Positions 1 through 64,000 of a stretch of DNA of 64,000 bases are shown piece after piece. The position numbers were made by a program, and so were the translations under genes. The notes under the pieces were generated by a model that ran no database searches, was not told the DNA's origin, and was given only the letters and a program-made list of their open reading frames with translations. The DNA is taken from contig CP070719.1 of assembly GCA_020350725.1 (NCBI GenBank), positions 2,119,855 to 2,183,854 on the forward strand, written 5' to 3'. This DNA is from a bacterium (lineage in GTDB: Bacteria > BMS3Abin14). Within the stretch, counting starts at the first letter, position 1, and each line of letters begins with the position of its first letter.

Positions 1-2442
1 GAGGGACTGACGGCGTACCTTTCGGACCACCTGCTCAAGGAGCAGAAGGGCCAGGGCGGCTCCCACCGGCAGGAGACCCTGCAGAAATACGCCGATTATG
101 TCCTCCAGGGCCGGGACATCCCCCTCACGGCTTTCCGTTCGCGACACGGTTCGGTGACCGAGGCGGTTGGCTACGGAAAGACCCTGATGGTCTTTCACAT
201 GCTGCGCCTCGCGATCGGGGACGACCTCTTCCGCGAGGGTCTGAGGAGGTTCTACGCGGACAACCTTTACCGTACGGCCGACTGGCAGGACCTGAAACTG
301 TCCTTCGAACAGGTTTCCGATCAGGATCTCGACTGGTTCTTCGACCAGTGGGTGGAGAGGACCGGGTCCCCGCGCCTTGAACTGGAGGGGGTGAGGTCCG
401 AATCGAGGGATGAAGGCGGGTACCGGCTGTCGATGCTTCTCAGACAGGTCCAGCCCGGCGATGCCTACCGGATGGGAATCCCCGTCGCAGTGACCATGGA
501 GGGGCAAAAGGATGCTCGGCAGCTTTTTCTGGAGATGAAGGACAAGGAGCAGACCTTCGAACTCCCTGTCAGGTCAAGACCCCTCCGGGTGGACGTGGAC
601 CCCGAGTTCGATCTTTTCCGCAGGCTTGACAGGCGGGAGGTCCCGCCGGCCCTCACACAGGCCTTCGGGGCGGAAAAGGCGGTGATCGTTCTGCCGGCGG
701 AGGCCGAGCCGGATCTTCTCGAGTCCTATCGCTCCCTGGCCCAGTTCCTGGTCCGGACGGGACCGGGTGGCGTAAAGATCTATGAGGACAAATCCCTGGA
801 GGGACTTCCCACCGACGCCTCGGTGTGGATCCTGGGGTGGGAAAACCGTTTGCTGGCAGCGATCCGGGGTGCTTTCGCTGATTACGGGCTCACCTTTAAA
901 GGCGGACAGGCCGGGGGGGTGAGTTTTGACGGCCCGACCGGAACGGTATTGGAAAGGGATTCCAAGGCGGTGGTCCTGGCCGGCCGACATCCGGGAAATC
1001 CGGACCTGGCCGTGCTGTGGATCGCAGCGGACAATCCGGCCGCCCACGCCGGCCTTGCCCGCAAGCTGCCTCACTACCACAAGTACAGTTACCTCGGATT
1101 CCAGGGAGATGAACCGGATAACGTGGTCAAGGGACGCTGGCCGGTGGTGGGCTCCCCCCTGACCAACGTTCTGGACGGCGAGACGGATCCGGGTGGGTCT
1201 GTGCCCATGGCGGACTTGGCCGCCAGGGAACCGGTCATCGACCGGCCTGTCCCCTGGTCCAGGGGGAAAATGGTGTCCACCGTGAGTTACCTGGCTGCCG
1301 ATGACCGGAAGGGGAGGGGCTTCGGCACCCCTGAATTGAAGGAGGTCTCTGAGTATATCGCTCAACGGTTCCGGGAGTACGGCCTTGAACCCGGAGGCGG
1401 CGAGCCGGGGAGTTATTTCCAGGAGTGGACCGGCCCGGGGGGGGAACTGAACCTCGAAACATCCATGAGGAACGTCGTCGGCGTCGTTCGGGGCACCGAT
1501 GCCGGGTGGCGCGGCCAGAGCGTCGTCGTCGGCGCCCATTATGACCACCTGGGCATGGGTTGGCCAGGCGGCCTGACAATTAACCGGGGCAGGATCCATC
1601 CCGGCGCCGACGATAACGCGAGTGGGGTGGCGGTGCTTCTCGAACTGGCCAGGGTGATGGCTGGTGGTGAGCGGCCGAAGCGATCCGTCGTGTTCGTTGC
1701 CTTCGCCGGCGAGGAGGACGGCAAGCGCGGTTCGAAGTACTACACCGCGAACGCGAAAAAGTACCCGGCGGAAGGCATCATGGGGATGGTCAACCTGGAT
1801 ACGGTGGGTCGCCTGGAAGAGGGCAGTCTCCTCGTCCTGGGGGCGTCGTCGGCCGCGGATTGGGTCCACATCTTCAGGGGCGCCGGCTACGTTGCCGGCG
1901 TGGATGTAAGAACCGTGGACGAGGATCTGGACTCCAGCGACCACATCAGCTTTCAGGAGGCCGGCGCGCCGGCGGTCCAGCTGTTCACAGGGGCCCACGC
2001 CGACTACCACAAACCAGGCGACACGGCCGACAAGGTGGATCTGGAAGGTATGATAAAGGTGGCGGCGGTGGCCAGGGAGGCGGTGGACTATCTCGCCGGC
2101 CGGGAAGAGCCGTTGACATCCTCGACAGGCCCGACAAGGGAAAAGGTTGAAGGAGAAGGGTTAAAGGGTAAAAGCGAAAGAAAAGTCTTCCTGGGCACGA
2201 TCCCGGACTTCGGTTTCGAGGGGAATGGTGTCCGGATCGACGGGACAGTGCCGGGGAGTCCGGCGGCGGAGGCCGATCTGAAGCAGGGGGATGTCATCGT
2301 CGAGATCAACGGGCAGGAGATCGGCTCCCTGAGAGACTATTCGGCGATCCTCAAGTCCCTGGAACCGGGGGACGTGACCGATATGGTTTTCCTTCGGGGT
2401 GATGAGGAGATGGGAGTGCAGGTAAAGACCAGGGAACGATAG
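1..2442 (+). CDS. M1-type aminopeptidase C-terminus fused to M28 metallopeptidase and PDZ domain (5' partial)
   Basis: The frame is open from base 1, so the start lies upstream; the ATG at 154 is internal, because residues encoded before it already match M1-family sequence and AVGYGKTLMVFHMLR just after it continues the helical region behind an M1 active site. An M28 zinc aminopeptidase domain follows: GAHYDHLGMG (about base 1530), GADDNASG (about 1605), the GEED pair (about 1708), LDTVGR (about 1795) and HADYHKPGD (about 1995) supply the expected metal and catalytic residues. The last 80 or so residues form a PDZ domain with a GDVIVEINGQEI core. The likely role is peptide trimming in the periplasm; the N-terminal signal and M1 HEXXH site are outside the window. 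The domain calls are firm; the substrate is unknown. Confidence 0.85.
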   Translation, partial: EGLTAYLSDHLLKEQKGQGGSHRQETLQKYADYVLQGRDIPLTAFRSRHGSVTEAVGYGKTLMVFHMLRLAIGDDLFREGLRRFYADNLYRTADWQDLKLSFEQVSDQDLDWFFDQWVERTGSPRLELEGVRSESRDEGGYRLSMLLRQVQPGDAYRMGIPVAVTMEGQKDARQLFLEMKDKEQTFELPVRSRPLRVDVDPEFDLFRRLDRREVPPALTQAFGAEKAVIVLPAEAEPDLLESYRSLAQFLVRTGPGGVKIYEDKSLEGLPTDASVWILGWENRLLAAIRGAFADYGLTFKGGQAGGVSFDGPTGTVLERDSKAVVLAGRHPGNPDLAVLWIAADNPAAHAGLARKLPHYHKYSYLGFQGDEPDNVVKGRWPVVGSPLTNVLDGETDPGGSVPMADLAAREPVIDRPVPWSRGKMVSTVSYLAADDRKGRGFGTPELKEVSEYIAQRFREYGLEPGGGEPGSYFQEWTGPGGELNLETSMRNVVGVVRGTDAGWRGQSVVVGAHYDHLGMGWPGGLTINRGRIHPGADDNASGVAVLLELARVMAGGERPKRSVVFVAFAGEEDGKRGSKYYTANAKKYPAEGIMGMVNLDTVGRLEEGSLLVLGASSAADWVHIFRGAGYVAGVDVRTVDEDLDSSDHISFQEAGAPAVQLFTGAHADYHKPGDTADKVDLEGMIKVAAVAREAVDYLAGREEPLTSSTGPTREKVEGEGLKGKSERKVFLGTIPDFGFEGNGVRIDGTVPGSPAAEADLKQGDVIVEINGQEIGSLRDYSAILKSLEPGDVTDMVFLRGDEEMGVQVKTRER

Positions 2443-2897
2443 CCCTGCCGTTGCGCTTGTTCCCCGAACTCTGTGCGAAGGGGGAAGGCCTGCGAACTGA
2501 CGAAGCGATCTCGGATCTTAACCACCGGGATCACAGAGGGCTACAGAGACAACATGTCTCCCACAGAAAAACCGGAATACTGAACGGTTCTCCTGCCGTG
2601 GGCAAAGCCTCCGACTACCTCGAGGAGTCGGTTCACATACACGCGATTGTGGGGCCCCCGGGCAGAATGGGGTCTCCAATCTCCGGTTCCTATCCAACCG
2701 TTCCGATCCCTTGACTCAGATCTCCCGATGCAAAAACCTTACCCAACAGGCCGTCAAGCTCAATGTCTTGACTCCACCAAACTCGCTAATGTAACAATGA
2801 TACTCTCGGGAGATGTGCCAGGTTGAAACACTGCCATATTCCGGGGTCCAAAATGCTTTTTCCGGGAATGAAGGAAAGGCCCAGCGGAGGGAACGAG
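2443..2897. other. Gene-free stretch
   Basis: About 455 bases between the peptidase stop and the L,D-transpeptidase start. Short open frames here show no recognisable protein. A TTGACT at 2768 could be a -35 element for the downstream gene, but no good -10 sits at 16-18 bases, so I do not call a promoter. Confidence 0.5.
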
Positions 2898-4583
2898 TTG
2901 AGAACAGTGAACATACCCTTTTTCATCGTCATCTTCGCCTACCTGTTCCTGTCCGGCTGTTCAACCATGCCGAAAAACGGACCCCTGGCAACCCGATTCT
3001 ATGACAGTATGCAGGGCGACCTGGCCTGGAGCAACTCTTCGTGGCCGCTGCCGCGGGCAAATTCCCTTGTGGAAAAGGTGATGGAGGCTGAGGAAATTGG
3101 CCTCCGGTTCTCGTATTACAACCTTGATGAGGTCCGGGCAATTCTAACCGAGGCAAATGCTCGAAAAGAAACGGGTGGACGCCCGGTTAGCAGGCGCAAG
3201 CTGCTCAAGCTCGACCGGCTCCTGACCAAGCTCTTTCTTATCTACGGAGGCAACCTCCTCTACGGACATATCGATCCCCTCAATCTGGAGGGCGAAGGCG
3301 GGACGGCACCCGAGGAGATCGATCTGGTCCAGACGCTTCAGAACGCGGTCGGGACAGATCTCATCCCGGAGTCACTCGACTGGCTCCAGCCCAGACATCC
3401 CGGGTACTCAGGGTTAAAGAGTGTCCTCAAATATTACAGGGAGATCTCGGACCGGGGGGGGTGGCCGCAGGTTCCCTTCGGAACGGATTTGAAGAGGAGT
3501 GATCGGGGGCCGCGTGTTCTGGCACTCAAGGCAAGGCTGTTGGTTACAGGAGACCTGGAGACCAACAGCACCGACGACCTTTTCGATAACCCCGTTGAGG
3601 AGGCGGTGAGGAGGTTTCAGGCCAGGCACGGGCTGGAGGTCACAGGCGAGGTCGATGCCCTCACCCTTTCGGATCTGAACATGCCGGTGGAGGCCCGGAT
3701 CAGGCAGATAAGGGTAAACCTGGAGCGCTGGCGCTGGCTGGCCAGGGACTTCGGTACGCGTTACCTCATGATCGACATTGCCGGCTTCAGACTGGCGGTC
3801 GTCGAGCGCGGCAGGGAAATACTGGAGATGCCCATCATTGTCGGCCAGCCCTCCTGGAAGACGCCGACCTTCAGCGGAACCATGACGTACCTGGTCCTCA
3901 ATCCTGTCTGGCGAATACCCAGGGAGATCGTGATCGAGGAATTCGTGCCCAAAATCCTGGAAAACCCCGACTACCTGAGCGATATGAGGGTCAGAATCCT
4001 GAGGGGACCTGAGGAGATCGATCCCGCCTCCATCGAATGGGAGAGCCTGGAGGAGGATATGGACTTCTGGTTGGTCCAGGAGAGCTGTGCGGAGAATCCA
4101 CTTGGCAGAATTAAATTTATGTTTCCCAACGATTTCGAGGTATACCTCCACGATACTCCCCAACAGGAGCTTTTTTCAGCTTCCTTCAGGGCATTCAGCC
4201 ACGGTTGCGTTCGAATCCAGAAGCCGTTCGAACTCATGGACTACCTCCTGGAGAACCCGAATCAATGCCCTGACAAGCCTGTCGGGATCGATCGACAGAC
4301 GGAGATTCCCGAGGAACTGTCCGCGCTGCTTGATCGAGCCCGACAGGACCCCTGTTTCACGGTGGAGGAATACCTGGAACGAGATTGTCTGAACTGGACC
4401 CACCTCAGCGTCCTGGCCGCCCTCCAGACCGGCCTTGAGCAATACCTCGTTTTACCGGAACCAATCCAGGTCCATCTGACATACCTGACCGCCTGGGTAG
4501 ATAGTGGGGGAACGATCCACTTTCGGACAGATCTATACGGATACGACAGGGCAATTGACCAGGCGCTGAATCAGGGATCCTGA
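2898..4583 (+). CDS. L,D-transpeptidase (YkuD fold, YcbB/LdtD-like) lipoprotein with peptidoglycan-binding domain
   Basis: Probably cross-links or modifies peptidoglycan by L,D-transpeptidation in the periplasm. I choose the TTG at 2898: GGAGG lies 7 bases upstream and the protein then opens with a compact lipoprotein signal ending in LSGC. The same frame is open upstream to a TTG at 2823. An N-terminal scaffold is followed by a PG_binding_1 repeat (ALKARLLVTGDL to AVRRFQARHGLEVTGEVD, about residues 205-250) and the YkuD domain, whose catalytic SHGCVR has its Cys near residue 437 and an upstream HDTP. The length of about 560 residues and the split scaffold fit the YcbB group better than short ErfK/YbiS enzymes. 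It stands alone, 455 bases after the peptidase. Confidence 0.88.
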   Translation: MRTVNIPFFIVIFAYLFLSGCSTMPKNGPLATRFYDSMQGDLAWSNSSWPLPRANSLVEKVMEAEEIGLRFSYYNLDEVRAILTEANARKETGGRPVSRRKLLKLDRLLTKLFLIYGGNLLYGHIDPLNLEGEGGTAPEEIDLVQTLQNAVGTDLIPESLDWLQPRHPGYSGLKSVLKYYREISDRGGWPQVPFGTDLKRSDRGPRVLALKARLLVTGDLETNSTDDLFDNPVEEAVRRFQARHGLEVTGEVDALTLSDLNMPVEARIRQIRVNLERWRWLARDFGTRYLMIDIAGFRLAVVERGREILEMPIIVGQPSWKTPTFSGTMTYLVLNPVWRIPREIVIEEFVPKILENPDYLSDMRVRILRGPEEIDPASIEWESLEEDMDFWLVQESCAENPLGRIKFMFPNDFEVYLHDTPQQELFSASFRAFSHGCVRIQKPFELMDYLLENPNQCPDKPVGIDRQTEIPEELSALLDRARQDPCFTVEEYLERDCLNWTHLSVLAALQTGLEQYLVLPEPIQVHLTYLTAWVDSGGTIHFRTDLYGYDRAIDQALNQGS

Positions 4584-4633
4584 TGTCCAGTCCCGTTCAC
4601 GGCCGTTCTGCCTGAGATTATTCAATTATTACC

Positions 4634-4662
4634 TTGACAACCCCTTTTCGCTTGGAAATAAT
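4634..4662 (+). promoter_or_regulatory. Sigma-70-type promoter
   Basis: TTGACA at 4634-4639 and AATAAT at 4657-4662 are separated by 17 bases. The -35 is perfect, the -10 matches five of six, and the element lies about 50 bases before the start of the exported protein gene. It is one of the strongest housekeeping-type promoter matches in the window. Confidence 0.65.
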
Positions 4663-4711
4663 AAATTAATATCCATAAGTGTTTTTGGGGTGCAAGGCTA
4701 AGGGGGCGCAG

Positions 4712-5257
4712 ATGAGAGTGCGAGCCATCTGTCTGGGGATTCCGGTAGTAATTACGATATCATTCCTGTTTTCAGTTCAACCCCTTTTCGCGGGGGGCAT
4801 ACCACCTGGCATTCCACCGGTAAATCCGGCAGGGGGTATCAAACCCAGCCCCATTCTCAACGTCTCCGGCGGGGGCTACCTGGAAAATGGCGCCAAGGTC
4901 GGATTCGGTGCCGTTGCGGCCGGTGAAAAGGTCGAGGGGCACTTTCACCTTGTCTCGAACCTGTCGGATGGGAAAGCGTCGGCCGTTCTCCTTCAGATAG
5001 TAGACTGCCGAATCGATATTATTGAGATTGACTGCCAGAATAAAACAGCCTCCATGACATGCAGCGACGGAACCATTATTGAGATTATATCAGGGGATCA
5101 TTTCGATCCGTTCAACAATGGGGCTGTCTCGGTGTACACAGAGGCGGCGGGTTATCTTTTCGGGGCGACGGATCCTTATGCGCTGGTTAACCATGGATTC
5201 GTATCGGCCCGTTGCACCCATAACCCATTCGGCCCGGTCTACACCGGAATGCCCTGA
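4712..5257 (+). CDS. Small exported protein of unknown function
   Basis: I do not recognise the family. The ATG at 4712 follows AGGGGG at 4701-4706; an in-frame GTG at 4679 would only add residues before the signal peptide. The first 27 residues are a classical Sec signal ending near PLFA. The mature part (about 155 residues) begins with a Gly/Pro-rich linker, has several Cys around the middle (VDC, IDC, MTC) that could form disulfides, and looks beta-rich. A near-consensus promoter directly upstream suggests independent and fairly strong expression. The gene stands between two cell-wall enzymes, but no functional link can be claimed. Confidence 0.7.
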   Translation: MRVRAICLGIPVVITISFLFSVQPLFAGGIPPGIPPVNPAGGIKPSPILNVSGGGYLENGAKVGFGAVAAGEKVEGHFHLVSNLSDGKASAVLLQIVDCRIDIIEIDCQNKTASMTCSDGTIIEIISGDHFDPFNNGAVSVYTEAAGYLFGATDPYALVNHGFVSARCTHNPFGPVYTGMP

Positions 5258-5467
5258 GGATTAATCACTACCTCAACAGGGCCGTTGCCCGTTAGGTCCT
5301 GTTTTACCTTACCGCCTGTTCACCCGCTCGGGTAAAAAGACCTTTCCCGTCCGGGTCCTCCCCTCCGCAGCATCCGGTGATTCCCCTGTCGTCTTTAAGA
5401 CAAAGGTCCGTGTCGATCGTTTTGTCCAGGGGCTGAAGAAGAATGCCGGGGGGGGGCGAAAAGCGAC

Positions 5468-6379
5468 CTAAAGGTCAGATGTTGCCTCGATCAACTGCTC
5501 CGGATTGACCTTTGCCCCCCGGATAAAGGAGCTGAAATGGAGGTGGGGACCAGTGACCCTGCCGGATGTCCCCACCCTGCCCAGGGTCTGGCCGCGTTCG
5601 AGGAGCTGTCCTTCCCTGACCTCGATGGAATCCTGGTGTGCGTAAATGGTATATAATCCCCACCCGTGGTCAAGGACCACGGTCTTGCCATAGAGATAGA
5701 AGTCTTCAGCCATGACAACCACACCCCGGTTGGCAGCTGCGATGGGCGTACCCTTTGGTGCAGCGATGTCAATACCACCGTGCGGTCGCTTGGGAACGCC
5801 GTTGAGCACCCTGCGAACGCCGAAGCGAGTCGATATACGCCCCTGAACCGGGAGAAGGAATGGATCGTGCCAGTAGCGTTCAGGAGTCCTTGCCGAAAGG
5901 ATTTTCCAGAGGAACCGGGTATTTTGCTGTACCTGTGTTAATTTGGTCTCACTGAGGTGAACCATTTTGTCAGGAAGGGACAGGGCCTGTTTCCTGGCCG
6001 GCTGGCCCATTTTCACGGCCAACTGGAGGTCCGCATCCACGAGATATGGATCGGCATCCCCGGGGGGGAATAATTTAAAGTCGAGATTATAAACGGGGCC
6101 TTTGAAAATGCTGGCGATTCCCACCAGGGCGATATGATCCCCGCCTCTGTTTTGGATAAGAGGAAATTGTCCGTTGATTGAAATCGCCTCGATCTTGTTC
6201 AGGCCGGTGGGAGGTGTCACCCTTACGGGAACGACACCGCCGGGACGCACCAGGGAGGGGTCCCAGGATATCTTTATGGTCTCGGATGCGGCCATCCCCG
6301 GGTCGAGAGCAACTGCCGTCGACCACAGGGCGGAAACAAATATCGACCAGCAGATCTTTTTGAGTCCGCTACTCACCAT
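5468..6379 (-). CDS. Secreted M23 family metallopeptidase (LytM/Gly-Gly endopeptidase type)
   Basis: A likely peptidoglycan endopeptidase or activator acting in the periplasm. The N-terminus is a signal peptide (hydrophobic stretch to about residue 30), followed by an Ig-like region of about 120 residues and a C-terminal M23 domain (about 180-295). Zinc ligands are visible: HGGIDIA (His and Asp) and the HLHF pair, with the conserved YAHQ loop between. Length and architecture match M23 proteins found widely in Desulfobacterota. It is transcribed alone, convergent with the exported-protein gene. ATG and GTG candidates overlap at the start; I keep the ATG. Confidence 0.88.
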   Translation of the reverse strand: MVSSGLKKICWSIFVSALWSTAVALDPGMAASETIKISWDPSLVRPGGVVPVRVTPPTGLNKIEAISINGQFPLIQNRGGDHIALVGIASIFKGPVYNLDFKLFPPGDADPYLVDADLQLAVKMGQPARKQALSLPDKMVHLSETKLTQVQQNTRFLWKILSARTPERYWHDPFLLPVQGRISTRFGVRRVLNGVPKRPHGGIDIAAPKGTPIAAANRGVVVMAEDFYLYGKTVVLDHGWGLYTIYAHQDSIEVREGQLLERGQTLGRVGTSGRVTGPHLHFSSFIRGAKVNPEQLIEATSDL

Positions 6380-6552
6380 GATCTATAGCATTTGGAAATG
6401 GTGCCAGAATATTCCGCATATTATCTCAGACAGCCCTCTGCAGAGCAAAGTAAATTTCGTCCTCCCTGTGCCTGTTTCAGTACTGGCAGGGGGCCCACGG
6501 GAAATCCGGTATCCATCGCCCTATCTTCAGGCCCTGAAGCCCTAAACCTCCC

Positions 6553-8067
6553 TCACCGCCCATCGAGGGCCTGTCTGTACTGGATCGCCTCGGACAGGTG
6601 GTCCAGGCCCGGCAGTTCCTTACCCTCGAGGTCGGCCAGGGTCCTGGCCACCCTTAGGCAGCGGTGGTATCCGCGGGCCGTCAGTCCCAGTCGCTCGGCG
6701 GCTTCCCTCAGCAGGTCCCTCCCACCCCGTGTCAGAGGGCAGATATCATCCAGGTGCGCCGGTGTGAGCAGGCTGTTCAGAGCGGGAAAGCCCTTCAGGT
6801 TTCTTTCAGCCTGGATCCCCCGTGCTGTTTCGACCCTTTCCGCCACAGTCTGTGACGACTCCGCCCCCGGGCCGCCGGAGATCCCGGCAAGGTCCGGCGG
6901 CTGAACGTCGACAACGAGATCGATCCGGTCCATGAGCGGTCCGGAAATGCGCCTCCGGTATCTGGCGGCGGCAGTCGGCAGACAGGTGCAGGGTCTCACG
7001 GGATGGCCCCGGAAGCCGCACGGGCAGGGATTGGTCGCTCCGATGAGCATGAATCGAGCCGGGTAAGTGGTCGATCCGGAGGCACGGGTCACGACGATCC
7101 TGCCGTCCTCCATCGGCTGGCGAAGGGTCTCGAGGGATGATCTCCTGAACTCGGACATCTCGTCCAGGAACAGGATCCCGTGGTGGGCCAAGGTGACCTC
7201 TCCCGGTCTGGGACGGGTCCCTCCGCCGGCCAGCCCGATATGGGAGACGGTGTGGTGCGGAGACCGGAACGGCGGGCGGGTGATGAGGCCTTCGGCCGAA
7301 CTGAGGAGTCCGGCGACACTGTGGATCGCGGTGACCTCCAGCGACTGGTCCGGCGTCAGGGGGGGCAGGATGCCGGGCATCCTCCTCGCCAGCATGGTCT
7401 TTCCCGAACCGGGAGGGCCCACCAGGAGAAGGTTGTGTCCACCGCCGGCGGCGATCTCGAGGGCACGCTTGGGGACCTCCTGTTCCTTCACCTCGGCAAG
7501 GTCCGGCGGCCCGTCCGGTTCCCGGACGGTAAGGGGGGTTACCTCTTCGAGGCTGCTGTTTCCCCTGAGGAATTCGGCAGCTTCAGAGAGCCTGCCCACG
7601 GGAAGGACCTCGAAGCCGTCCACCAGGGAGGCTTCCGCCGCCATTTCCCTCGGGAGGATCATTCCGTCCAGGCCGGCCCGGCGCGCCAAGAGGGCGGCGG
7701 GGAAGGAGGGCTCCCTGCCGGTGACCTCTCCGGTCAGGGAGAGTTCACCCATAACCAGGTATCCGTCCAGGGCGACGGGGCTGAAGGCACGCATGGCCGC
7801 CAGGATCCCCAGGGCGATGGGGAGGTCGAAGCGGCTGCCGGTCTTTTTCAGATCGGCCGGGGCGAGATTGACCGTGACCCGGGACGGGGGGAGTTCGTAA
7901 CCGGAGTTCCGCAGAGCGGCCAGGACCCTCTCCCGGCTCTCCCGGACGGCTGTGTCACCCATTCCGACCACGGTCAGAGCCGGCAGTCCTCCGGCCAGAT
8001 CGAGTTCTACATAAACGGGAACTGCCCGCAGCCCCGAGATGGTGCAGGAGAGGATCCTGGCGACCAT
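6553..8067 (-). CDS. comM: ComM/YifB family Mg-chelatase-like AAA+ ATPase
   Basis: In Haemophilus and Vibrio, ComM is a helicase promoting branch migration during natural transformation; most bacteria carry a YifB homologue. The start at 8067 (MVARILSC) is preceded by GAGGAG on the minus strand; the open frame extends upstream without coding character. Domains: an N-terminal ChlI/Lon-like fold (about 1-165), a Mg_chelatase AAA+ core with Walker A GPPGSGKT (about 215) and Walker B ILFLDEM, a CXC pair plus CTC after the sensor region (NPCPCGF), and a C-terminal ChlI-C domain. At 504 residues it is full length. It lies downstream of yraN in the same direction across a repeat-bearing spacer. Confidence 0.93.
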   Translation of the reverse strand: MVARILSCTISGLRAVPVYVELDLAGGLPALTVVGMGDTAVRESRERVLAALRNSGYELPPSRVTVNLAPADLKKTGSRFDLPIALGILAAMRAFSPVALDGYLVMGELSLTGEVTGREPSFPAALLARRAGLDGMILPREMAAEASLVDGFEVLPVGRLSEAAEFLRGNSSLEEVTPLTVREPDGPPDLAEVKEQEVPKRALEIAAGGGHNLLLVGPPGSGKTMLARRMPGILPPLTPDQSLEVTAIHSVAGLLSSAEGLITRPPFRSPHHTVSHIGLAGGGTRPRPGEVTLAHHGILFLDEMSEFRRSSLETLRQPMEDGRIVVTRASGSTTYPARFMLIGATNPCPCGFRGHPVRPCTCLPTAAARYRRRISGPLMDRIDLVVDVQPPDLAGISGGPGAESSQTVAERVETARGIQAERNLKGFPALNSLLTPAHLDDICPLTRGGRDLLREAAERLGLTARGYHRCLRVARTLADLEGKELPGLDHLSEAIQYRQALDGR

Positions 8068-8384
8068 GGGTTCTCCTCTCAGAGAGGGTCTCGTTCTCGA
8101 ATGATCAACCGGGAAGGGGTGTGCAAGATCGCGGCCAGAGCGGTCGAGCGACTGACGAATGGAAACCAAAGTCCAAAATCCAAAATGAATACTCGAGAAT
8201 CGAGATACCTCGCACAACAGGTTCTGAATTAAAGGGGCAGGATCTCAAACCAACTTCACATCAATACAACCCCAAAAAAAGGTTCGAAGCTGCATCTAAG
8301 CCTGCCTCGCCATAGCTCGCTAGCAATGGCGGACCTCAGTTCCTCGGATGAACCAGCACACCGTGCTCTCATTGATCTAAGCTT
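8068..8384. other. Repeat-bearing spacer between yraN and comM
   Basis: A gene-free stretch of 317 bases. It contains one block of the CCAAAATCC word repeat and abuts a second block that overlaps the yraN 3' end. No gene or clear promoter seen. Confidence 0.5.
8165..8187. repeat. Word repeat family A, copy 1
   Basis: Tandem degenerate CCAAAATCC/CCAAAGTCC units. This class is known from many environmental bacterial genomes and, when translated, gives runs such as NPKSKIQNPKSK. Confidence 0.7.
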
Positions 8385-8897
8385 TTATCTTGGATTTTGG
8401 ACTTTGGATTTTGGATTCAGGATATTGGACCTTTTCTTCCTCGGAAACCTCCCGTACAGCCGTCGGAACCAGTTTCTCCTTGCCTGCTCCACGGCCCGAT
8501 CCGAGAGGGCAAAGGCGTTCCGGATGTGAACCACTCTGGCCCGTCCCTTTCCCTGCGGCAGGGAAAGGCCCAGGATGTCGAACCGGCAGGGAATTCCCTC
8601 GATCCGGTTCACCATGAGGTAGTAACGGGCTGCGTTGACAAGGCGGGCGGTCTTGTATCCGTCCACGGTGTCGATGGGGCAGGCCAGCCAGGGTTCCTGA
8701 CGTGTCCTGACCTCCACGAAGACGAGCACACTTCGCTTTGAAGCTATTATGTCGATCTCCCCCAGGGGGCACTTGAAATTCCTGGCCATGATCCGGTAGC
8801 CCCTGAGCCGGAGGTGACGCGCGGCCAGACGTTCCCCGCGTTCACCGAGGATGAGGTGGGGCGGCTTTCGTTTCCAACACAACATGAGGGAGTGCAA
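8385..8897 (-). CDS. yraN: YraN/UPF0102 family endonuclease-like protein
   Basis: A small protein of the UPF0102 family with a restriction-endonuclease-like fold; its cellular role is unsettled. GERGERLAARHLRLRGYRI and GEIDIIA followed by VFVEVRTR carry the conserved Asp and Glu of the presumed nuclease site. The usual length is about 120 residues and this frame gives 170; the start may be internal (for example near the ATG giving MARNF), but homology begins well before that. The last 13 residues are encoded by a block of the family A repeat, which also supplies the stop codon. Gene order rnhB-yraN is conserved in related bacteria. Confidence 0.85.
   Translation of the reverse strand: MHSLMLCWKRKPPHLILGERGERLAARHLRLRGYRIMARNFKCPLGEIDIIASKRSVLVFVEVRTRQEPWLACPIDTVDGYKTARLVNAARYYLMVNRIEGIPCRFDILGLSLPQGKGRARVVHIRNAFALSDRAVEQARRNWFRRLYGRFPRKKRSNILNPKSKVQNPR
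8390..8430. repeat. Word repeat family A, copy 2 (overlaps 3' end of yraN)
   Basis: GGATTTTGG/GGACTTTGG units in tandem on the plus strand, in opposite orientation to copy 1. It encodes the C-terminal tail of YraN. Confidence 0.75.
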
Positions 8898-8932
8898 GGC
8901 GGGTGCCAGGATTGGGAAGGGGATAACGTCTG

Positions 8933-8972
8933 GAATCCAAGATCCAAAGTCTAAAATCCAAGACCAAAAATC
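8933..8972. repeat. Word repeat family A, copy 3
   Basis: Degenerate tandem units of GATCCAAAG, CTAAAATCC and GACCAAAAATC type, immediately upstream of yraN. Confidence 0.65.
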
Positions 8973-9060
8973 TTTTACTGAAGATAACGATAGAAAACCT
9001 TACTCAAGGCACGTTCAGATTTTGAGCCTAAAACATTTGCCTGTAGACAGGATGTCCAAG

Positions 9061-9091
9061 GTTCTGATTTTGGACTTTGGGCTTTGGATTG
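9061..9091. repeat. Word repeat family A, copy 4
   Basis: GATTTTGG, ACTTTGGG and CTTTGG units just past the rnhB stop, inverted relative to copy 3. The two flank a 90-base segment. Confidence 0.65.
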
Positions 9092-9103
9092 AGTTTCGCT
9101 GTT

Positions 9104-9718
9104 TTATAGATACTCCTTCACCCCGCGGAACGTCCTCCGATGGATGGGGCAGGGACCGTGTTTGGCAATGGCCCGCAGGTGCTCCGCCGTGCCGTAACCC
9201 TTGTTCCGGTCGAAGCCGTACTGGGGAAACTCCTCGTGGTAGGCGAGCATGAGGCGGTCCCTCTGCACCTTGGCCAGGATGGAGGCGGCACCTATGGCCT
9301 GGGAAACGCCGTCACCCTTTTTGAGCGTCCTGGTATGGGAGTCGATGAACGGCGAATGGATACCGTCCACCAGGATCATCTCCGGGGTGCGCGAGAGGCT
9401 CTTGACGGCGTCCACCATGGCCTTCAGGGTGGCCTGGAGGATATTGGTCTCGTCGATGACCTGGCTGTCTATGCGGGAGACGTGCCAGGAGATGGATATT
9501 TCCCTGATCGCATCGTGGAGTTCTTCACGGCGCCGTGCGGGGATTTTCTTGCTGTCGAGGGAATGGGGGAGGTCGCAGTCATCCGGCAGAATGACCGCCG
9601 CGGCGAAGACGGGCCCCGCCAGAGGCCCCCGTCCCGCCTCGTCCACTCCGGCGATAAGGGTATAGCCCCTCTGCCGGAGTTCATCGTCGATGGAGGTAGG
9701 AGAGGAGGGGAATAACAT
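9104..9718 (-). CDS. rnhB: Ribonuclease HII
   Basis: Cleaves the RNA strand of RNA-DNA hybrids and removes misincorporated ribonucleotides. The signature GVDEAGRGPLAGPV (about residues 23-36) supplies the first Asp and Glu of the active site; a further Asp lies in ILVDGIH and another follows in ASILAKVQRD. The 204-residue length is normal. It follows rplS in the conserved trmD-rplS-rnhB-yraN order, separated by a spacer with inverted word repeats of CAGGAGTCAG type. Confidence 0.95.
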   Translation of the reverse strand: MLFPSSPTSIDDELRQRGYTLIAGVDEAGRGPLAGPVFAAAVILPDDCDLPHSLDSKKIPARRREELHDAIREISISWHVSRIDSQVIDETNILQATLKAMVDAVKSLSRTPEMILVDGIHSPFIDSHTRTLKKGDGVSQAIGAASILAKVQRDRLMLAYHEEFPQYGFDRNKGYGTAEHLRAIAKHGPCPIHRRTFRGVKEYL

Positions 9719-9836
9719 TGAATCAGGTGGTCAGGAGACAGGAGTCAGTTGTCAGGAAGGACATTTTTGCGAAATGTTTATGACCGACAGTTATGGAGTC
9801 TCCAGGATTCTGGCTCCTGACTCCTGGCGAGTAGAA

Positions 9837-10184
9837 TCAGTACTGATCCTTCTCCCGGATCCTGGCCTTTTTCCCCCTCAGAGCCCTGAGGTAGTAGAGC
9901 TTGCTCCTCCTGACCCGGCCCAGGCGGGTGACCTGGATCCTCTCGATCTTGGGGGAGTGGATGGGGAAAACCCTCTCTATTCCGATGCCGGCAGAGACTT
10001 TACGGACGGTAATGGCTGAGCGGATACCGGCTCGCTTCCGGGCGATGACGACACCCTCGAAAATCTGGATCCTCTCCTTCTCCCCCTCGATGATCCTGTA
10101 GTGGACCTTCACGTTGGAACCGATGGGAGTATCGGGGATGTCGCGTTTCATGTGTTCCTTCTCGTACATTTCCAGGGTGTTCAT
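9837..10184 (-). CDS. rplS: 50S ribosomal protein L19
   Basis: Large-subunit protein at the subunit interface. I choose the ATG at 10184 ([17 protein letters not shown]) because GGAGGT sits just upstream; an in-frame ATG at 10217 would add 11 atypical residues. The typical core [19 protein letters not shown] and the basic C-terminus [11 protein letters not shown] are present, and 115 residues is the family length. It is part of the translation block on the minus strand, downstream of trmD across a 276-base spacer full of TCTAATGCTC repeats. Confidence 0.96.
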
Positions 10185-10234
10185 GGGAACCTCCGTCAGG
10201 GTAATCGTTCGTGACATTGGATATGAGGGATCGG

Positions 10235-10374
10235 AATCTCCAATGCTCTCATGTCTAATGCTCTAATCTCCAATGCTCTAATCTCTCATCCTCTAATCTC
10301 TAATGCTCTAATCTCTAATCCTCTAATGTCTTAACCTCTAATGTCTGAGGCTCAGATCTCCGTTGCCCTAATCG
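10235..10374. repeat. Word repeat family C, long block
   Basis: About 140 bases of degenerate tandem words of the form CTCTAATCTC, CAATGCTCTAAT and CTCTAATGTC in the trmD-rplS spacer. It is not CRISPR-like: unit length is short and irregular with no unique spacers. Confidence 0.8.
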
Positions 10375-10460
10375 ATTTTCTCAAATTTCGGTCATTATAG
10401 CCCCGATTCCGGGAAAGGCAAGCCGAAAAATGCCCATTTTTTGGACTTTTAATCCTAAAT

Positions 10461-11195
10461 TTAGGCATTTTTCCTTTTTTTCAGCGATTCGATGAATTTC
10501 AGGTCGTCCTCGTCCAGGTGGGCCCGGTCGAGGAGGTCGGGCCGTTTGAGGAATGTTCTCAACAGGGACTGCTCTCTTCGCCATCTCTCGATGAGGGCGT
10601 GGTTTCCGGACAGGAGAACATCGGGGACCCTCATGCCCCGGAACTGGGCCGGGCGCGTGTACTGTGGGTACTCCAGCAGGCCTCGGGAAAAGGTTTCCTC
10701 CTCCGGGGACCGCTGTTCGCCCAGGACGCCCGGAACCAGACGGGAAACGGCGTCGATGATGGAGAGGGCCGCGAACTCGCCCCCGGTGAGCACATAATCC
10801 CCGACGGAAACCTCACGGACCGGCAGGCCCTCCCGCACCCTTTCGTCGATCCCCTCGTACCGGCCGCAGATGAGGACGACCCCCGGCCCTTCGGAAAGCT
10901 CCCTCGCCAGTTCCTGATCGAAGGTCTCCCCCTGGGGGGTGAGGAGGAGGATGGGGACGCCGGGTGGGGTATCCAGGGATTCGAGAGCGCCGAAAATGGG
11001 CTCCGGCTTCATCACCATGCCGGGGCCCCCGCCGTAAGGATAGTCGTCCACCACCTTGTGTCTGTTGTCGGCGAAGTCGCGGATGTCCACCAGGGTCAGC
11101 TCGACCAGTTCCCTGTGGATGGCCCTGCCGAGGATGCTCTCGCTGACCGCTCCGGCAAGGATGCCGGGGAACAGGGTGAGGACGTAAAACCTCAT
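10461..11195 (-). CDS. trmD: tRNA (guanine-N1)-methyltransferase
   Basis: Methylates G37 of tRNAs with S-adenosylmethionine, preventing frameshifting. Recognisable features are FYVLTLFPG at the N-terminus, the DYPYGGGPGMVMKPEPIF loop (about residues 50-67), the trefoil-knot cofactor segment ICGRYEGIDERV (about 108-121) and DYVLTGGE. At 244 residues it is full length. Its ATG overlaps the rimM stop by four bases, so the two are translationally coupled. Confidence 0.96.
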   Translation of the reverse strand: MRFYVLTLFPGILAGAVSESILGRAIHRELVELTLVDIRDFADNRHKVVDDYPYGGGPGMVMKPEPIFGALESLDTPPGVPILLLTPQGETFDQELARELSEGPGVVLICGRYEGIDERVREGLPVREVSVGDYVLTGGEFAALSIIDAVSRLVPGVLGEQRSPEEETFSRGLLEYPQYTRPAQFRGMRVPDVLLSGNHALIERWRREQSLLRTFLKRPDLLDRAHLDEDDLKFIESLKKRKNA

Positions 11196-11713
11196 CGGAC
11201 GTTGAGCTCCAGAAGGCCGGCCAGATCTCCAAGGTGGATGCGTCCGTTCTCGATATCCACCTCCTGCACGGCTTCCGGGGAGAAGGGTATGAGAATCTCC
11301 CTCTCACCTTCGCCATGGACAACGAGGACGGGCGTCCCCCCGGTTTCCAGGATCCAGGCAGTCCTGCCGAGGACGACGCCCTCACGATCCAGAACGGCAA
11401 GGCCGACGAGATCGTGGAGAAAAAACTCACCCTCATCGAGGGGTGCCAGCTCCTCCCTTGGCAGCATGACGGAGAGATCCCTGAGCCTTTCGGCGTCCGA
11501 AATGCTGTCGACCCCTTTCAGTTTCATCAGATAGAGGTCCTTGTTGGTTCTGATCCGCTCCACCTCAAAGGGCCTGGGCGGGTCCTGCCCGATAAAGACC
11601 CTCTGCGAGGCGAGCAGGGTTTCCGGGTGGTCGGTATGCAGGCGGAGGCGGACCTCCCCCTTCCGCCCGTGGGGACGGAGGATCCGCGCGACAGTGATGA
11701 GGTCCTGGTTCAT
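11192..11713 (-). CDS. rimM: Ribosome maturation factor RimM
   Basis: A 16S rRNA processing factor that binds S19 during 30S assembly. The N-terminal RimM barrel begins ITVARILRPHGRKGEVRL, and the PRC-like C-terminal domain contains EFFLHDLVGLAVLDREG and the usual ILIPF segment near the end. 173 residues is the family length. Coupled to trmD by a four-base overlap and 55 bases downstream of rpsP; the KH-domain gene (khpA) that often sits between rpsP and rimM is absent here. Confidence 0.95.
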   Translation of the reverse strand: MNQDLITVARILRPHGRKGEVRLRLHTDHPETLLASQRVFIGQDPPRPFEVERIRTNKDLYLMKLKGVDSISDAERLRDLSVMLPREELAPLDEGEFFLHDLVGLAVLDREGVVLGRTAWILETGGTPVLVVHGEGEREILIPFSPEAVQEVDIENGRIHLGDLAGLLELNVR

Positions 11714-11768
11714 GGCCTGCTTGTGCCCGGGGGAAGGCAGCGGCAGAGAGGAAAATCCGGAAAGGTTG

Positions 11769-12050
11769 TTATTCGCCCTGAGAGGCGCGCTTTTCCTCGT
11801 CGAACTTCTTCATGATGCCTTTTTTGGACAGAAGACTCCGGACGGTATCCGAGGGCTTGGCCCCCGTTCTCAGCCATTCCAGGGCCTTCTCCTCCTTGAT
11901 GACGATCTCGGCGGGATCCTTCTTGGGATCGTAAGTGCCGATGATGTCGATGAACCTTCCGTCCCTCGGTGAGCGGGAATCGGCGACAACAACCCTGTAG
12001 AAGGGCTGCTTCTTCTTCCCCATCCTTTTCAATCGAATGCTGACGCTCAA
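11769..12050 (-). CDS. rpsP: 30S ribosomal protein S16
   Basis: Small-subunit assembly protein. The N-terminus [24 protein letters not shown] is diagnostic, followed by GTYDPKK. At 93 residues it is normal for the family. It is the first gene of the rpsP-rimM-trmD run, with its own candidate promoter upstream on the minus strand in the ffh-rpsP gap, where GGAGGG also provides a ribosome binding site. Confidence 0.97.
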
Positions 12051-12104
12051 TTTTACCCTCCTGGATACGCCTGAAAAAAGTCTTTTGCTTTTGGAAAGCC
12101 TCTC

Positions 12105-12133
12105 TAGATACCTATTTATTGATCGTTCGTCAA
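12105..12133 (-). promoter_or_regulatory. Candidate promoter of the rpsP-rimM-trmD block
   Basis: On the minus strand, TTGACG (12133-12128) and TATCTA (12110-12105) are 17 bases apart, ending 55 bases upstream of the rpsP start. The -35 is strong and the -10 only partial. Confidence 0.45.
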
Positions 12134-12161
12134 ATATTATTAGATCGAAAGTAAAATCCGG

Positions 12162-12233
12162 TATCCAGGATTCAGTATTCGGTATTCAGTATCTTTTGTC
12201 CTCCGCTGATTACTGAATACTGACTACTGATCA
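12162..12233. repeat. Word repeat family B, copy 1
   Basis: A run of ATTCAGTATTCGGTATTCAGTA words followed after a short gap by the inverted words TACTGAATACTGACTACTGA, in the ffh-rpsP spacer. The two arms could pair as a loose hairpin. Confidence 0.7.
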
Positions 12234-12247
12234 CTTTGTTTGTCTGT

Positions 12248-13585
12248 TCATGTCGGCAGCCCCATCTTTCCCAGCGGTCCCTTGCCCTTGCCGAGCATCC
12301 TCATCATCTTTTTCGCCTCGGTGAACTTTTTCAGGAGGCGGTTGACGTCCGTCACGGTGGTCCCGGAACCGGAAGAGATCCTCTTCCGCCTGCTCCCGTT
12401 GATGATCTTGGGGTTCCTTCTTTCGTCGGGAGTCATGCTGTCGATAATGGCGGTGATGCGGGCGATCTCCCCCTCATCGACCTCAGCGGGGATCGCTTTC
12501 TTCATCCTGCCCGGCACGGGGAGCATGGAGAAAAGCTCCTGGAGAGACCCCATACTGCGGAGCCGTACGAGCTGGTCGCGGAAGTCCTCGAGATTGAACT
12601 CCCCCTTCAGCTGTTCTCTCGCCGTCTTTTCGGCCTCCTTTTCCTCCATGGCCTTTTGTGCCCTGTCGATGAGGGTCATGACGTCCCCCATGCCGAGGAT
12701 CCGGGATGCCATCCTGTCCGGGTGGAACGGTTCGAGTCCGTCGAGGGCCTCTCCCGTCCCGACGAACTTGATGGGGACGCCCGTCACACTCCGCATGGAC
12801 AGGGCCGCCCCGCCACGTGCATCACCGTCCAGTTTGGTCATGATGATGCCCGTGAGACTGATCCGGGAGTGGAAAGCTTCCGCCACACGGACGGCATCCT
12901 GACCGGTCATGGCATCGGCCACCAGCAGCGTATCGTGGGGGTTCACCATGGCGGCAAGGGATGATGCTTCATCCATGAGCTCCTCATCGACATGCAGCCT
13001 TCCAGCGGTGTCGATGATCAGGGTGTCGGAACCCGAACGCCCGGCCTCGAGGGCGGCCTTCCGATAGATCTCGGCGGGCGAGCTGCCCGGCGTGGGTGAA
13101 TGGGCCGGAACACCTGCCTTTGCCGCGACGGTGAGGAGCTGTTTGACGGCCGCCGGGCGGCTCATATCCGCGGGGACCAGAAAGGGACTCTGTCCATTGT
13201 CCTTGAGGAGAAGGGCCAGTTTCGCCGCGGTTGTCGTCTTGCCGGATCCCTGAAGGCCTACGAGAAGAATTCGGGTGGGTGGGACGGGGGAGCGGTTCAG
13301 ATCGGCCCGGGATCCCCCGAGAAGCTGGATAAGTTCCCCGTTGACGATCTTGATGACCTGCTGGGCAGGTGTCAAGCTCTGGAGAACCTCCTCACCGAGG
13401 GACTTGACCCTGATCCGGGAGACGAAGTCCTTGACGGCTTTGAAGTTGACATCGGCCTCCAAAAGGGCTAGCTTTACCTCCCTGAGGGTGGCATCGATGT
13501 CCTTTTCGGTAAGCCGCCCTCTGTTTTTTAGCCGTTTGAAGATGCCGTCCAGTTTTTCAGCAAGGCTGGCAAACATCATGGACAT
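12248..13585 (-). CDS. ffh: Signal recognition particle protein Ffh
   Basis: SRP54 GTPase that delivers nascent membrane proteins to FtsY and the translocon. The N and G domains show GLQGSGKTTTAAKLA (G1, about residue 107), DTAGR (G3) and TKLDGDARGG (G4), and the Met-rich M domain contains GSGTTVTDVNRLLKKF near residues 400-415. At 445 residues it is full length. Three ATGs occur within the first four codons; I keep the first, which has AGGGGG upstream. It has its own candidate promoter and is divergent from rnfA. Confidence 0.97.
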   Translation of the reverse strand: MSMMFASLAEKLDGIFKRLKNRGRLTEKDIDATLREVKLALLEADVNFKAVKDFVSRIRVKSLGEEVLQSLTPAQQVIKIVNGELIQLLGGSRADLNRSPVPPTRILLVGLQGSGKTTTAAKLALLLKDNGQSPFLVPADMSRPAAVKQLLTVAAKAGVPAHSPTPGSSPAEIYRKAALEAGRSGSDTLIIDTAGRLHVDEELMDEASSLAAMVNPHDTLLVADAMTGQDAVRVAEAFHSRISLTGIIMTKLDGDARGGAALSMRSVTGVPIKFVGTGEALDGLEPFHPDRMASRILGMGDVMTLIDRAQKAMEEKEAEKTAREQLKGEFNLEDFRDQLVRLRSMGSLQELFSMLPVPGRMKKAIPAEVDEGEIARITAIIDSMTPDERRNPKIINGSRRKRISSGSGTTVTDVNRLLKKFTEAKKMMRMLGKGKGPLGKMGLPT

Positions 13586-13696
13586 TGCAGGAAAATCCCC
13601 CTGAAAATCGGTGGACCCGTTACGAATTCATCAATCGGTTGCACCGAGGGCCCCTTCGGCGCGAGGACTGGGTTTAAAGCCTTTGCGAAAAATGGA

Positions 13697-13725
13697 GAAA
13701 TATGGGAAATTACGGTGTTTGTCAA
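13697..13725 (-). promoter_or_regulatory. Candidate promoter of ffh
   Basis: On the minus strand TTGACA (13725-13720) is followed after 17 bases by TATTTC (13702-13697), about 110 bases before ffh. The -35 is perfect; the -10 matches three of six. Confidence 0.45.
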
Positions 13726-13778
13726 GGCGAGCGGATTGCGGGACCCGTTAGGGGGGGCGAGGTCGGAGGTGCGGCAAA

Positions 13779-14357
13779 GTGAAAACGATGCTGCTGGTCA
13801 TCATATCGACGGTATTCGTCAACAATTTCGTCCTGGCGAGGTTTCTCGGGCTTTGCCCGTTCATGGGTGTCTCCAGGAAGATCGAGACGGCAACCGGCAT
13901 GGGTATGGCGGTGGTGTTCGTCATGACCGTGGCGTCCGCGGTGACCTGGAACATCCAGAACTTCATCCTCAACCCCTTCGGCCTCCAATATCTCCAGACC
14001 ATCATGTTCATCCTCGTCATCGCCTCCCTTGTTCAATTCGTGGAGATGTTCATACGCAAGATCAGCCCACCCCTCTATCAATCACTCGGGATCTTCCTCC
14101 CCCTCATAACCACCAACTGCGCTGTCCTGGGCGTCGCTCTCCTGACGATACAGAAGGATCTCAATTTCTTCGTCACCATTGTCTTCGCCTTCGGCTCGTC
14201 CATTGGATTCACTCTCGCCCTCGTTCTGATGGCGGGGATCCGTGAGCGGCTCGAGATGGCCGACGTGCCCGTTCCTTTTCGGGGGACGGCACTGGCTTAT
14301 ATCATTGCGGGACTTCTGTCCCTCGCCTTCATGGGCTTTTCCGGGATGGTGAAATAA
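13779..14357 (+). CDS. rnfA: Rnf/Rsx complex integral membrane subunit A
   Basis: Membrane subunit of the ferredoxin:NAD oxidoreductase (Rnf) or the SoxR-reducing (Rsx) complex. The GTG at 13779 has GGAGGT eight bases upstream. The protein is six-helix in appearance, with the family marks [20 protein letters not shown] near the N-terminus and [13 protein letters not shown] near the middle; the Cys in each are the proposed Fe-S ligands at the RnfA/RnfE interface. 192 residues is normal. It is followed six bases later by rnfB. rnfC, rnfD, rnfG and rnfE, usually upstream, are not in this window. Confidence 0.94.
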
Positions 14358-14363
14358 CACGTC

Positions 14364-15353
14364 ATGCTCGAAGCTATCGTAAGTCTAACAGGTCTGGGGT
14401 TCGTGGCCGCCTTCGGTCTTGGGCTCGCGTCCAAGAAATTCCACGTGGAGGTGGATCCGAGACTGGAGAAGATCGAGGAAATGCTGCCCGGACTTAACTG
14501 CGGCGGCTGCGGTTATCCGGGGTGTTCCGGCTTTGCCGAGGGCCTTCTGGCCGGCGAAGTGGAGGTGACAAGCTGTGCTCCGGCTGGAGAGGAGGTCGTT
14601 GCCCAGTTGGCCGATTTTCTGGGTCTGGAGGTCAGCGGAGTCGTCAGGAAGATCGCCGTTCTCAAGTGCGGCGGAGGTGTCGACAAGGCGGTTATTGAAG
14701 CCCTTTACGAAGGGGTGGAAGACTGCAGGGCCGCTGTTCTGCTGGGCGGGGGAGGAAAATCCTGCCGCTATTCCTGTGTCGGTTACAGTACCTGCGAGAA
14801 GGTCTGCCCCTTCGAGGCCATTACCATGGGCGCCGACGGGCTTCCCGTTGTGGATCCGGACCTCTGCACGGCCTGCAACAAATGCGTCGTCGCCTGCCCG
14901 AGGGACGTCCTCGTCCTGGAGCCGGTGGATCACCAGGTCATCATCCGCTGCAGTTCCCCCGATCCGGCCGGCAAGATCAAGAAGGTCTGCAGCGTCGGTT
15001 GCACGGGATGCGGGATCTGCGAAAAGGTCTGTCCTGTGGACGCGGCTCTTCTCGACGGCAGTCTGGCGTCCATCGACCCTGAACGATGCGTCGAGTGCGG
15101 CATCTGCGCTGCCAAGTGCCCGGCTGACACCATCACGGACGGCCTGCTCCCGAGAAAAACGGTGGTGATCTCGGAGGCCTGCAACGGATGCACCATATGC
15201 GCCAGAGTCTGTCCCTTCGACGCCATCGCCGGGGAGGCAAAGGAATTGCACCTGGTGGACCCCGAAAAATGCGTGGGGTGTCAGCTGTGCATTCCGAGAT
15301 GCTCGGTTCAGGCTATCGCCCAGACCGGACCCCCTGCTCCGATGGAGGGTTGA
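14364..15353 (+). CDS. rnfB: Rnf complex Fe-S subunit B, long form with multiple ferredoxin modules
   Basis: Electron-entry subunit that accepts electrons from ferredoxin. One N-terminal membrane segment (about residues 4-22) precedes the RnfB-type [4Fe-4S] motif CGGCGYPGC plus a distal Cys. Further along are six CXXCXXCXXXC-type sets arranged as three ferredoxin-like pairs (CEKVCP/CTACNKCVVACP, CTGCGICEKVCP/CVECGICAAKCP and CNGCTICARVCP/CVGCQLCIPRC), so up to seven clusters. At 329 residues it is longer than enterobacterial RsxB (about 190) and resembles the polyferredoxin-like RnfB of some anaerobes. It is almost certainly cotranscribed with rnfA. Confidence 0.93.
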   Translation: MLEAIVSLTGLGFVAAFGLGLASKKFHVEVDPRLEKIEEMLPGLNCGGCGYPGCSGFAEGLLAGEVEVTSCAPAGEEVVAQLADFLGLEVSGVVRKIAVLKCGGGVDKAVIEALYEGVEDCRAAVLLGGGGKSCRYSCVGYSTCEKVCPFEAITMGADGLPVVDPDLCTACNKCVVACPRDVLVLEPVDHQVIIRCSSPDPAGKIKKVCSVGCTGCGICEKVCPVDAALLDGSLASIDPERCVECGICAAKCPADTITDGLLPRKTVVISEACNGCTICARVCPFDAIAGEAKELHLVDPEKCVGCQLCIPRCSVQAIAQTGPPAPMEG

Positions 15354-15418
15354 ACGAGCAGTGCCCCTGTATCTTTGGAAATCCATGATGACTATAGGCC
15401 GGGGAGTGGGATAGGGGC

Positions 15419-16237
15419 ATGGATCTAGCGTTCTTCAGTGGAGCCCTGCTCTTCCTCTTCCTCGCCACTTTGCACTACCTGCTCTACCTGGTCTACCAGA
15501 ATCCGGTCGTCCCCAGAGTGGCCAGATACGCGCTGTATCTGGCCTTTGTCTGTCAGACCCTTTTCTTCTCGACCAGATTGGTGAAAGGGGGAATGCCCTT
15601 CGGGACCAACATGTACGAGTCCCTTGTCTTCTTCTCGTGGTGCATCGTCCTCTCCTATCTCCTGGTGACGGTCCGATACCGCGTTCCCGTGATCGGGGCC
15701 TTTGTGATGCCCATCGCCCTGATCCTGTCCACCGCGGCGGCCTTTTTGCCCCAGAAGGGGATCGAGGACATCCCTCCGGCCCTCAAGAGCTACTGGCTGC
15801 CGATCCATGTGACACTGTGCTTCATGGGTGATGCCCTTTTCGCCATGGCTTTCGGCGCCGCCATCATGTATCTGATCCAGGAAAAAAACCTCAAGAGGAA
15901 GAAGCCGGGAGCGCTGTATTACAGTCTTCCCAGCCTTGAAGTGCTCGACACCGTCAGCTACCGCGCCCTGACCATCGGGTTTCCCTTTCTGACCCTGGGT
16001 ATCATCACGGGATCCATCTGGGCCCAGTACGCGTGGGGTTCATACTGGCAGTGGGACCCCAAGGAAACCTGGTCCCTCATCACCTGGCTGATCTATGCAG
16101 CCCTTCTCCATGCGAGACTGACCGTGGGGTGGCGCGGACGGAAAGCAGCCTGGTTCGCCATCGTGGGATTCCTGGCTGTTCTCTTCACCTTCCTGGGAGT
16201 GAACCTGATCCTCAGCGGTCTGCACTCCTACAACTAG
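15419..16237 (+). CDS. ccsA: Cytochrome c biogenesis protein CcsA/CcsB (system II heme handling, ResC-like)
   Basis: Integral membrane protein of the heme-handling family that carries heme to the apocytochrome synthase in system II maturation, or a HemX-like protein acting with HemA. Eight or so hydrophobic segments are visible, and the tryptophan-rich loop WGSYWQWDPKETW (about residues 202-214) is the family hallmark. 272 residues fits the CcsA half. AGGGG precedes the ATG. It lies immediately before hemA, the classical hemX position in related bacteria, so its role may be in GluTR control rather than cytochrome assembly; sequence alone does not decide. Confidence 0.85.
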   Translation: MDLAFFSGALLFLFLATLHYLLYLVYQNPVVPRVARYALYLAFVCQTLFFSTRLVKGGMPFGTNMYESLVFFSWCIVLSYLLVTVRYRVPVIGAFVMPIALILSTAAAFLPQKGIEDIPPALKSYWLPIHVTLCFMGDALFAMAFGAAIMYLIQEKNLKRKKPGALYYSLPSLEVLDTVSYRALTIGFPFLTLGIITGSIWAQYAWGSYWQWDPKETWSLITWLIYAALLHARLTVGWRGRKAAWFAIVGFLAVLFTFLGVNLILSGLHSYN

Positions 16238-16247
16238 GTTTTTTGGC

Positions 16248-17522
16248 ATGGATATCCTGATCGTTGGTCTCAGCCACAAAACGGCACCGGTCGCGGTGAG
16301 GGAGAAGATCGCTTTCGAAGGAGAGACGATGGGTGATGGGCTCAAAACCCTCCTCGAGTATCCCCACATCGCAGAGGCCCTGATCGTCTCGACCTGCAAC
16401 AGGGTGGAGATTTACGGCACCGCGGTCAGGAAAGAGGTCGAGGGGGCCAGAGAGGATATCGCGTCTTTTCTTTCCACCTTCCACGATGTTTCCAGACGGG
16501 ATATCGACCCTCACCTCTACTCTCTCAGCGGAGATGAGGCGGTCAAGCATATCTTCAGGGTTACCGCCAGTCTTGACTCCATGATGGTCGGTGAGCCCCA
16601 GATCCTGGGGCAGGTAAAGGATGCCTATACCTGTGCCGCTCAGGCCCAGGCCACCGGAAATATCCTGAACCGTCTTCTCCACAAGGCTTTCTCCGTCGCC
16701 AAGAGGATTCGGACGGAAACCCGCATCGCCACGAGCGCCGTCTCCATATCCTTCGCAGCCGTGGAACTGGCCAGGAAGATCTTCGGGGAACTCGACGGCA
16801 AGACCGTCATGCTCATCGGAGCCGGCGAGATGGCCGAGCTCGCCGCCCGGCACCTGCTCAATAACGGTGTCGAGCACATCATCGTGGCCAACCGGACCTA
16901 CGACAGGGCCGTTTCGCTGGCGGAGGAATTCGGGGGATCCGCGATCCATTTCGATGATCTCGAACAGCAGATGGAGCTTGCCGACATCGTCATCAGCTCC
17001 ACGGGAGCCCCGACGACCATCATCGGTAAAAAGATGGTCCAGGGCGTGATCAAGAGACGGCGCCATCGACCCATGTTCTTCATCGACATCGCGGTGCCCC
17101 GTGACATCGAGGCGGCCGTCAACGAGGTGGAGAACGTCTACGCCTACGACATCGACGACCTGGAAGGGGTGGTCCAGGCCAACATCAAGGCCAGGGAGAA
17201 AGAGGCCGCCAAAGCCGAGGAGATCGTCCACCAGGAAGTGGCCCAGTTCAGGGACTGGATGAGCACCCGGGAGGCTTTCCCAACCATCGTGAAACTGAGG
17301 GAATGGGCCGAGGACATAAGGAAGAGCGAGCTGGAAAAAACCCTGAGAAAACTGAACGGTCTCGAGGATGCCGACAGGAAGAGGATCGAGGCCATGACCG
17401 AGGCTATCCTCAACAAGATCCTTCATCGGCCCATCGCACAGGTGAAACGGGCTTCCCACTCCAAGAGAGGGGGAGGGGATCTGGTGGAGATCATGAGGAA
17501 ACTCTTTGAGTTGGACGATTGA
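16248..17522 (+). CDS. hemA: Glutamyl-tRNA reductase
   Basis: Reduces glutamyl-tRNA to glutamate-1-semialdehyde, the first committed step of the C5 tetrapyrrole route. The catalytic Cys is in ALIVSTCNRVEIYG (about residue 50), GLSHKTAPVAVRE opens the protein, and the NADPH-binding segment is VMLIGAGEMAELAARHL (about 187). A C-terminal dimerisation helix follows. At 424 residues it is full length. It begins 10 bases after ccsA and heads the hemA-hemC-hemD-hemB order; hemL is not here. Confidence 0.96.
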   Translation: MDILIVGLSHKTAPVAVREKIAFEGETMGDGLKTLLEYPHIAEALIVSTCNRVEIYGTAVRKEVEGAREDIASFLSTFHDVSRRDIDPHLYSLSGDEAVKHIFRVTASLDSMMVGEPQILGQVKDAYTCAAQAQATGNILNRLLHKAFSVAKRIRTETRIATSAVSISFAAVELARKIFGELDGKTVMLIGAGEMAELAARHLLNNGVEHIIVANRTYDRAVSLAEEFGGSAIHFDDLEQQMELADIVISSTGAPTTIIGKKMVQGVIKRRRHRPMFFIDIAVPRDIEAAVNEVENVYAYDIDDLEGVVQANIKAREKEAAKAEEIVHQEVAQFRDWMSTREAFPTIVKLREWAEDIRKSELEKTLRKLNGLEDADRKRIEAMTEAILNKILHRPIAQVKRASHSKRGGGDLVEIMRKLFELDD

Positions 17523-17645
17523 CGCCGTGAGCGGCAATTCCGGATCCCGAGTGCTCACTTCACGATCGGGGCATCACAGCCTGACATTGTTTTTTGGAAT
17601 GGGTAATTTGGATCCTGGAATTAAATTTGGGAGGAGTACACCGAT

Positions 17646-18581
17646 ATGAGTCAACAGCTCCGCATCGGCACCCGTGCCAGTCAGCTGGCCCTGTGGCAGG
17701 CCAACTGGATCAAGGAACAGCTTATTAAACGCCATCCCGACCTGGACATCGAGATCGTCAGGATCAAGACGACAGGTGACAAGATCCTCGATGTACCCCT
17801 GGCAAAGGTCGGGGGCAAGGGACTGTTTGTCAAGGAGATCGAAAGTGCCCTCCTGGAAGGATCCATCGATCTTGCGGTGCACAGCATGAAGGACGTCCCC
17901 ACGGCGCTTCCGGATGGTCTGGCGATCGTTGCGGTATCGGAACGGGAGGATCCGAGGGATGCTCTTCTCTCCAGGGAAAGGGTCCCCCTTTCGGATCTGC
18001 CGAAGGGCGGCCGGATCGGCACCAGCAGCCTCCGCCGGCAGGCTCAGATCCTTCACAGAAGACCGGACTTCAGCCTGGAGCCCTTGAGGGGCAATATCAA
18101 CACCCGCCTGAGAAAGCTCAAGGAGGGCCGGTACGACGCCATCGTCCTCGCCCTCGCCGGCGTCAAGAGGTTGGGGTGGAACGATGAGGTGACCGAAGTG
18201 ATCGAGCCCGATATCATGCTCCCTGCCATCGGCCAGGGTGCGCTGGGTATCGAGGCCAGGGCCGATGACCGGGTCACCCTGGAGAGGATAGGGTTCCTGG
18301 ATCACCCGGAGACATCGGTCTGTGTCGCAGCTGAGAGAGCCTTTCTCAGACGCCTTGAGGGGGGGTGCCAGGTCCCCATCGCCGCCCATGCCACCGTATC
18401 GGACGGGGTGATCTCCCTGGCCGGCCTGGTCGCGAGTGTGGACGGAGCGAAATTTATCCTCAGGAAGACCAGCGGTCCGTCCTCCGGAGCCGATGAAATG
18501 GGAAGGTCACTGGCCGAGCAGATCCTGGATTCAGGCGGCCGGGAGATCCTCGAGGAAGTCTACTGTGCGGAGATCGAATGA
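17646..18581 (+). CDS. hemC: Porphobilinogen deaminase (hydroxymethylbilane synthase)
   Basis: Polymerises four porphobilinogen units into hydroxymethylbilane. RIGTRASQLALWQANW is the N-terminal signature, DLAVHSMKDVPT contains the catalytic Asp region, and GGCQVPIAAHA (about residue 241) holds the Cys that anchors the dipyrromethane cofactor. 311 residues is normal. A clear GGAGG precedes the ATG. The gap of about 120 bases after hemA holds nothing recognisable. Confidence 0.97.
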   Translation: MSQQLRIGTRASQLALWQANWIKEQLIKRHPDLDIEIVRIKTTGDKILDVPLAKVGGKGLFVKEIESALLEGSIDLAVHSMKDVPTALPDGLAIVAVSEREDPRDALLSRERVPLSDLPKGGRIGTSSLRRQAQILHRRPDFSLEPLRGNINTRLRKLKEGRYDAIVLALAGVKRLGWNDEVTEVIEPDIMLPAIGQGALGIEARADDRVTLERIGFLDHPETSVCVAAERAFLRRLEGGCQVPIAAHATVSDGVISLAGLVASVDGAKFILRKTSGPSSGADEMGRSLAEQILDSGGREILEEVYCAEIE

Positions 18582-18685
18582 GTCCGGTCGCGGGCCGGAC
18601 CCGGGAGTTTCACCCTCCGGATTCCGGGTTCCCGGATCCTCTCTCTCGAAGGGTGAGATCCGGACCGTGGTAGGGCCGTTGTTGA

Positions 18686-19534
18686 GTGGAATGCATATCG
18701 GTTACTCTCGGTGCAAACTGTCTCAAGTTACGACCTGTGGATACGAATAGGCAACGGAACGACAGACCCCTTCATGATATAGGGGTCCTGGTCACGAGGG
18801 CCAAAGACCAGGCCGGCCCGATGATCCGGGAGCTGGAGGCAATGGGTGCGAAGGTCTACCACATCCCCGCCATCAGGATCGAGCCCATCGAGGCGCCCGA
18901 GGGTCTGATGACGGCCCTCGAGAATGTCCGGTCCTATGATGCTCTCGTATTCACCTCAGCGAACGGAGTTGAGATCTTCACCGAGCATCTCGCCGCTGCC
19001 GGTCTGAAAAGTGAGGATCTGCCTCCCGCCGTATGCGTCGGGCCGGCGACGGCGGCCGCGTGGTCAGATGCCGGAGGCAGGGTCGAGTCCATACCTGAGG
19101 AGTTCTCCGGTGAGGGGATCCTGTCACGGCTGGATCCCGATCTCGAGGATAAGTCCTATTTGATCCTGAGACCCGCTGCCGTCAGGGCCGATCTCGGGTC
19201 CGTTCTGCGGGAGAGGGGCGCCCGGGTCGATGAGGTGATCCTGTACAGGACCGAGAGCAGCAGGTCGGACGGTGACCGGCTGATCGACCTCCTCGACAGG
19301 GGGCGGATCGACATCGTGACCTTCACCAGTCCCTCGGCGATAAAGGGTATCAGCGAGGTTCTCGGCGGAATGGACAGGCTCGTGTCAGTCGTCAGTCTCT
19401 GCATCGGACCCGCAACGGCCCGCGCTGCCGAGGAGAAGGGTCTGAGGGACATCCATCACCCCGGCGAGTATACCGTTGACGGGATGCTCCGAATGCTTCC
19501 TTCCCTGGTCAAGGGGAGGGACAAAGGGAGGTAA
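18686..19534 (+). CDS. hemD: Uroporphyrinogen-III synthase
   Basis: Cyclises hydroxymethylbilane with D-ring inversion. The family is poorly conserved, but the opening [31 protein letters not shown], the [13 protein letters not shown] segment and [12 protein letters not shown] with CIGPATA near the end are characteristic. The start is uncertain: GTG at 18686 gives 282 residues, but homology begins only around residue 32 and neither 18686 nor the GTG at 18737 has a good ribosome binding site. Its position between hemC and hemB supports the call. There is no fused uroporphyrinogen methyltransferase domain, unlike many relatives. Confidence 0.9.
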
Positions 19535-19539
19535 CGGTC

Positions 19540-20511
19540 ATGCAGTATCCGATCTACAGACCGCGCAGGACACGGCGCAACGAAACCCTTCGTCGAATGG
19601 TCAGGGAAACGCGCCTCAGTCCGGATAATTTCATCTATCCTCTTTTCGCTGTCCACGGCACCGGAGTGCGCCGGGAGATAGGCGCCATGCCCGGCGTCTT
19701 CCAGCTCTCCGTGGACGAGATCGTCAGGGAATGCCGGGAAGTCCATGATCTCGCCATACCGGCAGTGATCCTCTTCGGGATACCCGACCGTAAGGACGAG
19801 AGGGGGAGCGAGGCCTACGACCCCAATGGCACCGTCCAGAAGGCCGCAGCGGCCATCAAGGACGCGCTCCCGGACCTGATGGTCATCACGGATGTCTGTC
19901 TCTGTGAGTACACGAGCCACGGTCACTGCGGCATCGTGGAGAACGGAGAGGTCCTCAACGATCCAACCCTGGAACTCCTGGCCCAGACGGCCGTCTCCCA
20001 CGCGCAGGCGGGGGCCGATATCGTCGGTCCGTCGGACATGATGGACGGCAGAGTGGCAGCCATTCGGGACGCCCTTGATGATGAGGGATTTTCGGACGTC
20101 GTCATCATGTCCTACGCCGTAAAGTACGCCTCGGCCTTTTACGGCCCGTTTCGTGAAGCGGCGGAATCAACACCCCAGTTCGGTGACCGGAGGGCCTACC
20201 AGATGGATCCACCGAATGCCGTCGAGGCCCTCCGGGAGGCTGCCTTGGATATCGAGGAGGGGGCCGACATCATCATGGTCAAGCCGGCCCTTCCCTATCT
20301 GGATATTATCGCCCGGATCAGAGAGCGTTACGATATGCCTCTTGCGGCCTACAACGTGAGCGGGGAATACTCGATGGTGAAGGCCGGCGCCAAGCTGGAC
20401 TGGATAGACGGGGAGCGGGTGATGATGGAATCACTCGTCTCCATTCGGAGGGCCGGGGCCCAGATGATCCTGACGTATTTCGCCAAGGAAGCCGCGAAAC
20501 TGCTGGGTTAA
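19540..20511 (+). CDS. hemB: Delta-aminolevulinic acid dehydratase (porphobilinogen synthase)
   Basis: Condenses two 5-aminolevulinate molecules to porphobilinogen. [19 protein letters not shown] begins the protein; the Cys-rich metal site [14 protein letters not shown] (about residues 118-131) is of the zinc-dependent type; Schiff-base lysines are in SYAVKYAS (about 192-199) and [10 protein letters not shown] (about 246-255). At 323 residues it is full length. AGGGAGG precedes the ATG, five bases after hemD, so it closes the heme block. Confidence 0.97.
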
Positions 20512-20617
20512 GGCAGGCGAGAGGATCCAGGAGCCAGGAAAAAGACATCAGGCACTCCGATGACCTTGCGATCATTTTTTGCTTGTACCCTTGAACCCGG
20601 CATTTTGAACTGAACTC

Positions 20618-21091
20618 ATGGGCCGCGTAATGGGCATAGACTGGGGGGAACGGCGCATAGGGATCGCCCTGTCCGACGAGAGCCGGACAATCGCCTCTCC
20701 CCACGGCGTCGTTGTCCGGACCCGCTCCTTGAGCCGGGACCTGGAAGAGATCTGTCGGATGATCCGTGTGAACAGTGTAGAGCAAGTGGTCATCGGCATG
20801 CCCATCAGGCTGAACGGATCAACAGGGGAAGCCGCCCAGGAAGTCCTCGGCGTCGCGGACACGCTCAGGGCCATGATCGAGTTGCCCGTTGAGACCTGGG
20901 ACGAGAGATTGAGTACCGCGGAGGCCGAGAGGGCTCTCATCGGCGGTGATGTGTCCCGAAGGAAGCGCAAGGATCTGCTCGACCGGGTGGCGGCGGCCAT
21001 CTTTCTCCAGGCCTACCTGGACCGCCACAGGGAAACCCTTCGGCAGGATCCGGAGCGAAGGGAGGAGACAGGCCAGGGAGACGGTTCATGA
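20618..21091 (+). CDS. ruvX: Holliday-junction-resolvase-like pre-16S rRNA nuclease (YqgF/RuvX)
   Basis: YqgF matures the 5' end of 16S rRNA in E. coli. The RNase H-like fold starts MGIDWGERRIGIALSDE with the first catalytic Asp; VVIGMPIRLNGSTGE and TWDERLSTAEAERALI carry the other acidic residues. 157 residues, with a hydrophilic tail beyond the usual 140. The start could be the ATG four codons in; neither has a clear ribosome binding site. Followed by mltG, a common neighbour of ruvX in this group. Confidence 0.93.
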   Translation: MGRVMGIDWGERRIGIALSDESRTIASPHGVVVRTRSLSRDLEEICRMIRVNSVEQVVIGMPIRLNGSTGEAAQEVLGVADTLRAMIELPVETWDERLSTAEAERALIGGDVSRRKRKDLLDRVAAAIFLQAYLDRHRETLRQDPERREETGQGDGS

Positions 21092-21203
21092 GCGCCGACC
21101 GGGATGGACGTCGAGGCTCCCGGCGATATTGCCCGTTCCTCTTTGACCCTGCGGGTTGCCGGAGGGGAATCGGCGAACCCTCTGTCAGACGGGGGAGGCG
21201 AAG

Positions 21204-22229
21204 GTGAAGATCGGTAAAAAGCGCGGCAAAAGGGGATATCTTCCCGTTTTCCTTCTCATCCTGGCCCTTTTCCTCGTCGTGTTCTCTATCAGGCTGGTCC
21301 TCTCCTGGAACACTCCCGCTGAGAATCCCGGGAGGGAAATGGCGGTGGAGATACCGGGCGGGGCCACCTTCGTCACCGCGGCCGAGAGGCTGCACGATTC
21401 GGGCGTCATCCGGTCCGTCAGATCCTTCGTGCTCCTGGGGAAGGTGAGGGGATTGGCCGGGAAGATTCAGGCCGGTGAGCTCCTTTTCCGCACCGATATG
21501 ACACCTGTGGAGGTCCTGAATATCCTGTCCAGCGGCAGACCGATATCCTATCCCGTCACCGTTCCGGAGGGTTTCACGGTAAAGCAGATCGCCGCTCTCC
21601 TCCATGTGAAGGGACTGGCCGATCAGGACCGCATTCTCGAACTGGCCGAGGACCCCGATTTCGCGGCGTCCCTCGGAGTGTCCACCGGCAGGCTGGAGGG
21701 TTTTCTGTTTCCGGACACATATCTTTTTCCCAAGGGATTGCCCGAGGAGGATATCCTCCTCAGAATGGTGGAACGATTCTGGGAGGTGTATACCGAGGAC
21801 ATGCGTCAGAGGGCCAGGGATCTGGGGATGACCGACCTCCAGGTGGTGACCTTTGCCTCCATCGTGGAGAGGGAGACGGGCGCTGAGGATGAAAGGACTC
21901 TCGTATCAGCCGTTTTTCACAACCGCCTCAAGAGGGGTTACTTCCTCCAGACCGATCCGACGGTCATCTACGGTATGGAGGATTTCGACGGCAACCTCAC
22001 CAAGGCCGATCTGAAGCGGGATCATCCCTACAACACATACACCAGGTCTGGACTGCCCCCGGGTCCCATCGCCAGTCCCGGGAAAGCATCCCTGTCAGCC
22101 GCCCTCTATCCCGCTGACGTGAGTTACCTCTACTTCGTGAGCAGGGGGGACGGAACCCACGTGTTCAGCAACAGCCTCGTGGAGCACAATAAGGCGGTGC
22201 AGAGATATCAACTGGGAAAAGGGGATTAG
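21204..22229 (+). CDS. mltG: Endolytic murein transglycosylase MltG (YceG-like)
   Basis: Cleaves nascent glycan strands and ends their elongation in the inner membrane. I place the start at the GTG at 21204: GGGGGAGG lies five bases upstream and the protein then begins with basic residues and one membrane helix (about residues 9-30). A LysM-like region (VTVPEGFTVKQIA) is followed by the YceG catalytic domain, with the conserved Glu in FASIVERETG (about 221-230) and the LQTDPTVIYG and YNTYTRSGLPPGPIASPG segments. Size of 341 residues is normal. Confidence 0.94.
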   Translation: MKIGKKRGKRGYLPVFLLILALFLVVFSIRLVLSWNTPAENPGREMAVEIPGGATFVTAAERLHDSGVIRSVRSFVLLGKVRGLAGKIQAGELLFRTDMTPVEVLNILSSGRPISYPVTVPEGFTVKQIAALLHVKGLADQDRILELAEDPDFAASLGVSTGRLEGFLFPDTYLFPKGLPEEDILLRMVERFWEVYTEDMRQRARDLGMTDLQVVTFASIVERETGAEDERTLVSAVFHNRLKRGYFLQTDPTVIYGMEDFDGNLTKADLKRDHPYNTYTRSGLPPGPIASPGKASLSAALYPADVSYLYFVSRGDGTHVFSNSLVEHNKAVQRYQLGKGD

Positions 22230-22372
22230 GATGAAACAGGCCTCAGGATCCAGGGATCAGAAACCGGCGGATCGGAACCTGCTTCGGGTGTCGACTGTCA
22301 ACGGCTCCCGAAATCGTTCAATGAATCCATTCCATCTCCTGTCTCCTGTGCCGATCCTGCGGAGGTTGCACA

Positions 22373-23773
22373 GTGACCTTTAATCCCGCTCTCATGGAGG
22401 ACCTTCTCAACAGGCTTCTGGCGGGCGGCGGCGAGCTTGCCGATGTCTTTTTCGAGGACAGGGTGGCGCGGATGGTGGAAGGCGAGGACGGCGGGCTGGA
22501 GCGCATCACCACCGCCAGGGAGGCCGGCGTCGGGATGCGGATCGTCAGGGATGGAGTCACCAGCTTCGCCACGTCTGTCGATCTCAGGCCGAAGACGCTT
22601 ATAGACCTCGCCCGATATATTGCCTCCGGTTCGAAAAAGGGAAAAGGGGTGACGATCAGCGGTCTGAGGAGTCAACCTCCCGGAGCCCTGGTCGTCGAAG
22701 AGGATCTGTCGGCCACACCTCTGGAGGATGAGGGCAGAATGGTCATGGATTCCCTTCAGGCTGCTCGGGCCCTGGACGCCAGGATCGTTCAGGTAAAATC
22801 GGTCTGTCGGGATTCTTCGGCCCACGTTGTCATCGCCAATTCCCTGGGTATATACGCTGAGGACCGGCGCTCCCACGGCGTCTTCCTTGTCCAGGTGGTG
22901 GCGTCTGACGGTCAAAACATGCAGGTCGGATACGAACCCCGCGGGGGCACCGGAGGGGTGGAGGTCTTCGCGTCCATCGATCCGGAGGATGTAGCGGTCA
23001 CCGCCGCGCGCAGGGCCGTGACCATCCTGGAGGCGCCCGAAGCCCCGGCGGGTCCGATGACGGTTGTCCTGACCGCCGAAGCGGGGGGAACGATGATCCA
23101 TGAGGCCGTCGGACACGGTCTTGAGGCTGACCTCACCGGGCAGGGGCTGTCCGTGTATTCAGGCCGGATCGGGGAAAAAGTCGCCTCGGACCTGGTCACG
23201 GTGGTGGACGATCCGACCCTCCCGGGAAGGAGAGGCTCATACAATTTCGATGACGAGGGAGTCGCCGCTCGCCGGACCGTTCTGGTGGAGAATGGGGTTC
23301 TCAGGACGTACATGAACGATCTGGTCACGGCCCGAAGGGACGGGGTAGAGCCCACCGGAAACGGGCGGCGCCAGTCCTTCCGGCACTGGCCCATCCCCAG
23401 AATGTCCAACACCATCATTCTCCCGGGTCGGGATGATCCCGAGTCCATCGTCCGGTCCGTTCAGAGTGGACTCCTGGTCAGGAAGATGGGGGGTGGCCAG
23501 GTCAACACCGTAACGGGTGATTTTGTCTTTGAAGTCAGCGAGGGATATCTCATCCGGGGAGGAGAGGTCGCCGGACCGGTTCGCGGCGCCACCCTTGCGG
23601 GCAACGGCCCGGAGGTGTTAAGGAGTGTAGATATGCTGGGAAGTGATCTCGGGTTCGGTCTGGGAACGTGCGGCAAGGAAGGGCAGGGGGTTCCGGTCGG
23701 GGACGCCCAGCCCACCCTCAGGCTGCCTGAGATCGTCGTGGGAGGCAGAGATTCCGGGGGACACAGCGGATGA
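22373..23773 (+). CDS. tldD: TldD/PmbA family metallopeptidase (TldD-type subunit)
   Basis: TldD-TldE proteases process small modified peptides in the cytosol. The GTG at 22373 follows GGAGG. The zinc motif HEAVGHGLEAD (about residues 242-252) is the HEXXXH of TldD, so this is the catalytic subunit rather than TldE/PmbA. The C-terminal barrel has GGGQVNTVTGDFVFEVSEG. 466 residues fits. It overlaps the next gene by four bases. No TldE partner is in the window. Confidence 0.92.
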   Translation: MTFNPALMEDLLNRLLAGGGELADVFFEDRVARMVEGEDGGLERITTAREAGVGMRIVRDGVTSFATSVDLRPKTLIDLARYIASGSKKGKGVTISGLRSQPPGALVVEEDLSATPLEDEGRMVMDSLQAARALDARIVQVKSVCRDSSAHVVIANSLGIYAEDRRSHGVFLVQVVASDGQNMQVGYEPRGGTGGVEVFASIDPEDVAVTAARRAVTILEAPEAPAGPMTVVLTAEAGGTMIHEAVGHGLEADLTGQGLSVYSGRIGEKVASDLVTVVDDPTLPGRRGSYNFDDEGVAARRTVLVENGVLRTYMNDLVTARRDGVEPTGNGRRQSFRHWPIPRMSNTIILPGRDDPESIVRSVQSGLLVRKMGGGQVNTVTGDFVFEVSEGYLIRGGEVAGPVRGATLAGNGPEVLRSVDMLGSDLGFGLGTCGKEGQGVPVGDAQPTLRLPEIVVGGRDSGGHSG

Positions 23774-25497
23774 ATTTCCTCAAGTTCCTAAAAAGGGGTA
23801 AGGACGCTCCCAAGGAAGAGGCGTACAAGGGCCCGTCGGAGGGTGCGAGGCGAGGAAGGATCCTGTACCAGTTCCTCCTGGTGACACTCGCCGTTTCAGT
23901 GATCCCCCTGCTGGCCGCGTCGTACAAGCTCGTTGGGATCAACCGGGCCTATCTGGAGGATGAACTTCTCGCTCTTCACTCACAGGTGGCCGAATCGGCG
24001 GCCGAGGAGATCTCCACGGCCATGTCAACCATCCTCGGCAATATGGAGCTTGTCGCCAAAGCCCAGGGCGGGGGCAGCGCCCTGGGGCGGGAGGAGAGGG
24101 AGCGCTCCCTGATCTTCTACCTGGATCAGTACCCGGAGATCATCAGGCTCACCCAGTTTTCCTCGGGGGGGAAGGTGCTGGCGAGGGCTTTCCGCGTCGG
24201 CAAATCCAAGGTTCCTCCCCTTGAGGAAGGGATGAGGAAACTGGCCGTCGAGAAGTCGATCGAAGGGAGGACGTTCATAAGCGACCCGGTCATCCTCGGC
24301 AACCAGAACGCTCCCGTGGTCGCGGTCGGGATCCCGATCTACGGCAGGGACGGGACCATCGGCTCCATGCTCCTCGGAGAGATCTCAATGGTCAAGGTTC
24401 AGGAGACCGTGGGAAGGATCAACATCCGTCGGCAGGGTAACGCCTATGTCGTGGACCGAAGGGGCAAGTTGATCGCCCATCAGGCGCAGGAAAGGGTCGT
24501 CAAGGGCGAGGATATGAGCACCGTGGAGATCGTGGGAAAATATCTGCTCGCCGGCGTCAGCGCCGGGACGATCCCCTTCCGGGACAAAATGGGCAAGGAC
24601 ATGGTGGGGTCATATTCGACGGTCAGGGGCCTCGGCTGGGGAGTTGTCGTTCAGGAGCCGAGGGATGATGCGTACAATTCCGTGGAGCAGATGCTCTACC
24701 AGACCGTGATCTGGGCAGTGGTGGCCATTCTGGCGGCGGGAGTGGCCAGTACCCTGCTTGCTATCCGGCTCGCCAGACCCATCGGCAGCCTGGCCGAAGG
24801 GGCGCTGTCCCTTGCCCAGGGCAACTTCCACCAGAGGGTGGATATCACCTCCCGGAACGAGCTCGGCCAGTTGGCTCAGACCTTCAACCATATGGCCCTT
24901 CAGCTGGAGAGGCATGACCGGAACCTCCGGGAGATGTTTATCAACACCACCAAAGCCCTGGCGGCGGCCATTGACGCCAAGGATCCCTACACAAGGGGGC
25001 ATTCCCAGAGGGTGGCGCAGATCTGCCTCGAGGTGGCCAAGGAGATGGGCCTTTCGCCGTCGGAGCAGCAGAAGGTCAACATCGCCGCTCTGCTTCACGA
25101 CGTCGGTAAGATCGGTATCGAGGATCAGGTCCTCAAGAAGCCCACGAAGCTCACGGATAAAGAATATGAGATCATACAACAGCACCCTCGATGGGGCGCC
25201 ATGATCATGGGGCACATCAAACAGCTGAAGGAGATCATCCCGGCCATCCAATCCCACCATGAGCGGTTGGACGGCACCGGGTATCCGGAAGGCCTGAGCG
25301 GTGAGCAGATCCCCCTCCTGGCCAGGATAATAGCCGTGGCGGATACATTCGACGCCATGACCAGCGACCGTCTCTACCAGAAGGCCATGGACACCCAGTT
25401 TGTCGTGGACAAGCTCATCGAGTGGAAGGGAAGCCGGTACGATCCGTCGGTGGTGGATGCCATGGTGAAAGTCTACCCGAGGATCATCAGCGTCTAG
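23770..25497 (+). CDS. Membrane receptor with Cache-like sensor, HAMP and HD-GYP phosphodiesterase domain
   Basis: Predicted cyclic-di-GMP phosphodiesterase responding to an extracytoplasmic signal. After a basic N-terminus, TM1 lies near residues 35-55, a Cache-type periplasmic domain runs to about 310, TM2 is near 315-335, HAMP spans about 336-390 and HD-GYP about 395-570. Catalytic motifs are intact: GHSQRVAQI, LLHDVGK, HHERLDGTGYP and ADTFDAMTSDR. It is translationally coupled to tldD by ATGA. The signal is unknown, and a functional link to tldD cannot be inferred from coupling alone. Confidence 0.92.
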   Translation: MNFLKFLKRGKDAPKEEAYKGPSEGARRGRILYQFLLVTLAVSVIPLLAASYKLVGINRAYLEDELLALHSQVAESAAEEISTAMSTILGNMELVAKAQGGGSALGREERERSLIFYLDQYPEIIRLTQFSSGGKVLARAFRVGKSKVPPLEEGMRKLAVEKSIEGRTFISDPVILGNQNAPVVAVGIPIYGRDGTIGSMLLGEISMVKVQETVGRINIRRQGNAYVVDRRGKLIAHQAQERVVKGEDMSTVEIVGKYLLAGVSAGTIPFRDKMGKDMVGSYSTVRGLGWGVVVQEPRDDAYNSVEQMLYQTVIWAVVAILAAGVASTLLAIRLARPIGSLAEGALSLAQGNFHQRVDITSRNELGQLAQTFNHMALQLERHDRNLREMFINTTKALAAAIDAKDPYTRGHSQRVAQICLEVAKEMGLSPSEQQKVNIAALLHDVGKIGIEDQVLKKPTKLTDKEYEIIQQHPRWGAMIMGHIKQLKEIIPAIQSHHERLDGTGYPEGLSGEQIPLLARIIAVADTFDAMTSDRLYQKAMDTQFVVDKLIEWKGSRYDPSVVDAMVKVYPRIISV

Positions 25498-25675
25498 AGC
25501 AGAGGGATCCGACGCCGTACGGCCTCTTTGCGATCCTCCGGGACCGGCGAGGGCGCAGCGCACCGCCTGGGGGGGGCGGATTGGGCTGCAGTGGAGATGA
25601 TATCTGATAAGCGCGCCTCGGGGTAGTACTTCAGGGGAGCCCCCGCAGGTGCCGGCAAGCGGTCGGGGAGACACG

Positions 25676-27115
25676 GTGGCGAAGAGAGGAAAGAAGAAGG
25701 AAGGGCGCCTCAAGTGGCGGACGGTCATTATCCCTTTCTCCACGGTTCAGTTCTGGATCAGTTTCTTTGTGGTCCTGCTATCCGTGGCAACCGTCCTTGC
25801 CCTTCTCTACTATCAGTTCCTCAGCCCCAAAGCCCAGGCCAGACGGCTCATCACAGGGGTGGAGAAACAGCTGGACCAGGCCGTCGTGATGGGGATCAAG
25901 GACCTGTCCTTTGAGGATTACAACTCGGCGCAGGAGACTCTCTTCAGCGCCAGGACAGCCTACGACGGGAGAAAGTATTCTGAATCCCAGATCCTGGCGG
26001 AGCAGGCAAAGAATGCCCTGGAAAAGGCCCTTGATCGTCTCCGCTCGGACGATTTCTTCCGCCGGGAGAGAAACGCCTCCGTAAGCCACACACGAGGGAC
26101 GGTCGAAGTCAACCTGTCGGGTACCCTCGATTGGCAACAGGTCAAAAAGGGGATGAAACTCAGAAAAGGAGATAAGATCCGGACCCGTTCAGGTTCGAAG
26201 TGCGTCGTTCAATTTGACGATGGCAGCCAGTTGACGATCAAGTCCGATTCCCTCGTTTCCATAGACGATCTGAGTGAGGATATCCGGACGCGGACCAAAA
26301 ACTCGGCCATCAAGCTCCTTGTCAGTGACGTGGAGGCAAGCATCCTGCGGCCCACGGCCAAGGGATCCCGTTTCCTCATTGAGACTCCCGGATCAGTGGC
26401 GCAGATCCGCAAGGCGAGGATGAACATCAAGGTCAGCGCCAACGAGGAGACGGAATACAGGCTTCTCTCGGGTGAGGTGACTCTGCAGGCAGGCGCCAGG
26501 AGGGTGGTCCTGGGTGAGAGCGAAATCGTCCGCCTTGCCCGGGGAGGGGCCGTGCTGGCCAAGGGCAAGCTCCTTCAGGTGCCCTCCCTCAGGAATCCCG
26601 GAAACCTGGAATGGCGGGTAACGAGGAGGGAGAAGGTCCCCGTCGATTTCACCTGGGGCGGTGTCTCTGAAGCGGCCGCTTACCGCCTGATGGTTGCGAC
26701 GGATAGATATTTCTCCAATGTCCTCTACGACAACCGCAGTCTGACCCGGACCGGGATCAGGCTTACCGACCTCGGGCCGGGGCTGTACTACTGGAGGGTG
26801 AGCAGTATCGACTCTGCCGGCCGGGAGAGCCTGTTCTCCTCCTTCCACGTCTTCAGGATCACGAGGGATCAGACCCCCCCTCATTTCAACCTCAATGACC
26901 CTATTGTCCTCTCCGATCCCTCCGGCCTCCAGGTCTACATCTCCGGCGCCGTGGAGCCCGGCAGTCAATTAACCCTTGACGGCCGTCGAATACCCATCGC
27001 CTCAGACGGTGTGTTCAGGTCATTCCAGAAACTGAGCTCGAACAGGGGAACCATCCGGCTCGAGGCGAAGGACCTCGCGGGCAATTCCCTCTCTCGGGTG
27101 ATGGAGGTCCGGTGA
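25676..27115 (+). CDS. FecR-domain membrane-anchored protein
   Basis: The GTG at 25676 with GGGGAG five bases upstream gives a basic N-terminus and one membrane helix (about residues 20-45); the frame is open from 25649. A short coiled region (about 65-120) resembles the start of cell-envelope scaffold proteins. A FecR-like beta domain follows (about 140-300), with KGMKLRKGDKIRTRSGSK and VVQFDDGSQLTI as typical features. The last 170 residues contain Ig/FN3-like strands (VDFTWGGVSEAAAYRLMV, PGLYYWRVSSID). It overlaps the TPR lipoprotein gene by four bases. Such pairs occur near cell-envelope signalling genes in Desulfobacterota; function unknown. Confidence 0.82.
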   Translation: MAKRGKKKEGRLKWRTVIIPFSTVQFWISFFVVLLSVATVLALLYYQFLSPKAQARRLITGVEKQLDQAVVMGIKDLSFEDYNSAQETLFSARTAYDGRKYSESQILAEQAKNALEKALDRLRSDDFFRRERNASVSHTRGTVEVNLSGTLDWQQVKKGMKLRKGDKIRTRSGSKCVVQFDDGSQLTIKSDSLVSIDDLSEDIRTRTKNSAIKLLVSDVEASILRPTAKGSRFLIETPGSVAQIRKARMNIKVSANEETEYRLLSGEVTLQAGARRVVLGESEIVRLARGGAVLAKGKLLQVPSLRNPGNLEWRVTRREKVPVDFTWGGVSEAAAYRLMVATDRYFSNVLYDNRSLTRTGIRLTDLGPGLYYWRVSSIDSAGRESLFSSFHVFRITRDQTPPHFNLNDPIVLSDPSGLQVYISGAVEPGSQLTLDGRRIPIASDGVFRSFQKLSSNRGTIRLEAKDLAGNSLSRVMEVR

Positions 27116-28071
27116 GACGGGTAATCGTCATAGCTTCGGCGCTGATGCTGGTCCTCTCCACGGCAGGCGGCTGTCGGGACAAGGCGACCCGGTTCTCCCT
27201 GGCCCAGAAGATCAACGGAGTGGGCATTGCCCTTTATTCCCAGGCCAAAGTGTCCCAGGCTCTGGAACGTTTCCAGAGATCCGCTCGATATGCTGAAGAC
27301 TATGGATTCGTCCGGAACAATATCGGTGTCTGCTATTATCATCTCGGCCAGCTCAGTCTGGCTATCGCCGAGTTCAGAAGGGCGGTCGAGCTGGAACCCG
27401 AAAGCCCCGAGATCCACGGCAATCTCGGCGTGGCCCTCATGCTCGTGGACCGCATTGAGGAGGCCGAAACGGAGCTGACAAAGGCCATTTCCCTGGACCG
27501 GGAATATGTCCTGGCCTACAGCAACCTGGGTGTTCTCAGGTATCGGACGGGCAGAGTCAGTGACGCGATCGACATCTACAGAAAAGGAATAAGCATCAAT
27601 CCGTCCCTTGACCGCCTGCACCATAACCTCGGCGAGGCCCTGATGTCCCAGGGGAATTTCACCGAGGCGGTCCGTCACTACGAGCAGGCCCTCCAGCTCA
27701 ACCCCGACAACGTCAAGACATTCAACAACCTCGCATGGGCCTATGTCGAAAAGGGCGTCAATATAGAGGACGCCCTGGCCCTCGCCAATGCGGCCCTGGG
27801 CAAGGAACAGGAGAACGGGTTTTTCTACGACACCCTCGGCTGGATCTACTTCAAGCAGGGCCTGTTTGAGGAGGCCCACCAGGCCCTGTCCACTGCGGTC
27901 AAGTACCAGCCCGGGATACCTGAAATCCGTTACCACATGGGAGAGGTCCTCCGTTGGTTGGGGAGGAACCATCAGGCTCTCGAGGAGTACGGTCGGGTCA
28001 TCGGCCTCGAGCCCTACGGGGAATGGGCGGATAAGGCCCAGGAGGGGATCTGGAAGATCAAGGGACTTTAG
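27112..28071 (+). CDS. Tetratricopeptide-repeat lipoprotein
   Basis: GTG start overlapping the FecR-domain gene by four bases. A lipoprotein signal ends at STAGGC (Cys near residue 22). The rest is about seven TPR units, for example NNIGVCYYHLGQLSLAIAEF and NLGEALMSQGNFTEAVRHY, so it probably works as a protein-protein scaffold in the periplasm. Unit sequences are regular and the gene is intact. The partner is most likely the coupled FecR-domain protein (inference). Confidence 0.88.
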   Translation: MRRVIVIASALMLVLSTAGGCRDKATRFSLAQKINGVGIALYSQAKVSQALERFQRSARYAEDYGFVRNNIGVCYYHLGQLSLAIAEFRRAVELEPESPEIHGNLGVALMLVDRIEEAETELTKAISLDREYVLAYSNLGVLRYRTGRVSDAIDIYRKGISINPSLDRLHHNLGEALMSQGNFTEAVRHYEQALQLNPDNVKTFNNLAWAYVEKGVNIEDALALANAALGKEQENGFFYDTLGWIYFKQGLFEEAHQALSTAVKYQPGIPEIRYHMGEVLRWLGRNHQALEEYGRVIGLEPYGEWADKAQEGIWKIKGL

Positions 28072-28209
28072 GGGCAGAAGCCGGGAGCCGGAAGACGGGA
28101 TCAGGCTGAAAAGATTGCCGGCGCGGAATGAGATGACGAATCCTCCCGTCCCCTCCCGGCTGCGGACTTCTGTTTCCTTTTATCTGATGTCGTTTTCAGG
28201 GGACAAACC

Positions 28210-29220
28210 GTGAAACGTCTGCATAACGTGACCATAGCTGCGATCCTGATCTCGACGATCCTCCTTGCGGGCTGCGGGATCTTCAGGAGGTCATCGAAAA
28301 AGGAGGTCGACTATCTGCCCTCATGGAACGAGGGACCGGCCAAGAGGGCTGTTGTCGATTTTGTGACGGAGGTGACCGATTTCTTCAGCGACGCTTTTGT
28401 TCCCCCAGGAGACAGGATCGCGGTGATCGACAGCGATGGAACACTGTGGCCGGAGAAACCCCACAGCATCCCGGCCGTTTTTATCTACGACAGGATCCTG
28501 GACCTGGCCGACAGGCATCCCGAGTGGGAGACGACGGAACCGTTCAGGAGCATTCTGCGCCGGGAGCTCGACAACCTGTCGGGCACCCGGCATCCGCCCC
28601 TCCTGGAGGCTGCCCACGGCGGAATGGCACAGGAGGAGTTTGCCGTCCTGGCGGAGAAGTGGGTCCGGACAAGAGAACATCCCCGCTTCGCAAGCCCCTA
28701 TCGCAGACTGGCCTACTTTCCTGTGCTGGAACTTGTCAAGTATCTCGACAGGAGCGGGTTCAAAGTGTTCGTCTGCACCGACGGGGACGTGGAATTTGTC
28801 AGGGCCTTCTCGGAGATGGTCTTCGGTATCCCCCGTGACCGGGTGATAGGGACACTGACTGAGATGCAATTTGAGGTGTCGGATCTTGGGCCTGTTCTGA
28901 TCAGGATGGGAACCGTCGTGCCTCCTGCGAACGAGGCGGATGGAAAACCGGTCAATATCCAACGTGTCACAGGAGGCCGCCCCATTTTCACCTTCGGGAA
29001 TGCAGACGGCGATATCCCTATGATGGAGTTCACCGGGAGCGAATTTCTCCCGTCAAGGGTCTTTTTTCTGGTTCACGACGACGCTGTGAGGGAATACGAA
29101 TATTACGACGGCAGCGAAGAACTCGTCGATCTGGCCCGGGAAAGGGGCTGGATCCGGGTCAGCATGGCGAAGGATTTCAGGACCGTCTTTGCACCGGAAA
29201 AGAACAGGAAAAAGGACTGA
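28210..29220 (+). CDS. HAD-superfamily phosphatase, predicted lipoprotein
   Basis: GTG start with AGGGGAC upstream. The N-terminus is a lipoprotein signal ending LLAGC (Cys near residue 22). HAD motifs follow: IAVIDSDGTLWPE (motif I, about residues 71-83, nucleophile Asp), VCTDGD (motif II) and FGNADGDIPM (motif IV), with a helical cap insert between I and II. This is the phosphoserine-phosphatase-like branch. A periplasmic location for a HAD phosphatase is not usual but is known in acid phosphatases. Substrate unknown. Confidence 0.85.
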   Translation: MKRLHNVTIAAILISTILLAGCGIFRRSSKKEVDYLPSWNEGPAKRAVVDFVTEVTDFFSDAFVPPGDRIAVIDSDGTLWPEKPHSIPAVFIYDRILDLADRHPEWETTEPFRSILRRELDNLSGTRHPPLLEAAHGGMAQEEFAVLAEKWVRTREHPRFASPYRRLAYFPVLELVKYLDRSGFKVFVCTDGDVEFVRAFSEMVFGIPRDRVIGTLTEMQFEVSDLGPVLIRMGTVVPPANEADGKPVNIQRVTGGRPIFTFGNADGDIPMMEFTGSEFLPSRVFFLVHDDAVREYEYYDGSEELVDLARERGWIRVSMAKDFRTVFAPEKNRKKD

Positions 29221-29340
29221 TAAGGACAGGCGAGCGGGGAATAAGAAAGACACGGGGACGCGGAGGCACGGAGGAAAGAGGAAGCGAAAGTTAAATAGCG
29301 GATAGTTTCTCACCCGGGTACGTTGAACCGGATTTTCCAA

Positions 29341-29372
29341 TCACGGATCACGGATCACAGATCACAGATCAC
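29341..29372. repeat. Word repeat family E
   Basis: Tandem GGATCAC/AGATCAC words just before the MFS transporter start; a shorter relative lies at about 33760-33776. Confidence 0.65.
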
Positions 29373-29380
29373 TTGTCTTA

Positions 29381-30673
29381 ATGACTACCCCCCGGCAGGT
29401 CATCAACACCTACTTGGTCATAACCGCCCTCTACACCCTGGCCACATCCATGATCTGGGGGATCAATACCCTCTTCCTCATGGAGGCGGGCCTGGACATC
29501 TTCCAGGTCATGGTCGTCAATGCGGCATTTACCGTCGGAATGGTCGCCTTCGAGGTGCCCACGGGTGTCGTAGCAGACACTCTGGGACGCAAGGTCTCCT
29601 TCGTCCTGTGTGTCATCGTCCTCTTCTTCTCCACCCTCCTCTACGTTGCGGCGGCCCGGTACCAATGGGGGATCTGGGCCTTCGCCGGTATTTCCTTTGC
29701 CCTCGGATTGGGTTTTACCTTCCAGACGGGCGCTGTGGAGGCATGGTTGGTCGATGCCCTCGATCACACGGGATTCGACGGAACAAGGGAGAGGGTCTTC
29801 GCCAGGGGGCAGACCGCGTTCTCCGCCTCCATGCTCGTGGGCACTGTTGCCGGGGGTTTTCTTGGCCAGGTGAACCTCGCTCTGCCGTACCTCGTCCGCG
29901 CCATGATCCTGATACCGACCCTGTTCGTCATCCTCCTCTTTATGAGGGATCTCGGTTTCGAACCTCGCCCCTTAAAAGCGGGAACCTTCGGAGAGGAAAC
30001 CAGACGGATCTTTTACGAGGGGGTGTCCTACGGGTGGCGGCATCCGGTCATCCGGTTCTGCGTCATCGCCTCCTTCGTCGAGGGGCTGTTCTTCATCTTC
30101 GGCTGGTACTCCTGGCAGAGGTATTTCCTGGACCTTCTGGCCAGGGAGCTTATATGGGTGGCCGGTCTGGTCAGCGCCCTTTTTTCCCTGTCGAGCATCC
30201 TGGGTAACAGCCTTGTGAGCAGGGCCATGCAGGCGTTTCATGCAAAGAGCCCGGCCCGGCTGCTTGCCTGGGGAAGCCTGGTTCAGGCGGCGGCGGTTGC
30301 GGCGGCCGGGCTCCTCGGTGCTCTGGCGCCGGAACGTTCGAGGGGACCTGTCCTGTTCGCCTGTGCGGTGGTGCTCTACCTGTCCTTCGGGGTGGTTCTG
30401 GGTGTGGTCAAGCCCATTCGGCAGGGCTTTATCAACCGGCACATTGCCTCGGGGAAGCGGGCAACGGTCCTGTCCGTGGACGCTCTTTTCCTCGACCTCG
30501 GCGGGGTTTTGGGCCAGACCGGCCTGGGGTATCTCTCCCGATCCGTTTCCATAGCCGGTGCATGGATCCTCGGGGGAGCCTTCCTCTTCGCCGGTTATCC
30601 CCTTTACAGGACGGCCGAGAAGGTGGAGGATGAAGGAAAAAGGTTGACCCGGGGGGACTCTGATCCCGGCTGA
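29381..30673 (+). CDS. Major facilitator superfamily transporter
   Basis: A 430-residue polytopic membrane protein with about 12 hydrophobic segments. The MFS loop 2-3 signature is present as GVVADTLGRKVSF (about residues 62-74). The first half keeps FEVPTGVVAD, common in MFS branches annotated as uncharacterised or drug-efflux-like. No substrate can be assigned. No ribosome binding site is evident; a block of GATCAC words sits immediately upstream. Confidence 0.85.
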   Translation: MTTPRQVINTYLVITALYTLATSMIWGINTLFLMEAGLDIFQVMVVNAAFTVGMVAFEVPTGVVADTLGRKVSFVLCVIVLFFSTLLYVAAARYQWGIWAFAGISFALGLGFTFQTGAVEAWLVDALDHTGFDGTRERVFARGQTAFSASMLVGTVAGGFLGQVNLALPYLVRAMILIPTLFVILLFMRDLGFEPRPLKAGTFGEETRRIFYEGVSYGWRHPVIRFCVIASFVEGLFFIFGWYSWQRYFLDLLARELIWVAGLVSALFSLSSILGNSLVSRAMQAFHAKSPARLLAWGSLVQAAAVAAAGLLGALAPERSRGPVLFACAVVLYLSFGVVLGVVKPIRQGFINRHIASGKRATVLSVDALFLDLGGVLGQTGLGYLSRSVSIAGAWILGGAFLFAGYPLYRTAEKVEDEGKRLTRGDSDPG

Positions 30674-30820
30674 ATATTCCATCGCCGCCGCCCGCCTGCT
30701 CCCCGCCGTCGCTGCGGGATGGCTCAACGGTTCGGGCGGGAGATTCCTCTGTGCTCTCGGAGTTCTCTGTGGTAAATGGTTTCTTTTGGGCGGAACGGTG
30801 GAAGAAAGGGCAGACGAATC

Positions 30821-31579
30821 ATGGATCTTACGCTGAAGGAGAGATTTCTGGATGGATGGGTAAACTATTTCGGCTCAGCCGATCTGCCCATCGTCTTCTT
30901 CTTCTCTGACGATGATAGATATGAAGAGCATGTCAAGATCACCGAGGGTTTCACCTGCATGATCGGCCAACTCAAGGAGGTACGGGACGGACAGACCGCC
31001 GCCTTCACCGGAGACAGCATCGGCTGCAGGGGTGGGGTCCGGTATTCCGGTTTTCCCTCGAAGCCGGACCCCAACCTGGCCTATTTTCTGTCCTGCGGCG
31101 TGCCCGGGCAGTTCGAGGGACTCAGGCTGAAGAGGACGCCCGAACTGGTCGAGGGGCTGGCCGGGTCGGCCTCCATTGTGCCTGCCGAAGGTACCTACCT
31201 CGTGGCGAAAAGGTTCGATGCCCTGGACCCGGAGGACGCACCCAGGGTGGTAGCCTGGTTCGCCGGCCCGGATGTCATCGCCGCCCTTTTCCATCTGGCG
31301 GCTTTCGATACCTCGGACAGAAACTGTGTCATCTCGCCCCAGACGGCCGGGTGCGGCAGCATCATCAACTACCCGCTCGCGGAAGGGGACCGGGACGATC
31401 CCAGGGGTGTTCTGGGCATGTTCGACATCTCCGCCAGACCCTATGTCAGGGCAGATGTCCTGACCTTCGCCGTCCCATTGAAACTCTTCGAGCGCATGGT
31501 GGAGGGGATGGACGAGAGCTTCTTGACCGCGGAGGCCTGGCAGGGCATCAAGCGAAGGATCGAAAAACCAAACACTTAG
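30821..31579 (+). CDS. DUF169 family protein
   Basis: The family is of unknown function and widespread in anaerobes and archaea. The typical features are an N-terminal TCMIGQL-like Cys, the GCRGGVRYSGF segment (about residues 67-77), a FLSCGVPGQFEG loop and GCGSIINYPL near residue 185. I start at the ATG at 30821 (MDLTLKERF) rather than 30776, because the extra residues are unlike the family. 252 residues is typical. Several conserved Cys may bind metal or a cofactor (inference). Confidence 0.75.
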   Translation: MDLTLKERFLDGWVNYFGSADLPIVFFFSDDDRYEEHVKITEGFTCMIGQLKEVRDGQTAAFTGDSIGCRGGVRYSGFPSKPDPNLAYFLSCGVPGQFEGLRLKRTPELVEGLAGSASIVPAEGTYLVAKRFDALDPEDAPRVVAWFAGPDVIAALFHLAAFDTSDRNCVISPQTAGCGSIINYPLAEGDRDDPRGVLGMFDISARPYVRADVLTFAVPLKLFERMVEGMDESFLTAEAWQGIKRRIEKPNT

Positions 31580-31615
31580 AACGTCGTACCTTGTACTGGG
31601 CAGGGAGGCCCGTTT

Positions 31616-32296
31616 ATGCCCCTGCAGGGCACCACCGTCAACATCATCGCTGTCATCGTCGGGACCCTCCTCGGGCGGTATCTCGGGCACCTCATCCCCG
31701 AACGCATGCGACAAACCATCATCTACGGCCTGGGACTGGCGGTGCTGCTCATCGGTACCCAGCTGGCCCTGCAGTCAAAGCAGCCCCTCATCGTCATCGC
31801 CAGCCTCCTGCTCGGGGGCATTGCCGGAGAGATCCTCGGTGTCGAGACCAGGCTGGAGGGGTTCGGACGTCGCCTGCAGGAGCGGTTCCGGGACGCCGGC
31901 GATGTTGCGGAGGCTTTCGTCACCGCCAGCCTTCTGTACTGCATCGGGGCCATGGCCATCATGGGGTCCATACAGGACGGACTGGGCGAGAGGCCCACCA
32001 TCCTCTACGCCAAGTCGGCCCTGGACGGTATAGCTTCCATAGCCCTGGCGTCAACACTGGGCATCGGGGTCATCTTCTCCGTCATCCCCCTGCTTCTCTA
32101 TCAGGGTTCCATCACCCTGACGGCGGGATGGGTCCAGGCCTATCTCACCGAACCCGTTGTCGCCGAGATGAACGCCGTCGGCGGCCTTTTGATATTGGCC
32201 ATCGGCCTGGATATCCTCGGCATCAAGAAGCTTCCCATCGGCAACCTGCTGCCGGGGATCTTTTTCGCGCCCATACTGGTGTGGGTGTTTTTGTAG
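31616..32296 (+). CDS. DUF554 family membrane protein
   Basis: Polytopic membrane protein of unknown function. The family opening (GTTVNIIAVIVGTLLG) and IPERMRQTIIYGLGLAVLLIG are clear, with GDVAEAFVTASLLYCIGAMAIMGS in the middle. 226 residues and about six or seven helices fit. A GGAGG precedes the ATG. It follows the DUF169 gene by 36 bases and may be cotranscribed. Confidence 0.85.
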   Translation: MPLQGTTVNIIAVIVGTLLGRYLGHLIPERMRQTIIYGLGLAVLLIGTQLALQSKQPLIVIASLLLGGIAGEILGVETRLEGFGRRLQERFRDAGDVAEAFVTASLLYCIGAMAIMGSIQDGLGERPTILYAKSALDGIASIALASTLGIGVIFSVIPLLLYQGSITLTAGWVQAYLTEPVVAEMNAVGGLLILAIGLDILGIKKLPIGNLLPGIFFAPILVWVFL

Positions 32297-32392
32297 GTTA
32301 AGGGCCAGGAGCTAAGGGCAAAGGACGAAGTTCAAGATTTGGTACTGCTTGGCCCTTCGCACTTTGTACCTGGCACTTTTCCCGGAGGAAAT

Positions 32393-32695
32393 ATGAAAAA
32401 ACACATGCTGGCGATCTACCGGATCAAGGAGGACAGGGTCGACGAGGTTAAAGAGGCCGTATCGGATTTCGTGGACGCCGTGAAACGGAACGAACCGGCC
32501 ACTCTGTTCTACGAGGCCTACCATGGCCAGGGGGACGTATCCTTCTTCCACATCATGACCTTCGAGGACGACGAGGCGGAGGAGGCCCACCGCACCACCC
32601 CCCACATGGCGGTCTTTGTCCAGAAGCTCTATCCCCATTGTGAGGAGGAGCCTGGCTTCGTGGAACTGGAGCTGGTCCGATCGAACGTTAGGTAA
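32393..32695 (+). CDS. Small protein with dimeric alpha-beta barrel (ABM-like) character
   Basis: 100 residues. GGAGGAAAT directly precedes the ATG at 32393; the frame is open upstream but without coding character. The pattern of short strands and helices (MLAIYRIKEDRVDEVKEAV, VSFFHIMTFEDDEAEEAHR, HMAVFVQKLYP) resembles antibiotic-biosynthesis-monooxygenase-type dimeric barrels, which often bind quinones or heme. The assignment is structural guesswork from pattern, not a firm family match. Confidence 0.6.
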   Translation: MKKHMLAIYRIKEDRVDEVKEAVSDFVDAVKRNEPATLFYEAYHGQGDVSFFHIMTFEDDEAEEAHRTTPHMAVFVQKLYPHCEEEPGFVELELVRSNVR

Positions 32696-32697
32696 TA

Positions 32698-32729
32698 GTA
32701 TTCAGTAGTCAGTAGTCGGGATTCAGTAG
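32698..32729. repeat. Word repeat family B, copy 2
   Basis: TATTCAGTAGTCAGTAGTC followed by GGGATTCAGTAG, in the spacer before the DUF2461 gene. Confidence 0.65.
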
Positions 32730-32821
32730 AAAATCGAAATGGGAGATTCGACATTGGAAAATCGAAAACAGGAATCTCGGATCTCTTTTCTCTGGGCACT
32801 GGACCCGGGAGGACCAAAAAT

Positions 32822-33529
32822 ATGTCCGATTTCTCCGGTTTTCCCCGAGAAACGGTGACCTTCCTGGCCGATCTGGCCAGGAACAACAACAGGCGGTGGT
32901 TCAACGCGCACAGGGAGGACTTTGACCGGATGGTCATCGAACCGGCCAAGGCCTTCGTCGAGGCGCTCGGGGCAAGGATCATATCCGTTGCCCCGGGCAT
33001 CATCGCCGACCCGCGGGTCAACGGATCCATCTTCCGCATCTACCGGGACACCCGCTTCGCCAGGGACAAGAAGCCCTACAAGACCCACCTGGGTATCTTC
33101 CTGTGGGAGGGTGAGGGACCCAAGATGGAGTGCCCGGGCTTCTATTTTCACCTCGAGCCACCCGACCTGATGCTGGGGGCCGGCATCCACCTGTTCTCCA
33201 GGGCCCTGCTGGAGGAGTACCGGAATTCGGTGGTGCACCCGAGACACGGCCACGATCTGGTCACGGCGGCCATGGAGGTGTCCCGGTCCTTCACCATCGG
33301 AGGGCTTCACTACAAGAAGGTCCCGCGGGGGTTCGACGGGGATCATCCCTACGCCCAGTTCCTCCTCTACAACGGTCTCACTGCCTGGACCGAGGGACCC
33401 CTCCCGGAGGAGATACATTCACCGGAAATAGTGGAACTGGCTTTCCGGACCTTCGAGGTGATGCTTCCGCTGCACCGGTGGCTGCTGGCGATGACGGCTC
33501 GCTCCCGGGAGAAAATAGTGAGAGCGTGA
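32822..33529 (+). CDS. DUF2461 (TIGR02453) family protein
   Basis: Family of unknown function found in many bacteria and some fungi. Typical marks are FPRETVTFLADLARNNNRRWFNAHR at the start, FRIYRDTRFARDKKPYKTHLG (about residues 64-84) and FYFHLEPPDLMLGAGI. GGAGG precedes the ATG and 235 residues is the usual length. It appears monocistronic, flanked by word repeats on both sides. Confidence 0.88.
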   Translation: MSDFSGFPRETVTFLADLARNNNRRWFNAHREDFDRMVIEPAKAFVEALGARIISVAPGIIADPRVNGSIFRIYRDTRFARDKKPYKTHLGIFLWEGEGPKMECPGFYFHLEPPDLMLGAGIHLFSRALLEEYRNSVVHPRHGHDLVTAAMEVSRSFTIGGLHYKKVPRGFDGDHPYAQFLLYNGLTAWTEGPLPEEIHSPEIVELAFRTFEVMLPLHRWLLAMTARSREKIVRA

Positions 33530-33793
33530 GTGCCGGGTCAAGGTGCCGAGTACAGAGTAAGACCTCAAGGTGGAGAAAACCGCAGACGATGCGGTAATCC
33601 TTCGGCTTTGCCAGGGAAGGGGACGGAGACGAAGTAAGGAGTCCTGTCATTGGGAGGAAAATTCCGGTCCCGAAGCAATCTCACAGAAGCTGCCCTGATC
33701 TCCGAGACTGCTTCGCCATGATCCTGTGGGCTCGCAGTGACACAGGAGAGCATCCCGAATCACAGATCACCAATGACGAACGACAGCCACTCT

Positions 33794-33824
33794 AACTGAC
33801 TTCTGAATACTGACTCCTGACTAC
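33794..33824. repeat. Word repeat family B, copy 3
   Basis: TGACTTCTGAATACTGACTCC followed by TGACTACC, inverted relative to copy 2, abutting the DUF2156 gene 3' end. Confidence 0.65.
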
Positions 33825-34672
33825 CTTTTCAACGAAACCCTGTATTTCCTCAGCTTCATCTCCGGGAAATAACTCTCCTTCGAATGTCTGAGAGCCTCTT
33901 TTCCCAGATCCTGCTCAAAATTCAGGTACCTGTACTTCTTCGGCAGGATGCCGGCGAAGCTGGAGAAGATGTACTGATAGATCCCCTTGTACTTCTTCAG
34001 CGCCTTGGCGAAGTGGAGGGCGTAGGTCTCACCGTTGAGCTCCTCCCCGTGGACGAAACCGGACGGCTCGCCCTCCGTGTAATAGATGCCCCCGCACAGG
34101 GCCAGTTCCTCCATCCTCACCAGCGACTCGCGGCAGGCTGCGAAGTCGGTGTCGGTAAAACCCTTGCCCGACTCCTCCTGCCACTCGTTCAGGACCCGGA
34201 TGGCGTCCGGGATCCTGTCCTCCGTAAGGGGCAGGGCCTCGTACCGGTAATGCTTCCTGAAGAAATTAAGCAGGTTCTTTTTTCTGTGGAGCTTCTTTCC
34301 CGCGTAGGTGGCGATCCTCTCCGTCAGGTAGAGGTAGTCCGAGTCCCCCTCGTCGAAGGTCGTCTCGAATCCGGAGGCGAAGGCCGAGAGCCACTCCTCG
34401 GCAATGGGATACAGGTAGTCCGCTTGAGCGGCCATCTCACGCATGATGCGGGGGTCCACCTCCCGGACGTCTCTTGTGGGCATGATGTAGGTCTCTCCCC
34501 CGTAGGACCGTCCACGGATGAAGATCTCGGCACCCTGAACGATCTCATACCGGTGAGTGTCCCGGAACAGGTACAGATTGGCGAAGGAGAACTCCGAGAT
34601 GGGGACATCGATGGACCGGAGCCGGTCGAAGAGCAGATCGTGGTCGTCCAGGGAGAGGGGGCGAGTGTCCAT
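33821..34672 (-). CDS. DUF2156 family protein (GNAT-like, LPG-synthase C-terminal type)
   Basis: Shares the fold of the catalytic domain of lysylphosphatidylglycerol synthase but is a stand-alone soluble protein of 283 residues; such proteins are usually annotated as DUF2156 with unknown acceptor. The start at 34672 (MDTRPLSLDDHDLLFDRLR) is chosen because sequence before it is unlike the family. Helpful segments are EFSFANLYLFRDTHRYEI, KKNLLNFFRKHYRYEALPL and YLNFEQDLGKEALRHSKESY close to the C-terminus. It is divergent from the aldo/keto-reductase-like gene. Confidence 0.85.
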   Translation of the reverse strand: MDTRPLSLDDHDLLFDRLRSIDVPISEFSFANLYLFRDTHRYEIVQGAEIFIRGRSYGGETYIMPTRDVREVDPRIMREMAAQADYLYPIAEEWLSAFASGFETTFDEGDSDYLYLTERIATYAGKKLHRKKNLLNFFRKHYRYEALPLTEDRIPDAIRVLNEWQEESGKGFTDTDFAACRESLVRMEELALCGGIYYTEGEPSGFVHGEELNGETYALHFAKALKKYKGIYQYIFSSFAGILPKKYRYLNFEQDLGKEALRHSKESYFPEMKLRKYRVSLKR

Positions 34673-34976
34673 TGAAATAATATAGCACTGAAGGGGATTC
34701 AGTAGCCAGGCGGCAGGAGCCGGCGAAAGTCCCCGACCCGGACCGGTCACCGCTCGACGGACTCGGGGCAGAGGGAGGAGGCAGAGCGAGACTCCTCTTC
34801 GACGTAAAAAGACGGGCGAAGGTGTGGGTTCAACCTTTGGGGCGAAAACAGGGATGAAATCACCAGCCACCCGCAGCAGGGTGGAGAACCGCCACGGCTC
34901 GCCGCGTCTCTCGCCACCTCCGAGGTTAGGGCATTTACCCTGTATTCTGTCTCCCGTCTCCTGTATCCTCTTTTCC
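34673..34976. other. Divergent spacer
   Basis: 304 bases between two divergent starts. It must hold promoters for both genes, but I cannot pick convincing -35/-10 pairs. CTGTATTCTGTCTCC-type words occur at about 34939-34970. Confidence 0.4.
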
Positions 34977-35783
34977 ATGGATTTCAGGAGCCACACCACC
35001 CTCGGCCGAACCGGCCTGTCCGTCAGCCGCCTGGGCATTGCGGCCTCCTACGGAGTGCCGGCTGCTGCCATGGAGAGGGCTTTCCACCAGTACGGGGTCA
35101 ACGTGTTCTACTGGGGGTCGAGGCGAAAGGAGGGCATGCGTGACGCTCTGGTAAGACTCAAGGGTACCCACCGGGACCGCCTTGTCATCGCCTTCCAGAG
35201 TTACGACAAGTCGGGCCTTGTCATGCGGCGCTTCCATGAGCAGGGCCTGCGCACGCTGGGGATCGACTGTGCAGACCTCCTTATCCTGGGTTGGATGATG
35301 AGGGGTGCGCCTCGCGGCCGTATGCTGGACACGGCCCTGCGTCTCAAGGAGGAGGGTAAAGTGCGCCACCTTGCAGCCTCTTCCCACAACCGTCCCCTCC
35401 TGGGCCGCATGGTGGCCGACGGAAGGCTTCCCATAGACGTCTACATGCTCCGTTACAATGCCGCACATCGGGGGGCGGAGAGGGACATCTTTCCCCGCAT
35501 CCCCGAGAAGGCCCCCCCCGGCATCATGGCCTATACCGCCACCCGATGGGGCCAGCTCCTGGATCCCGGGCGCATGCCTCCCGGGGAGGAGGCCCTCACC
35601 GCCGCCGACTGCTACCGGTTTGCCCTGACCGACCTCCGCGTGGACCTGGTCATGACCGGTCCGAGGACCGCCGAGGAACTGGAGGAGAATCTGAGAACCC
35701 TTGAGCTGGGGCCCCTGACGGATGGAGAGATGGAGAGGGTGCGGAGGATCGGGGACCATGTGTACGGCAAGGGGAGGAGGTGA
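34977..35783 (+). CDS. Aldo/keto-reductase-fold protein with altered active site
   Basis: LGRTGLSVSRLGIAAS at the N-terminus and the alternating barrel pattern place it in the AKR superfamily; 268 residues is slightly short. The classical tetrad looks altered: where AKRs have a DTA...Y segment this protein has FYWGSRR; the usual Lys strand reads VIAFQSYD; the His position reads LLILGWMM. It may therefore not be a standard NADPH carbonyl reductase. The ATG at 34977 gives the family start; the frame is open upstream. The next gene starts about 380 bases later. Confidence 0.75.
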   Translation: MDFRSHTTLGRTGLSVSRLGIAASYGVPAAAMERAFHQYGVNVFYWGSRRKEGMRDALVRLKGTHRDRLVIAFQSYDKSGLVMRRFHEQGLRTLGIDCADLLILGWMMRGAPRGRMLDTALRLKEEGKVRHLAASSHNRPLLGRMVADGRLPIDVYMLRYNAAHRGAERDIFPRIPEKAPPGIMAYTATRWGQLLDPGRMPPGEEALTAADCYRFALTDLRVDLVMTGPRTAEELEENLRTLELGPLTDGEMERVRRIGDHVYGKGRR

Positions 35784-36164
35784 CCTCCAGCTCTCCCCCT
35801 CGCCTGTCCCCGGATCGCAATTCCGTCCCCCGGCCCACTGCCAGCTCCCGACCCCTGTATGCACGACGTCCCCCAAGCCCGAGATCCCTCTCCACTCAGG
35901 TCGTCTAAGTGAATATTTTCTCCACCAGACCCTGTTCTCCTGTTAGAATGGAGACCCGTCGCCCTATTGAGCCCCGATGGCTTGTTTGACGATCGGGTGG
36001 CCGTTCATGCAGTCAGGGCGTTGGCGGTGAACCGTTTGAAACCGAAAGGGGTTAGCATGGAAAGGGGAAATGCGGGCAGGGAGCGTCACCCTCCCCTATG
36101 CCGTCCGGCACCGGGCAGAGCATCCGACCCCCTCCTGTCCAAAAACCGGGGACCCGGCAGCACG
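35784..36164. other. Spacer upstream of the binding-protein gene
   Basis: About 380 bases. The frame of the downstream gene is open over part of it (ATG at 36057 with AAGGGG before it), so up to 108 bases could be coding. Otherwise I see no gene or clear promoter. Confidence 0.4.
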
Positions 36165-37097
36165 GTGAAGAAAGGGAAACTTGCCAGATGGGGTTCCACA
36201 GCCCTTCTGTTGACCCTGGTGATCATCCCTGCCCAGTGCACCAGGGAGAAGGGCCCGACGGCGCCCGTTGAGAGGGTTTACAGCGAGCAACTCCTCATCG
36301 GACTCATCCCCGAGCACAACGTTTTCACCCAGCTCGAGAGATACGAACCCCTGGCGTCCTACCTGTCCGGAAAGGTCGGGGTCGAGGTCAAGTTAAAGAT
36401 CCTCTCCCGATACGGCAACATCATAGACAATTTTGTATCCCTGGGACTGGACGGAGCCTTCTTCGGCAGTTTCACCTACGGTCTCGCCCATGCGAAGCTG
36501 GGGCTCGACGTTCTCGCCCGACCCGAGAGCGCCGATGGCGTCTCCTCCTACTACGGTCTGATCTTCGTCAGGAAAGCCAGCGGCATCGCATCGGCCGCCG
36601 ACATGAAGGGCAAAAGATTCGCATTCGTGGACAAGGCAACCACCGCCGGATACCTTCTTCCCCTGGTCTATTTCAAGGAGAACGGGATCCCTGATTACAG
36701 GGAGTACTTCTCCGAGACCTACTTCACCGGCACCCACGAGGACTCTATCTACGACGTTCTCAACGGGCGGGCCGATGTGGGAGCGGCCAAGAACACGGTC
36801 TATTACCGGATCGCACAGTCCGACAGCAGGCTCCTGAACGACCTTGAGATCCTGGCCCAATCCCCGAGCGTCCCCGAGAACGCCCTTGCCGTCCGCGGGG
36901 ATCTGGACGGCGAGTTAAAGGACAGGCTGAAGACCGTTCTGCTGACAATGCACCAGGATCCCGAGGGCGAGGCGGTCCTGAGGAATTTCGGGGTGTCGAG
37001 GTTTATCGAGACGGTCAATGAGGATTACGCCCCGGTGTACGATTACGCGGAACTGGCCGGTCTGGAACTGGCAACCTATGACTGGGTGAACGAGTAG
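36165..37097 (+). CDS. PhnD-like periplasmic binding lipoprotein (phosphate/phosphonate-type ligand-binding family)
   Basis: GTG at 36165 gives a standard lipoprotein signal ending IIPAQC (Cys near residue 25); an ATG at 36057 has a better ribosome binding site but would put about 36 extra residues before the signal. The mature part has the PhnD-family pattern: LLIGLIPEHNVFTQLERYEPLASYLS, GLDGAFFGSFTYG (ligand pocket), YYGLIFVRKASGI, MKGKRFAFVDKATTAGYLLP and FSETYFTGTHEDSIYDVLNGRADVGA. No transporter permease or ATPase is nearby; instead it overlaps a histidine kinase gene by one base. It is therefore more likely a ligand sensor feeding the kinase than an importer component. Confidence 0.88.
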   Translation: MKKGKLARWGSTALLLTLVIIPAQCTREKGPTAPVERVYSEQLLIGLIPEHNVFTQLERYEPLASYLSGKVGVEVKLKILSRYGNIIDNFVSLGLDGAFFGSFTYGLAHAKLGLDVLARPESADGVSSYYGLIFVRKASGIASAADMKGKRFAFVDKATTAGYLLPLVYFKENGIPDYREYFSETYFTGTHEDSIYDVLNGRADVGAAKNTVYYRIAQSDSRLLNDLEILAQSPSVPENALAVRGDLDGELKDRLKTVLLTMHQDPEGEAVLRNFGVSRFIETVNEDYAPVYDYAELAGLELATYDWVNE

Positions 37098-38557
37098 TGA
37101 AGAGAAAGCTCTTCCTCACCCTGGTCCTCCTGTGCGGCGCCTCTATTTTGGGCGGAGGCTACCTGGTCGTCTCCATCGAGAGGTCCACCGGTACCCTGGA
37201 CGACCTGATCCAGCTCCATCGGGTGGAGATCCTGCGGGAACAGATGCTCATCCAGATCAAGAAGGTCCAGCGGGACCTCACCCTCAAGGATACCCGGCAC
37301 GAGAGGGAATTCGGCACCCTGGTCTCCCATGTATCCAAAATGAGCCGGACCATAGACTCCTGTTTCTCCTGTCATCACAACGAGGAAGTCACCGCGAGGC
37401 TGCGACGGCTTGCCGGGGATGCGGAAAAGTACAAGCATGCCCTGAGCCGCGTGTACACCATGAGGGCTAACACCCAGAGGCTGCGCCAGGAGGAGGACAA
37501 CGCTTTCCGGATCGGTGAGGAATTCATCGAAGAGGTCGACGGGATGCTCCTGATGACCACTGTGAACCTCGAGAGGAGGACGAGCGAGGTCCTGGAGAGG
37601 ATCCAGTTCTCCAAGGCCGTTCTCATCATCTTTACCATGCTCGGCCCCCTCCTCCTCATCGGACTGGCCGCCCTGCTCTTCATCAAATTCACCGAACCGG
37701 TCTCCGAGCTCCTGAGGGCGACCCAAAAGCTCAAGGCGGGGGACCTGGACTACCGTATCGAGGGCCTGAGGGACGAATTCGGCGAGGTTGCAGACTCCTT
37801 CAATGAGATGTCCGGAGCCCTGAAGGATCTTATGAGGAACATGATGCGCGCCGACCAGATGGTTCACATGGGCGAGTTGGCCTCGGGCCTGGCCCATGAG
37901 ATCAAGAACCCGATCGCGGGGATCAAACTGTCCATTGAGGTCCTCCTCGACGAGGTGGAACTGGATGAGGAATACCGGGAACTCCTTTACCAGACCCGGG
38001 AGCAGGTGCAGAACATGGAGCGGCTCATGAGGAGCCTCCTGAACTTCGCCAAGCCTCCCAAACCCGATTTTCAGATGGAGGATCTGAACGGGATCCTTGA
38101 CAACGCGATCTCGAACGTGGAACTGATCCTTCACGGACAGGTCTCTCAGGGGTATCAAGGAGAGGAGGTCAGGATCGTCCGGGAGTACGACACCCGCCTC
38201 CCCCAGGTCAGGGCCGACGCCTCTCAACTCCAGCAGATCTTCCTGAATCTCCTCCTGAACGGGGTGGACGCCATGCCCGGAGGGGGCACCCTGAAGGTCA
38301 GGACGTCGATGGGTGAACGCGACGGGTATTTCAAGGTGGAGATCTCCGACACGGGAGAGGGGATTGATCCGAATGTCCTGGTCAAGGTCTTCGATCCCTT
38401 CTTCACCACCAAGTCCAAGGGGACCGGCCTGGGGCTGGCGGTCAGCAAGCGGTTGGTGGAGCAGCACGGGGGGGAGATCACGGTGCGTAATAACGAAAGG
38501 TCCGGTGCGACCTTTGCCGTGTGGCTGCCTGGGGAGCCCTCGAGGGAGGTGTCATGA
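37097..38557 (+). CDS. Membrane sensor histidine kinase with a periplasmic CXXCH heme motif
   Basis: GTG start shares one base with the previous stop. TM1 is about residues 4-25, the periplasmic domain about 26-170 contains CFSCH at 89-93 followed by another His, and TM2 is about 173-195. HAMP (about 196-250), HisKA with His267 in LASGLAHEIKNPIAGIKL, and HATPase_c (N box NLLLNGVDAMPGG, DTGEGID, GTGLGLAVS) follow. The kinase core is complete. A single c-type heme in the sensor suggests redox, NO or CO sensing (inference). It is coupled by ATGA to the regulator, so binding protein, kinase and regulator form one operon. Confidence 0.92.
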   Translation: MKRKLFLTLVLLCGASILGGGYLVVSIERSTGTLDDLIQLHRVEILREQMLIQIKKVQRDLTLKDTRHEREFGTLVSHVSKMSRTIDSCFSCHHNEEVTARLRRLAGDAEKYKHALSRVYTMRANTQRLRQEEDNAFRIGEEFIEEVDGMLLMTTVNLERRTSEVLERIQFSKAVLIIFTMLGPLLLIGLAALLFIKFTEPVSELLRATQKLKAGDLDYRIEGLRDEFGEVADSFNEMSGALKDLMRNMMRADQMVHMGELASGLAHEIKNPIAGIKLSIEVLLDEVELDEEYRELLYQTREQVQNMERLMRSLLNFAKPPKPDFQMEDLNGILDNAISNVELILHGQVSQGYQGEEVRIVREYDTRLPQVRADASQLQQIFLNLLLNGVDAMPGGGTLKVRTSMGERDGYFKVEISDTGEGIDPNVLVKVFDPFFTTKSKGTGLGLAVSKRLVEQHGGEITVRNNERSGATFAVWLPGEPSREVS

Positions 38558-39951
38558 CCACCGGCGCTAAGGGGAGGATCTTCATCGTCGACGACGACCG
38601 CCTCATTGTATCGCTCCTGACCCGGACACTCCAGAGGGAAGGATTTGAGGTGATGTCCGCGCCAGACGCCGACCAGCTGGAGGAAAAGATAGCCTCCTTC
38701 CCCCCGGATATCCTCCTGCTGGACATCGGCCTGCCGGGGAGAAGCGGCCTCGACGTCCTGGCCGCCCTTCAGGAGAGGGGAATGGAGGCTCCCCAGGCAG
38801 TGATCCTCACCGCCGACGACACCGCTGACACCGCCATCAGGGCCATGAAGCTGGGAGCGGTGGATTATCTGGTCAAACCCTTCGAGATGGACAAGCTCAG
38901 GATCGTAATAAACAACATCATCGAGAAGGAGGATCTGCGGAGAAAGGTCGATTACCTGAGCAGGCTCAGCTCTGCCGTCTTCACGAAAAAAATGATCGGG
39001 GAGTCGGCAGCCATGAGGGACCTCAGGGAAAAAGCGGAGAAGTTGGCCGGGGCCAGGGTCTCGACCGTTCTCATCTCCGGGGAGAGCGGCACGGGCAAGG
39101 AGCTGCTGGCGCGGCACATCCACCAGCTGATCTACGGGGGCTCAGAGGAGGAATATGCCCCCTTTATGGCCATCAACTGCGCCGCAATACCGGATAACCT
39201 GATCGAAAGCGAGTTGTTCGGGCACGTCAAAGGGGCGTTTACCGATGCGAAATCAGACAAGAAAGGCGTTTTTGAGCTGGCGAACAATGGATCCCTGCTC
39301 CTGGACGAGATCGGAGAGATGAGGCCCGACCTGCAGAGCAAGCTGCTGCGGGTCCTGGAGGAGAGAACGGTCCGCCGGATCGGGGGCAGGAAAGCCGTGC
39401 CCGTACATGTGACGGTGATGGCCACCACCAACATCGATCTCGACCGATCGGTGCACGAAGGATTTTTCCGCAAGGACCTCTATTACCGCCTGAGCACCTT
39501 CCCTTTCCACATCCCGCCCCTCAGGCAGCGGAAAGAGGATATCATGCCCATCGCCTCCTATTTCGTTGAGTATTTCTGCGACAAGTTCCAGAAGAAGGCC
39601 ATCCGGGGCTTCTCCCCGGAGGCGGAGGGGATGATGCTCGCCTATTCGTGGCCCGGAAACGTCAGGGAGGTCAGAAACGCCATGGAGAGGATCGCTGTTC
39701 TCGAGAGCGCCGAGATCATCACGCCCGACCAGCTCCCGCGGGAGGTGGCCCTTCAGAAACGACCGGTCGATAGCACCGACCAGCCCGTTGTTATCCTGCC
39801 CGCGGACGGGATTCCCCTTGAGGCCGTTGAGGAGAGCCTTATCCGGCAGGCCCTTCAGAAGACGGATAACAACAGGGCCGGCGCGGCCAGGCTCCTTTCC
39901 ATCGGTTACGATGCCCTCAGGTACCGGATCAGGAAGTTAGGGATCGAGTGA
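38554..39951 (+). CDS. NtrC-family sigma-54-dependent response regulator
   Basis: Receiver domain with FIVDDDR and phospho-acceptor Asp57 (LLDIGLPG), AAA+ domain with Walker A GESGTGKE (about 175), the sigma-54 contact motif reading GAFTDA (about 227-232) rather than GAFTGA, Walker B SLLLDEIGEM, and a Fis-type helix-turn-helix at the C-terminus (NNRAGAARLLSIGYDALRYRIRKLGIE, quoted here only as a region of about 27 positions near 439-465). GAFTDA is a common natural variant. Start at the ATG at 38554 overlapping the kinase stop, with GGGAGG before it. The sigma-54 promoter and palindrome just downstream are its obvious candidate target. Confidence 0.95.
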   Translation: MTTGAKGRIFIVDDDRLIVSLLTRTLQREGFEVMSAPDADQLEEKIASFPPDILLLDIGLPGRSGLDVLAALQERGMEAPQAVILTADDTADTAIRAMKLGAVDYLVKPFEMDKLRIVINNIIEKEDLRRKVDYLSRLSSAVFTKKMIGESAAMRDLREKAEKLAGARVSTVLISGESGTGKELLARHIHQLIYGGSEEEYAPFMAINCAAIPDNLIESELFGHVKGAFTDAKSDKKGVFELANNGSLLLDEIGEMRPDLQSKLLRVLEERTVRRIGGRKAVPVHVTVMATTNIDLDRSVHEGFFRKDLYYRLSTFPFHIPPLRQRKEDIMPIASYFVEYFCDKFQKKAIRGFSPEAEGMMLAYSWPGNVREVRNAMERIAVLESAEIITPDQLPREVALQKRPVDSTDQPVVILPADGIPLEAVEESLIRQALQKTDNNRAGAARLLSIGYDALRYRIRKLGIE

Positions 39952-40084
39952 AGCTCCGGCAGCGCGTCGGGGATCTGCGACACGCTGGGAAAGAATTGGC
40001 CGCCCGCTGATCTTCCCGAGTCCGATTCTTCGGGGTCTCGGACCTATTCCTGCCGACCTCTCTTCTCCACGCCAGGGAAATACA

Positions 40085-40120
40085 TGGTTATTTCACCAGT
40101 CCATCCTGGTGTAATAACCA
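40085..40120. promoter_or_regulatory. Inverted repeat, candidate enhancer site for the NtrC-family regulator
   Basis: Arms TGGTTATTTCACCAG (40085-40099) and CTGGTGTAATAACCA (40106-40120) pair at 14 of 15 positions around a six-base centre. The centre is about 115 bases upstream of the predicted transcription start of the sigma-54 promoter, the normal distance for an enhancer-binding activator. There is no T run after it, so a terminator is less likely. Confidence 0.7.
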
Positions 40121-40193
40121 GGTCCCTTGGCGCTGGCCGATGGGCACGCTGCCAATTGGTTGTTCGTAAAAGTTAATTCCTATTGGTCTCAAT

Positions 40194-40209
40194 TGGCACG
40201 TTCCTTGCC
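40194..40209 (+). promoter_or_regulatory. Sigma-54 (RpoN) promoter
   Basis: TGGCACG-N4-TTGCC matches the -24/-12 consensus, with GG at 40195-40196 and GC at 40207-40208 exactly 12 bases apart. It drives the barrel/decaheme/large cytochrome genes. Predicted transcription start about 40220. Confidence 0.88.
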
Positions 40210-40392
40210 AAGTTATCAGCAGATCTTGAGACAAGGTGTGAAGGAAAGGCTCGGTTTCCGTACCCCGACCATCACCTCTGCAGGTCAACAATCCGGGAAG
40301 CGGACCCTGGCACCATCGGCAGGTTTGATGTGGAGCGCGAGATCCTATCCCTGATATACTTTGATAGAGGAAATCTGGCTGGGAGATGCGAT

Positions 40393-41595
40393 ATGAGCAG
40401 GGGTTTGGCAGGATTCCTTTCGGTTGTGGTCGTCGCTTCCGTTCTTTTTCCCCTGAGCCATGCCTGCGCTGATTTTCGGCTCCGCGGCGACGCCGTGACA
40501 CATCTCGAGTGGTACGATGACCCCCAGGGCGACGAGGCGCTCCCGTTTTACCAATACCTCAGGATCAATCTGGATGACACAGCAGGTGGCCGGAAGTTCC
40601 GTATCTACGGCCGGCTGGCGGAGGATGTCAACAACGAGGTCGATACGGAAAGCCGGCTCTATTTCGCCTATTTCGAGAAGAAGGACGTCTGGGACAACAC
40701 CGATCTCAGAATAGGACGGCAGTGGGTCAACACGGTGGCCGGCTCACCCGTTCTGGACGGTCTTCAGGTCCGGTACCTGAGACCGGAGCTTTTCCGGCTG
40801 AAGGCCTACGGAGGGATCAACGCCTCCCTGGAGGATTATGAGTCCGACGAGGTCGTCTGGGGGTTTTCCGTGGAGGACGATTTCCTTGACAGGACCGATC
40901 TCGGCCTCAGTTACTACCAGAAGCGGGTCGACGGCGATCTGGCCCTGGAGTTCCTGGGGTTATCCGCCTGGACGAGGGTGGGGAAAAGAGGATCGGTCTT
41001 CGGGGAGCTGCAGTACGACCTGCTGTCGCAGATCCCCTCCTACTATCAGGCAGCCGTTCGTCTCGTTCCCAACGACAGGTGGACCTTCAGGGGTGAATAT
41101 TACGGTTTCACGCCGGTGTTCGATTCCACCTCCATCTATTCCGTCTTCGCCGTGGACGACTACGAGGAGGTGTCCGTCTCCGCGGACTACAGACTTGACC
41201 GGGAGTGGACCCTCTTCGCCAGGTACGCGAGGGAGTTCTACGAGTCCTTCGATGATTCCGATGTCGTGGAGGCCGGTGCGGAACTCATCCGGCCCAAGGA
41301 ATTGAGCGGTTACCTGGTCGCTGTTTTCAGGACCGGATATGAAGATCTCAACGGCATCAGGGCCAACGTCCGGGCTCCTCTCTACGGGGAGATCACCCTG
41401 GACGCCGGGGCCGAATACAACGTCTACGACAGGGTGGGGGACGACAGGGGCGACACCTCGTCCAAGAGGTACTGGCTGGCCGGGGAAAGGGATCTCGGAG
41501 AATCATTGAACCTGAGGGCCAAGGTCGAGAGGATAGAGAGTGAGATCTACGACTACTACAACCGGGGCAGGATCCGTCTCCGGTACACGTTCTAG
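40393..41595 (+). CDS. Outer-membrane beta-barrel protein (porin-like) of a porin-cytochrome cluster
   Basis: Signal peptide of about 27 residues ending HACA, then about 370 residues of alternating aromatic and polar strands with short turns, ending RIRLRYTF; a terminal Phe is the usual outer-membrane assembly signal. The N-terminal strands (FRLRGDAVTHLEWYDD, KFRIYGRLAEDV, LRIGRQWVNTVAGSPVLDGL) resemble uncharacterised barrels found beside multiheme cytochromes in Desulfobacterota. It is much smaller than MtrB-type barrels (about 700 residues). No heme motif. The ATG at 40393 is about 170 bases after the predicted sigma-54 start and is followed 10 bases later by the decaheme gene, suggesting one transmembrane unit. 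Confidence 0.8.
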   Translation: MSRGLAGFLSVVVVASVLFPLSHACADFRLRGDAVTHLEWYDDPQGDEALPFYQYLRINLDDTAGGRKFRIYGRLAEDVNNEVDTESRLYFAYFEKKDVWDNTDLRIGRQWVNTVAGSPVLDGLQVRYLRPELFRLKAYGGINASLEDYESDEVVWGFSVEDDFLDRTDLGLSYYQKRVDGDLALEFLGLSAWTRVGKRGSVFGELQYDLLSQIPSYYQAAVRLVPNDRWTFRGEYYGFTPVFDSTSIYSVFAVDDYEEVSVSADYRLDREWTLFARYAREFYESFDDSDVVEAGAELIRPKELSGYLVAVFRTGYEDLNGIRANVRAPLYGEITLDAGAEYNVYDRVGDDRGDTSSKRYWLAGERDLGESLNLRAKVERIESEIYDYYNRGRIRLRYTF

Positions 41596-41605
41596 GGGTA
41601 ACGCC

Positions 41606-42412
41606 ATGAAAAGGATCGTTCTCATCGCCATCCTTATTCTCGTGTGGGGCCTGCTTGCCGCCCACGCCGCCGGGTTGATCTTCGATCACGAGGTTCACGT
41701 GGCGGAGTACGAGTCCGACTGCGCCTCGTGCCATCGGCCCGGCGACCTGGACATCGTGCCCCCCGAGGCACGATGCGAGGACTGCCATGAGGCGGATTTT
41801 GTCAAAGAGGTCAAAATCCCCGCCAGGAAGACCCACGACAGCTTCTGGTACCGGGACCACGGTCCCTACACCAAGAAAGAGGCCAGGAACTGCGAGAGCT
41901 GTCATGACGATCGTTACTGTTTCGACTGCCACCGGTCCGGTTTCGCGGACGAGCAGGGGAAGCTCAACATCCACCGCAGCGACTACCGGGTGACCCATCC
42001 CATCGCCGCCCGCGCCGATGCCCGGAGCTGTTCGGTGTGCCACGAGGAGCGGTTCTGCACCGACTGTCACGCGGATTTCGCTCCCCAGGACCTGGCCTTC
42101 GCGTCCCACAGGAGGGGGTTTTCGGACATCACGGGTTTCGGGACGCCTCATTCCGCTTTCACCCCCGCCCAGTGCCCGACGTGCCATCCCGGCTCGGTGC
42201 TGACGACCCACGACTGGTCCGACAACCATGCCCGTGAGGCGAGGCGGAGCCTGCCCACCTGCCAGTCCTGTCATCCGGAGGGTGAGGTGTGTCTGAAGTG
42301 CCACAGCGCCCGGGAAGGGCTGGTGGTCAACCCCCATCCCGACAACTGGGGTGATATCGGTGATATTCTGAACGGCGCCGGTGACGGCCGGACCTGCCGG
42401 CGGTGCCATTAA
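41606..42412 (+). CDS. Periplasmic decaheme c-type cytochrome
   Basis: A signal peptide (hydrophobic to about residue 20) precedes ten CXXCH motifs in 268 residues: CASCH, CEDCH, CESCH, CFDCH, CSVCH, CTDCH, CPTCH, CQSCH, CLKCH and a terminal CRRCH. Heme density is close to one per 25 residues, as in MtrA-type electron-transfer modules that dock into an outer-membrane barrel. It lies between a barrel gene and a large lipoprotein cytochrome, the standard layout of a porin-cytochrome conduit. The start at 41606 is chosen for the signal peptide. Confidence 0.93.
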   Translation: MKRIVLIAILILVWGLLAAHAAGLIFDHEVHVAEYESDCASCHRPGDLDIVPPEARCEDCHEADFVKEVKIPARKTHDSFWYRDHGPYTKKEARNCESCHDDRYCFDCHRSGFADEQGKLNIHRSDYRVTHPIAARADARSCSVCHEERFCTDCHADFAPQDLAFASHRRGFSDITGFGTPHSAFTPAQCPTCHPGSVLTTHDWSDNHAREARRSLPTCQSCHPEGEVCLKCHSAREGLVVNPHPDNWGDIGDILNGAGDGRTCRRCH

Positions 42413-42427
42413 AAGGAGGAATGACCC

Positions 42428-45400
42428 ATGTTCCGGTTCGATCGCACGATACAGATCTCAGTGGTCCTTGCGGCCGTGGCGCTGCTCGTGGCGGGGTGCG
42501 GCAGTTCCCTGAAGGAGAGCGGAGGCGACCAGACCCGGGGTGACGCGGCACAGGAGATCCTCAGCGTTTTTAACTGCTCATGCCACACCCAGCAGGGGAC
42601 GTGGCTGGACAGTGACCACGCCAATGCTGAGAACATACCGGCTCCCACCCCCACCAACGATATCAACTGTTTCCCTTGTCACACAGGAACCGGTTATGTG
42701 GGTGCAATGGCCGAGCCGGATCCCCGCTATTTCGTCGACTGCGCATCCTGCCACGGGGGCCTGATCGACGAGCATGTCTGGCCCTTTCCCCAGCCCACCT
42801 TCTTTGCCTGCGGACAGTGCCACAACTCTGACTTTCCGGCCAATCACCTGCCCGATGCGCCCCTGGGCGGGAGCATCGACGAAAATTACCGGTTGAGTGA
42901 GCACTTCGATTCCCCCCAGGACGATTCTGCGCTGTGCTCCAGGTGTCACACCGACGAGGGATATCTTAAGTATGCGGAGGTCACAGCCGGTCTCGGACGG
43001 AGCGAACTCGAGGACCTCCTCACGGCCGAGCCCGACATCCTCAACGGCAATCCGGTCCAGTGCCGCACCTGCCACCGGTCCCATTCTCTCGATCTCGTCG
43101 GACAGGCAAAGGTGGTTTCAGAGGACAGCTTCGGATCCCCCGTCTCCTCGCCGGCCGGTGCGACCGAACGGGTCTTTTCCGCATCCTTCAACCTGTGCAC
43201 CAGCTGTCACCAGGTGTTCCTGCAGTACACCTGGGATAACGACAGCGAGACCTTTGCCTACGGGCTGGACCCGGCCATATACGGAAGCCCTTCCGTTCTG
43301 GGCAGCGACGCGGAATATCATGCCGGCGACCTCGACCTGGTGATCTACGATTCCCATTTTCCCGGCACCTACAACGGGACGCCGGTGGCGGGCTACAACA
43401 TCAACGCCGCCGACGAGAAGGCCTGCGTCCAGTGCCACGATCCCCACGGCGCCTCCAAATTCGACCAGGCCAGCATCAGAGATCTTGTCGAGGAGTGGGG
43501 AAATACACCCGGCTTCCACGGTGACTACATGAACTGGGCCTACCGTCAGGACGTGGACTGCGCCCGCTGCCACTCCGGCAGCGAGTACATCAAGCTCACC
43601 GCCGGGCAGGACCCGGACAAGCTGGACAGCAACCAGGCCCGGGTGGTGGCCTGCTACAGCTGCCACCCCCTCACCGCGCTCAACGACGCCGAAACCGCCT
43701 TCTCCCTGGGCTCGAGGTGGACCATCGACGAGTTCGTCTTCCCCTCGGCCCTGTTCACCGTGGAAGGACTCGGAGACAACGCCCTGTGCATGAACTGCCA
43801 CTCCGGGCGCCGATCCAAGGCCGACGTGGACGCGGCCATCGCCGCCGGGAGCTCGGTCCTCGAGTTTCGAGAGATCAACCCGCACTACCGCATGGCCGGC
43901 GCGACGCTGTTCGGCAACTTCTCCCAGGGCGGCTACGAGTTCGACGGCAAGGCCTACGCCTCGAAATTCGAGCACGTAGCCTCCAACGACCTGTGTGTGG
44001 AGTGTCACAACGCTCACTCGGGCAAGCTGTTCATCGCCGACGCCCCGCCCGGCAGGGTGAGCTGCGACACCTGTCACGACGGGGTGGCCACCGTGGAGGA
44101 CCTGCGCGACATCAGGGTTATCGGCGACCTGGCTCCCGCCTCCGAGGCGGTGGACTACGACGGCGACGGTGATGCGGGCGAAGGGATCTTCTACGAGATG
44201 GAGACCCTCCAGGAACTGCTCGGCGACGCCCTGGTGGCGGCCGAGGTGGAGGATCTGGGCCGTTACCCCTATTTCAGCAACATCACGACGGCGGACCAGT
44301 ACCGGGCCGCCTACAACCTGCAGTGGGTCCGGTCGGACCCCGGCCATTACGCCCACAACGCCGCCTATGTTATCGAGCTGATGGTGGACTCCCTGGAAGC
44401 CCTCGGGGTGACGGTCAACCCGGACACCTCCAACCCGCTCCACCGGGACGCCGAGGGGCACTTCAACGCCGCCGCTGAGGCTTTCCGCTACTGGGACGAG
44501 GACGGTGTTGTCCAGCCGACCTGCTCAAGATGCCACGCCTCCGAGGGGGCGGCCTACTTCTTCGACACCGGGGACCTGATCACGGAGCCGGAATACACGG
44601 AGTACACGAAGGGGATCTCGGCCGGTTTCGCCTGCGAGACGTGCCACGTCGTTGATTCCTTCTCCGGCGCCTTCGAGGGCGATCTGTGGAACGTGGCTGA
44701 TGTGACCTTCCCCTCGGGCTTTGTGGTCGACATCGGGGATGAGAGCAACCTGTGCGCTCAGTGCCACCAGGGCCGGGAATCGGGTGTGTCCGTGGCCGAT
44801 CGCATTGCCGCTGCCGACACCCACACCTTCATCAACCGCCACTACCTGGCGGCGGCGGCCATACAGTACGGGTCTGAAGCCACGGCGGCCTTCGAATACG
44901 CGGGGCAACTCTACGCGGGCTACAACACGTTCGAGGATCACCTGGCTTCCCAGAAAACCTGCCTGGGCTGCCACATGAGGGGCGTGGAGGACCACACCTT
45001 CAAACCGGCCCTGACGGATTGTGACAACGCCCTGTGTCACGCCGGGATCACCGATTTCGACGACATCGCCGAGCCCGGTGGACCGACGACCGACTACGAC
45101 GGGGACGGTCTGGCCGGCAGTTTCCAGGACGAGATCGACGGGATGCTGGCACTCCTCATCCTCGAGATCCAGGATTACGCGGCTACGGAGCTGAGTGAAC
45201 CCATCGTCTACTCACCGGTCAATTATCCCTACTTCTTCAACGACACCGACGCCGACGGTGTGGGAGATCCGGACGAACTGTCCTTCGGCAACCGCTATTC
45301 GATATTCGACGATATGCTTTTGGCGGCGGCCTTCAACTACCACTCGGGGCGTGATCCCTGCGGTCATATTCACAATTACCGCTACGTCATCCAGACCCTG

Positions 45401-45454
45401 TATGATTCCATCGAGAGCCTGGGCGGTGATGTGAGTGCGTTGACGAGGCCTTGA
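42428..45454 (+). CDS. Large multiheme c-type cytochrome lipoprotein (at least 16 hemes)
   Basis: AGGAGG precedes the ATG. The lipoprotein signal ends LLVAGC (Cys24). Across 1008 residues I count 16 canonical CXXCH motifs (first CFPCH, last CLGCH), plus two unusual ones: CSCH near residue 50 (one residue between Cys) and CDNALCH near 865 (CX4CH). Two related blocks are visible, about 453-660 and 776-1000: each opens with a CXXCH followed by Gln/Ser-Gly-Arg, passes through a GY-FxF/Y-DGK/AGQLY stretch and ends in a heme-poor region of the form YPYF...YVI..L.DS.ESLG. The protein probably sits on the outer membrane surface, taking electrons from the barrel-decaheme module. The terminal acceptor is unknown. 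Confidence 0.93.
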   Translation: MFRFDRTIQISVVLAAVALLVAGCGSSLKESGGDQTRGDAAQEILSVFNCSCHTQQGTWLDSDHANAENIPAPTPTNDINCFPCHTGTGYVGAMAEPDPRYFVDCASCHGGLIDEHVWPFPQPTFFACGQCHNSDFPANHLPDAPLGGSIDENYRLSEHFDSPQDDSALCSRCHTDEGYLKYAEVTAGLGRSELEDLLTAEPDILNGNPVQCRTCHRSHSLDLVGQAKVVSEDSFGSPVSSPAGATERVFSASFNLCTSCHQVFLQYTWDNDSETFAYGLDPAIYGSPSVLGSDAEYHAGDLDLVIYDSHFPGTYNGTPVAGYNINAADEKACVQCHDPHGASKFDQASIRDLVEEWGNTPGFHGDYMNWAYRQDVDCARCHSGSEYIKLTAGQDPDKLDSNQARVVACYSCHPLTALNDAETAFSLGSRWTIDEFVFPSALFTVEGLGDNALCMNCHSGRRSKADVDAAIAAGSSVLEFREINPHYRMAGATLFGNFSQGGYEFDGKAYASKFEHVASNDLCVECHNAHSGKLFIADAPPGRVSCDTCHDGVATVEDLRDIRVIGDLAPASEAVDYDGDGDAGEGIFYEMETLQELLGDALVAAEVEDLGRYPYFSNITTADQYRAAYNLQWVRSDPGHYAHNAAYVIELMVDSLEALGVTVNPDTSNPLHRDAEGHFNAAAEAFRYWDEDGVVQPTCSRCHASEGAAYFFDTGDLITEPEYTEYTKGISAGFACETCHVVDSFSGAFEGDLWNVADVTFPSGFVVDIGDESNLCAQCHQGRESGVSVADRIAAADTHTFINRHYLAAAAIQYGSEATAAFEYAGQLYAGYNTFEDHLASQKTCLGCHMRGVEDHTFKPALTDCDNALCHAGITDFDDIAEPGGPTTDYDGDGLAGSFQDEIDGMLALLILEIQDYAATELSEPIVYSPVNYPYFFNDTDADGVGDPDELSFGNRYSIFDDMLLAAAFNYHSGRDPCGHIHNYRYVIQTLYDSIESLGGDVSALTRP

Positions 45455-45485
45455 TCCCTCCTCCACCTTTTGTGAGACGACAGAG

Positions 45486-45515
45486 GGGAGGCCGGCTCTT
45501 TTGAGCCGGCCTCCC
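45486..45515. terminator. Hairpin after the porin-cytochrome operon
   Basis: GGGAGGCCGGCTC-TTTT-GAGCCGGCCTCCC: a perfect 13-base stem with a four-base loop 31 bases after the stop. The following T content is modest (AACGTTTCGG), so it may be a terminator or a stabilising 3' structure. Confidence 0.7.
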
Positions 45516-45612
45516 AACGTTTCGGTGTCCTATTCCCGGCCTGCGCCGTTTTCTCCTGCAGTGCAGGCCTCCTTATTTATATAAACCCGGGGTCAGAGCA
45601 CTTTTACTTTTA

Positions 45613-45652
45613 GCGTTAAACCGTAAACTGTGAACCGAGAACGGTGAACTTC
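45613..45652. repeat. Word repeat family D, copy 1
   Basis: AACCGTAAACTGTGAACCGAG followed by AACGGTGAAC words. Confidence 0.65.
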
Positions 45653-45710
45653 TCGTGTCCAGTCTCTATGCTATCGGGGGTCAGGACGGGGATTGCCGAA
45701 GAGGTCTATT

Positions 45711-45735
45711 CATTTTGGATTTTGGACACTGGATT
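45711..45735. repeat. Word repeat family A, copy 5
   Basis: CATTTTGGATTTTGGACAC then TGGATTG, the same words as the yraN-region copies 37 kb away. Confidence 0.65.
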
Positions 45736-45742
45736 GACCCCG

Positions 45743-45779
45743 TATCTCTAATTTCTAATGCTCCAATGCTCTGATTTCC
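45743..45779. repeat. Word repeat family C, short block
   Basis: TATCTCTAATTTCTAATGC and TCCAATGCTCTG words related to the block in the trmD-rplS spacer. Confidence 0.65.
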
Positions 45780-45780
45780 A

Positions 45781-45813
45781 ACTGTGAACCGGGAACCGGG
45801 AACGGTGAACTTC
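45781..45813. repeat. Word repeat family D, copy 2
   Basis: CTGTGAACCGGGAACCGG then GAACGGTGAAC. Confidence 0.65.
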
Positions 45814-45829
45814 TTTTGATGACCACCCA

Positions 45830-46210
45830 TCACTCCACGATGATCCTCCCCTTCATCCCGAACAGGTAATGGATTCCGACACCCAGGCTGCAGCCGTACC
45901 TGTACTCGCCCGGCTCGGCAAGATACACGTCCACGGTGACCGTCCTGCCGGCGGGGATCGTCTGGTGGATCTCGAACTCCTTGATCCAGATCTCGTGTTT
46001 CGACCCGAGGCTGGTGATCCCGAGACGGAGACGGGTGCCGGCCTCGACGTGGATCACGCTGGGCGTAAACCGGTAGTTTTCCACGGTCATTGCGACGTCC
46101 ATCACGGGGGCGTTGGGCGGCATGCCGTCCAGAAAGGTATTCCGGTTGTGGAATGTGGCGCACCCGGTGAGGGCTGAGAACAGGGCGATCGCAGCGACCA
46201 CTCTCTTCAT
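45830..46210 (-). CDS. Cupredoxin-like copper-binding lipoprotein
   Basis: A lipoprotein signal ends ALTGC (Cys17 or so). The mature domain of about 105 residues has the cupredoxin beta pattern (VAMTVENYRFTPSVIHVEAGTRLRL), a first ligand His in GSKHEIWI and the C-terminal cluster YGCSLGVGIHYLFGMKG, where Cys, His and Met are spaced CX6HX4M. This matches a type-1-like copper site. AGGAGG precedes the ATG at 46210 on the minus strand. It may be an electron carrier serving the neighbouring redox modules (inference). Confidence 0.82.
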   Translation of the reverse strand: MKRVVAAIALFSALTGCATFHNRNTFLDGMPPNAPVMDVAMTVENYRFTPSVIHVEAGTRLRLGITSLGSKHEIWIKEFEIHQTIPAGRTVTVDVYLAEPGEYRYGCSLGVGIHYLFGMKGRIIVE

Positions 46211-46644
46211 GGGTTCCTCCTGGTTCGGTGAAGCACCCCCGTCGGGAATGCTGTGCGGCGTCCTGGACCGATACAATAATTCTACCACAGAGTCCGCGGC
46301 GGGATGGAACGACGCCGTCCGGATAGGAAGAAAGAGGAAGGTGCCCGTCCGGGGCGTCCCCTGTGGACCCCCAACCGCCTGCCCTCCACCGGGTCGTGCC
46401 GGAAGTACTTCCTTAAACCTTTTGCCGGGCGGCGTGTCTAACTGTACATAGAGGGTAAATCCGGTCGCCGGTGTTTCCGCCGGTGTTTGTGGCGGTGATC
46501 GGGCAGAGGGGGTGGTGCCAGGCGTGAGGGAAAGAGAAGAGCCGATCGATGGCGGGAGAAAGGATCTTTTGGACATGTCCAGAAGCCGGGCAAGGCGAAG
46601 GGACGCGTGGACCTTGACCTTCGGCGAGGGCGGGGAGGCATGAG
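46211..46644. other. Divergent spacer
   Basis: 434 bases between two divergent genes. Several short open frames without coding character; no promoter I would defend. Confidence 0.4.
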
Positions 46645-46995
46645 ATGGAAAAGGGTAAGTGGAAACGGACGCTGTTTGCGGTTCTGTCACTGACGGTGGC
46701 CCTGGCACTGGCTCTTCCTGCGGCGGTTATTGCAGACGACCAGGATCGGGACCGGGATCGGGATCGGGTTCAGGCCAGGGACGGCAGCTGCCAGGACACG
46801 GAACTGCTCGTATTGACAGACCAGGATATGGACCGGGACCAGGACCGGAATCATGATCGGGATCAGGATCAAGACCGTTTGGGGAAGCACGGAGATGTGG
46901 AAACCGACCGGAGCTCTGAACAGGGCGGGACCGGCGAAGGCGGTGGCGAAGGTAGCGGCGGCAACGGAGAGGGCGGAGGAGGCCACGGACGCTGA
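46645..46995 (+). CDS. Exported low-complexity protein with Asp/Arg repeats and a Gly-rich tail
   Basis: No family recognised. GGGAGG lies upstream of the ATG. Residues 1-30 form a Sec signal (ALALPAAVIA). The mature part has runs of Asp-Arg and Asp-Gln dipeptides (DRDRDRDR, DRDQDRNHDRDQDQDR) around a short normal segment with one Cys, then a Gly/Glu/Ser/His tail of about 25 residues. It is probably disordered; metal binding or a polyelectrolyte role are possible but unproven. It ends 35 bases before a perfect palindrome. Confidence 0.6.
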   Translation: MEKGKWKRTLFAVLSLTVALALALPAAVIADDQDRDRDRDRVQARDGSCQDTELLVLTDQDMDRDQDRNHDRDQDQDRLGKHGDVETDRSSEQGGTGEGGGEGSGGNGEGGGGHGR

Positions 46996-47030
46996 TGCGT
47001 CCCCCCAGATCCTGGACCTTCGAGGTCTAT

Positions 47031-47060
47031 CAGGGGCGGCACCCCGGGGTGCCGCCCCTG
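47031..47060. terminator. Perfect 30-base palindrome between convergent genes
   Basis: Arms CAGGGGCGGCACCCC and GGGGTGCCGCCCCTG join without a loop, five bases past the atpD stop and 35 past the other gene. Likely a bidirectional terminator for the ATPase operon and the Asp/Arg-repeat gene. Confidence 0.75.
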
Positions 47061-47064
47061 ATTC

Positions 47065-47691
47065 TTATGCTTTCCTCCCCATCCTGTTCTTGATGTGCTT
47101 GAGACGGTAGATGTCCTCCCTCTCCCTCTCCTGGAGCGTCTCCAGCATCATCCTGATCTGCCGGGTGAGGGAAGGGATCAGGGACTGTTCGAGGGCGTTG
47201 ATCCTCCGGGATACCTTGCGGATCTCCTCGCCGAGTCTCTTGAGGCGGATCTCATGGCTGGCGACCCTCAGCAGGCGCTCGAGGAGCTGCTCGTAGGATT
47301 CGGCGGCCTCGAGGATGTAGGATGGCGTGTCCACGGGAAGCATCCCCCGGGCATCGGGCGTCCTCCGCATGGCCTGGAACTCCACCTCGGGGATGCGGAT
47401 GCCCCAGATATTCATCTCCCGGGTCCTGATGGAGATGTCCTCCCTTGCGGACAGGGAGGCGGCCCTTACCATGTGGGCCCCGCTGAAGGCTTTTGCCAGG
47501 CCGGCAAGGATCATGGACCTCTGAACGTCCCTGGCCATCTCATCCCTGCTGTGCACGATGGTGTCCACGATCCGGAAGAAATCCTTGATCAGGGCCTCCC
47601 TTTTGCTCTTCAGGAGTTCGACACCGTCCCGGGCCAGCGACAGCCTGCCGCGATGGACCAGGAGGTTCATCCTCGTGGCGGGCACGCTCAT
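47065..47691 (-). CDS. atpD: A/V-type ATPase subunit D (central rotor)
   Basis: Rotor shaft subunit inside the A3B3 head. N-terminal [29 protein letters not shown] and C-terminal [23 protein letters not shown] form the typical long antiparallel coiled coil; 208 residues is normal. Last gene of the operon, overlapping subunit B by four bases. Confidence 0.95.
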
Positions 47692-49100
47692 GATGATGCC
47701 TCGCTCTCCTCATCCTCATTGTCCGCCGGCAGGTACTTCTCGATCCACTGCCTGCCGATCCGGGTCAGTTCCGTGACGGGGAAGCCCGCCAGCAGCTGCC
47801 AGGCCTCGGCCAGGGACGTCTCGATATCCCGCTCCCTGTTGCCCTGGTTGAGGTACAGTTCTTCGAACCTGCGGGCGAAATCCAGGTAGCGCCTGTCCTC
47901 GGTGGTCATGGCGTCCTCGCCGACGATCGCCTCCATCCTCCTCAGGTCCCTTCCCCGGGCATAGAAGGCGTAGATCTGGTCGGCGAGGTTCCGGTGGTCG
48001 GCCCGGGTCTTGCCCTCGCCTATACCGAGGTTCATGAGCCGGGACAGGCTGGGCAGGACATCGATGGGGGGGAAAACCCCCTTTCTGTGAAGCTCCCTGG
48101 ACAGGACGACCTGGCCCTCGGTGATGTACCCCGTCAGGTCGGCAATGGGATGGGTGATGTCATCGTCAGGCATCGTCAGGATGGGGATCTGGGTGACGGA
48201 ACCCTCGCGCCCCCGGATGCGGCCCGCCCTCTCGTAGATGCTGGCAAGGTCCGTGTACATGTATCCGGGATAGCCCCGCCGACCCGGTATCTCCTCCCGG
48301 GCGTTGCCGATCTCCCTCAGGGCCTCACAATAGTTGGCCATGTCCGTGAGGACAACCAGAACGTGCATGTCATGGTCGAATGCCAGGTGCTCGGCGGCTG
48401 TTAAAGCCATCCTGGGGGTGAGGAGGCGCTCGATGGTGGGGTCCGAGGCGAGATTGAGAAAGACCACGGTCCTCTGGATGGCTCCCGTCGTCTGGAAGGC
48501 ATCAAGGAAAAAAGCCGCATCCCGGTGGGTGATCCCCATGGCCGCGAAGACGATGGCGAAGTCCTCCTCCTCGCCCAGGACACTGGCCTGACGGACGATC
48601 TGGACAGCCAGCTCGTTGGAGGGAAGCCCCGCGCCGGAGAAGATAGGCAGTTTCTGTCCCCTCACCAGTGTGTTGAGAAGATCGATGGCCGAGATCCCGG
48701 TCTGAATGAAGTCGGACGGCTTGTCCCTGGCGGTGGGATTGATGGCGTTGCCCACGATCTCCCTCTCCAGTTCGGGGATGGGATGCGGCGTGCCATCGAT
48801 GGGGACGCCGGATCCGGAAAAGGCGCGGCCCAGGATCTCCCGCGACAGCCTGAACCTCGCCGTGCTGGGTAGATAACGGACCGATATGGATTCCGTGTCG
48901 ATGCCCTGAGTCGTCTCGAAGAGCTGGGCCGTCGTCATCTCCTCGGAGAGCTCGAGGACCTGCCCTTTGCGCTGCTGACCCGTCTCGGTCCGCAGCTCGA
49001 TCATCTGTCCAAGGAATACCCCGGGCAGATATCTCATGCTTACCAGGGGACCGGAGATCCCGATCAGCCCCCGGCTCCGTCTATTCAGCAGGCTCTCCAC
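47688..49100 (-). CDS. atpB: A/V-type ATPase subunit B (non-catalytic)
   Basis: Regulatory nucleotide-binding subunit of the head. Conserved text includes [33 protein letters not shown] (the degenerate P loop typical of B) and [17 protein letters not shown]. The likely start is GTG at 49100, with AAGGAG upstream, giving 470 residues and overlapping the end of subunit A by 20 bases; the frame is open to 49163. Followed by subunit D with a four-base overlap. Confidence 0.95.
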
Positions 49101-50898
49101 CCTCTCCTTCCTCCTCGAAACGTTCCCTTTGGGTACGGATCTGCTCGGCAAGGTCCGAGACATCCTCCTTCAGGCGGTTCAGGACTTCCTCCGACGCGGA
49201 GGGGAATCGGTCGTCGGTAAGTTCGTTCAGCCTGGCCAGATCGCCTATTGCTCCGACGGCCAGGAGGTCCTCAAGGGGGATCTCCTCGGCGAGGCCGGAC
49301 AGGATGACTTCGTAGCCTTCCAGGAAGGCAGAGAGCATCCAGTACTGCTTTTTCATCGGGCAGGTGGCGTCCACCGGGTGATAGGCGTTCTGCCGGAGGA
49401 AGTTCTCCCGTATCAGACGGGCGCCCAGGAGAAGCACCCTCTCCGTGTCCGGGATGGCGTCCTCGCCCACCAGCTGGACCATCTCCAGGATCTCCTTCTC
49501 CCGTTCCAGCATTCTGTTGAGCCTCTGCCTCTGCACCGGCCAGTCCTCCGCCACCTGCTCAACATACCAGGGCGTCAACCTGGTTGTGAAAAGGCTGTAG
49601 CTCCGGGTCCAGTCGATGGCAGGGTAGTGGCGGCGGTGCGCCAGCGAGGTGTCCAGGGCCCACAGGGCTCCGGCGACCCTCATGGATGACTGCGTCACCG
49701 GCTCCGAGAAGTCTCCTCCCGGCGGCGAGACCGCGCTGACAACCGTCACCGATCCCGTCCGGCCGTTGGAGCCCAGGGTGCGGACCATACCCGCCCTCTC
49801 GTAGAAGGTGGCGAGCCTGGTGCCCATGTAGGTGGGATAACCCTCCTCGCCGGGCATCTCCTCGAGGCGGCTGGAGATCTCCCGCAGCGCCTCTGCCCAG
49901 CGGGAAGTGGAGTCCGCCATGAGGGCCACGTCGTACCCCATGTCCCTGTAGTATTCAGCCATGGTGATGCCCGTGTAGATGGACGCCTCGCGGGCGGCCA
50001 CCGGCATATTGGAGGTGTTGACCACCAGAACCGTCCTCTCCATCAGGGAACCGCCCGTCTGAGGATCCTCGAGAAGCGGGAACTCGGTCAGGACCTCGGT
50101 CATCTCGTTTCCCCTCTCCCCGCACCCGACATAGATGATGACGTCCGCATCGGCGTACTTTGCCAGGGTCTGTTCCACGACGGTCTTGCCGGTACCGAAT
50201 CCGCCGGGCACGATGGCGGTCCCCCCCCTGGCTATGGGGAAAAGGGTGTCCAGGATCCGCTGCCCGGTGATGAACGGCTGGTCGGGGGGCATCTTCTCGG
50301 CAAAGGGCCTGGGGATGCGTACCGGCCACCTGGTGATCATGCTCAGATCGACAATGCCGGCTCCGGTTTGGATCCGGACGACCGTTTCCTCGACTCTGAA
50401 ATCCCCCTGCCTGGCCTCCACCACCGTCCCGCCGATGTCGGGAGGGACCATGATGCGGTGCTCGATGCGCGAGCCCTCACGGGTGGTCCCCAACAGGTCG
50501 CCCCCGATCACGGTGTCCCCTTGCTTCACGGCGGGGCTGAAGGACCAGGACCGGTCCCGGTCGATGGAGGGTATCGAGGTGCCCCGCAGGATGAAGTCCC
50601 CCTCCTCCTGCCGCAGGGAATCGAGAGGCCGCTGGATGCCGTCGAAGGCCACACCGAGAAGGCCCGGCCCGAGCTCTACGGTCAAGGGATGTCCCTGGCA
50701 GCCGACCGGTTCCCCGATGGAGAGGCCCGACGTGTCCTCATAGACCTGGATGGTCGCCACGCCGGATTCGATCCGGATGATCTCCCCCATCAGGCCCCGT
50801 TCCCCCACCTTGGCAACATCGTACATCCGGGCGCCCGTCAGGCCTTTGGCCTCGACGGCCGATCCCGCGATGCTGTGAATGGAGCCGGCTGCCTGCAT
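49081..50898 (-). CDS. atpA: A/V-type ATPase subunit A (catalytic)
   Basis: Catalytic subunit. P loop [12 protein letters not shown] (about residue 233), [14 protein letters not shown], and [11 protein letters not shown] with the [12 protein letters not shown] loop. The bulge domain specific to A subunits is present, so this is not an F1 beta chain. GGAGGT precedes the ATG at 50898; 605 residues is normal. A 190-base spacer with family B repeats separates it from subunit F, so it may have its own transcript start. Confidence 0.96.
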
Positions 50899-50921
50899 GA
50901 GGATACCTCCGGTCAACGATC

Positions 50922-50955
50922 AAGTATTCAGTAGTCGGTATTCAGTATTCAGTGG
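50922..50955. repeat. Word repeat family B, copy 4
   Basis: AAGTATTCAGTAGTCGG then TATTCAGTATTCAGTGG, inside the ATPase operon between subunits F and A. Confidence 0.7.
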
Positions 50956-51050
50956 AAAACCCTCACATTGGCTCGGAAATACTGGAGAAATTGATCTGTT
51001 TTCATTTGATATCTTTTACCGCTCACTGTGATTTTTTCCCTTCGTGCCTT

Positions 51051-51084
51051 TTGACTGAATTCTGACTCCTTAATACTGACTACC
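51051..51084. repeat. Word repeat family B, copy 5
   Basis: TTGACTGAATTCTGACTCC then TTAATACTGACTACC, inverted relative to copy 4; together the copies flank about 95 bases. Confidence 0.7.
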
Positions 51085-51090
51085 AAATTA

Positions 51091-51420
51091 TTACCTTCTG
51101 ATCTTCAATCGATACCCGATGGCCCGGCGGATGATCCTGGTGATCATGTCCTCCTGTTCCGTCCAGAAATCCTCTCCCCGGGGGCGGGGCAGGGTGATGA
51201 ACAGGGGCCGGCCGCTCTCCTCGGCCTTGAGCCGCACCTTCTCGGGAAGGGACTCGTAAAGCTCCTCGGTGATGATGACAATGCCATGGGACCGTCCCCG
51301 CAGGAGGTCCATGACCCTCCACTCGAGCCGGGAGGGGTCGGAGCAGGTCTCCACGTCCGCGCCGGCCAGGGAAAAGCCCTCCACGATCTCCGGCTGTCCG
51401 ATGACCAGGATCTCAGACAT
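51091..51420 (-). CDS. atpF: A/V-type ATPase subunit F
   Basis: Small regulatory rotor subunit, 109 residues. Opens EILVIGQPEIVEGFSLAGADV and has GIVIITEELYESLPEKVR in the middle, the usual Rossmann-like pattern; the C-terminal helix segment ITRIIRRAIGYRLKI is kept. It overlaps subunit C by eight bases. Confidence 0.9.
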   Translation of the reverse strand: MSEILVIGQPEIVEGFSLAGADVETCSDPSRLEWRVMDLLRGRSHGIVIITEELYESLPEKVRLKAEESGRPLFITLPRPRGEDFWTEQEDMITRIIRRAIGYRLKIRR

Positions 51421-52450
51421 CTCCCACCACCTCCTGGAAGATCCCCGGGGAGATGCCCATGAAGATCCGGAGAAGGGCCAGCTTGAGGAGGATCCCCTCC
51501 CGGTAGAGGTTCAGCAGGTACGCGATAAGAAGGGACATGTCCAGAGGGTCGATATCCCTGAGCCGGGTGTACGCTCGGTGGAGCTCCCTGTCCAGCGCCT
51601 GCTGAAAGACGGAGCTCCTCCCGCCCAGGTCGAAGGGGACGGAGGCCTTTCGGACGGCGTTCTTCAGGATGCCCCTGGGGAGCATCAGGGCGATCTCGCC
51701 CACATCCGAGGCCCTGATGACCCGCAGGTAAAGGGAGGGTGTCAATTCTCCGCCCTTCTCCAGATAGAACCCCTCGGGACCCCTGTCCGTGGGCAGGGTG
51801 CGCCACATGAGGGCGGTCATCAGGTTCATCTGGTCCACTCGGTCCCCCAGGTAACGCATCAGGGATGGGAAGCCGGAACCGGATGCGATAAGGCGGATGT
51901 GGCCCACCAGGCCCCTGGTCAGCTCCAGCCGCATGTCGATCAGGGGTCGATCGTCCCTTCCAATGGCCCTCTTAAAAACCTTGGCGTAGGGGTAATGCCA
52001 CGTCACCAGCCTGTCGGCCGCCTCCCTGAGGGAGGAGGATCGGGCGAGCACCTCCAGCTGATCCTGGTCGAGGACTCCGCCGGCGATGGTGGAAGAGAGG
52101 ATCTGTTCCGGCTTGGCCCTGTAATGCAGGCCGCTGATCAGGGTCTGGAGGTTCTTGAGGTCCCACTCGGCCAGGAGGGCCGACAGGGCTGTGGCGGGCC
52201 GTCCGGAAGCAATTCGCGACAACCTGTGAGTTCGGGCTGCTGTGGACCGGTCCACAGCAGCCATGAGGGCGCCGCTGTCTCCGAAGGGAACGGATCCCCC
52301 CAGTTCCGCCGTGTACGGTGTCTCCCTCAGGCTGGCGACCCAATCACTGACAGTGGCGGACTCGGTTGTCTGACGGAGGCGCTCCTCGCTCATGAGGCGA
52401 GCCATCATGCCCCGGATCCTGGCGTTGATGTAGTCGATATACTCGACCAT
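51413..52450 (-). CDS. atpC: A/V-type ATPase subunit C (d-type, stalk-membrane connector)
   Basis: Funnel-shaped subunit between rotor and c ring. YIDYINARIRGMMARLMSEERLRQ opens the protein; the three-fold helical repeat with DLKNLQTLISGLHYRAKPEQI and LIAYLLNLYREGILLKLALLRI matches the family. 345 residues is normal. The previous gene (E) ends 17 bases upstream. Confidence 0.9.
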   Translation of the reverse strand: MVEYIDYINARIRGMMARLMSEERLRQTTESATVSDWVASLRETPYTAELGGSVPFGDSGALMAAVDRSTAARTHRLSRIASGRPATALSALLAEWDLKNLQTLISGLHYRAKPEQILSSTIAGGVLDQDQLEVLARSSSLREAADRLVTWHYPYAKVFKRAIGRDDRPLIDMRLELTRGLVGHIRLIASGSGFPSLMRYLGDRVDQMNLMTALMWRTLPTDRGPEGFYLEKGGELTPSLYLRVIRASDVGEIALMLPRGILKNAVRKASVPFDLGGRSSVFQQALDRELHRAYTRLRDIDPLDMSLLIAYLLNLYREGILLKLALLRIFMGISPGIFQEVVGDV

Positions 52451-52467
52451 GGCCAGCTTCCGTCCTG

Positions 52468-53139
52468 TCAGGCCTGATGGGACCTGGCAGGAATTCCGGC
52501 ATGGCCCCCTGTGTGCCCGTCCCTTGAGCCTCCGAAGAGTTCCTTGAGAAGGGCCAGAGGAGGGGTTTCCCTGATGGCCTGCAGCCTCGACAGAACGCTG
52601 TTGTCCCTGATCTCGAAGCTGTTGTTGACCGCGACCACGGCGCCTCCTATGAGCCGGGGGTCGCCGATCACCTCGGCACTCATTCCCCTGTCCTGGATGA
52701 TCGCGCCCACGGCCCCCTCGTCGGCCGGGTGGACCGTGATCTTAATGCCGGCCCCCTGACGGACGCCTTCGAGGGCCTCTGCCAAAAGCCTGGGGAGAGC
52801 GAGGCGCAGCTCGGAATCGAGGGTGGCCGATCCCGCGAGCATCCCCTCCAGCCTGGCGATGCCTTCCTCCAGAATGGAATACCGGCATTGGAGAAGGTGT
52901 CTCCTCGCTGAATTGGCGGCGAGATTCAGGATGCGGGCCGTCTCGCTCCCGGTCTCGATCTGCGTCCTTTCCAGGGTCTCCCTGAGGATCCTCTCGTTTG
53001 ACAGGTGGGCGTCTTCCTCGATCCGCCGCCCCTCAGTCTGCGCCTGAGCGAGGATGCCGTCGGCCTCCCTTCTGGCATCCCGCCAGAGGGATTCGACCAG
53101 TTGCTGACGACTGGGGGGTGATCTCCTCTCATCGTTCAT
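52468..53139 (-). CDS. atpE: A/V-type ATPase subunit E (peripheral stalk)
   Basis: Peripheral stalk subunit. A long N-terminal helix (about residues 15-105) is followed by the globular domain with PRLLAEALEGVRQG and IGGAVVAVNNSFEIRDNSVLSRLQ, a strong family mark. 223 residues, with a His/Gly-rich tail slightly longer than usual. Its ATG overlaps the end of subunit K by four bases. Confidence 0.88.
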   Translation of the reverse strand: MNDERRSPPSRQQLVESLWRDARREADGILAQAQTEGRRIEEDAHLSNERILRETLERTQIETGSETARILNLAANSARRHLLQCRYSILEEGIARLEGMLAGSATLDSELRLALPRLLAEALEGVRQGAGIKITVHPADEGAVGAIIQDRGMSAEVIGDPRLIGGAVVAVNNSFEIRDNSVLSRLQAIRETPPLALLKELFGGSRDGHTGGHAGIPARSHQA

Positions 53140-53357
53140 CTCAGCATCACCAGGATGAGGAAGGCGATGACGAAGCCGAGGATGACCATGGTCTCGGGTA
53201 TGGCGAGCAGGATGATCACCGTGCCGCTGACTTCCGGTCTCTCGGCGAGCGCCCCTGCGCCCGCGGAACCGATGCGGGACTGGGCCCAGCCCGTTGCCAG
53301 CGCGGGCAGCCCGATGGCCAGAGCGGCTGCAAAGGCCAATAGTGCTGTTTCACTCAT
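53136..53357 (-). CDS. atpK: A/V-type ATPase proteolipid subunit K (c ring), single hairpin
   Basis: 73 residues with two membrane helices, that is the short single-hairpin form rather than the duplicated 16-kDa form. The ion-binding Glu is in IPETMVILGFVIAF of helix 2; the polar loop is GSAGAGALAERPE. Start at 53357 with GGGGG upstream; the frame is open to 53450 but without coding character. Sodium or proton specificity cannot be decided from the sequence by eye. Confidence 0.9.
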   Translation of the reverse strand: MSETALLAFAAALAIGLPALATGWAQSRIGSAGAGALAERPEVSGTVIILLAIPETMVILGFVIAFLILVMLR

Positions 53358-53493
53358 GACGTTGCCCCCCTTCATTTGGGTATCGGAGTGTCTAGGTGTC
53401 GGGCTATCGGTGAAGACCAATTGCTTCGCTTGGTTACCGAATGGCGGCATGAGCTTCCCCGTTACCCCGTGACACCGATACTCCCATACTCGT

Positions 53494-55689
53494 TTACATC
53501 CTCCTGTTCTTCAGATAGCCCGTCTTCTGCGTCCTCTCCACGTACCGGCAGGCCTGCCTGGACAGGGTAAGCATCCGGCTGGGTTCGATCTCCTCATCGC
53601 CCTCCAGGACCGCCGCGCCGATGGCCAGATTGTAGGCTGCCTTGAATCGGTCGTTGAAGGCCGTGAGGAGGCGGCTGGCATATTCATCCACCAGGGATGC
53701 ATAGGTCAGGACCAGGAACTCACCCTGCGGCCTGCTCTGGACAAAGTCGTCCCCCATTCCGCCATCGGTCAGTGCCGCGGTGATGATCTCCTCGATCTCG
53801 CTGAGGTCCTCAACGGAAAGGGCCTCATCCGGGTGCACCCGGCTCGAGCTGTGGTTGACGTGGATGGTGAGCATGCCCACCGTTTTCCCCTCCGCCACCC
53901 GGTTGATCAGCTCGACGTTCAGGTTCTCGTCGCCGGGATACCAGGCCGTGATGCCCCTCTGGGGGCTGATCAGCCCCTGGGTGGGAAGGGAGAACCGGAA
54001 GGTCGTTCTCTGGTGCGGAATGCTCTGAACCGAGATGGTCCCTCCGTGCTGCTCTATGATCTCCTTGGTGAGAGGGAGGCCCAGGCCCGTTCCCTTGTCC
54101 TCGTCCTCGTCCTCGTCCTTTTCCAGGATTCCCCTGTAGAAACGGTTGAAGACGAGGTGCTGCTCCTCCTCGGGGATTCCCGGTCCGTTGTCGCTGATCT
54201 CGAAGACAGTCTGTCCCTCGGACTTCTCGATCCCCACCTCTATCTCGACCCCGCTTCCGCCGTGTTTGATGGCGTTGCCGATCAGGTTGACGAGGACCTG
54301 CTCGACCCTGTCCCTGTCGGCGATGAGAAGGGGCAGATCATAGTCACCGTGAAGGCTGATCATGGCCCCTCTCGTCTCGGCCTGGGGTTTGAGGAGCTTC
54401 ACGGTGTTCTCGACCGCCTCCACCGGGTCCACGGGTTCCTTGACCAGGGTCAGCTGGCCCGACTCCAGCCGGGCCAGGTCCAGGAAGTTGTTGATCATCC
54501 TGTTGAGACGCTTGCTCTCGTTGTTGATGATCGAAAGGTATTTTCGCTGGGGTTCAGGGATCCCGTCATCCCGGAGAACGAGCTCTGAAAATCCCTGGAT
54601 GGAGGTGAGGGGAGTCCTCAGTTCATGGGATACCGTGGAGATAAGCTCTGTCTTGAGGTGGTCCAGCTTCTGGATCTGACTTCGGTTGAGGATCCCGGAT
54701 ATCACCAGGTCGACGAAACGGGTGAGAATGTTCTGGGAGTTCCTCAGGATATCCATGTCCTCATTGTCCTGGGGGGGGACGGCGGACAATGCCAATCCGA
54801 ACATGTTGTGTCTCGGAGGAAGAAGATTCCTGATCAGGAGAAGAGACCCGTCAAGAACCAGATCCCAGGCAAAGCCGAGCTGGTTGAGCTGGTCACTCTC
54901 AGGATAGGGAGAGTGAAGCGGGAGCGAGGCCAGGTTCTGATAGAGACCAAAGCCTGACCGATAGTCCATCACCGCCACCTGGGATCGACCGTCCAGGGTC
55001 GTCCTTCCGACCCAGGCTCGGTTGGATCCGATCTCCCCCAGGATGACGAGATGGGAGTGAGGCCCGATAGCTGTCTTCATCGCCTCGATGGTCTTCGGGA
55101 TCAGACCGGATTCGATGTCCGTATGGCCCTGGTGAAGTTCCAGGAGGGCCGAGACCAGAGCCGCCGAGGCCGGCGCCAGTGAGCTCAGTCGGTCTCTGAA
55201 GCGAAGGTTTTCCATACCCATGCCCACCTGGAGGGCAAGCGGCCGGAGGGTGCGCAGGTTCTCCTCGGTGAAACCCTCGTCGCCGGTATTGTCCGAGACG
55301 TTCAGGACACCGAGGAGATAGCCCCTTCCCTTCAGGGGTATGCTCATGAAGGATCGGGTTCGATACCTGTGGGGAAAACGGCCCGCGAACCGGTTATCCT
55401 TGTCCACGTCCGGGACCAGGAGAGTCTCTCCCGTGGCTGCAACCCATCCCGCGATCCCCTCGCCGACGGGGATAGAGACCTTGCTGATGTCATCGGGGTA
55501 TCTGCCGGCCCAGGCGGTCAAAGTGAGATATTTACCCTGGGGACCCATGGACAGGATCGATACCCGTTCGGCGTCGAAGAGGGACAGGATCTTGTTGCAG
55601 AATGTGCGCAGGATGCTGGCCTCGTCGAGATTGGAGTTGAGCAGCTCCCCGATCTCGAGGAAGAGATCCTCGGAAACCCGTTTCGTCAT
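53494..55689 (-). CDS. Soluble GAF-domain histidine kinase embedded in the ATPase operon, with degenerate GGDEF-like C-terminus
   Basis: 731 residues with no membrane segment. GAF domain about 20-170 (IPVGEGIAGWVAATGE, FMSIPLKGRGYLLGVLNVSD), a second less clear sensor region about 175-335, HisKA with His355 in LISTVSHELRTPLTSIQGFSEL, and HATPase_c (NLIGNAIKHGG, DNGPGIPEEE, GTGLGLPLT). The C-terminal 130 residues read like a GGDEF fold without its signature: IEEIITAAL, QGEFLVLTYASL where GGDEF would be, then YNLAIGAAV and SRQACRYVERTQKTG. Its ATG overlaps the atpI stop by four bases, so it is truly part of the operon; K starts 136 bases later. Confidence 0.9.
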   Translation of the reverse strand: MTKRVSEDLFLEIGELLNSNLDEASILRTFCNKILSLFDAERVSILSMGPQGKYLTLTAWAGRYPDDISKVSIPVGEGIAGWVAATGETLLVPDVDKDNRFAGRFPHRYRTRSFMSIPLKGRGYLLGVLNVSDNTGDEGFTEENLRTLRPLALQVGMGMENLRFRDRLSSLAPASAALVSALLELHQGHTDIESGLIPKTIEAMKTAIGPHSHLVILGEIGSNRAWVGRTTLDGRSQVAVMDYRSGFGLYQNLASLPLHSPYPESDQLNQLGFAWDLVLDGSLLLIRNLLPPRHNMFGLALSAVPPQDNEDMDILRNSQNILTRFVDLVISGILNRSQIQKLDHLKTELISTVSHELRTPLTSIQGFSELVLRDDGIPEPQRKYLSIINNESKRLNRMINNFLDLARLESGQLTLVKEPVDPVEAVENTVKLLKPQAETRGAMISLHGDYDLPLLIADRDRVEQVLVNLIGNAIKHGGSGVEIEVGIEKSEGQTVFEISDNGPGIPEEEQHLVFNRFYRGILEKDEDEDEDKGTGLGLPLTKEIIEQHGGTISVQSIPHQRTTFRFSLPTQGLISPQRGITAWYPGDENLNVELINRVAEGKTVGMLTIHVNHSSSRVHPDEALSVEDLSEIEEIITAALTDGGMGDDFVQSRPQGEFLVLTYASLVDEYASRLLTAFNDRFKAAYNLAIGAAVLEGDEEIEPSRMLTLSRQACRYVERTQKTGYLKNRRM

Positions 55690-57578
55690 AGCGTGCTGTG
55701 TCTCCTGAAAGGTCTGTAGGGTCTGCCGCCGGGCTGATAGAACTTGCTGAAGAACTCCACATAGTGAAGCCTCAGCGAGTGGATGGTCGGTGAGAAAACC
55801 CCGAGGGCGAAGTTGAGGCTGTGAAAGATCAGGGCGATGATCACGCCGACGGCTATGGACCCCGCCGTTCCCCCCATCATGTTGGCGACCTTTGCCAGGA
55901 CCACCGATGACATGCCGATGGCCATCAGACGGGAGTAGGAGAGGATGTTGCCGAAGGTCTTGAGAAACTCCATTGGGCCCATGAGCCCCTCCGTGAAGAG
56001 CAGAGTCGTCAGTCCCAGGATGAGAAGGAGAATACCGACGGTGGAGGCCTCGGGCACATAACCGATGGCGGAAGCGACAAGGAGGATCGCCCCGGTGAGG
56101 GCGAGAATATTTGCCGTGGCGGAAGCCCCGTGACGGCCGTGCCTCTGCCGGATCCCTATCAGCAGACTGAGACAGAAACCGATGAGTATGTGGGCCACTC
56201 CCAGTCCAATAGCGATGAAGAGAAGGGGCATGAACAGCCTGCTCCTGTCCATGAGAAGGGGATGGAGGCCCCAGTGCTCCCCCAGATCTCCGACAAATTC
56301 TCCGAAGAGCGCCCCGAAGACTATTGCTGACGTGCCGCCGAGCATGAATATGGAGGCGAGACTGGCCACCAGAGGTATTTCCCGGAACCTGTAGCGGAGG
56401 AACGATGACAGGCCCAGGAGGGCGAGGCCGTACCCTATGTCCCCGAGGATAAAGCCGAAGAAGAGGGGGAAGAAAAAGGCCATGAACGGGGTGGGGTCAA
56501 GGGTACCATAGCGGGGCAGGGCCAGAAGACGGATGAGCGGCTCGAAGATCCTCACGAAGGGTCTGTTCCTGAGCTCCACGGGCACCTCACTGAACTCCTT
56601 GAGGCCCGCAGGCGCCACCTCGACCGTTATCTCTTCGTGGTAGTTGCTCCTGATCCCGTTCAGGAGAAGGTCGACCTTGTCCGCGGGGATCCAGCCCCTG
56701 AGGAAAAACGTGTGCCGGCTCTGGGCCCCGTACGAGACGGTCTGGATCTCATCGAGTCTCTCGACGATGATCTCCTCGATCCTGGCCAGACAGCCGCTCC
56801 ACCGGGAGGACAGGTCGGACAGCCTCTCTTCGGCCAGTGAGATCTGCCCCGGCAGCTCCTTCCGTCGATGGATAATAAGCCGGAGAGTGGTCGCGAGAGG
56901 CTTGTCCGAATAGGTCTCCGGCAGTCTGATATCCGTGATGCTCTCCCGGGTGAGGAGCGTCCTGACCGTCCTGTCGTATTCCGGGGGATAGGCGACGATG
57001 GCTGCTATATTCTCGCGATCCATGTCCCCGGTGAAGATCACGGACCTGCTGTCGGTGATCCTTTCCAGCGCCTTGTCGAGGATGGGAATGACCCCCTCAC
57101 GCTTTCTCTCGAGGATGATCCCCATGAGTTCGAGCTTCTCCACCTCCGTGGCCCTCTGAAGCAGTGGGTACAGTGCGGCGACCACCCTTTCGTACCGGGA
57201 GAGCATCGCCAGTTCGTTGCGGAGGGTGAGAAGTTCGTCGAAGGGCGGAGAGATCTGCCCGTCGGCCTTCTGGAGGCAGTCCTTCAGGTCCGATGAGGAG
57301 ATGTTGCGGTCGAAGAGCCATGCCGGTGCGGTTGGGGATGTCCCGGGAGGGGGAAGGGAAGACCGTAGCCTCCTCACCCGCTCCAGGAGGTCCGCGAGCT
57401 GGACCCTGATGTCGTCCGCCTCCCTGGGCCTGCTGGAGGATTCCAGACAGTCGATCCTGTGCCCTGCTGTGGGAAAGGGGTCAAAATGGACCGTGCCGAT
57501 GGAGTGAATCAGGTCCAGAGTGCCGGTAAAGTACCGGCGGGGCCCCATGATGGTGGCCTTGACCATGGGTGTGATCAT
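55686..57578 (-). CDS. atpI: A/V-type ATPase subunit I (a-type membrane stator)
   Basis: Stator subunit forming the ion half-channels. The N-terminal half (about 1-320) is cytoplasmic and helical; the C-terminal half has about eight membrane helices beginning near GTLDPTPFMAFFFPLFFGFILGDIGYG. Late segments FGNILSYSRLMAIGMSSVVLAKVAN and HSLNFALGVFSPTIHSLRLHYVEFFSKFY are highly typical. 630 residues is normal. Overlaps subunit H upstream and the kinase downstream, each by four bases. Confidence 0.94.
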   Translation of the reverse strand: MITPMVKATIMGPRRYFTGTLDLIHSIGTVHFDPFPTAGHRIDCLESSSRPREADDIRVQLADLLERVRRLRSSLPPPGTSPTAPAWLFDRNISSSDLKDCLQKADGQISPPFDELLTLRNELAMLSRYERVVAALYPLLQRATEVEKLELMGIILERKREGVIPILDKALERITDSRSVIFTGDMDRENIAAIVAYPPEYDRTVRTLLTRESITDIRLPETYSDKPLATTLRLIIHRRKELPGQISLAEERLSDLSSRWSGCLARIEEIIVERLDEIQTVSYGAQSRHTFFLRGWIPADKVDLLLNGIRSNYHEEITVEVAPAGLKEFSEVPVELRNRPFVRIFEPLIRLLALPRYGTLDPTPFMAFFFPLFFGFILGDIGYGLALLGLSSFLRYRFREIPLVASLASIFMLGGTSAIVFGALFGEFVGDLGEHWGLHPLLMDRSRLFMPLLFIAIGLGVAHILIGFCLSLLIGIRQRHGRHGASATANILALTGAILLVASAIGYVPEASTVGILLLILGLTTLLFTEGLMGPMEFLKTFGNILSYSRLMAIGMSSVVLAKVANMMGGTAGSIAVGVIIALIFHSLNFALGVFSPTIHSLRLHYVEFFSKFYQPGGRPYRPFRRHSTL

Positions 57579-58000
57579 GCCGATCCTCCCAGGAGATGCC
57601 TCAGGATGATGGCGACGATCTCGTCGGGCCTGTGTTCCATGTCAGCCTTTTCCCCGTCCGCGAGAGCCTCCCCCTCGAGGACGATCCTTCCGGCCTCTTC
57701 CTCCGCCTCTCTCAGCAGTTTCTCCCGGAGGGCGCCAGCCTCCCGTTGAGCCGTCTCTCGACCGGAGTCCCTGAGTTTCTCGGACAGGGCAGCAGCGGCG
57801 GACAGGATCCTCTCCGCCTCGGCCCTCTTCGACTCGAGGAAGCGATCGATCTCGCCCTCGGCCCGGTGGATCTCCGCGATGAGAAGACTGTCATCTACGT
57901 CATTCGGGCGCGATCTGTCCCTCGTTGAGCCCATCGACCTCTTTTCCCCCGCCTCTGAGCGGCTTTGGCCTGCCAGTTTGAACTCATTTTCGACCCTCAC
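57575..58000 (-). CDS. atpH: A/V-type ATPase subunit H (peripheral stalk, G-like)
   Basis: Long helical protein rich in Ala, Glu and Arg (EIDRFLESKRAEAERILSAA), the expected partner of subunit E. 141 residues if the start is at 58000; an internal ATG at 57934 would give 119, closer to the family. The assignment rests on composition and position, first in an operon and directly before subunit I. Confidence 0.75.
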   Translation of the reverse strand: MRVENEFKLAGQSRSEAGEKRSMGSTRDRSRPNDVDDSLLIAEIHRAEGEIDRFLESKRAEAERILSAAAALSEKLRDSGRETAQREAGALREKLLREAEEEAGRIVLEGEALADGEKADMEHRPDEIVAIILRHLLGGSA

Positions 58001-58118
58001 GGTTAAGAATAGCAGGGATGCGATAGGGGCGAAACTCTCCGGGATGGGGACGGGGGGCGCTCAAATCAGACGCAATCGGCCGCAGAAAACAAATTCCATC
58101 GGCCTGCCCTTGAAATCT

Positions 58119-58148
58119 ACCATAATATCGTTTGAATTTGAAGGTCAA
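58119..58148 (-). promoter_or_regulatory. Candidate promoter of the ATPase operon
   Basis: On the minus strand TTGACC (58148-58143) and TATGGT (58124-58119) are 18 bases apart, about 120 bases upstream of subunit H. The match is moderate. Confidence 0.4.
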
Positions 58149-58220
58149 CGGATGGACGCCGCCATCCCTGCCCCTCACGGCGAAAGACAGACAGATATCG
58201 GAGGGGCCAGGACCGTATAT

Positions 58221-58352
58221 ATTATTTGTACATCTTTCTGTTCCTCCTGATCTCCTGATCCCTCTCGAGTTTTAGGGCCGAAAATGGCGGTGGTTCAGCC
58301 ACATGCCATCACGGCGGTGAATAATTATTATGTACACCTTTCTGTTCCCTCC
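58221..58352. promoter_or_regulatory. Pair of direct repeats, candidate activator sites
   Basis: ATTATTTGTACATCTTTC... at 58221-58247 and ATTATTATGTACACC... at 58324-58352 share a core of the form TGTACA-YCTTTCTGTTCC plus TCC, 103 bases apart. They lie about 106-130 and 211-237 bases upstream of the predicted start from the sigma-54 promoter, suitable for an enhancer-binding protein. Confidence 0.6.
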
Positions 58353-58431
58353 ATGCCTCACGACACTGGTATTGAAGTGAAATTTGTATAGAAAACGGGA
58401 TGTTACATAAATCCCACTCTTTTGTGCGTTT

Positions 58432-58447
58432 TGGCACGGTATATGCT
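58432..58447 (+). promoter_or_regulatory. Sigma-54 (RpoN) promoter
   Basis: TGGCACG-N4-ATGCT, with GG at 58433-58434 and GC at 58445-58446 twelve bases apart; only the first T of the -12 TTGC differs. It lies 57 bases before the first gene of the quinone-complex cluster. Confidence 0.8.
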
Positions 58448-58503
58448 CTGGGTTTTTACGAGAGGGGAAGACCGCGATGCAACGGAGGAAAAAGGAGGCA
58501 GCC

Positions 58504-58752
58504 ATGAAGACCTATTTCCAGACAGCTTTGCTGACACTCGTCTTCTATTCCACATCGGCGTTCGCCGCCAGCGGCGCCGAGGGAGGGGGTAGCGGTTGGG
58601 CGATCAAACTCTTCTTCGCCTTTCTGGCGGCCATTATCGTCCTTCAGCTGATCCCGGCCCTGGTCCTCTTCGGTTCAATGGTCGCAGCCGTTTTCAGGCG
58701 GGCACCGAAGGAGGCCGAACTGGTTGAAACCGAGCAGACGAACCGAAGTTGA
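58504..58752 (+). CDS. Small membrane protein with signal peptide, paralogue of the gene at 59258
   Basis: 82 residues: signal peptide to about 22 (STSAFA), a Gly-rich linker and one membrane helix (about 33-58) ending in a basic, then acidic, cytoplasmic tail. The helix carries the pattern LQLIPALVLFGSM, shared with the next-but-one gene (AQLVPALVLLMGG). GGAGG precedes the ATG. First gene after the sigma-54 promoter. Possibly a small accessory subunit of the membrane redox complex downstream (inference). Confidence 0.7.
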   Translation: MKTYFQTALLTLVFYSTSAFAASGAEGGGSGWAIKLFFAFLAAIIVLQLIPALVLFGSMVAAVFRRAPKEAELVETEQTNRS

Positions 58753-59219
58753 TGAACGCGATGCCGGAGGCTCCAATGAGCGCTTGGGGGACAAATACCA
58801 TGCGGCTGCTCCTCATAGCCGACAAGGATACGGACGTCCGCCGACAGATAACGGAGATCTTCGAAGAGGGTGATTATCAGGTCATCGCCCCCCAGTCGGT
58901 GGACGCCGTGCTGCGCGATGTCCTCAAAAGGGACGTGAAGGTCATCGTGCTCGGCAGCGAATTCGACGACATGCCGGCTAAGGAGCTCATCCCTCTCCTG
59001 AAAAGCTGCAAGAGGGATCTCACTATTATTCTGATTTCCGACGAGGAATCACTGCCACTGCTGAGGAAATTCCGCCGTGAGGGGATCTTTTACCATGCCC
59101 TGAAGCCGATCAACAGGGAGGACAGAGACGAACTCCGTCAGGTCGTCAAGTGCGCCTTCGAGAACTCATCCGACAGGCTGTGGTCGGCACGGTTGTCTCA
59201 GAATAACCATGGGGAATAG
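58752..59219 (+). CDS. Receiver-domain protein lacking the phospho-acceptor Asp
   Basis: 155 residues, single REC-like domain without output. LLIADKDTDVRRQI keeps the acidic pocket and LISDEES and ALKPIN keep the conserved Ser/Thr and Lys positions, but the strand that should end in the phospho-Asp reads KVIVLGSEFDDMP, so Gly replaces Asp. The ATG at 58752 overlaps the previous stop; an ATG at 58776 with GGAGG five bases upstream may be the true start. Response regulators such as Rrf1 sit in hmc operons of Desulfovibrio, so a receiver in a quinone-complex operon has precedent. Confidence 0.78.
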   Translation: MNAMPEAPMSAWGTNTMRLLLIADKDTDVRRQITEIFEEGDYQVIAPQSVDAVLRDVLKRDVKVIVLGSEFDDMPAKELIPLLKSCKRDLTIILISDEESLPLLRKFRREGIFYHALKPINREDRDELRQVVKCAFENSSDRLWSARLSQNNHGE

Positions 59220-59257
59220 GGCCATTCCTGCCCTCCCCGGAAGGAAGGAGGACCATC

Positions 59258-59554
59258 ATGAAGACGTTCATGGGATCAAGGGGGTCGGTTGTCTTTGGCG
59301 CTGTGGTGAGAACGATCATCGCGGCCCTGGTGCTTTACCTGGCCGGAACCAGTCCGGCATTCGCGGTTGACACCACAAAGACCTACAACAGCGGCATCCT
59401 CGTCAGCATTTTCCTTGGTGTCTGTGCGCTGATCGTCATTGCCCAGCTGGTTCCCGCACTGGTCCTGCTGATGGGCGGTATCAAGGCGCTCATCTCGGGG
59501 AGGACCAGGAAGGAGGCGACCGTGGCTGTTGAGTCGGGCCGGGAGAACGGCTGA
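59258..59554 (+). CDS. Small membrane protein, paralogue of the gene at 58504
   Basis: 98 residues. Signal-like hydrophobic stretch to about 36 (TSPAFA), then a helix (about 46-75) with IAQLVPALVLLMGGIKAL matching its paralogue, then a basic-acidic tail RTRKEATVAVESG comparable to RRAPKEAELVETE. GGAAGGAGG precedes the ATG. It lies in the same operon, separated from the paralogue by the receiver gene. Confidence 0.7.
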   Translation: MKTFMGSRGSVVFGAVVRTIIAALVLYLAGTSPAFAVDTTKTYNSGILVSIFLGVCALIVIAQLVPALVLLMGGIKALISGRTRKEATVAVESGRENG

Positions 59555-59622
59555 AACCTTGCGCCGGTTGGAATCCGACCGGCGTTTTCCTAGACCGGAG
59601 ACCGAGCAAAAGGAGAGAGGAA

Positions 59623-59808
59623 ATGGCAGAGTTGTTGGGGAGGTTCTTCAGTTCGATCGGGCGGGTCGTCGAGTGTTGCACCCTTGTGGACTTCTACAAC
59701 TATATCAAGGCAGTCGAATACCTTATCTGCGTTGGATTCTTCGTCACCTTCCCGCTGTTCTACAAGCACGTGATCAAGCCGCCGACGAAGACAGATGAGC
59801 CGGGTTAG
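59623..59808 (+). CDS. 61-residue membrane protein
   Basis: A single helix in the second half (YLICVGFFVTFPLFYKHVI) after an amphipathic start with two adjacent Cys (VVECCTLVDFYNY). GGAGAGAGG lies upstream. Small one-helix subunits occur in Hmc-type and other NrfD-linked complexes, and its operon position supports such a role; there is no family match I can name. Confidence 0.65.
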   Translation: MAELLGRFFSSIGRVVECCTLVDFYNYIKAVEYLICVGFFVTFPLFYKHVIKPPTKTDEPG

Positions 59809-59909
59809 CTGTCACAGAGAAAGGACCCCCGTTCCCATGGCGTGGCAGTGCGCACGGCCGGGATCACGGGCGGCCTTCGGGGCCGGAGTCAGACAGGAGG
59901 ATGCAGAGG

Positions 59910-60434
59910 ATGGTTAGGAACTGGATATGGGTCATAGTTTCAGTATTGGCGATGATATTCACCTCACCGGGGATGAGCCGGAGCGGTGACACCAGGATGC
60001 CCTCATTGGTCGTAATTGACGCGCTTTCCCATCTCTTTGACGCGGCTGAATTCGACCATGACCTGCATCTCGATTTCGCCGAGAGCTGTTCGGAATGCCA
60101 TCACCACACTACCGGGACCGATGTTACGGACGGGCGTTGCCTCCCGTGCCACGACGGGAGCGAGGCTCTGGACACCGTAGCCTGCGGGAAGTGTCATGTG
60201 GCCCAGCCGTTTTCCGCGGAATATCTCCGGAAAAGGCAGGTAGAGGGGTCTTTTTATCACATCGACAAGCCGGGCCTGAAGGCGGCTTACCACCTCAACT
60301 GCCTCCAGTGCCATATGGAGATGGGTGGCCCGGAAGGCTGCCAGGACTGTCACACCCGGAACGAGACGGGTGAGGCGTTCTACTATTCAGGCCGGTTCAT
60401 GCCGGCAGGGAAACAGTCCGGTGACGGTCATTAG
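59910..60434 (+). CDS. Periplasmic pentaheme c-type cytochrome
   Basis: Signal peptide of about 25 residues, then five CXXCH motifs in about 150 residues: CSECHHH, CLPCH, CGKCH, CLQCH and CQDCH, with class III-like His-rich spacing (FDHDLHLDF). Start at the ATG at 59910, nine bases after AGGAGG; an ATG at 59901 abuts that site. It probably passes electrons between the Fe-S/NrfD module and soluble periplasmic cytochromes. Comparable partners are the pentaheme ActA and the cytochromes of Hmc or Qrc complexes (family knowledge, not proven here). Confidence 0.9.
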   Translation: MVRNWIWVIVSVLAMIFTSPGMSRSGDTRMPSLVVIDALSHLFDAAEFDHDLHLDFAESCSECHHHTTGTDVTDGRCLPCHDGSEALDTVACGKCHVAQPFSAEYLRKRQVEGSFYHIDKPGLKAAYHLNCLQCHMEMGGPEGCQDCHTRNETGEAFYYSGRFMPAGKQSGDGH

Positions 60435-60490
60435 GCGGGATGTCGAGCCGCTGATCATTTTCATTGAGAGAGGAAAGGAGGCAAACCGTC

Positions 60491-61429
60491 ATGAGTGGAA
60501 TAAGCCGTAGAGGATTTCTGGCGGCAGCTGTTATCGGCGGAGCGTCAACCCTGGTGGGCACCCCGACGAGGGGCTGGTCGGCCAACAGTTTTGACGGGTA
60601 TCCGGAGGGAATGGGGGTTCTGGTTGATCTGACCCGCTGCGTGGGGTGCCGCAGCTGCGAGGCCGCCTGTAACCATGAGCAGGGTCTGCCCGAACCCGAT
60701 CTCCCCTTCGACGACATGTCGGTGTTTGATCAGACTTTCCATCACGGCACCCAGAAGCGCAGGACAGATGAAAACGCCTACACGGTGGTCAACCGTTATG
60801 AGCCTGAAGAGGGCGGTGCCCCTGTTTACCGTAAGATCCAGTGCAACCATTGCAATGAACCGGCCTGCCTGACCTCCTGCTTCGTCAATGCCTACACCAA
60901 GACACAGGAAGGGGCGGTTATCTACGATTCAAAAGTCTGCGTGGGTTGCCGCAACTGCATGGTCGCCTGTCCCTTCCGCATACCGGCCTACGCCTATTCC
61001 AGCGCGTTGAATCCCGTCGTCAGGAAATGCATCTTCTGCTACGACACCCGCCTGAGCCAGGGTCGTCCGCCCGCCTGCGTGGAGATCTGTCCTCAGGAGG
61101 TCCTCACTTTCGGTTACCGCCGGGACCTTCTCAAGACGGCCCATGACAGGATAAGGACCGACCCGGAGAGATATATCGACCATGTTTACGGCGAAAAGGA
61201 GGTGGGCGGGACCGCCTGGTTGTACATCTCGGCCGTTCCCTTCGAGGAACTAGGCTTCGACACGAGTCTTCAGAGAGAGCCGATCCTGGCCAACGCCCAG
61301 GACTTCCTCTCCAACGTCCCCATGGTTCTTGCTATCTGGCCCGCCCTGTTCATGGGCTTCCATCGTCTTTCGACCAAGGGAAAAGAGCGTGAGGAAGAAA
61401 GCCAAAGCTTCGATCGTGAGGAGGGGTAA
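60491..61429 (+). CDS. Tat-exported ferredoxin-like subunit (HmcB/HybA/DsrO-type)
   Basis: Twin-arginine signal ISRRGFLAAAVIGG at residues 4-17. Four Cys sets make the usual 4x[4Fe-4S] array: CVGCRSCEAACNH (about 48-60), CNHCNEPACLTSC, CVGCRNCMVACPF and CIFCYD...CVEICPQEVLTFG. A C-terminal hydrophobic segment (MVLAIWPALFMGF) suggests a membrane anchor, as in HybA and HmcB. 312 residues. GGAGG precedes the ATG, and the NrfD gene starts one base after its stop. It carries electrons between the pentaheme cytochrome and the membrane subunit. Confidence 0.93.
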   Translation: MSGISRRGFLAAAVIGGASTLVGTPTRGWSANSFDGYPEGMGVLVDLTRCVGCRSCEAACNHEQGLPEPDLPFDDMSVFDQTFHHGTQKRRTDENAYTVVNRYEPEEGGAPVYRKIQCNHCNEPACLTSCFVNAYTKTQEGAVIYDSKVCVGCRNCMVACPFRIPAYAYSSALNPVVRKCIFCYDTRLSQGRPPACVEICPQEVLTFGYRRDLLKTAHDRIRTDPERYIDHVYGEKEVGGTAWLYISAVPFEELGFDTSLQREPILANAQDFLSNVPMVLAIWPALFMGFHRLSTKGKEREEESQSFDREEG

Positions 61430-61430
61430 A

Positions 61431-62777
61431 ATGAAAGGCCTGCTTGAAAATGGATACAGACCGATCGATTCTTTACAGAAGAGTCCGGGCGGGAGGAGGT
61501 GGACCTTCACCGAGAAGATGCTCCTAGGCCTGAGTCCGCGTGAGTATCTCAACCAGGTTCTCCGCAATCCCCTGAACTGGGTGTTCGCCGCTGTCTTCGC
61601 TGTCGGTGTGCCCCTCATCCTCTATCGCTACCTGTTCGGGCTGGGAGCGGTGACGCACAGCTCGAACGATTACCCCTGGGGCCTCTTCCTCGGTTTCGGA
61701 CTCTTCGTCATGGTTCCTCTGTCCGCCTCCGGGTTCCTTCTCGGGACGACGGTAGAGCTGTTCGGGCGAAAGGATTTCAAGCCCATCGAGAGGCTGGCGC
61801 TTCTCAACGGCCTCCTGGGGTACTTCTTCGCAGTCGTCTATCTCATGGTCGACCTGGGTCAGCCCTGGCGCCTGCCCTATCCCATGTTCGTCTCGTGGGG
61901 GACGGCGGCCGTCCTCTTCCTGGTGGGCTGGCATGTCGCCACCTATCTCTCGGTCCAGATCATGGAAGTGTCCGAGTCGTTTTTCGAATGGGTCAACTGG
62001 CCCAATGCGAGGGCATATATCAAGAGGATCACCATCGGTCTGACGGTGGCCGGCATCATTCTGTCCACCCTCCACCAGGGAGCCTTGGGCGCCCTGTTCA
62101 CCTACGCTCCGGGGAAGGTCCATCCCCTCTGGTATTCGGAAAACTACCTGTGGATCTTCTACTTCTGCTCATCCGTCTTCGCCGGTCTGTGCATGGTGAT
62201 AGTGGTCAGCACGGTGGTGAAGAGGACCATGGCCTGGCGCTGCGACAGGAATTTCCTCGACAACCTGGACAGGATAACGCTGGGCCTGGCCAAAGGGGCC
62301 AGCATGGCCCTCGTTACCTATCTTGTCATCAAGCTGATCGGCATAGCCCATGACAATGAATGGGCCTATCTTGCCACCGGATGGGGACGGTGGTTCCTCC
62401 TCGAACTCCTCCTGGGAGTGATCACACCCATCATCCTGTTCTCGGTGGCGATCAGGCGGAACATGGTGGGCCTGATCCGGTTTACCGCCTTCCTGACGGT
62501 GCTCGGCATCGTTCTGAACCGCCTGAACACGGCTTTGATCGCCTTTAACTGGAACCTCTACCAGGAGATACCCCACCTGTTCGAGGCGATGATATCGGTC
62601 ACTCTTTTCTGCGTGTACCTCGTCACCTACCGCTTCATCCTCTACCGTCTGCCGGTCCTTTACGCCTGGCAGTCGGTTCCGGATGAGGTTTACGCGGTCG
62701 AACTGGAAAGGGGTTTGATACCTGGACAGGAGCTGGTGCCCGCGCCAGCCTATCAAAGGATCGAGGATTCGCCATAA
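61431..62777 (+). CDS. NrfD/HybB-family quinone-interacting membrane subunit
   Basis: 448 residues with about ten membrane helices, the long (HybB/HmcC) form of the PF14589/NrfD-type family. Typical segments: GLFLGFGLFVMVPLSASGFLLG, DLGQPWRLPYPMFVSWGT and STLHQGALGALFTYAPGKVHPLWYSENY. It exchanges electrons with menaquinone without cofactors of its own. Start at the ATG at 61431 (MKGLLENGYRP). The operon probably ends here at the hairpin at 62784-62819. Confidence 0.93.
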   Translation: MKGLLENGYRPIDSLQKSPGGRRWTFTEKMLLGLSPREYLNQVLRNPLNWVFAAVFAVGVPLILYRYLFGLGAVTHSSNDYPWGLFLGFGLFVMVPLSASGFLLGTTVELFGRKDFKPIERLALLNGLLGYFFAVVYLMVDLGQPWRLPYPMFVSWGTAAVLFLVGWHVATYLSVQIMEVSESFFEWVNWPNARAYIKRITIGLTVAGIILSTLHQGALGALFTYAPGKVHPLWYSENYLWIFYFCSSVFAGLCMVIVVSTVVKRTMAWRCDRNFLDNLDRITLGLAKGASMALVTYLVIKLIGIAHDNEWAYLATGWGRWFLLELLLGVITPIILFSVAIRRNMVGLIRFTAFLTVLGIVLNRLNTALIAFNWNLYQEIPHLFEAMISVTLFCVYLVTYRFILYRLPVLYAWQSVPDEVYAVELERGLIPGQELVPAPAYQRIEDSP

Positions 62778-62783
62778 GGGGGG

Positions 62784-62819
62784 CGGTGGGTCGGGAGATC
62801 TGCCTTTCCCGACCCACCG
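62784..62819. terminator. Hairpin after the NrfD gene
   Basis: CGGTGGGTCGGGA and TCCCGACCCACCG form a perfect 13-base stem with a ten-base loop, seven bases after the stop. There is no T run, so it may stabilise the 3' end or attenuate read-through to the sensor gene. Confidence 0.6.
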
Positions 62820-62898
62820 GCGAATTAAAGCAGCGGTTACCTGATCGGCGGATAACGGGTGTTCCGCCATTCGGGTAGAACCCGGCCAGAGGCGGCAG

Positions 62899-63756
62899 AT
62901 GACAGGGAGAAGGGGCATGTTCAACAACTTCGCGGGGAGGGCGATCGTGCCCGTGGCGATCACCATGACGGGCTTTGTGATCGTCTGTTCCATCATCCTG
63001 TACAACCTGATCAAGAAGGATCTTGTCAACGATACGATCTACCATGAGGCCAGCCTCGCCGACACCATCATCAAGGCCACCCGCTACGCGATGATCAAAT
63101 CGGATCGGGAGACCATCGACCAGATCGTCGTCAATATCGGACAGCAGGAAGGTGTCGAGTTTGTCCGCATCTTCACCTGTGGCGGCGTGATCATGATATC
63201 CTCCGATCCGGCAGAGCAGGAAGTCGCCCTGGGGGCCGGGAACGCGGGCTGCATCGGTTGTCACAGTGGCCCTGAGCCGGAAAACCACCTCGGTCCGCTG
63301 GAGAAGGCCCGGCAGTTCACCAATGCGGACGGTGAGAAGGTGATCGCGATCACAGCTCCCATATACAATGAGCCCGCTTGTTTCAACGGCGCCTGTCACT
63401 ACCATTCGCCGAGCCAGAAATTCCTCGGGATACTGGATATAGGTCTGTCCCAGCGGACCCTGGAAAACACCCTGGGCACCCTTCGACTCCAAATGATCGC
63501 CTTCTGCCTGATGATCCTGGTCCTGTCGGTGGGTGGAGTAAGTGCTCTGCTGAGGGTAAACGTCCTGTCTCCCATCAGGAGTTTGATGAGCTACGTGGGG
63601 GACGTGTCCCGGGGGCAGTTGGACCGAACGCCGCCGAGGGGGGTTGAGGAGGTCGAGTATCTCTCCAAGGCCTTCCTCGAGATGGCCAGGGACAGGAGCA
63701 GATGCGAAGAGGAGCTTGAGAAATATCGGCCAAAAGATGCTAATATGACTTCCTAG
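62899..63756 (+). CDS. Membrane sensor with periplasmic heme motifs and HAMP domain, no output domain
   Basis: TM1 about residues 15-36, periplasmic domain about 37-195, TM2 about 197-218, HAMP about 219-270, then it stops 15 residues later. The periplasmic domain contains CIGCH (near 118) and a CX4CH-type CFNGACH (near 162), like c-heme PAS-type sensors described in Geobacter. No kinase, methyl-accepting or cyclase domain follows. A start at residue 7 (MFNNFAG) is also possible. It may act through a separate partner, perhaps the gene that begins at 63824. Confidence 0.82.
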   Translation: MTGRRGMFNNFAGRAIVPVAITMTGFVIVCSIILYNLIKKDLVNDTIYHEASLADTIIKATRYAMIKSDRETIDQIVVNIGQQEGVEFVRIFTCGGVIMISSDPAEQEVALGAGNAGCIGCHSGPEPENHLGPLEKARQFTNADGEKVIAITAPIYNEPACFNGACHYHSPSQKFLGILDIGLSQRTLENTLGTLRLQMIAFCLMILVLSVGGVSALLRVNVLSPIRSLMSYVGDVSRGQLDRTPPRGVEEVEYLSKAFLEMARDRSRCEEELEKYRPKDANMTS

Positions 63757-63823
63757 GAGGAAAGGCCAGGATCAGGTGTCGCCCCCACGTGGATATGCGG
63801 AGGTGCTCACGTCGTAGCGACCG

Positions 63824-64000
63824 ATGCCGATGACCACTGTGAAGCCTCAGAACATCTCCCAGGAAGCCAACGGGGCGACGGCAGACCGTGATCGCCTTCG
63901 TCGGGAAACTCAGGAAAGGATCCGATTCCTCCGGCGCCAGCTCCGCATGGGTATGCTGGGAATGGTTATCTTCACCGCCCTCAGCGCCATTGCCATGCTC
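63824..64000 (+). CDS. N-terminus of a membrane protein (3' partial)
   Basis: An open frame from ATG 63824 (or 63830) runs to the window end without stop. It encodes about 40 hydrophilic, Arg/Gln-rich residues (RETQERIRFLRRQLR) and then the start of a membrane helix (MGMLGMVIFTALSAIAML). Too short to assign. It follows the heme sensor in the same direction and could be its signalling partner. Confidence 0.5.
   Translation, partial: MPMTTVKPQNISQEANGATADRDRLRRETQERIRFLRRQLRMGMLGMVIFTALSAIAML

Follow-up and report, generated by a model that had tools for sequence, protein, structure and literature searches.

The window, the whole stretch of 64,000 nucleotides that was analysed, contains a 36-base inverted repeat between the gene of an NtrC-type response regulator and a predicted porin-cytochrome operon, raising the question of whether this element is an enhancer for the operon, as proposed in the initial annotation, or something else. 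Comparison of the locus with related genomes points, with a probability of roughly 0.87, to an upstream activating sequence, or enhancer, through which the adjacent response regulator would control the porin-cytochrome operon. The predicted functional unit that is supported is, however, a pair of tandem dyads (TGGT-N6-ACCA) rather than the single 36-base palindrome of the original proposal. The features of the locus are as follows.

35967-37097, forward strand: PhnD-like periplasmic substrate-binding protein (PF12974, E 1.7e-61)
37097-38557, forward strand: membrane sensor histidine kinase (HAMP, HisKA and HATPase domains)
38521-39951, forward strand: NtrC-type response regulator, the likely binder as predicted (Response_reg PF00072, Sigma54_activat PF00158, Fis-type HTH_8 PF02954); the start codon may lie slightly downstream of 38521
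40085-40098, unstranded: distal dyad, predicted upstream operator, TGGTTATTTCACCA, an exact TGGT-N6-ACCA match centred at about -128
40107-40120, unstranded: proximal dyad, predicted upstream operator, TGGTGTAATAACCA, an exact TGGT-N6-ACCA match centred at about -106
40194-40209, forward strand: sigma-54 -24/-12 promoter element TGGCACGttccTTGCC, a perfect match to the consensus TGGCACG-N4-TTGCC
40393-41595, forward strand: predicted outer-membrane porin, first gene of the operon (weak Porin_4 match below the Pfam cut-off, signal-like N-terminus)
41540-42412, forward strand: decahaem c-type cytochrome, predicted periplasmic (10 CXXCH motifs, Cytochrome_C7 and MtrC/MtrF-like domain); the true start is probably downstream of 41540
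42428-45454, forward strand: 16-haem c-type cytochrome, predicted outer-surface lipoprotein (16 CXXCH motifs, lipobox LLVAGC, MtrC/MtrF-like domain)

The inverted repeat occupies positions 40085-40120, downstream of the regulator gene and approximately 130 bases past its stop codon, and consists of 15-base arms around a 6-base loop (TGGTTATTTCACCAG-tccatc-CTGGTGTAATAACCA). Pairing of 40085-40099 with 40106-40120 involves 14 of the 15 arm positions, as had been described. When the intergenic region was shuffled 300 times with its dinucleotides preserved, no 15-base repeat had 14 pairs, and the maximum of 13 was reached once. The promoter element named in the initial annotation was likewise recovered and is one of only two perfect TGGCACGN4TTGC matches found by pattern search of the 2.78-Mb genome. 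Because one-mismatch -24/-12 sites occur in the genome at close to the frequency of a reversed-pattern control, weight is given only to the perfect match and its context. Taking the GG at 40195-40196 as -25/-24 predicts a transcription start at about 40220 and therefore places the centre of the palindrome (40102.5) at about -117, in good agreement with the earlier estimate of about 115 bases. A search for an IHF site between the enhancer and the promoter produced only unconvincing matches with two mismatches. Short repeats of the CCAATTGG type (TGCCAATTG and CAATTGGCA) occupy 40150-40198, in the interval from the enhancer to the -24 box, which they overlap.

Each arm of the palindrome is itself a 14-bp dyad of the form TGGT-N6-ACCA. 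The dyads start 22 bp apart, or about two helical turns, and the start of the proximal dyad lies 87 bp from the -24/-12 box. The locus displays sequence features of a sigma-54 upstream activating sequence, namely more than one dyad-symmetric site, in helical phase and at a suitable distance from a downstream -24/-12 promoter. Since the pattern TGGT-N6-ACCA is its own reverse complement, neither dyad in the window is evidence independent of the other, and a test was therefore needed elsewhere; the independent evidence comes from an ortholog in a second genome, G009. The motif was defined after inspection of both sequences, from the window and from G009.

G009 belongs to the same family and is the sole genome in which an orthologous regulator (65% identical) was found; no further ortholog was detected among relatives, in the order, in the phylum (n = 12 genomes) or in a contig set of 84,980 species. 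At the equivalent place G009 carries a distal dyad, CGGCTATTTGACCA, and a proximal dyad, TGGTGAACTCACCA, each identical to its counterpart in the window at 11 of 14 positions, with the 22-bp spacing preserved. A -24/-12 box, TGGCATGccccTTGCT, is also found at the equivalent place upstream of the porin gene, at a distance from the dyad of 88 bp versus 87 bp in the window. The 8-base spacer between the dyads matches at two of eight positions, and the DNA following the dyads at 19 of 74 positions without gaps or 35 of 75 columns with gaps; within 40150-40198, TTGG and AAAA stretches are partially retained. In a common orientation both sites read approximately TGGT-TATTTC-ACCA, and they are arranged head to head. 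When both genomes were scanned for the tandem pattern with up to three mismatches, the best matches were the two porin loci (zero mismatches in the window, two in G009), and all remaining matches had three mismatches, the level of the reversed-pattern control. Shuffling the G009 upstream DNA 20000 times produced a pattern with two mismatches once, and never at the right distance. A scan of the left arm over 15.7 kb of G009 placed the top three 14-mer matches inside the element. A single-domain receiver gene (L069:9561-10052) is situated between the regulator and the enhancer in G009, convergent with the regulator, and since its start is close to the enhancer it may share the control region.

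A third genome, G004, contains the target genes: the same aldo/keto reductase-like gene is followed there by the gene for the porin (59% identical) and those for the two cytochromes. No kinase-regulator genes are present between that gene and the porin, and the regulator ortholog is missing from the genome, the best match being 44% identical. The 720 bases upstream of the G004 porin contain no -24/-12 box within three mismatches and no tandem site within five. The regulator, operators and promoter are all present in the window and in G009 and all missing in G004, suggesting that they travel together. The assignment of the enhancer to the neighbouring regulator is thus supported by the dyads, 22-bp spacing and box distance kept in G009 and by the absence of all of these from G004.

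The nearest regulator had been described as NtrC-type with a Fis-type end, which is borne out by its receiver, AAA+ sigma-54 activator and Fis-type helix-turn-helix domains; its nearest structural relatives are NtrC-family regulators. The sigma-54 contact loop reads GAFTDA in both the window regulator and its G009 ortholog, compared with the textbook form GAFTGA, and GAFTDA occurs in 12 of 30 sampled regulators, these two included. A single RpoN is encoded in the genome, and one match was obtained in every phylum genome searched.

The same genome has genes for at least nine further regulators of the NtrC type (E < 1e-80), and the assignment to the neighbour consequently rests on position and co-occurrence. 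Adjacency is no proof, and the dyads could serve another regulator, such as a repressor or a paralogous activator of the NtrC type. This is considered unlikely, as two genomes have the sites, the -24/-12 box and the neighbouring regulator, all three of which G004 lacks, and as the recognition-helix region, AGAARLLSIGYDALRY, is identical in the window regulator and its G009 ortholog. A coincidence of a chance palindrome with a chance -24/-12 match, to which the near-control number of one-mismatch promoter matches lends some credence, is highly improbable given the shuffling results for the repeat and for the G009 tandem pattern and a geometry that is kept across two genomes.

The palindrome might alternatively be a transcription terminator or RNA hairpin that ends the regulator transcript, a possibility already raised in the initial annotation. 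Its distance from the regulator stop codon is compatible with such a role, and the RNA folds to -19 kcal/mol, far below shuffled sequences (z -4.5). However, neither strand has a U-tract after the stem, and a terminator scan did not report the element. The 36-base palindrome is also absent from G009, where the long hairpin is not formed and the RNA folds with other pairing to -9.3 kcal/mol, versus -18.5 kcal/mol for the window. In addition, the convergent receiver gene separates the regulator from the element in G009, yet the dyads and their distance from the promoter are kept. A terminator is accordingly disfavoured and regarded as quite improbable, leaving an enhancer composed of two dyads as the preferred reading.

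How far the enhancer pattern extends beyond this operon was assessed by pattern searches, on which all genome-wide statements rest. A scan upstream of other -24/-12 promoters, as had been suggested, identified a perfect dyad within 300 bp upstream only at this locus among the 41 near-consensus -24/-12 sites of the genome; four of the 41 have a single one-mismatch dyad, which is about the chance level, and a wider regulon was rejected on these grounds. An interpretation of the arms as a dispersed repeat was also rejected, since matches to the arm pattern elsewhere are at the control level. The other perfect TGGCACGN4TTGC site (L009:1501-1515) has one partial dyad only; it stands in front of an lpxC-like gene that follows Rnf-like genes, a setting in which a sigma-54 promoter is unusual.

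The mechanism of sigma-54 activation by NtrC-type regulators is textbook knowledge, and binding, phosphorylation and looping at this locus are inferred because they are established for such activators. The adjacent response regulator would occupy the sites at about -128 and -106 as two dimers, which the 22-bp separation of the head-to-head operators would place next to each other on the same helical face. Once phosphorylated by the partner kinase, the regulator would form an AAA+ ring and, through a DNA loop, reach sigma-54 RNA polymerase at the -24/-12 box; its hydrolysis of ATP would then open the porin-cytochrome promoter. The kinase could perhaps respond, through a periplasmic haem c, to redox state or to a gas. 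Between 33000 and 38600 no -24/-12 box within two mismatches was found that would indicate sigma-54 autoregulation.

The kinase contains a single CXXCH motif (CFSCH) at residue 89, in a predicted periplasmic loop, with CLTCH in the G009 ortholog. Conservation of this motif suggests a covalently bound haem c, through which the kinase may sense redox state or a gas, and the motif further suggests that the predicted extracellular-electron-transfer conduit is controlled by such a signal. The gene for the PhnD-like substrate-binding lipoprotein lies directly 5' of the kinase gene with a one-base overlap, and its product is possibly part of the signalling operon. No PhnD-like open reading frame of at least 150 amino acids adjoins the kinase in G009 (L069), which may make this gene an optional part of the system. 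Tentatively, the haem c kinase, the PhnD-like protein and the sigma-54 activator with its tandem enhancer could form a dedicated switch with which redox state or a gas turns one extracellular-electron-transfer conduit on and off; the switch and the promoter would be acquired or lost jointly, as a cassette.

The locus adds a new, well-supported case to a familiar class of bacterial control regions. NtrC-type upstream activating sequences for sigma-54 promoters have been catalogued in Desulfovibrio vulgaris (PMC4641369), and in the parts of that survey available here they resemble the present sites in being short inverted repeats upstream of -24/-12 elements, with the regulator adjoining its target and a small regulon. 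They differ in their half-sites, which form TGT/ACA groups in the survey, in contrast to TGGT/ACCA with six intervening bases in the window; motif figures aside, its text as available contains no TGGT or ACCA site. The same survey describes the DVU3142-Ohc regulon of the Desulfovibrionales, in which predicted activator sites and promoters upstream of the Ohc genes place an electron-transport system under the predicted control of a sigma-54 activator; the regulator and target proteins are different. In Geobacter sulfurreducens the RpoN regulon includes the outer-membrane cytochrome gene omcB, which is affected by RpoN (PMC2725144), indicating a comparable sigma-54 influence on cytochromes of extracellular electron transfer, and the consensus TTGGCACGGTTTTTGCT is close to the box in the window. 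In contrast to the present locus, the available portion of that study assigns neither an enhancer nor a specific activator to a porin-cytochrome cluster. In the literature as far as it was accessible, there is little documentation of a dedicated sigma-54 activator governing such conduits. The window thus offers a concrete operator sequence for an uncharacterised regulator from a small, poorly sampled phylum, and the tandem dyads with 22-bp spacing are expected wherever this regulator adjoins a porin gene. It also links a sensor kinase carrying a haem-attachment motif to a predicted electron-export conduit.

The operon layout resembles that of porin-cytochrome conduits for extracellular electron transfer. 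Clusters of the Pcc/Mtr type have the order porin, periplasmic multihaem cytochrome and outer-surface multihaem lipoprotein cytochrome. The same order is seen in the window, with a weak porin match and cytochromes of 10 and 16 CXXCH motifs, a likeness confined to gene order and haem counts. The window proteins have no close sequence match among named conduit families. The porin orthologs are 53% and 59% identical, the latter being that of G004. The surface cytochrome varies greatly in size and haem count between genomes, with 16 CXXCH motifs in the window, nine in G009 and eight in G004, and its decahaem partner is nearly constant, with 10, 10 and nine motifs, respectively.

Follow-up and report, generated by a model that had tools for sequence, protein, structure and literature searches.

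In Desulfovibrio, NhcABCD combines a nine-haem cytochrome c with a four-cluster Fe-S protein, a 10-TM NrfD-like subunit and a small subunit D, and has no cytoplasmic redox subunits. A published list gives this complex as a TpIc3:quinone oxidoreductase (PMC8076601). HmcABCDEF of D. vulgaris includes the 16-haem HmcA, the NarI-like HmcE and the cytoplasmic Fe-S protein HmcF, and the adjoining genes rrf1, a receiver gene, and rrf2 encode regulators of hmc expression (PMC10924467). In another group of modules, a HybB/NrfD-like subunit comes directly after a Tat-exported Fe-S protein that has a hydrophobic C-tail, and the c cytochromes are periplasmic; no conserved flanking genes are reported for these (PMC10924467). 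In Geobacter, cbcEDCBA encodes Cbc5, the core of which comprises the 7-haem CbcA, the cytochrome b561 CbcB, and CbcC. CbcBA oxidizes menaquinol at low potential (PMC12307469) and in G. sulfurreducens supports respiration near the energy limit. A Cbc5-type complex of Seep-SRB2 is predicted to run in reverse, reducing menaquinone (PMC10553843). Beside cbcEDCBA of G. sulfurreducens lie GSU0596, annotated as "response receiver", and GSU0597, annotated as "hypothetical" (PMC10599522).

The window, a stretch of 64,000 nucleotides, carries seven co-directional genes at positions 58504-62777, which a sequence-only reading had described as an NrfD-type quinone complex with novel small membrane partners and a receiver protein. 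Every part was present where that reading had placed it (Table 1), and the observation as a whole was confirmed by the recurrence of the gene order in relatives and in Desulfuromonadia. Because the identical order recurs in these organisms, the arrangement is not due to chance; this is a real, conserved locus with a core of known kind. The extent given for the operon was too short, since it reaches beyond 62777 to include P0008 and then the gene for a 174-aa membrane protein. Below, S-R-S denotes the S protein P0001, the receiver P0002 (R) and the S protein P0003.

Table 1. Features of the operon and its upstream region, in window coordinates.
Feature	Protein	Length	Position	Strand	Remarks
Enhancer-like palindrome, copy 1, CGTATATATTATTTGTACA			58214..58232	+	TGTAT-N9-ATACA type, 2 mismatches
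Enhancer-like palindrome, copy 2, TGAATAATTATTATGTACA			58318..58336	+	2 mismatches; 104 bp after copy 1
Sigma-54 -24/-12 promoter, TTGGCACGGTATATGCT			58432..58448	+	score 11
S protein 1	P0001	82 aa	58504..58752	+	signal peptide and one transmembrane helix
R, pseudo-receiver	P0002	147 aa	58776..59219	+	Gly at phospho-Asp position
S protein 2	P0003	98 aa	59258..59554	+	one family with P0001
HmcD-like small membrane subunit	P0004	61 aa	59623..59808	+	
Exported pentahaem cytochrome c	P0005		59901..60434	+	matches C-terminal part of HmcA/NhcA
HmcB-like Tat-exported protein	P0006		60491..61429	+	four Fe-S cluster motifs and hydrophobic C-terminal tail
HmcC/NrfD-like quinone-reactive membrane subunit	P0007		61431..62777	+	
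CbcD-like protein	P0008		62899..63756	+	TM, PAS/Cache-like c-haem sensor (CXXCH and CX4CH), TM, HAMP; without output domain
CbcE-like membrane protein		174 aa	63824..64000	+	cut by window end; full gene L004:7679-8203

For the respiratory core we compared P0004 to P0007 with family models. The best matches of P0006 and P0007 were HmcB (393.8 bits; NCBIfam equivalog cut-off 420) and HmcC (372.5 bits; cut-off 550), far above HybA/HybB, Qrc, Dsr and other NrfD/Fe-S families. The earlier reading as an NrfD-type quinone complex was right, the kind being Hmc/Hyb/Nhc. P0007 also matched PF03916 (52.3 bits), and the four sets of Cys motifs in P0006 are those of a four-cluster Fe-S protein. P0005 contains five CXXCH motifs, as do 72/72 homologues checked. 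It can be aligned with the C-terminal part of HmcA and with that of the nine-haem NhcA, there with residues 177-288 only. P0004 alone scored 14.1 bits with the HmcD model, below its cut-off of 34; however, 33 of the 38 members of the P0004 family matched NCBIfam HmcD (best E 2e-5), so that this 61-residue membrane protein is HmcD-like and not, as had been suggested, new. The HmcB and HmcC matches, the five-haem cytochrome and the HmcD-like P0004 together argue for an Nhc-like core. Judged by its sequence, the core is an Nhc/Hmc-like set with a shortened, five-haem cytochrome.

This set is not a true Hmc or Nhc complex because the features that define them fail. With respect to Hmc, P0006 and P0007 fall below the equivalog cut-offs, there is no 16-haem HmcA, and neither HmcE nor HmcF was found among the operon genes from the sigma-54 promoter to the 174-aa gene. 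With respect to Nhc, the NrfD-like C, four-cluster B and small D subunits are all present, but the cytochrome has five haems, the C-terminal half only, rather than nine. Unlike nhcABCD, moreover, the operon starts with the D subunit, has S-R-S upstream and is followed by CbcD- and CbcE-like genes. Qrc was rejected on the score of the NrfD-type subunit with the QrcD model (52.1 of 570 bits) and on the absence of a QrcB-like gene from the operon, and alternative complex III on family scores and subunit content. Two Geobacter complexes differ in their cores: Cbc3 has Rieske, cytochrome b and 5-haem subunits (PMC10989804), and the CbcT subunit of Cbc4 is orthologous to DsrO (PMC11434368). The tail-anchored Fe-S/HybB modules share the Fe-S protein, the membrane subunit and the use of periplasmic c cytochromes with this locus, which differs from them in its pentahaem cytochrome, HmcD-like subunit and conserved flanks. 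Among the candidates named earlier, then, Hmc and its relative Nhc fit the core and Cbc5 fits the flanks, whereas Qrc fits poorly. The likeness to Cbc5 extends over S-R-S, the CbcD-like haem-HAMP protein, the CbcE-like membrane protein, the sigma-54 promoter and an adjacent histidine kinase (HK) with an NtrC regulator; the 7-haem CbcA and the cytochrome b561-like CbcB are absent from the operon, their place being taken by the HmcD/5-haem/HmcB/HmcC core. As had been supposed, no described complex with these subunits in this order was found in the open literature searched.

The two S proteins form one family: iterative searches started from either P0001 or P0003 retrieved the same 135 ORFs, in agreement with the earlier view that they are related. 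Their signal peptide in most cases has AxA at its end and is followed by a short stretch that is exported; then come a single transmembrane helix, in which Q..P is invariant, and a short tail of basic character. Searches with the S proteins gave only scattered matches in Pfam (E 0.0089 or worse) and nothing convincing in the PDB. The predicted structure of P0002 is a receiver fold (pLDDT 88.5). In about 94% of 58 homologues, Gly or Ser occupies the position of Spo0F Asp54, which upholds the term pseudo-receiver and rules out a CheY-like, phospho-accepting receiver; a conserved Lys and the receiver fold are kept despite the loss of the phospho-Asp. In a branch of R proteins from other lineages (loci L239, L241 and L249) the phospho-Asp at the end of beta-3 is retained. 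A search of the open literature gave no description of the S-R-S trio, nor any paper in which the module or this exact complex is named. Both thus appear undescribed within that scope.

The promoter TTGGCACGGTATATGCT agrees with the RpoN consensus of G. sulfurreducens, TTGGCACGGTTTTTGCT, at 15 of 17 positions (PMC2725144). Sites scoring at least 9 precede 52 of 61 homologous loci, compared with 3% of shuffled sequences. Palindromes of the TGTAT-N9-ATACA type with at most one mismatch occur in 42/62 homologous upstream regions (1.2 in shuffles), typically as two copies about 102 bp apart and usually at about -312 and -211; the window copies have two mismatches each. An NtrC-type regulator and a kinase adjoin the operon on the minus strand (L004:9022-12187), and such an HK and NtrC pair lies beside most of these operons. 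The adjacent kinase and P0008 share a sensor domain with CXXCH and CX4CH. The profile of P0008-type sensors matches the Geobacter c-haem sensor GSU0935 (E 1.5e-4), and the AF2 model of P0008, which is of moderate quality (pLDDT 77), has Cache/PAS sensors as its fold matches. Receivers without output domains can act through protein contact, and R could be an operon-dedicated transcription-control protein, like Rrf1 near the D. vulgaris hmc operon, rather than a structural or assembly partner. The position of the regulatory genes rrf1 and rrf2 favours this explanation, but an NtrC regulator and a kinase are already adjacent here, and R lies among S membrane genes also where it stands away from the complex. 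We consider such a role for R quite improbable.

Scanning genome contigs, we found 80 loci with the same gene order or minor variants, most of them of Desulfuromonadales type; carriers include Desulfuromusa kysingii, Malonomonas rubra, Citrifermentans bremense and Geomonas. Relatives keep the order P0001-P0008. In the P0007 tree the window group lies beside Tharpellota and related uncultured bacteria, outside a Desulfobulbales-type clade. Outside that clade, an S gene is directly upstream in 44 of the 49 loci with enough sequence, two S genes are upstream in 41/49, and an S gene is present somewhere in the locus in 47/49; P0008 follows P0007 in 56/57. Within the clade the cytochrome/HmcB/HmcC core is present, with an S gene upstream in 0/14 loci and P0008 downstream in 0/14. 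S-R-S and P0008 thus vary together. The trio can also sit on the opposite strand or be duplicated.

A gene-neighbourhood search with the small membrane proteins, which the sequence-only reading had proposed, showed that the module recurs before other respiratory operons. S-R-S or R-S precedes operons with a 7-haem cytochrome and cytochrome b561 (L222, L224 and L229; also L213 and L217). The fullest case, L222, encodes the 7-haem cytochrome, cytochrome b561, a 9-haem cytochrome, and proteins like P0008 (46% identical to the L222 CbcD-like homologue) and like the 174-aa protein, whose family spans L222, L224 and L229. The further multihaem cytochrome in these Cbc5-type operons has 9-12 haems. 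The published subunit list of Cbc5 matches operons of this 7-haem/b561/multihaem/CbcD/CbcE-like kind (PMC7894505, PMC11434368, PMC10989804), and we apply the label to L222, L224 and L229 by subunit composition. From the gene numbering beside cbcEDCBA, GSU0596 and GSU0597 probably represent the same module. An S-S-R arrangement precedes a 9-11-haem cytochrome and cytochrome b561 at L238, L248 and L249. In these other contexts a sigma-54 site lies before 39 of the 44 S genes that come first and before none of the 20 that do not, and the palindrome is found in 26/46 upstream regions (0.7 in shuffles). Because the module also precedes other quinone-cytochrome operons, the small partners are shared with other loci: the upstream set is unusual, as had been claimed, but it is not particular to this complex, being present before the Cbc5/CbcBA-type operons as well. 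S-R-S is, as far as gene neighbourhoods and promoter sites indicate, a recurrent sigma-54-controlled accessory of quinone-cytochrome complexes whose core type varies. The respiratory core (HmcBC, CbcAB or other multihaem/b561 pairs) is exchangeable, and what stays constant is the chassis, made up of S-R-S, the haem-HAMP protein, the small membrane protein, a sigma-54 promoter with paired enhancers, and the haem-sensing two-component pair; many metal- and sulfur-respiring bacteria place the S-R-S add-on before other respiratory complexes too.

An S-R pair is also found at the start of an F1Fo ATP synthase operon (L211 and L215), and S genes that stand by themselves, with no constant neighbour, are numerous. 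Because of these two arrangements, quinone complexes may not be what S-R-S binds. It could instead be a sigma-54-controlled envelope-stress or proton-motive-force device, with Psp-like logic, that is co-transcribed with respiratory operons but is no partner of the complex. This is consistent with the many places where a solitary S gene has its own sigma-54 promoter, with the ATP synthase context and with the transfer of the trio to the other strand or its duplication. Its strong co-variation with the complex and P0008 speaks against it, as does the lack of any Psp family match in Pfam, on which, together with the PDB result, we rejected the S proteins as Psp-family homologues. We regard this explanation as somewhat unlikely.

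We favour, as probable, the idea that the product of the operon is an Nhc/Hmc-type menaquinone:periplasmic cytochrome c oxidoreductase built on a Cbc5-style chassis, with S-R-S helping in assembly or gating. Going by what is established for the NrfD, HmcB and multihaem families, electrons would be exchanged between menaquinone and periplasmic cytochromes. Menaquinone would meet P0007, aided by P0004; P0006, with its four Fe-S clusters, would link P0007 to the haems of P0005, which in turn would exchange electrons with the multihaem pool of the periplasm. Operation at low potential and close to equilibrium is probable, and the complex may be reversible. A tentative but possible alternative is an ordinary Nhc/Hmc menaquinone reductase, in which menaquinone is fed by periplasmic cytochrome that has taken its electrons from hydrogenase, from outside the cell or from a partner. 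This direction accords with the listing of Nhc, with the closeness of the core to Hmc/Nhc and with the prediction for Seep-SRB2; in the source genome we found one [NiFe]-hydrogenase large subunit and no haem-copper oxidase. By contrast, the flanks and regulation are those of Cbc5/CbcBA, which in Geobacter is a menaquinol oxidase complex, and many carriers respire extracellular acceptors.

In the oxidoreductase that we favour, transcription would start from the sigma-54 promoter with its two enhancer sites, the activator most likely being the NtrC-type regulator encoded next door. The S-R-S products would be two signal-peptide-bearing, single-span membrane proteins and a cytoplasmic receiver that is not phosphorylatable at the usual place. 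R may dock on the short cytoplasmic tails of the S proteins or on the HAMP domain of P0008 and, so docked, help to assemble or gate quinone-cytochrome complexes independently of phosphorylation. Subunit homologies, gene order, co-occurrence, and promoter and enhancer sites are observed; the electron path and its direction, the identity of the regulator and the part played by the upstream module, in assembly or regulation, are inferred. A broader version, which we hold to be rather unlikely, is that S and R form a general undescribed accessory in which single-span subunits and a docked, phosphorylation-independent receiver gate or assemble menaquinone-cytochrome (possibly also ATP synthase) complexes near the thermodynamic limit, as a sigma-54 regulon read through c-haem sensors. 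The separation of core and chassis also gives the "hypothetical" and "response receiver" genes beside cbcEDCBA testable roles in the genetically tractable G. sulfurreducens.

Across the genomes sampled, the S family occurs in 11 of the 12 that represent the window's phylum-level group, all of one family, and in 40 of 395 from the phylum of Citrifermentans. One of about 370 other genomes also contains it, with matches identical to those of one of these 40.

The arrangement of the S-R-S trio (two small single-span membrane proteins, S, flanking the pseudo-receiver R) varied among the genomes compared. An extra S-R-S or S-S copy lies 3' of the same HmcB/HmcC-type operon at loci L088, L077 and L079, and at L096, L097 and L103 the trio is shifted onto the opposite strand. 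Desulfobulbales-type loci (L109-L136) have the 5-haem/HmcB/HmcC core without S-R-S and without the CbcD-like sensor protein P0008; their HmcD-like protein is farther downstream of the core, often behind a kinase-like membrane sensor.

S genes also occur away from quinone-cytochrome complexes. Two genomes (L211, L215) have an F1Fo ATP synthase operon that opens with an S gene and a receiver of 238-243 aa in which a phospho-Asp-like motif is present. In four genomes (L240, L242, L244, L247), a lone S gene with a sigma-54 site of its own is oriented divergently from a gene pair encoding an IscU/NifU-like protein and a cysteine desulfurase.

Other genes in the window, and another cluster in the same genome, are listed below.

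Other features in the window and its genome
Feature	Position	Remarks
RnfA-like gene	13779-14357	assigned by eye
CcsA/ResC-like gene	15419-16237	assigned by eye
Exported protein	42428-45454	1008 aa; 16 CXXCH motifs
Putative V/A-type ATPase operon	47065-58000 (minus)	read by eye; divergent from S-R-S/Hmc-like operon
GAF-type sensor kinase	53494-55689	731 aa; within putative ATPase operon
Second NrfD cluster (L005)	G000:C1:2540000-2558000	two NrfD subunits, Tat Fe-S protein, multi-TM cytochrome with 12 haems
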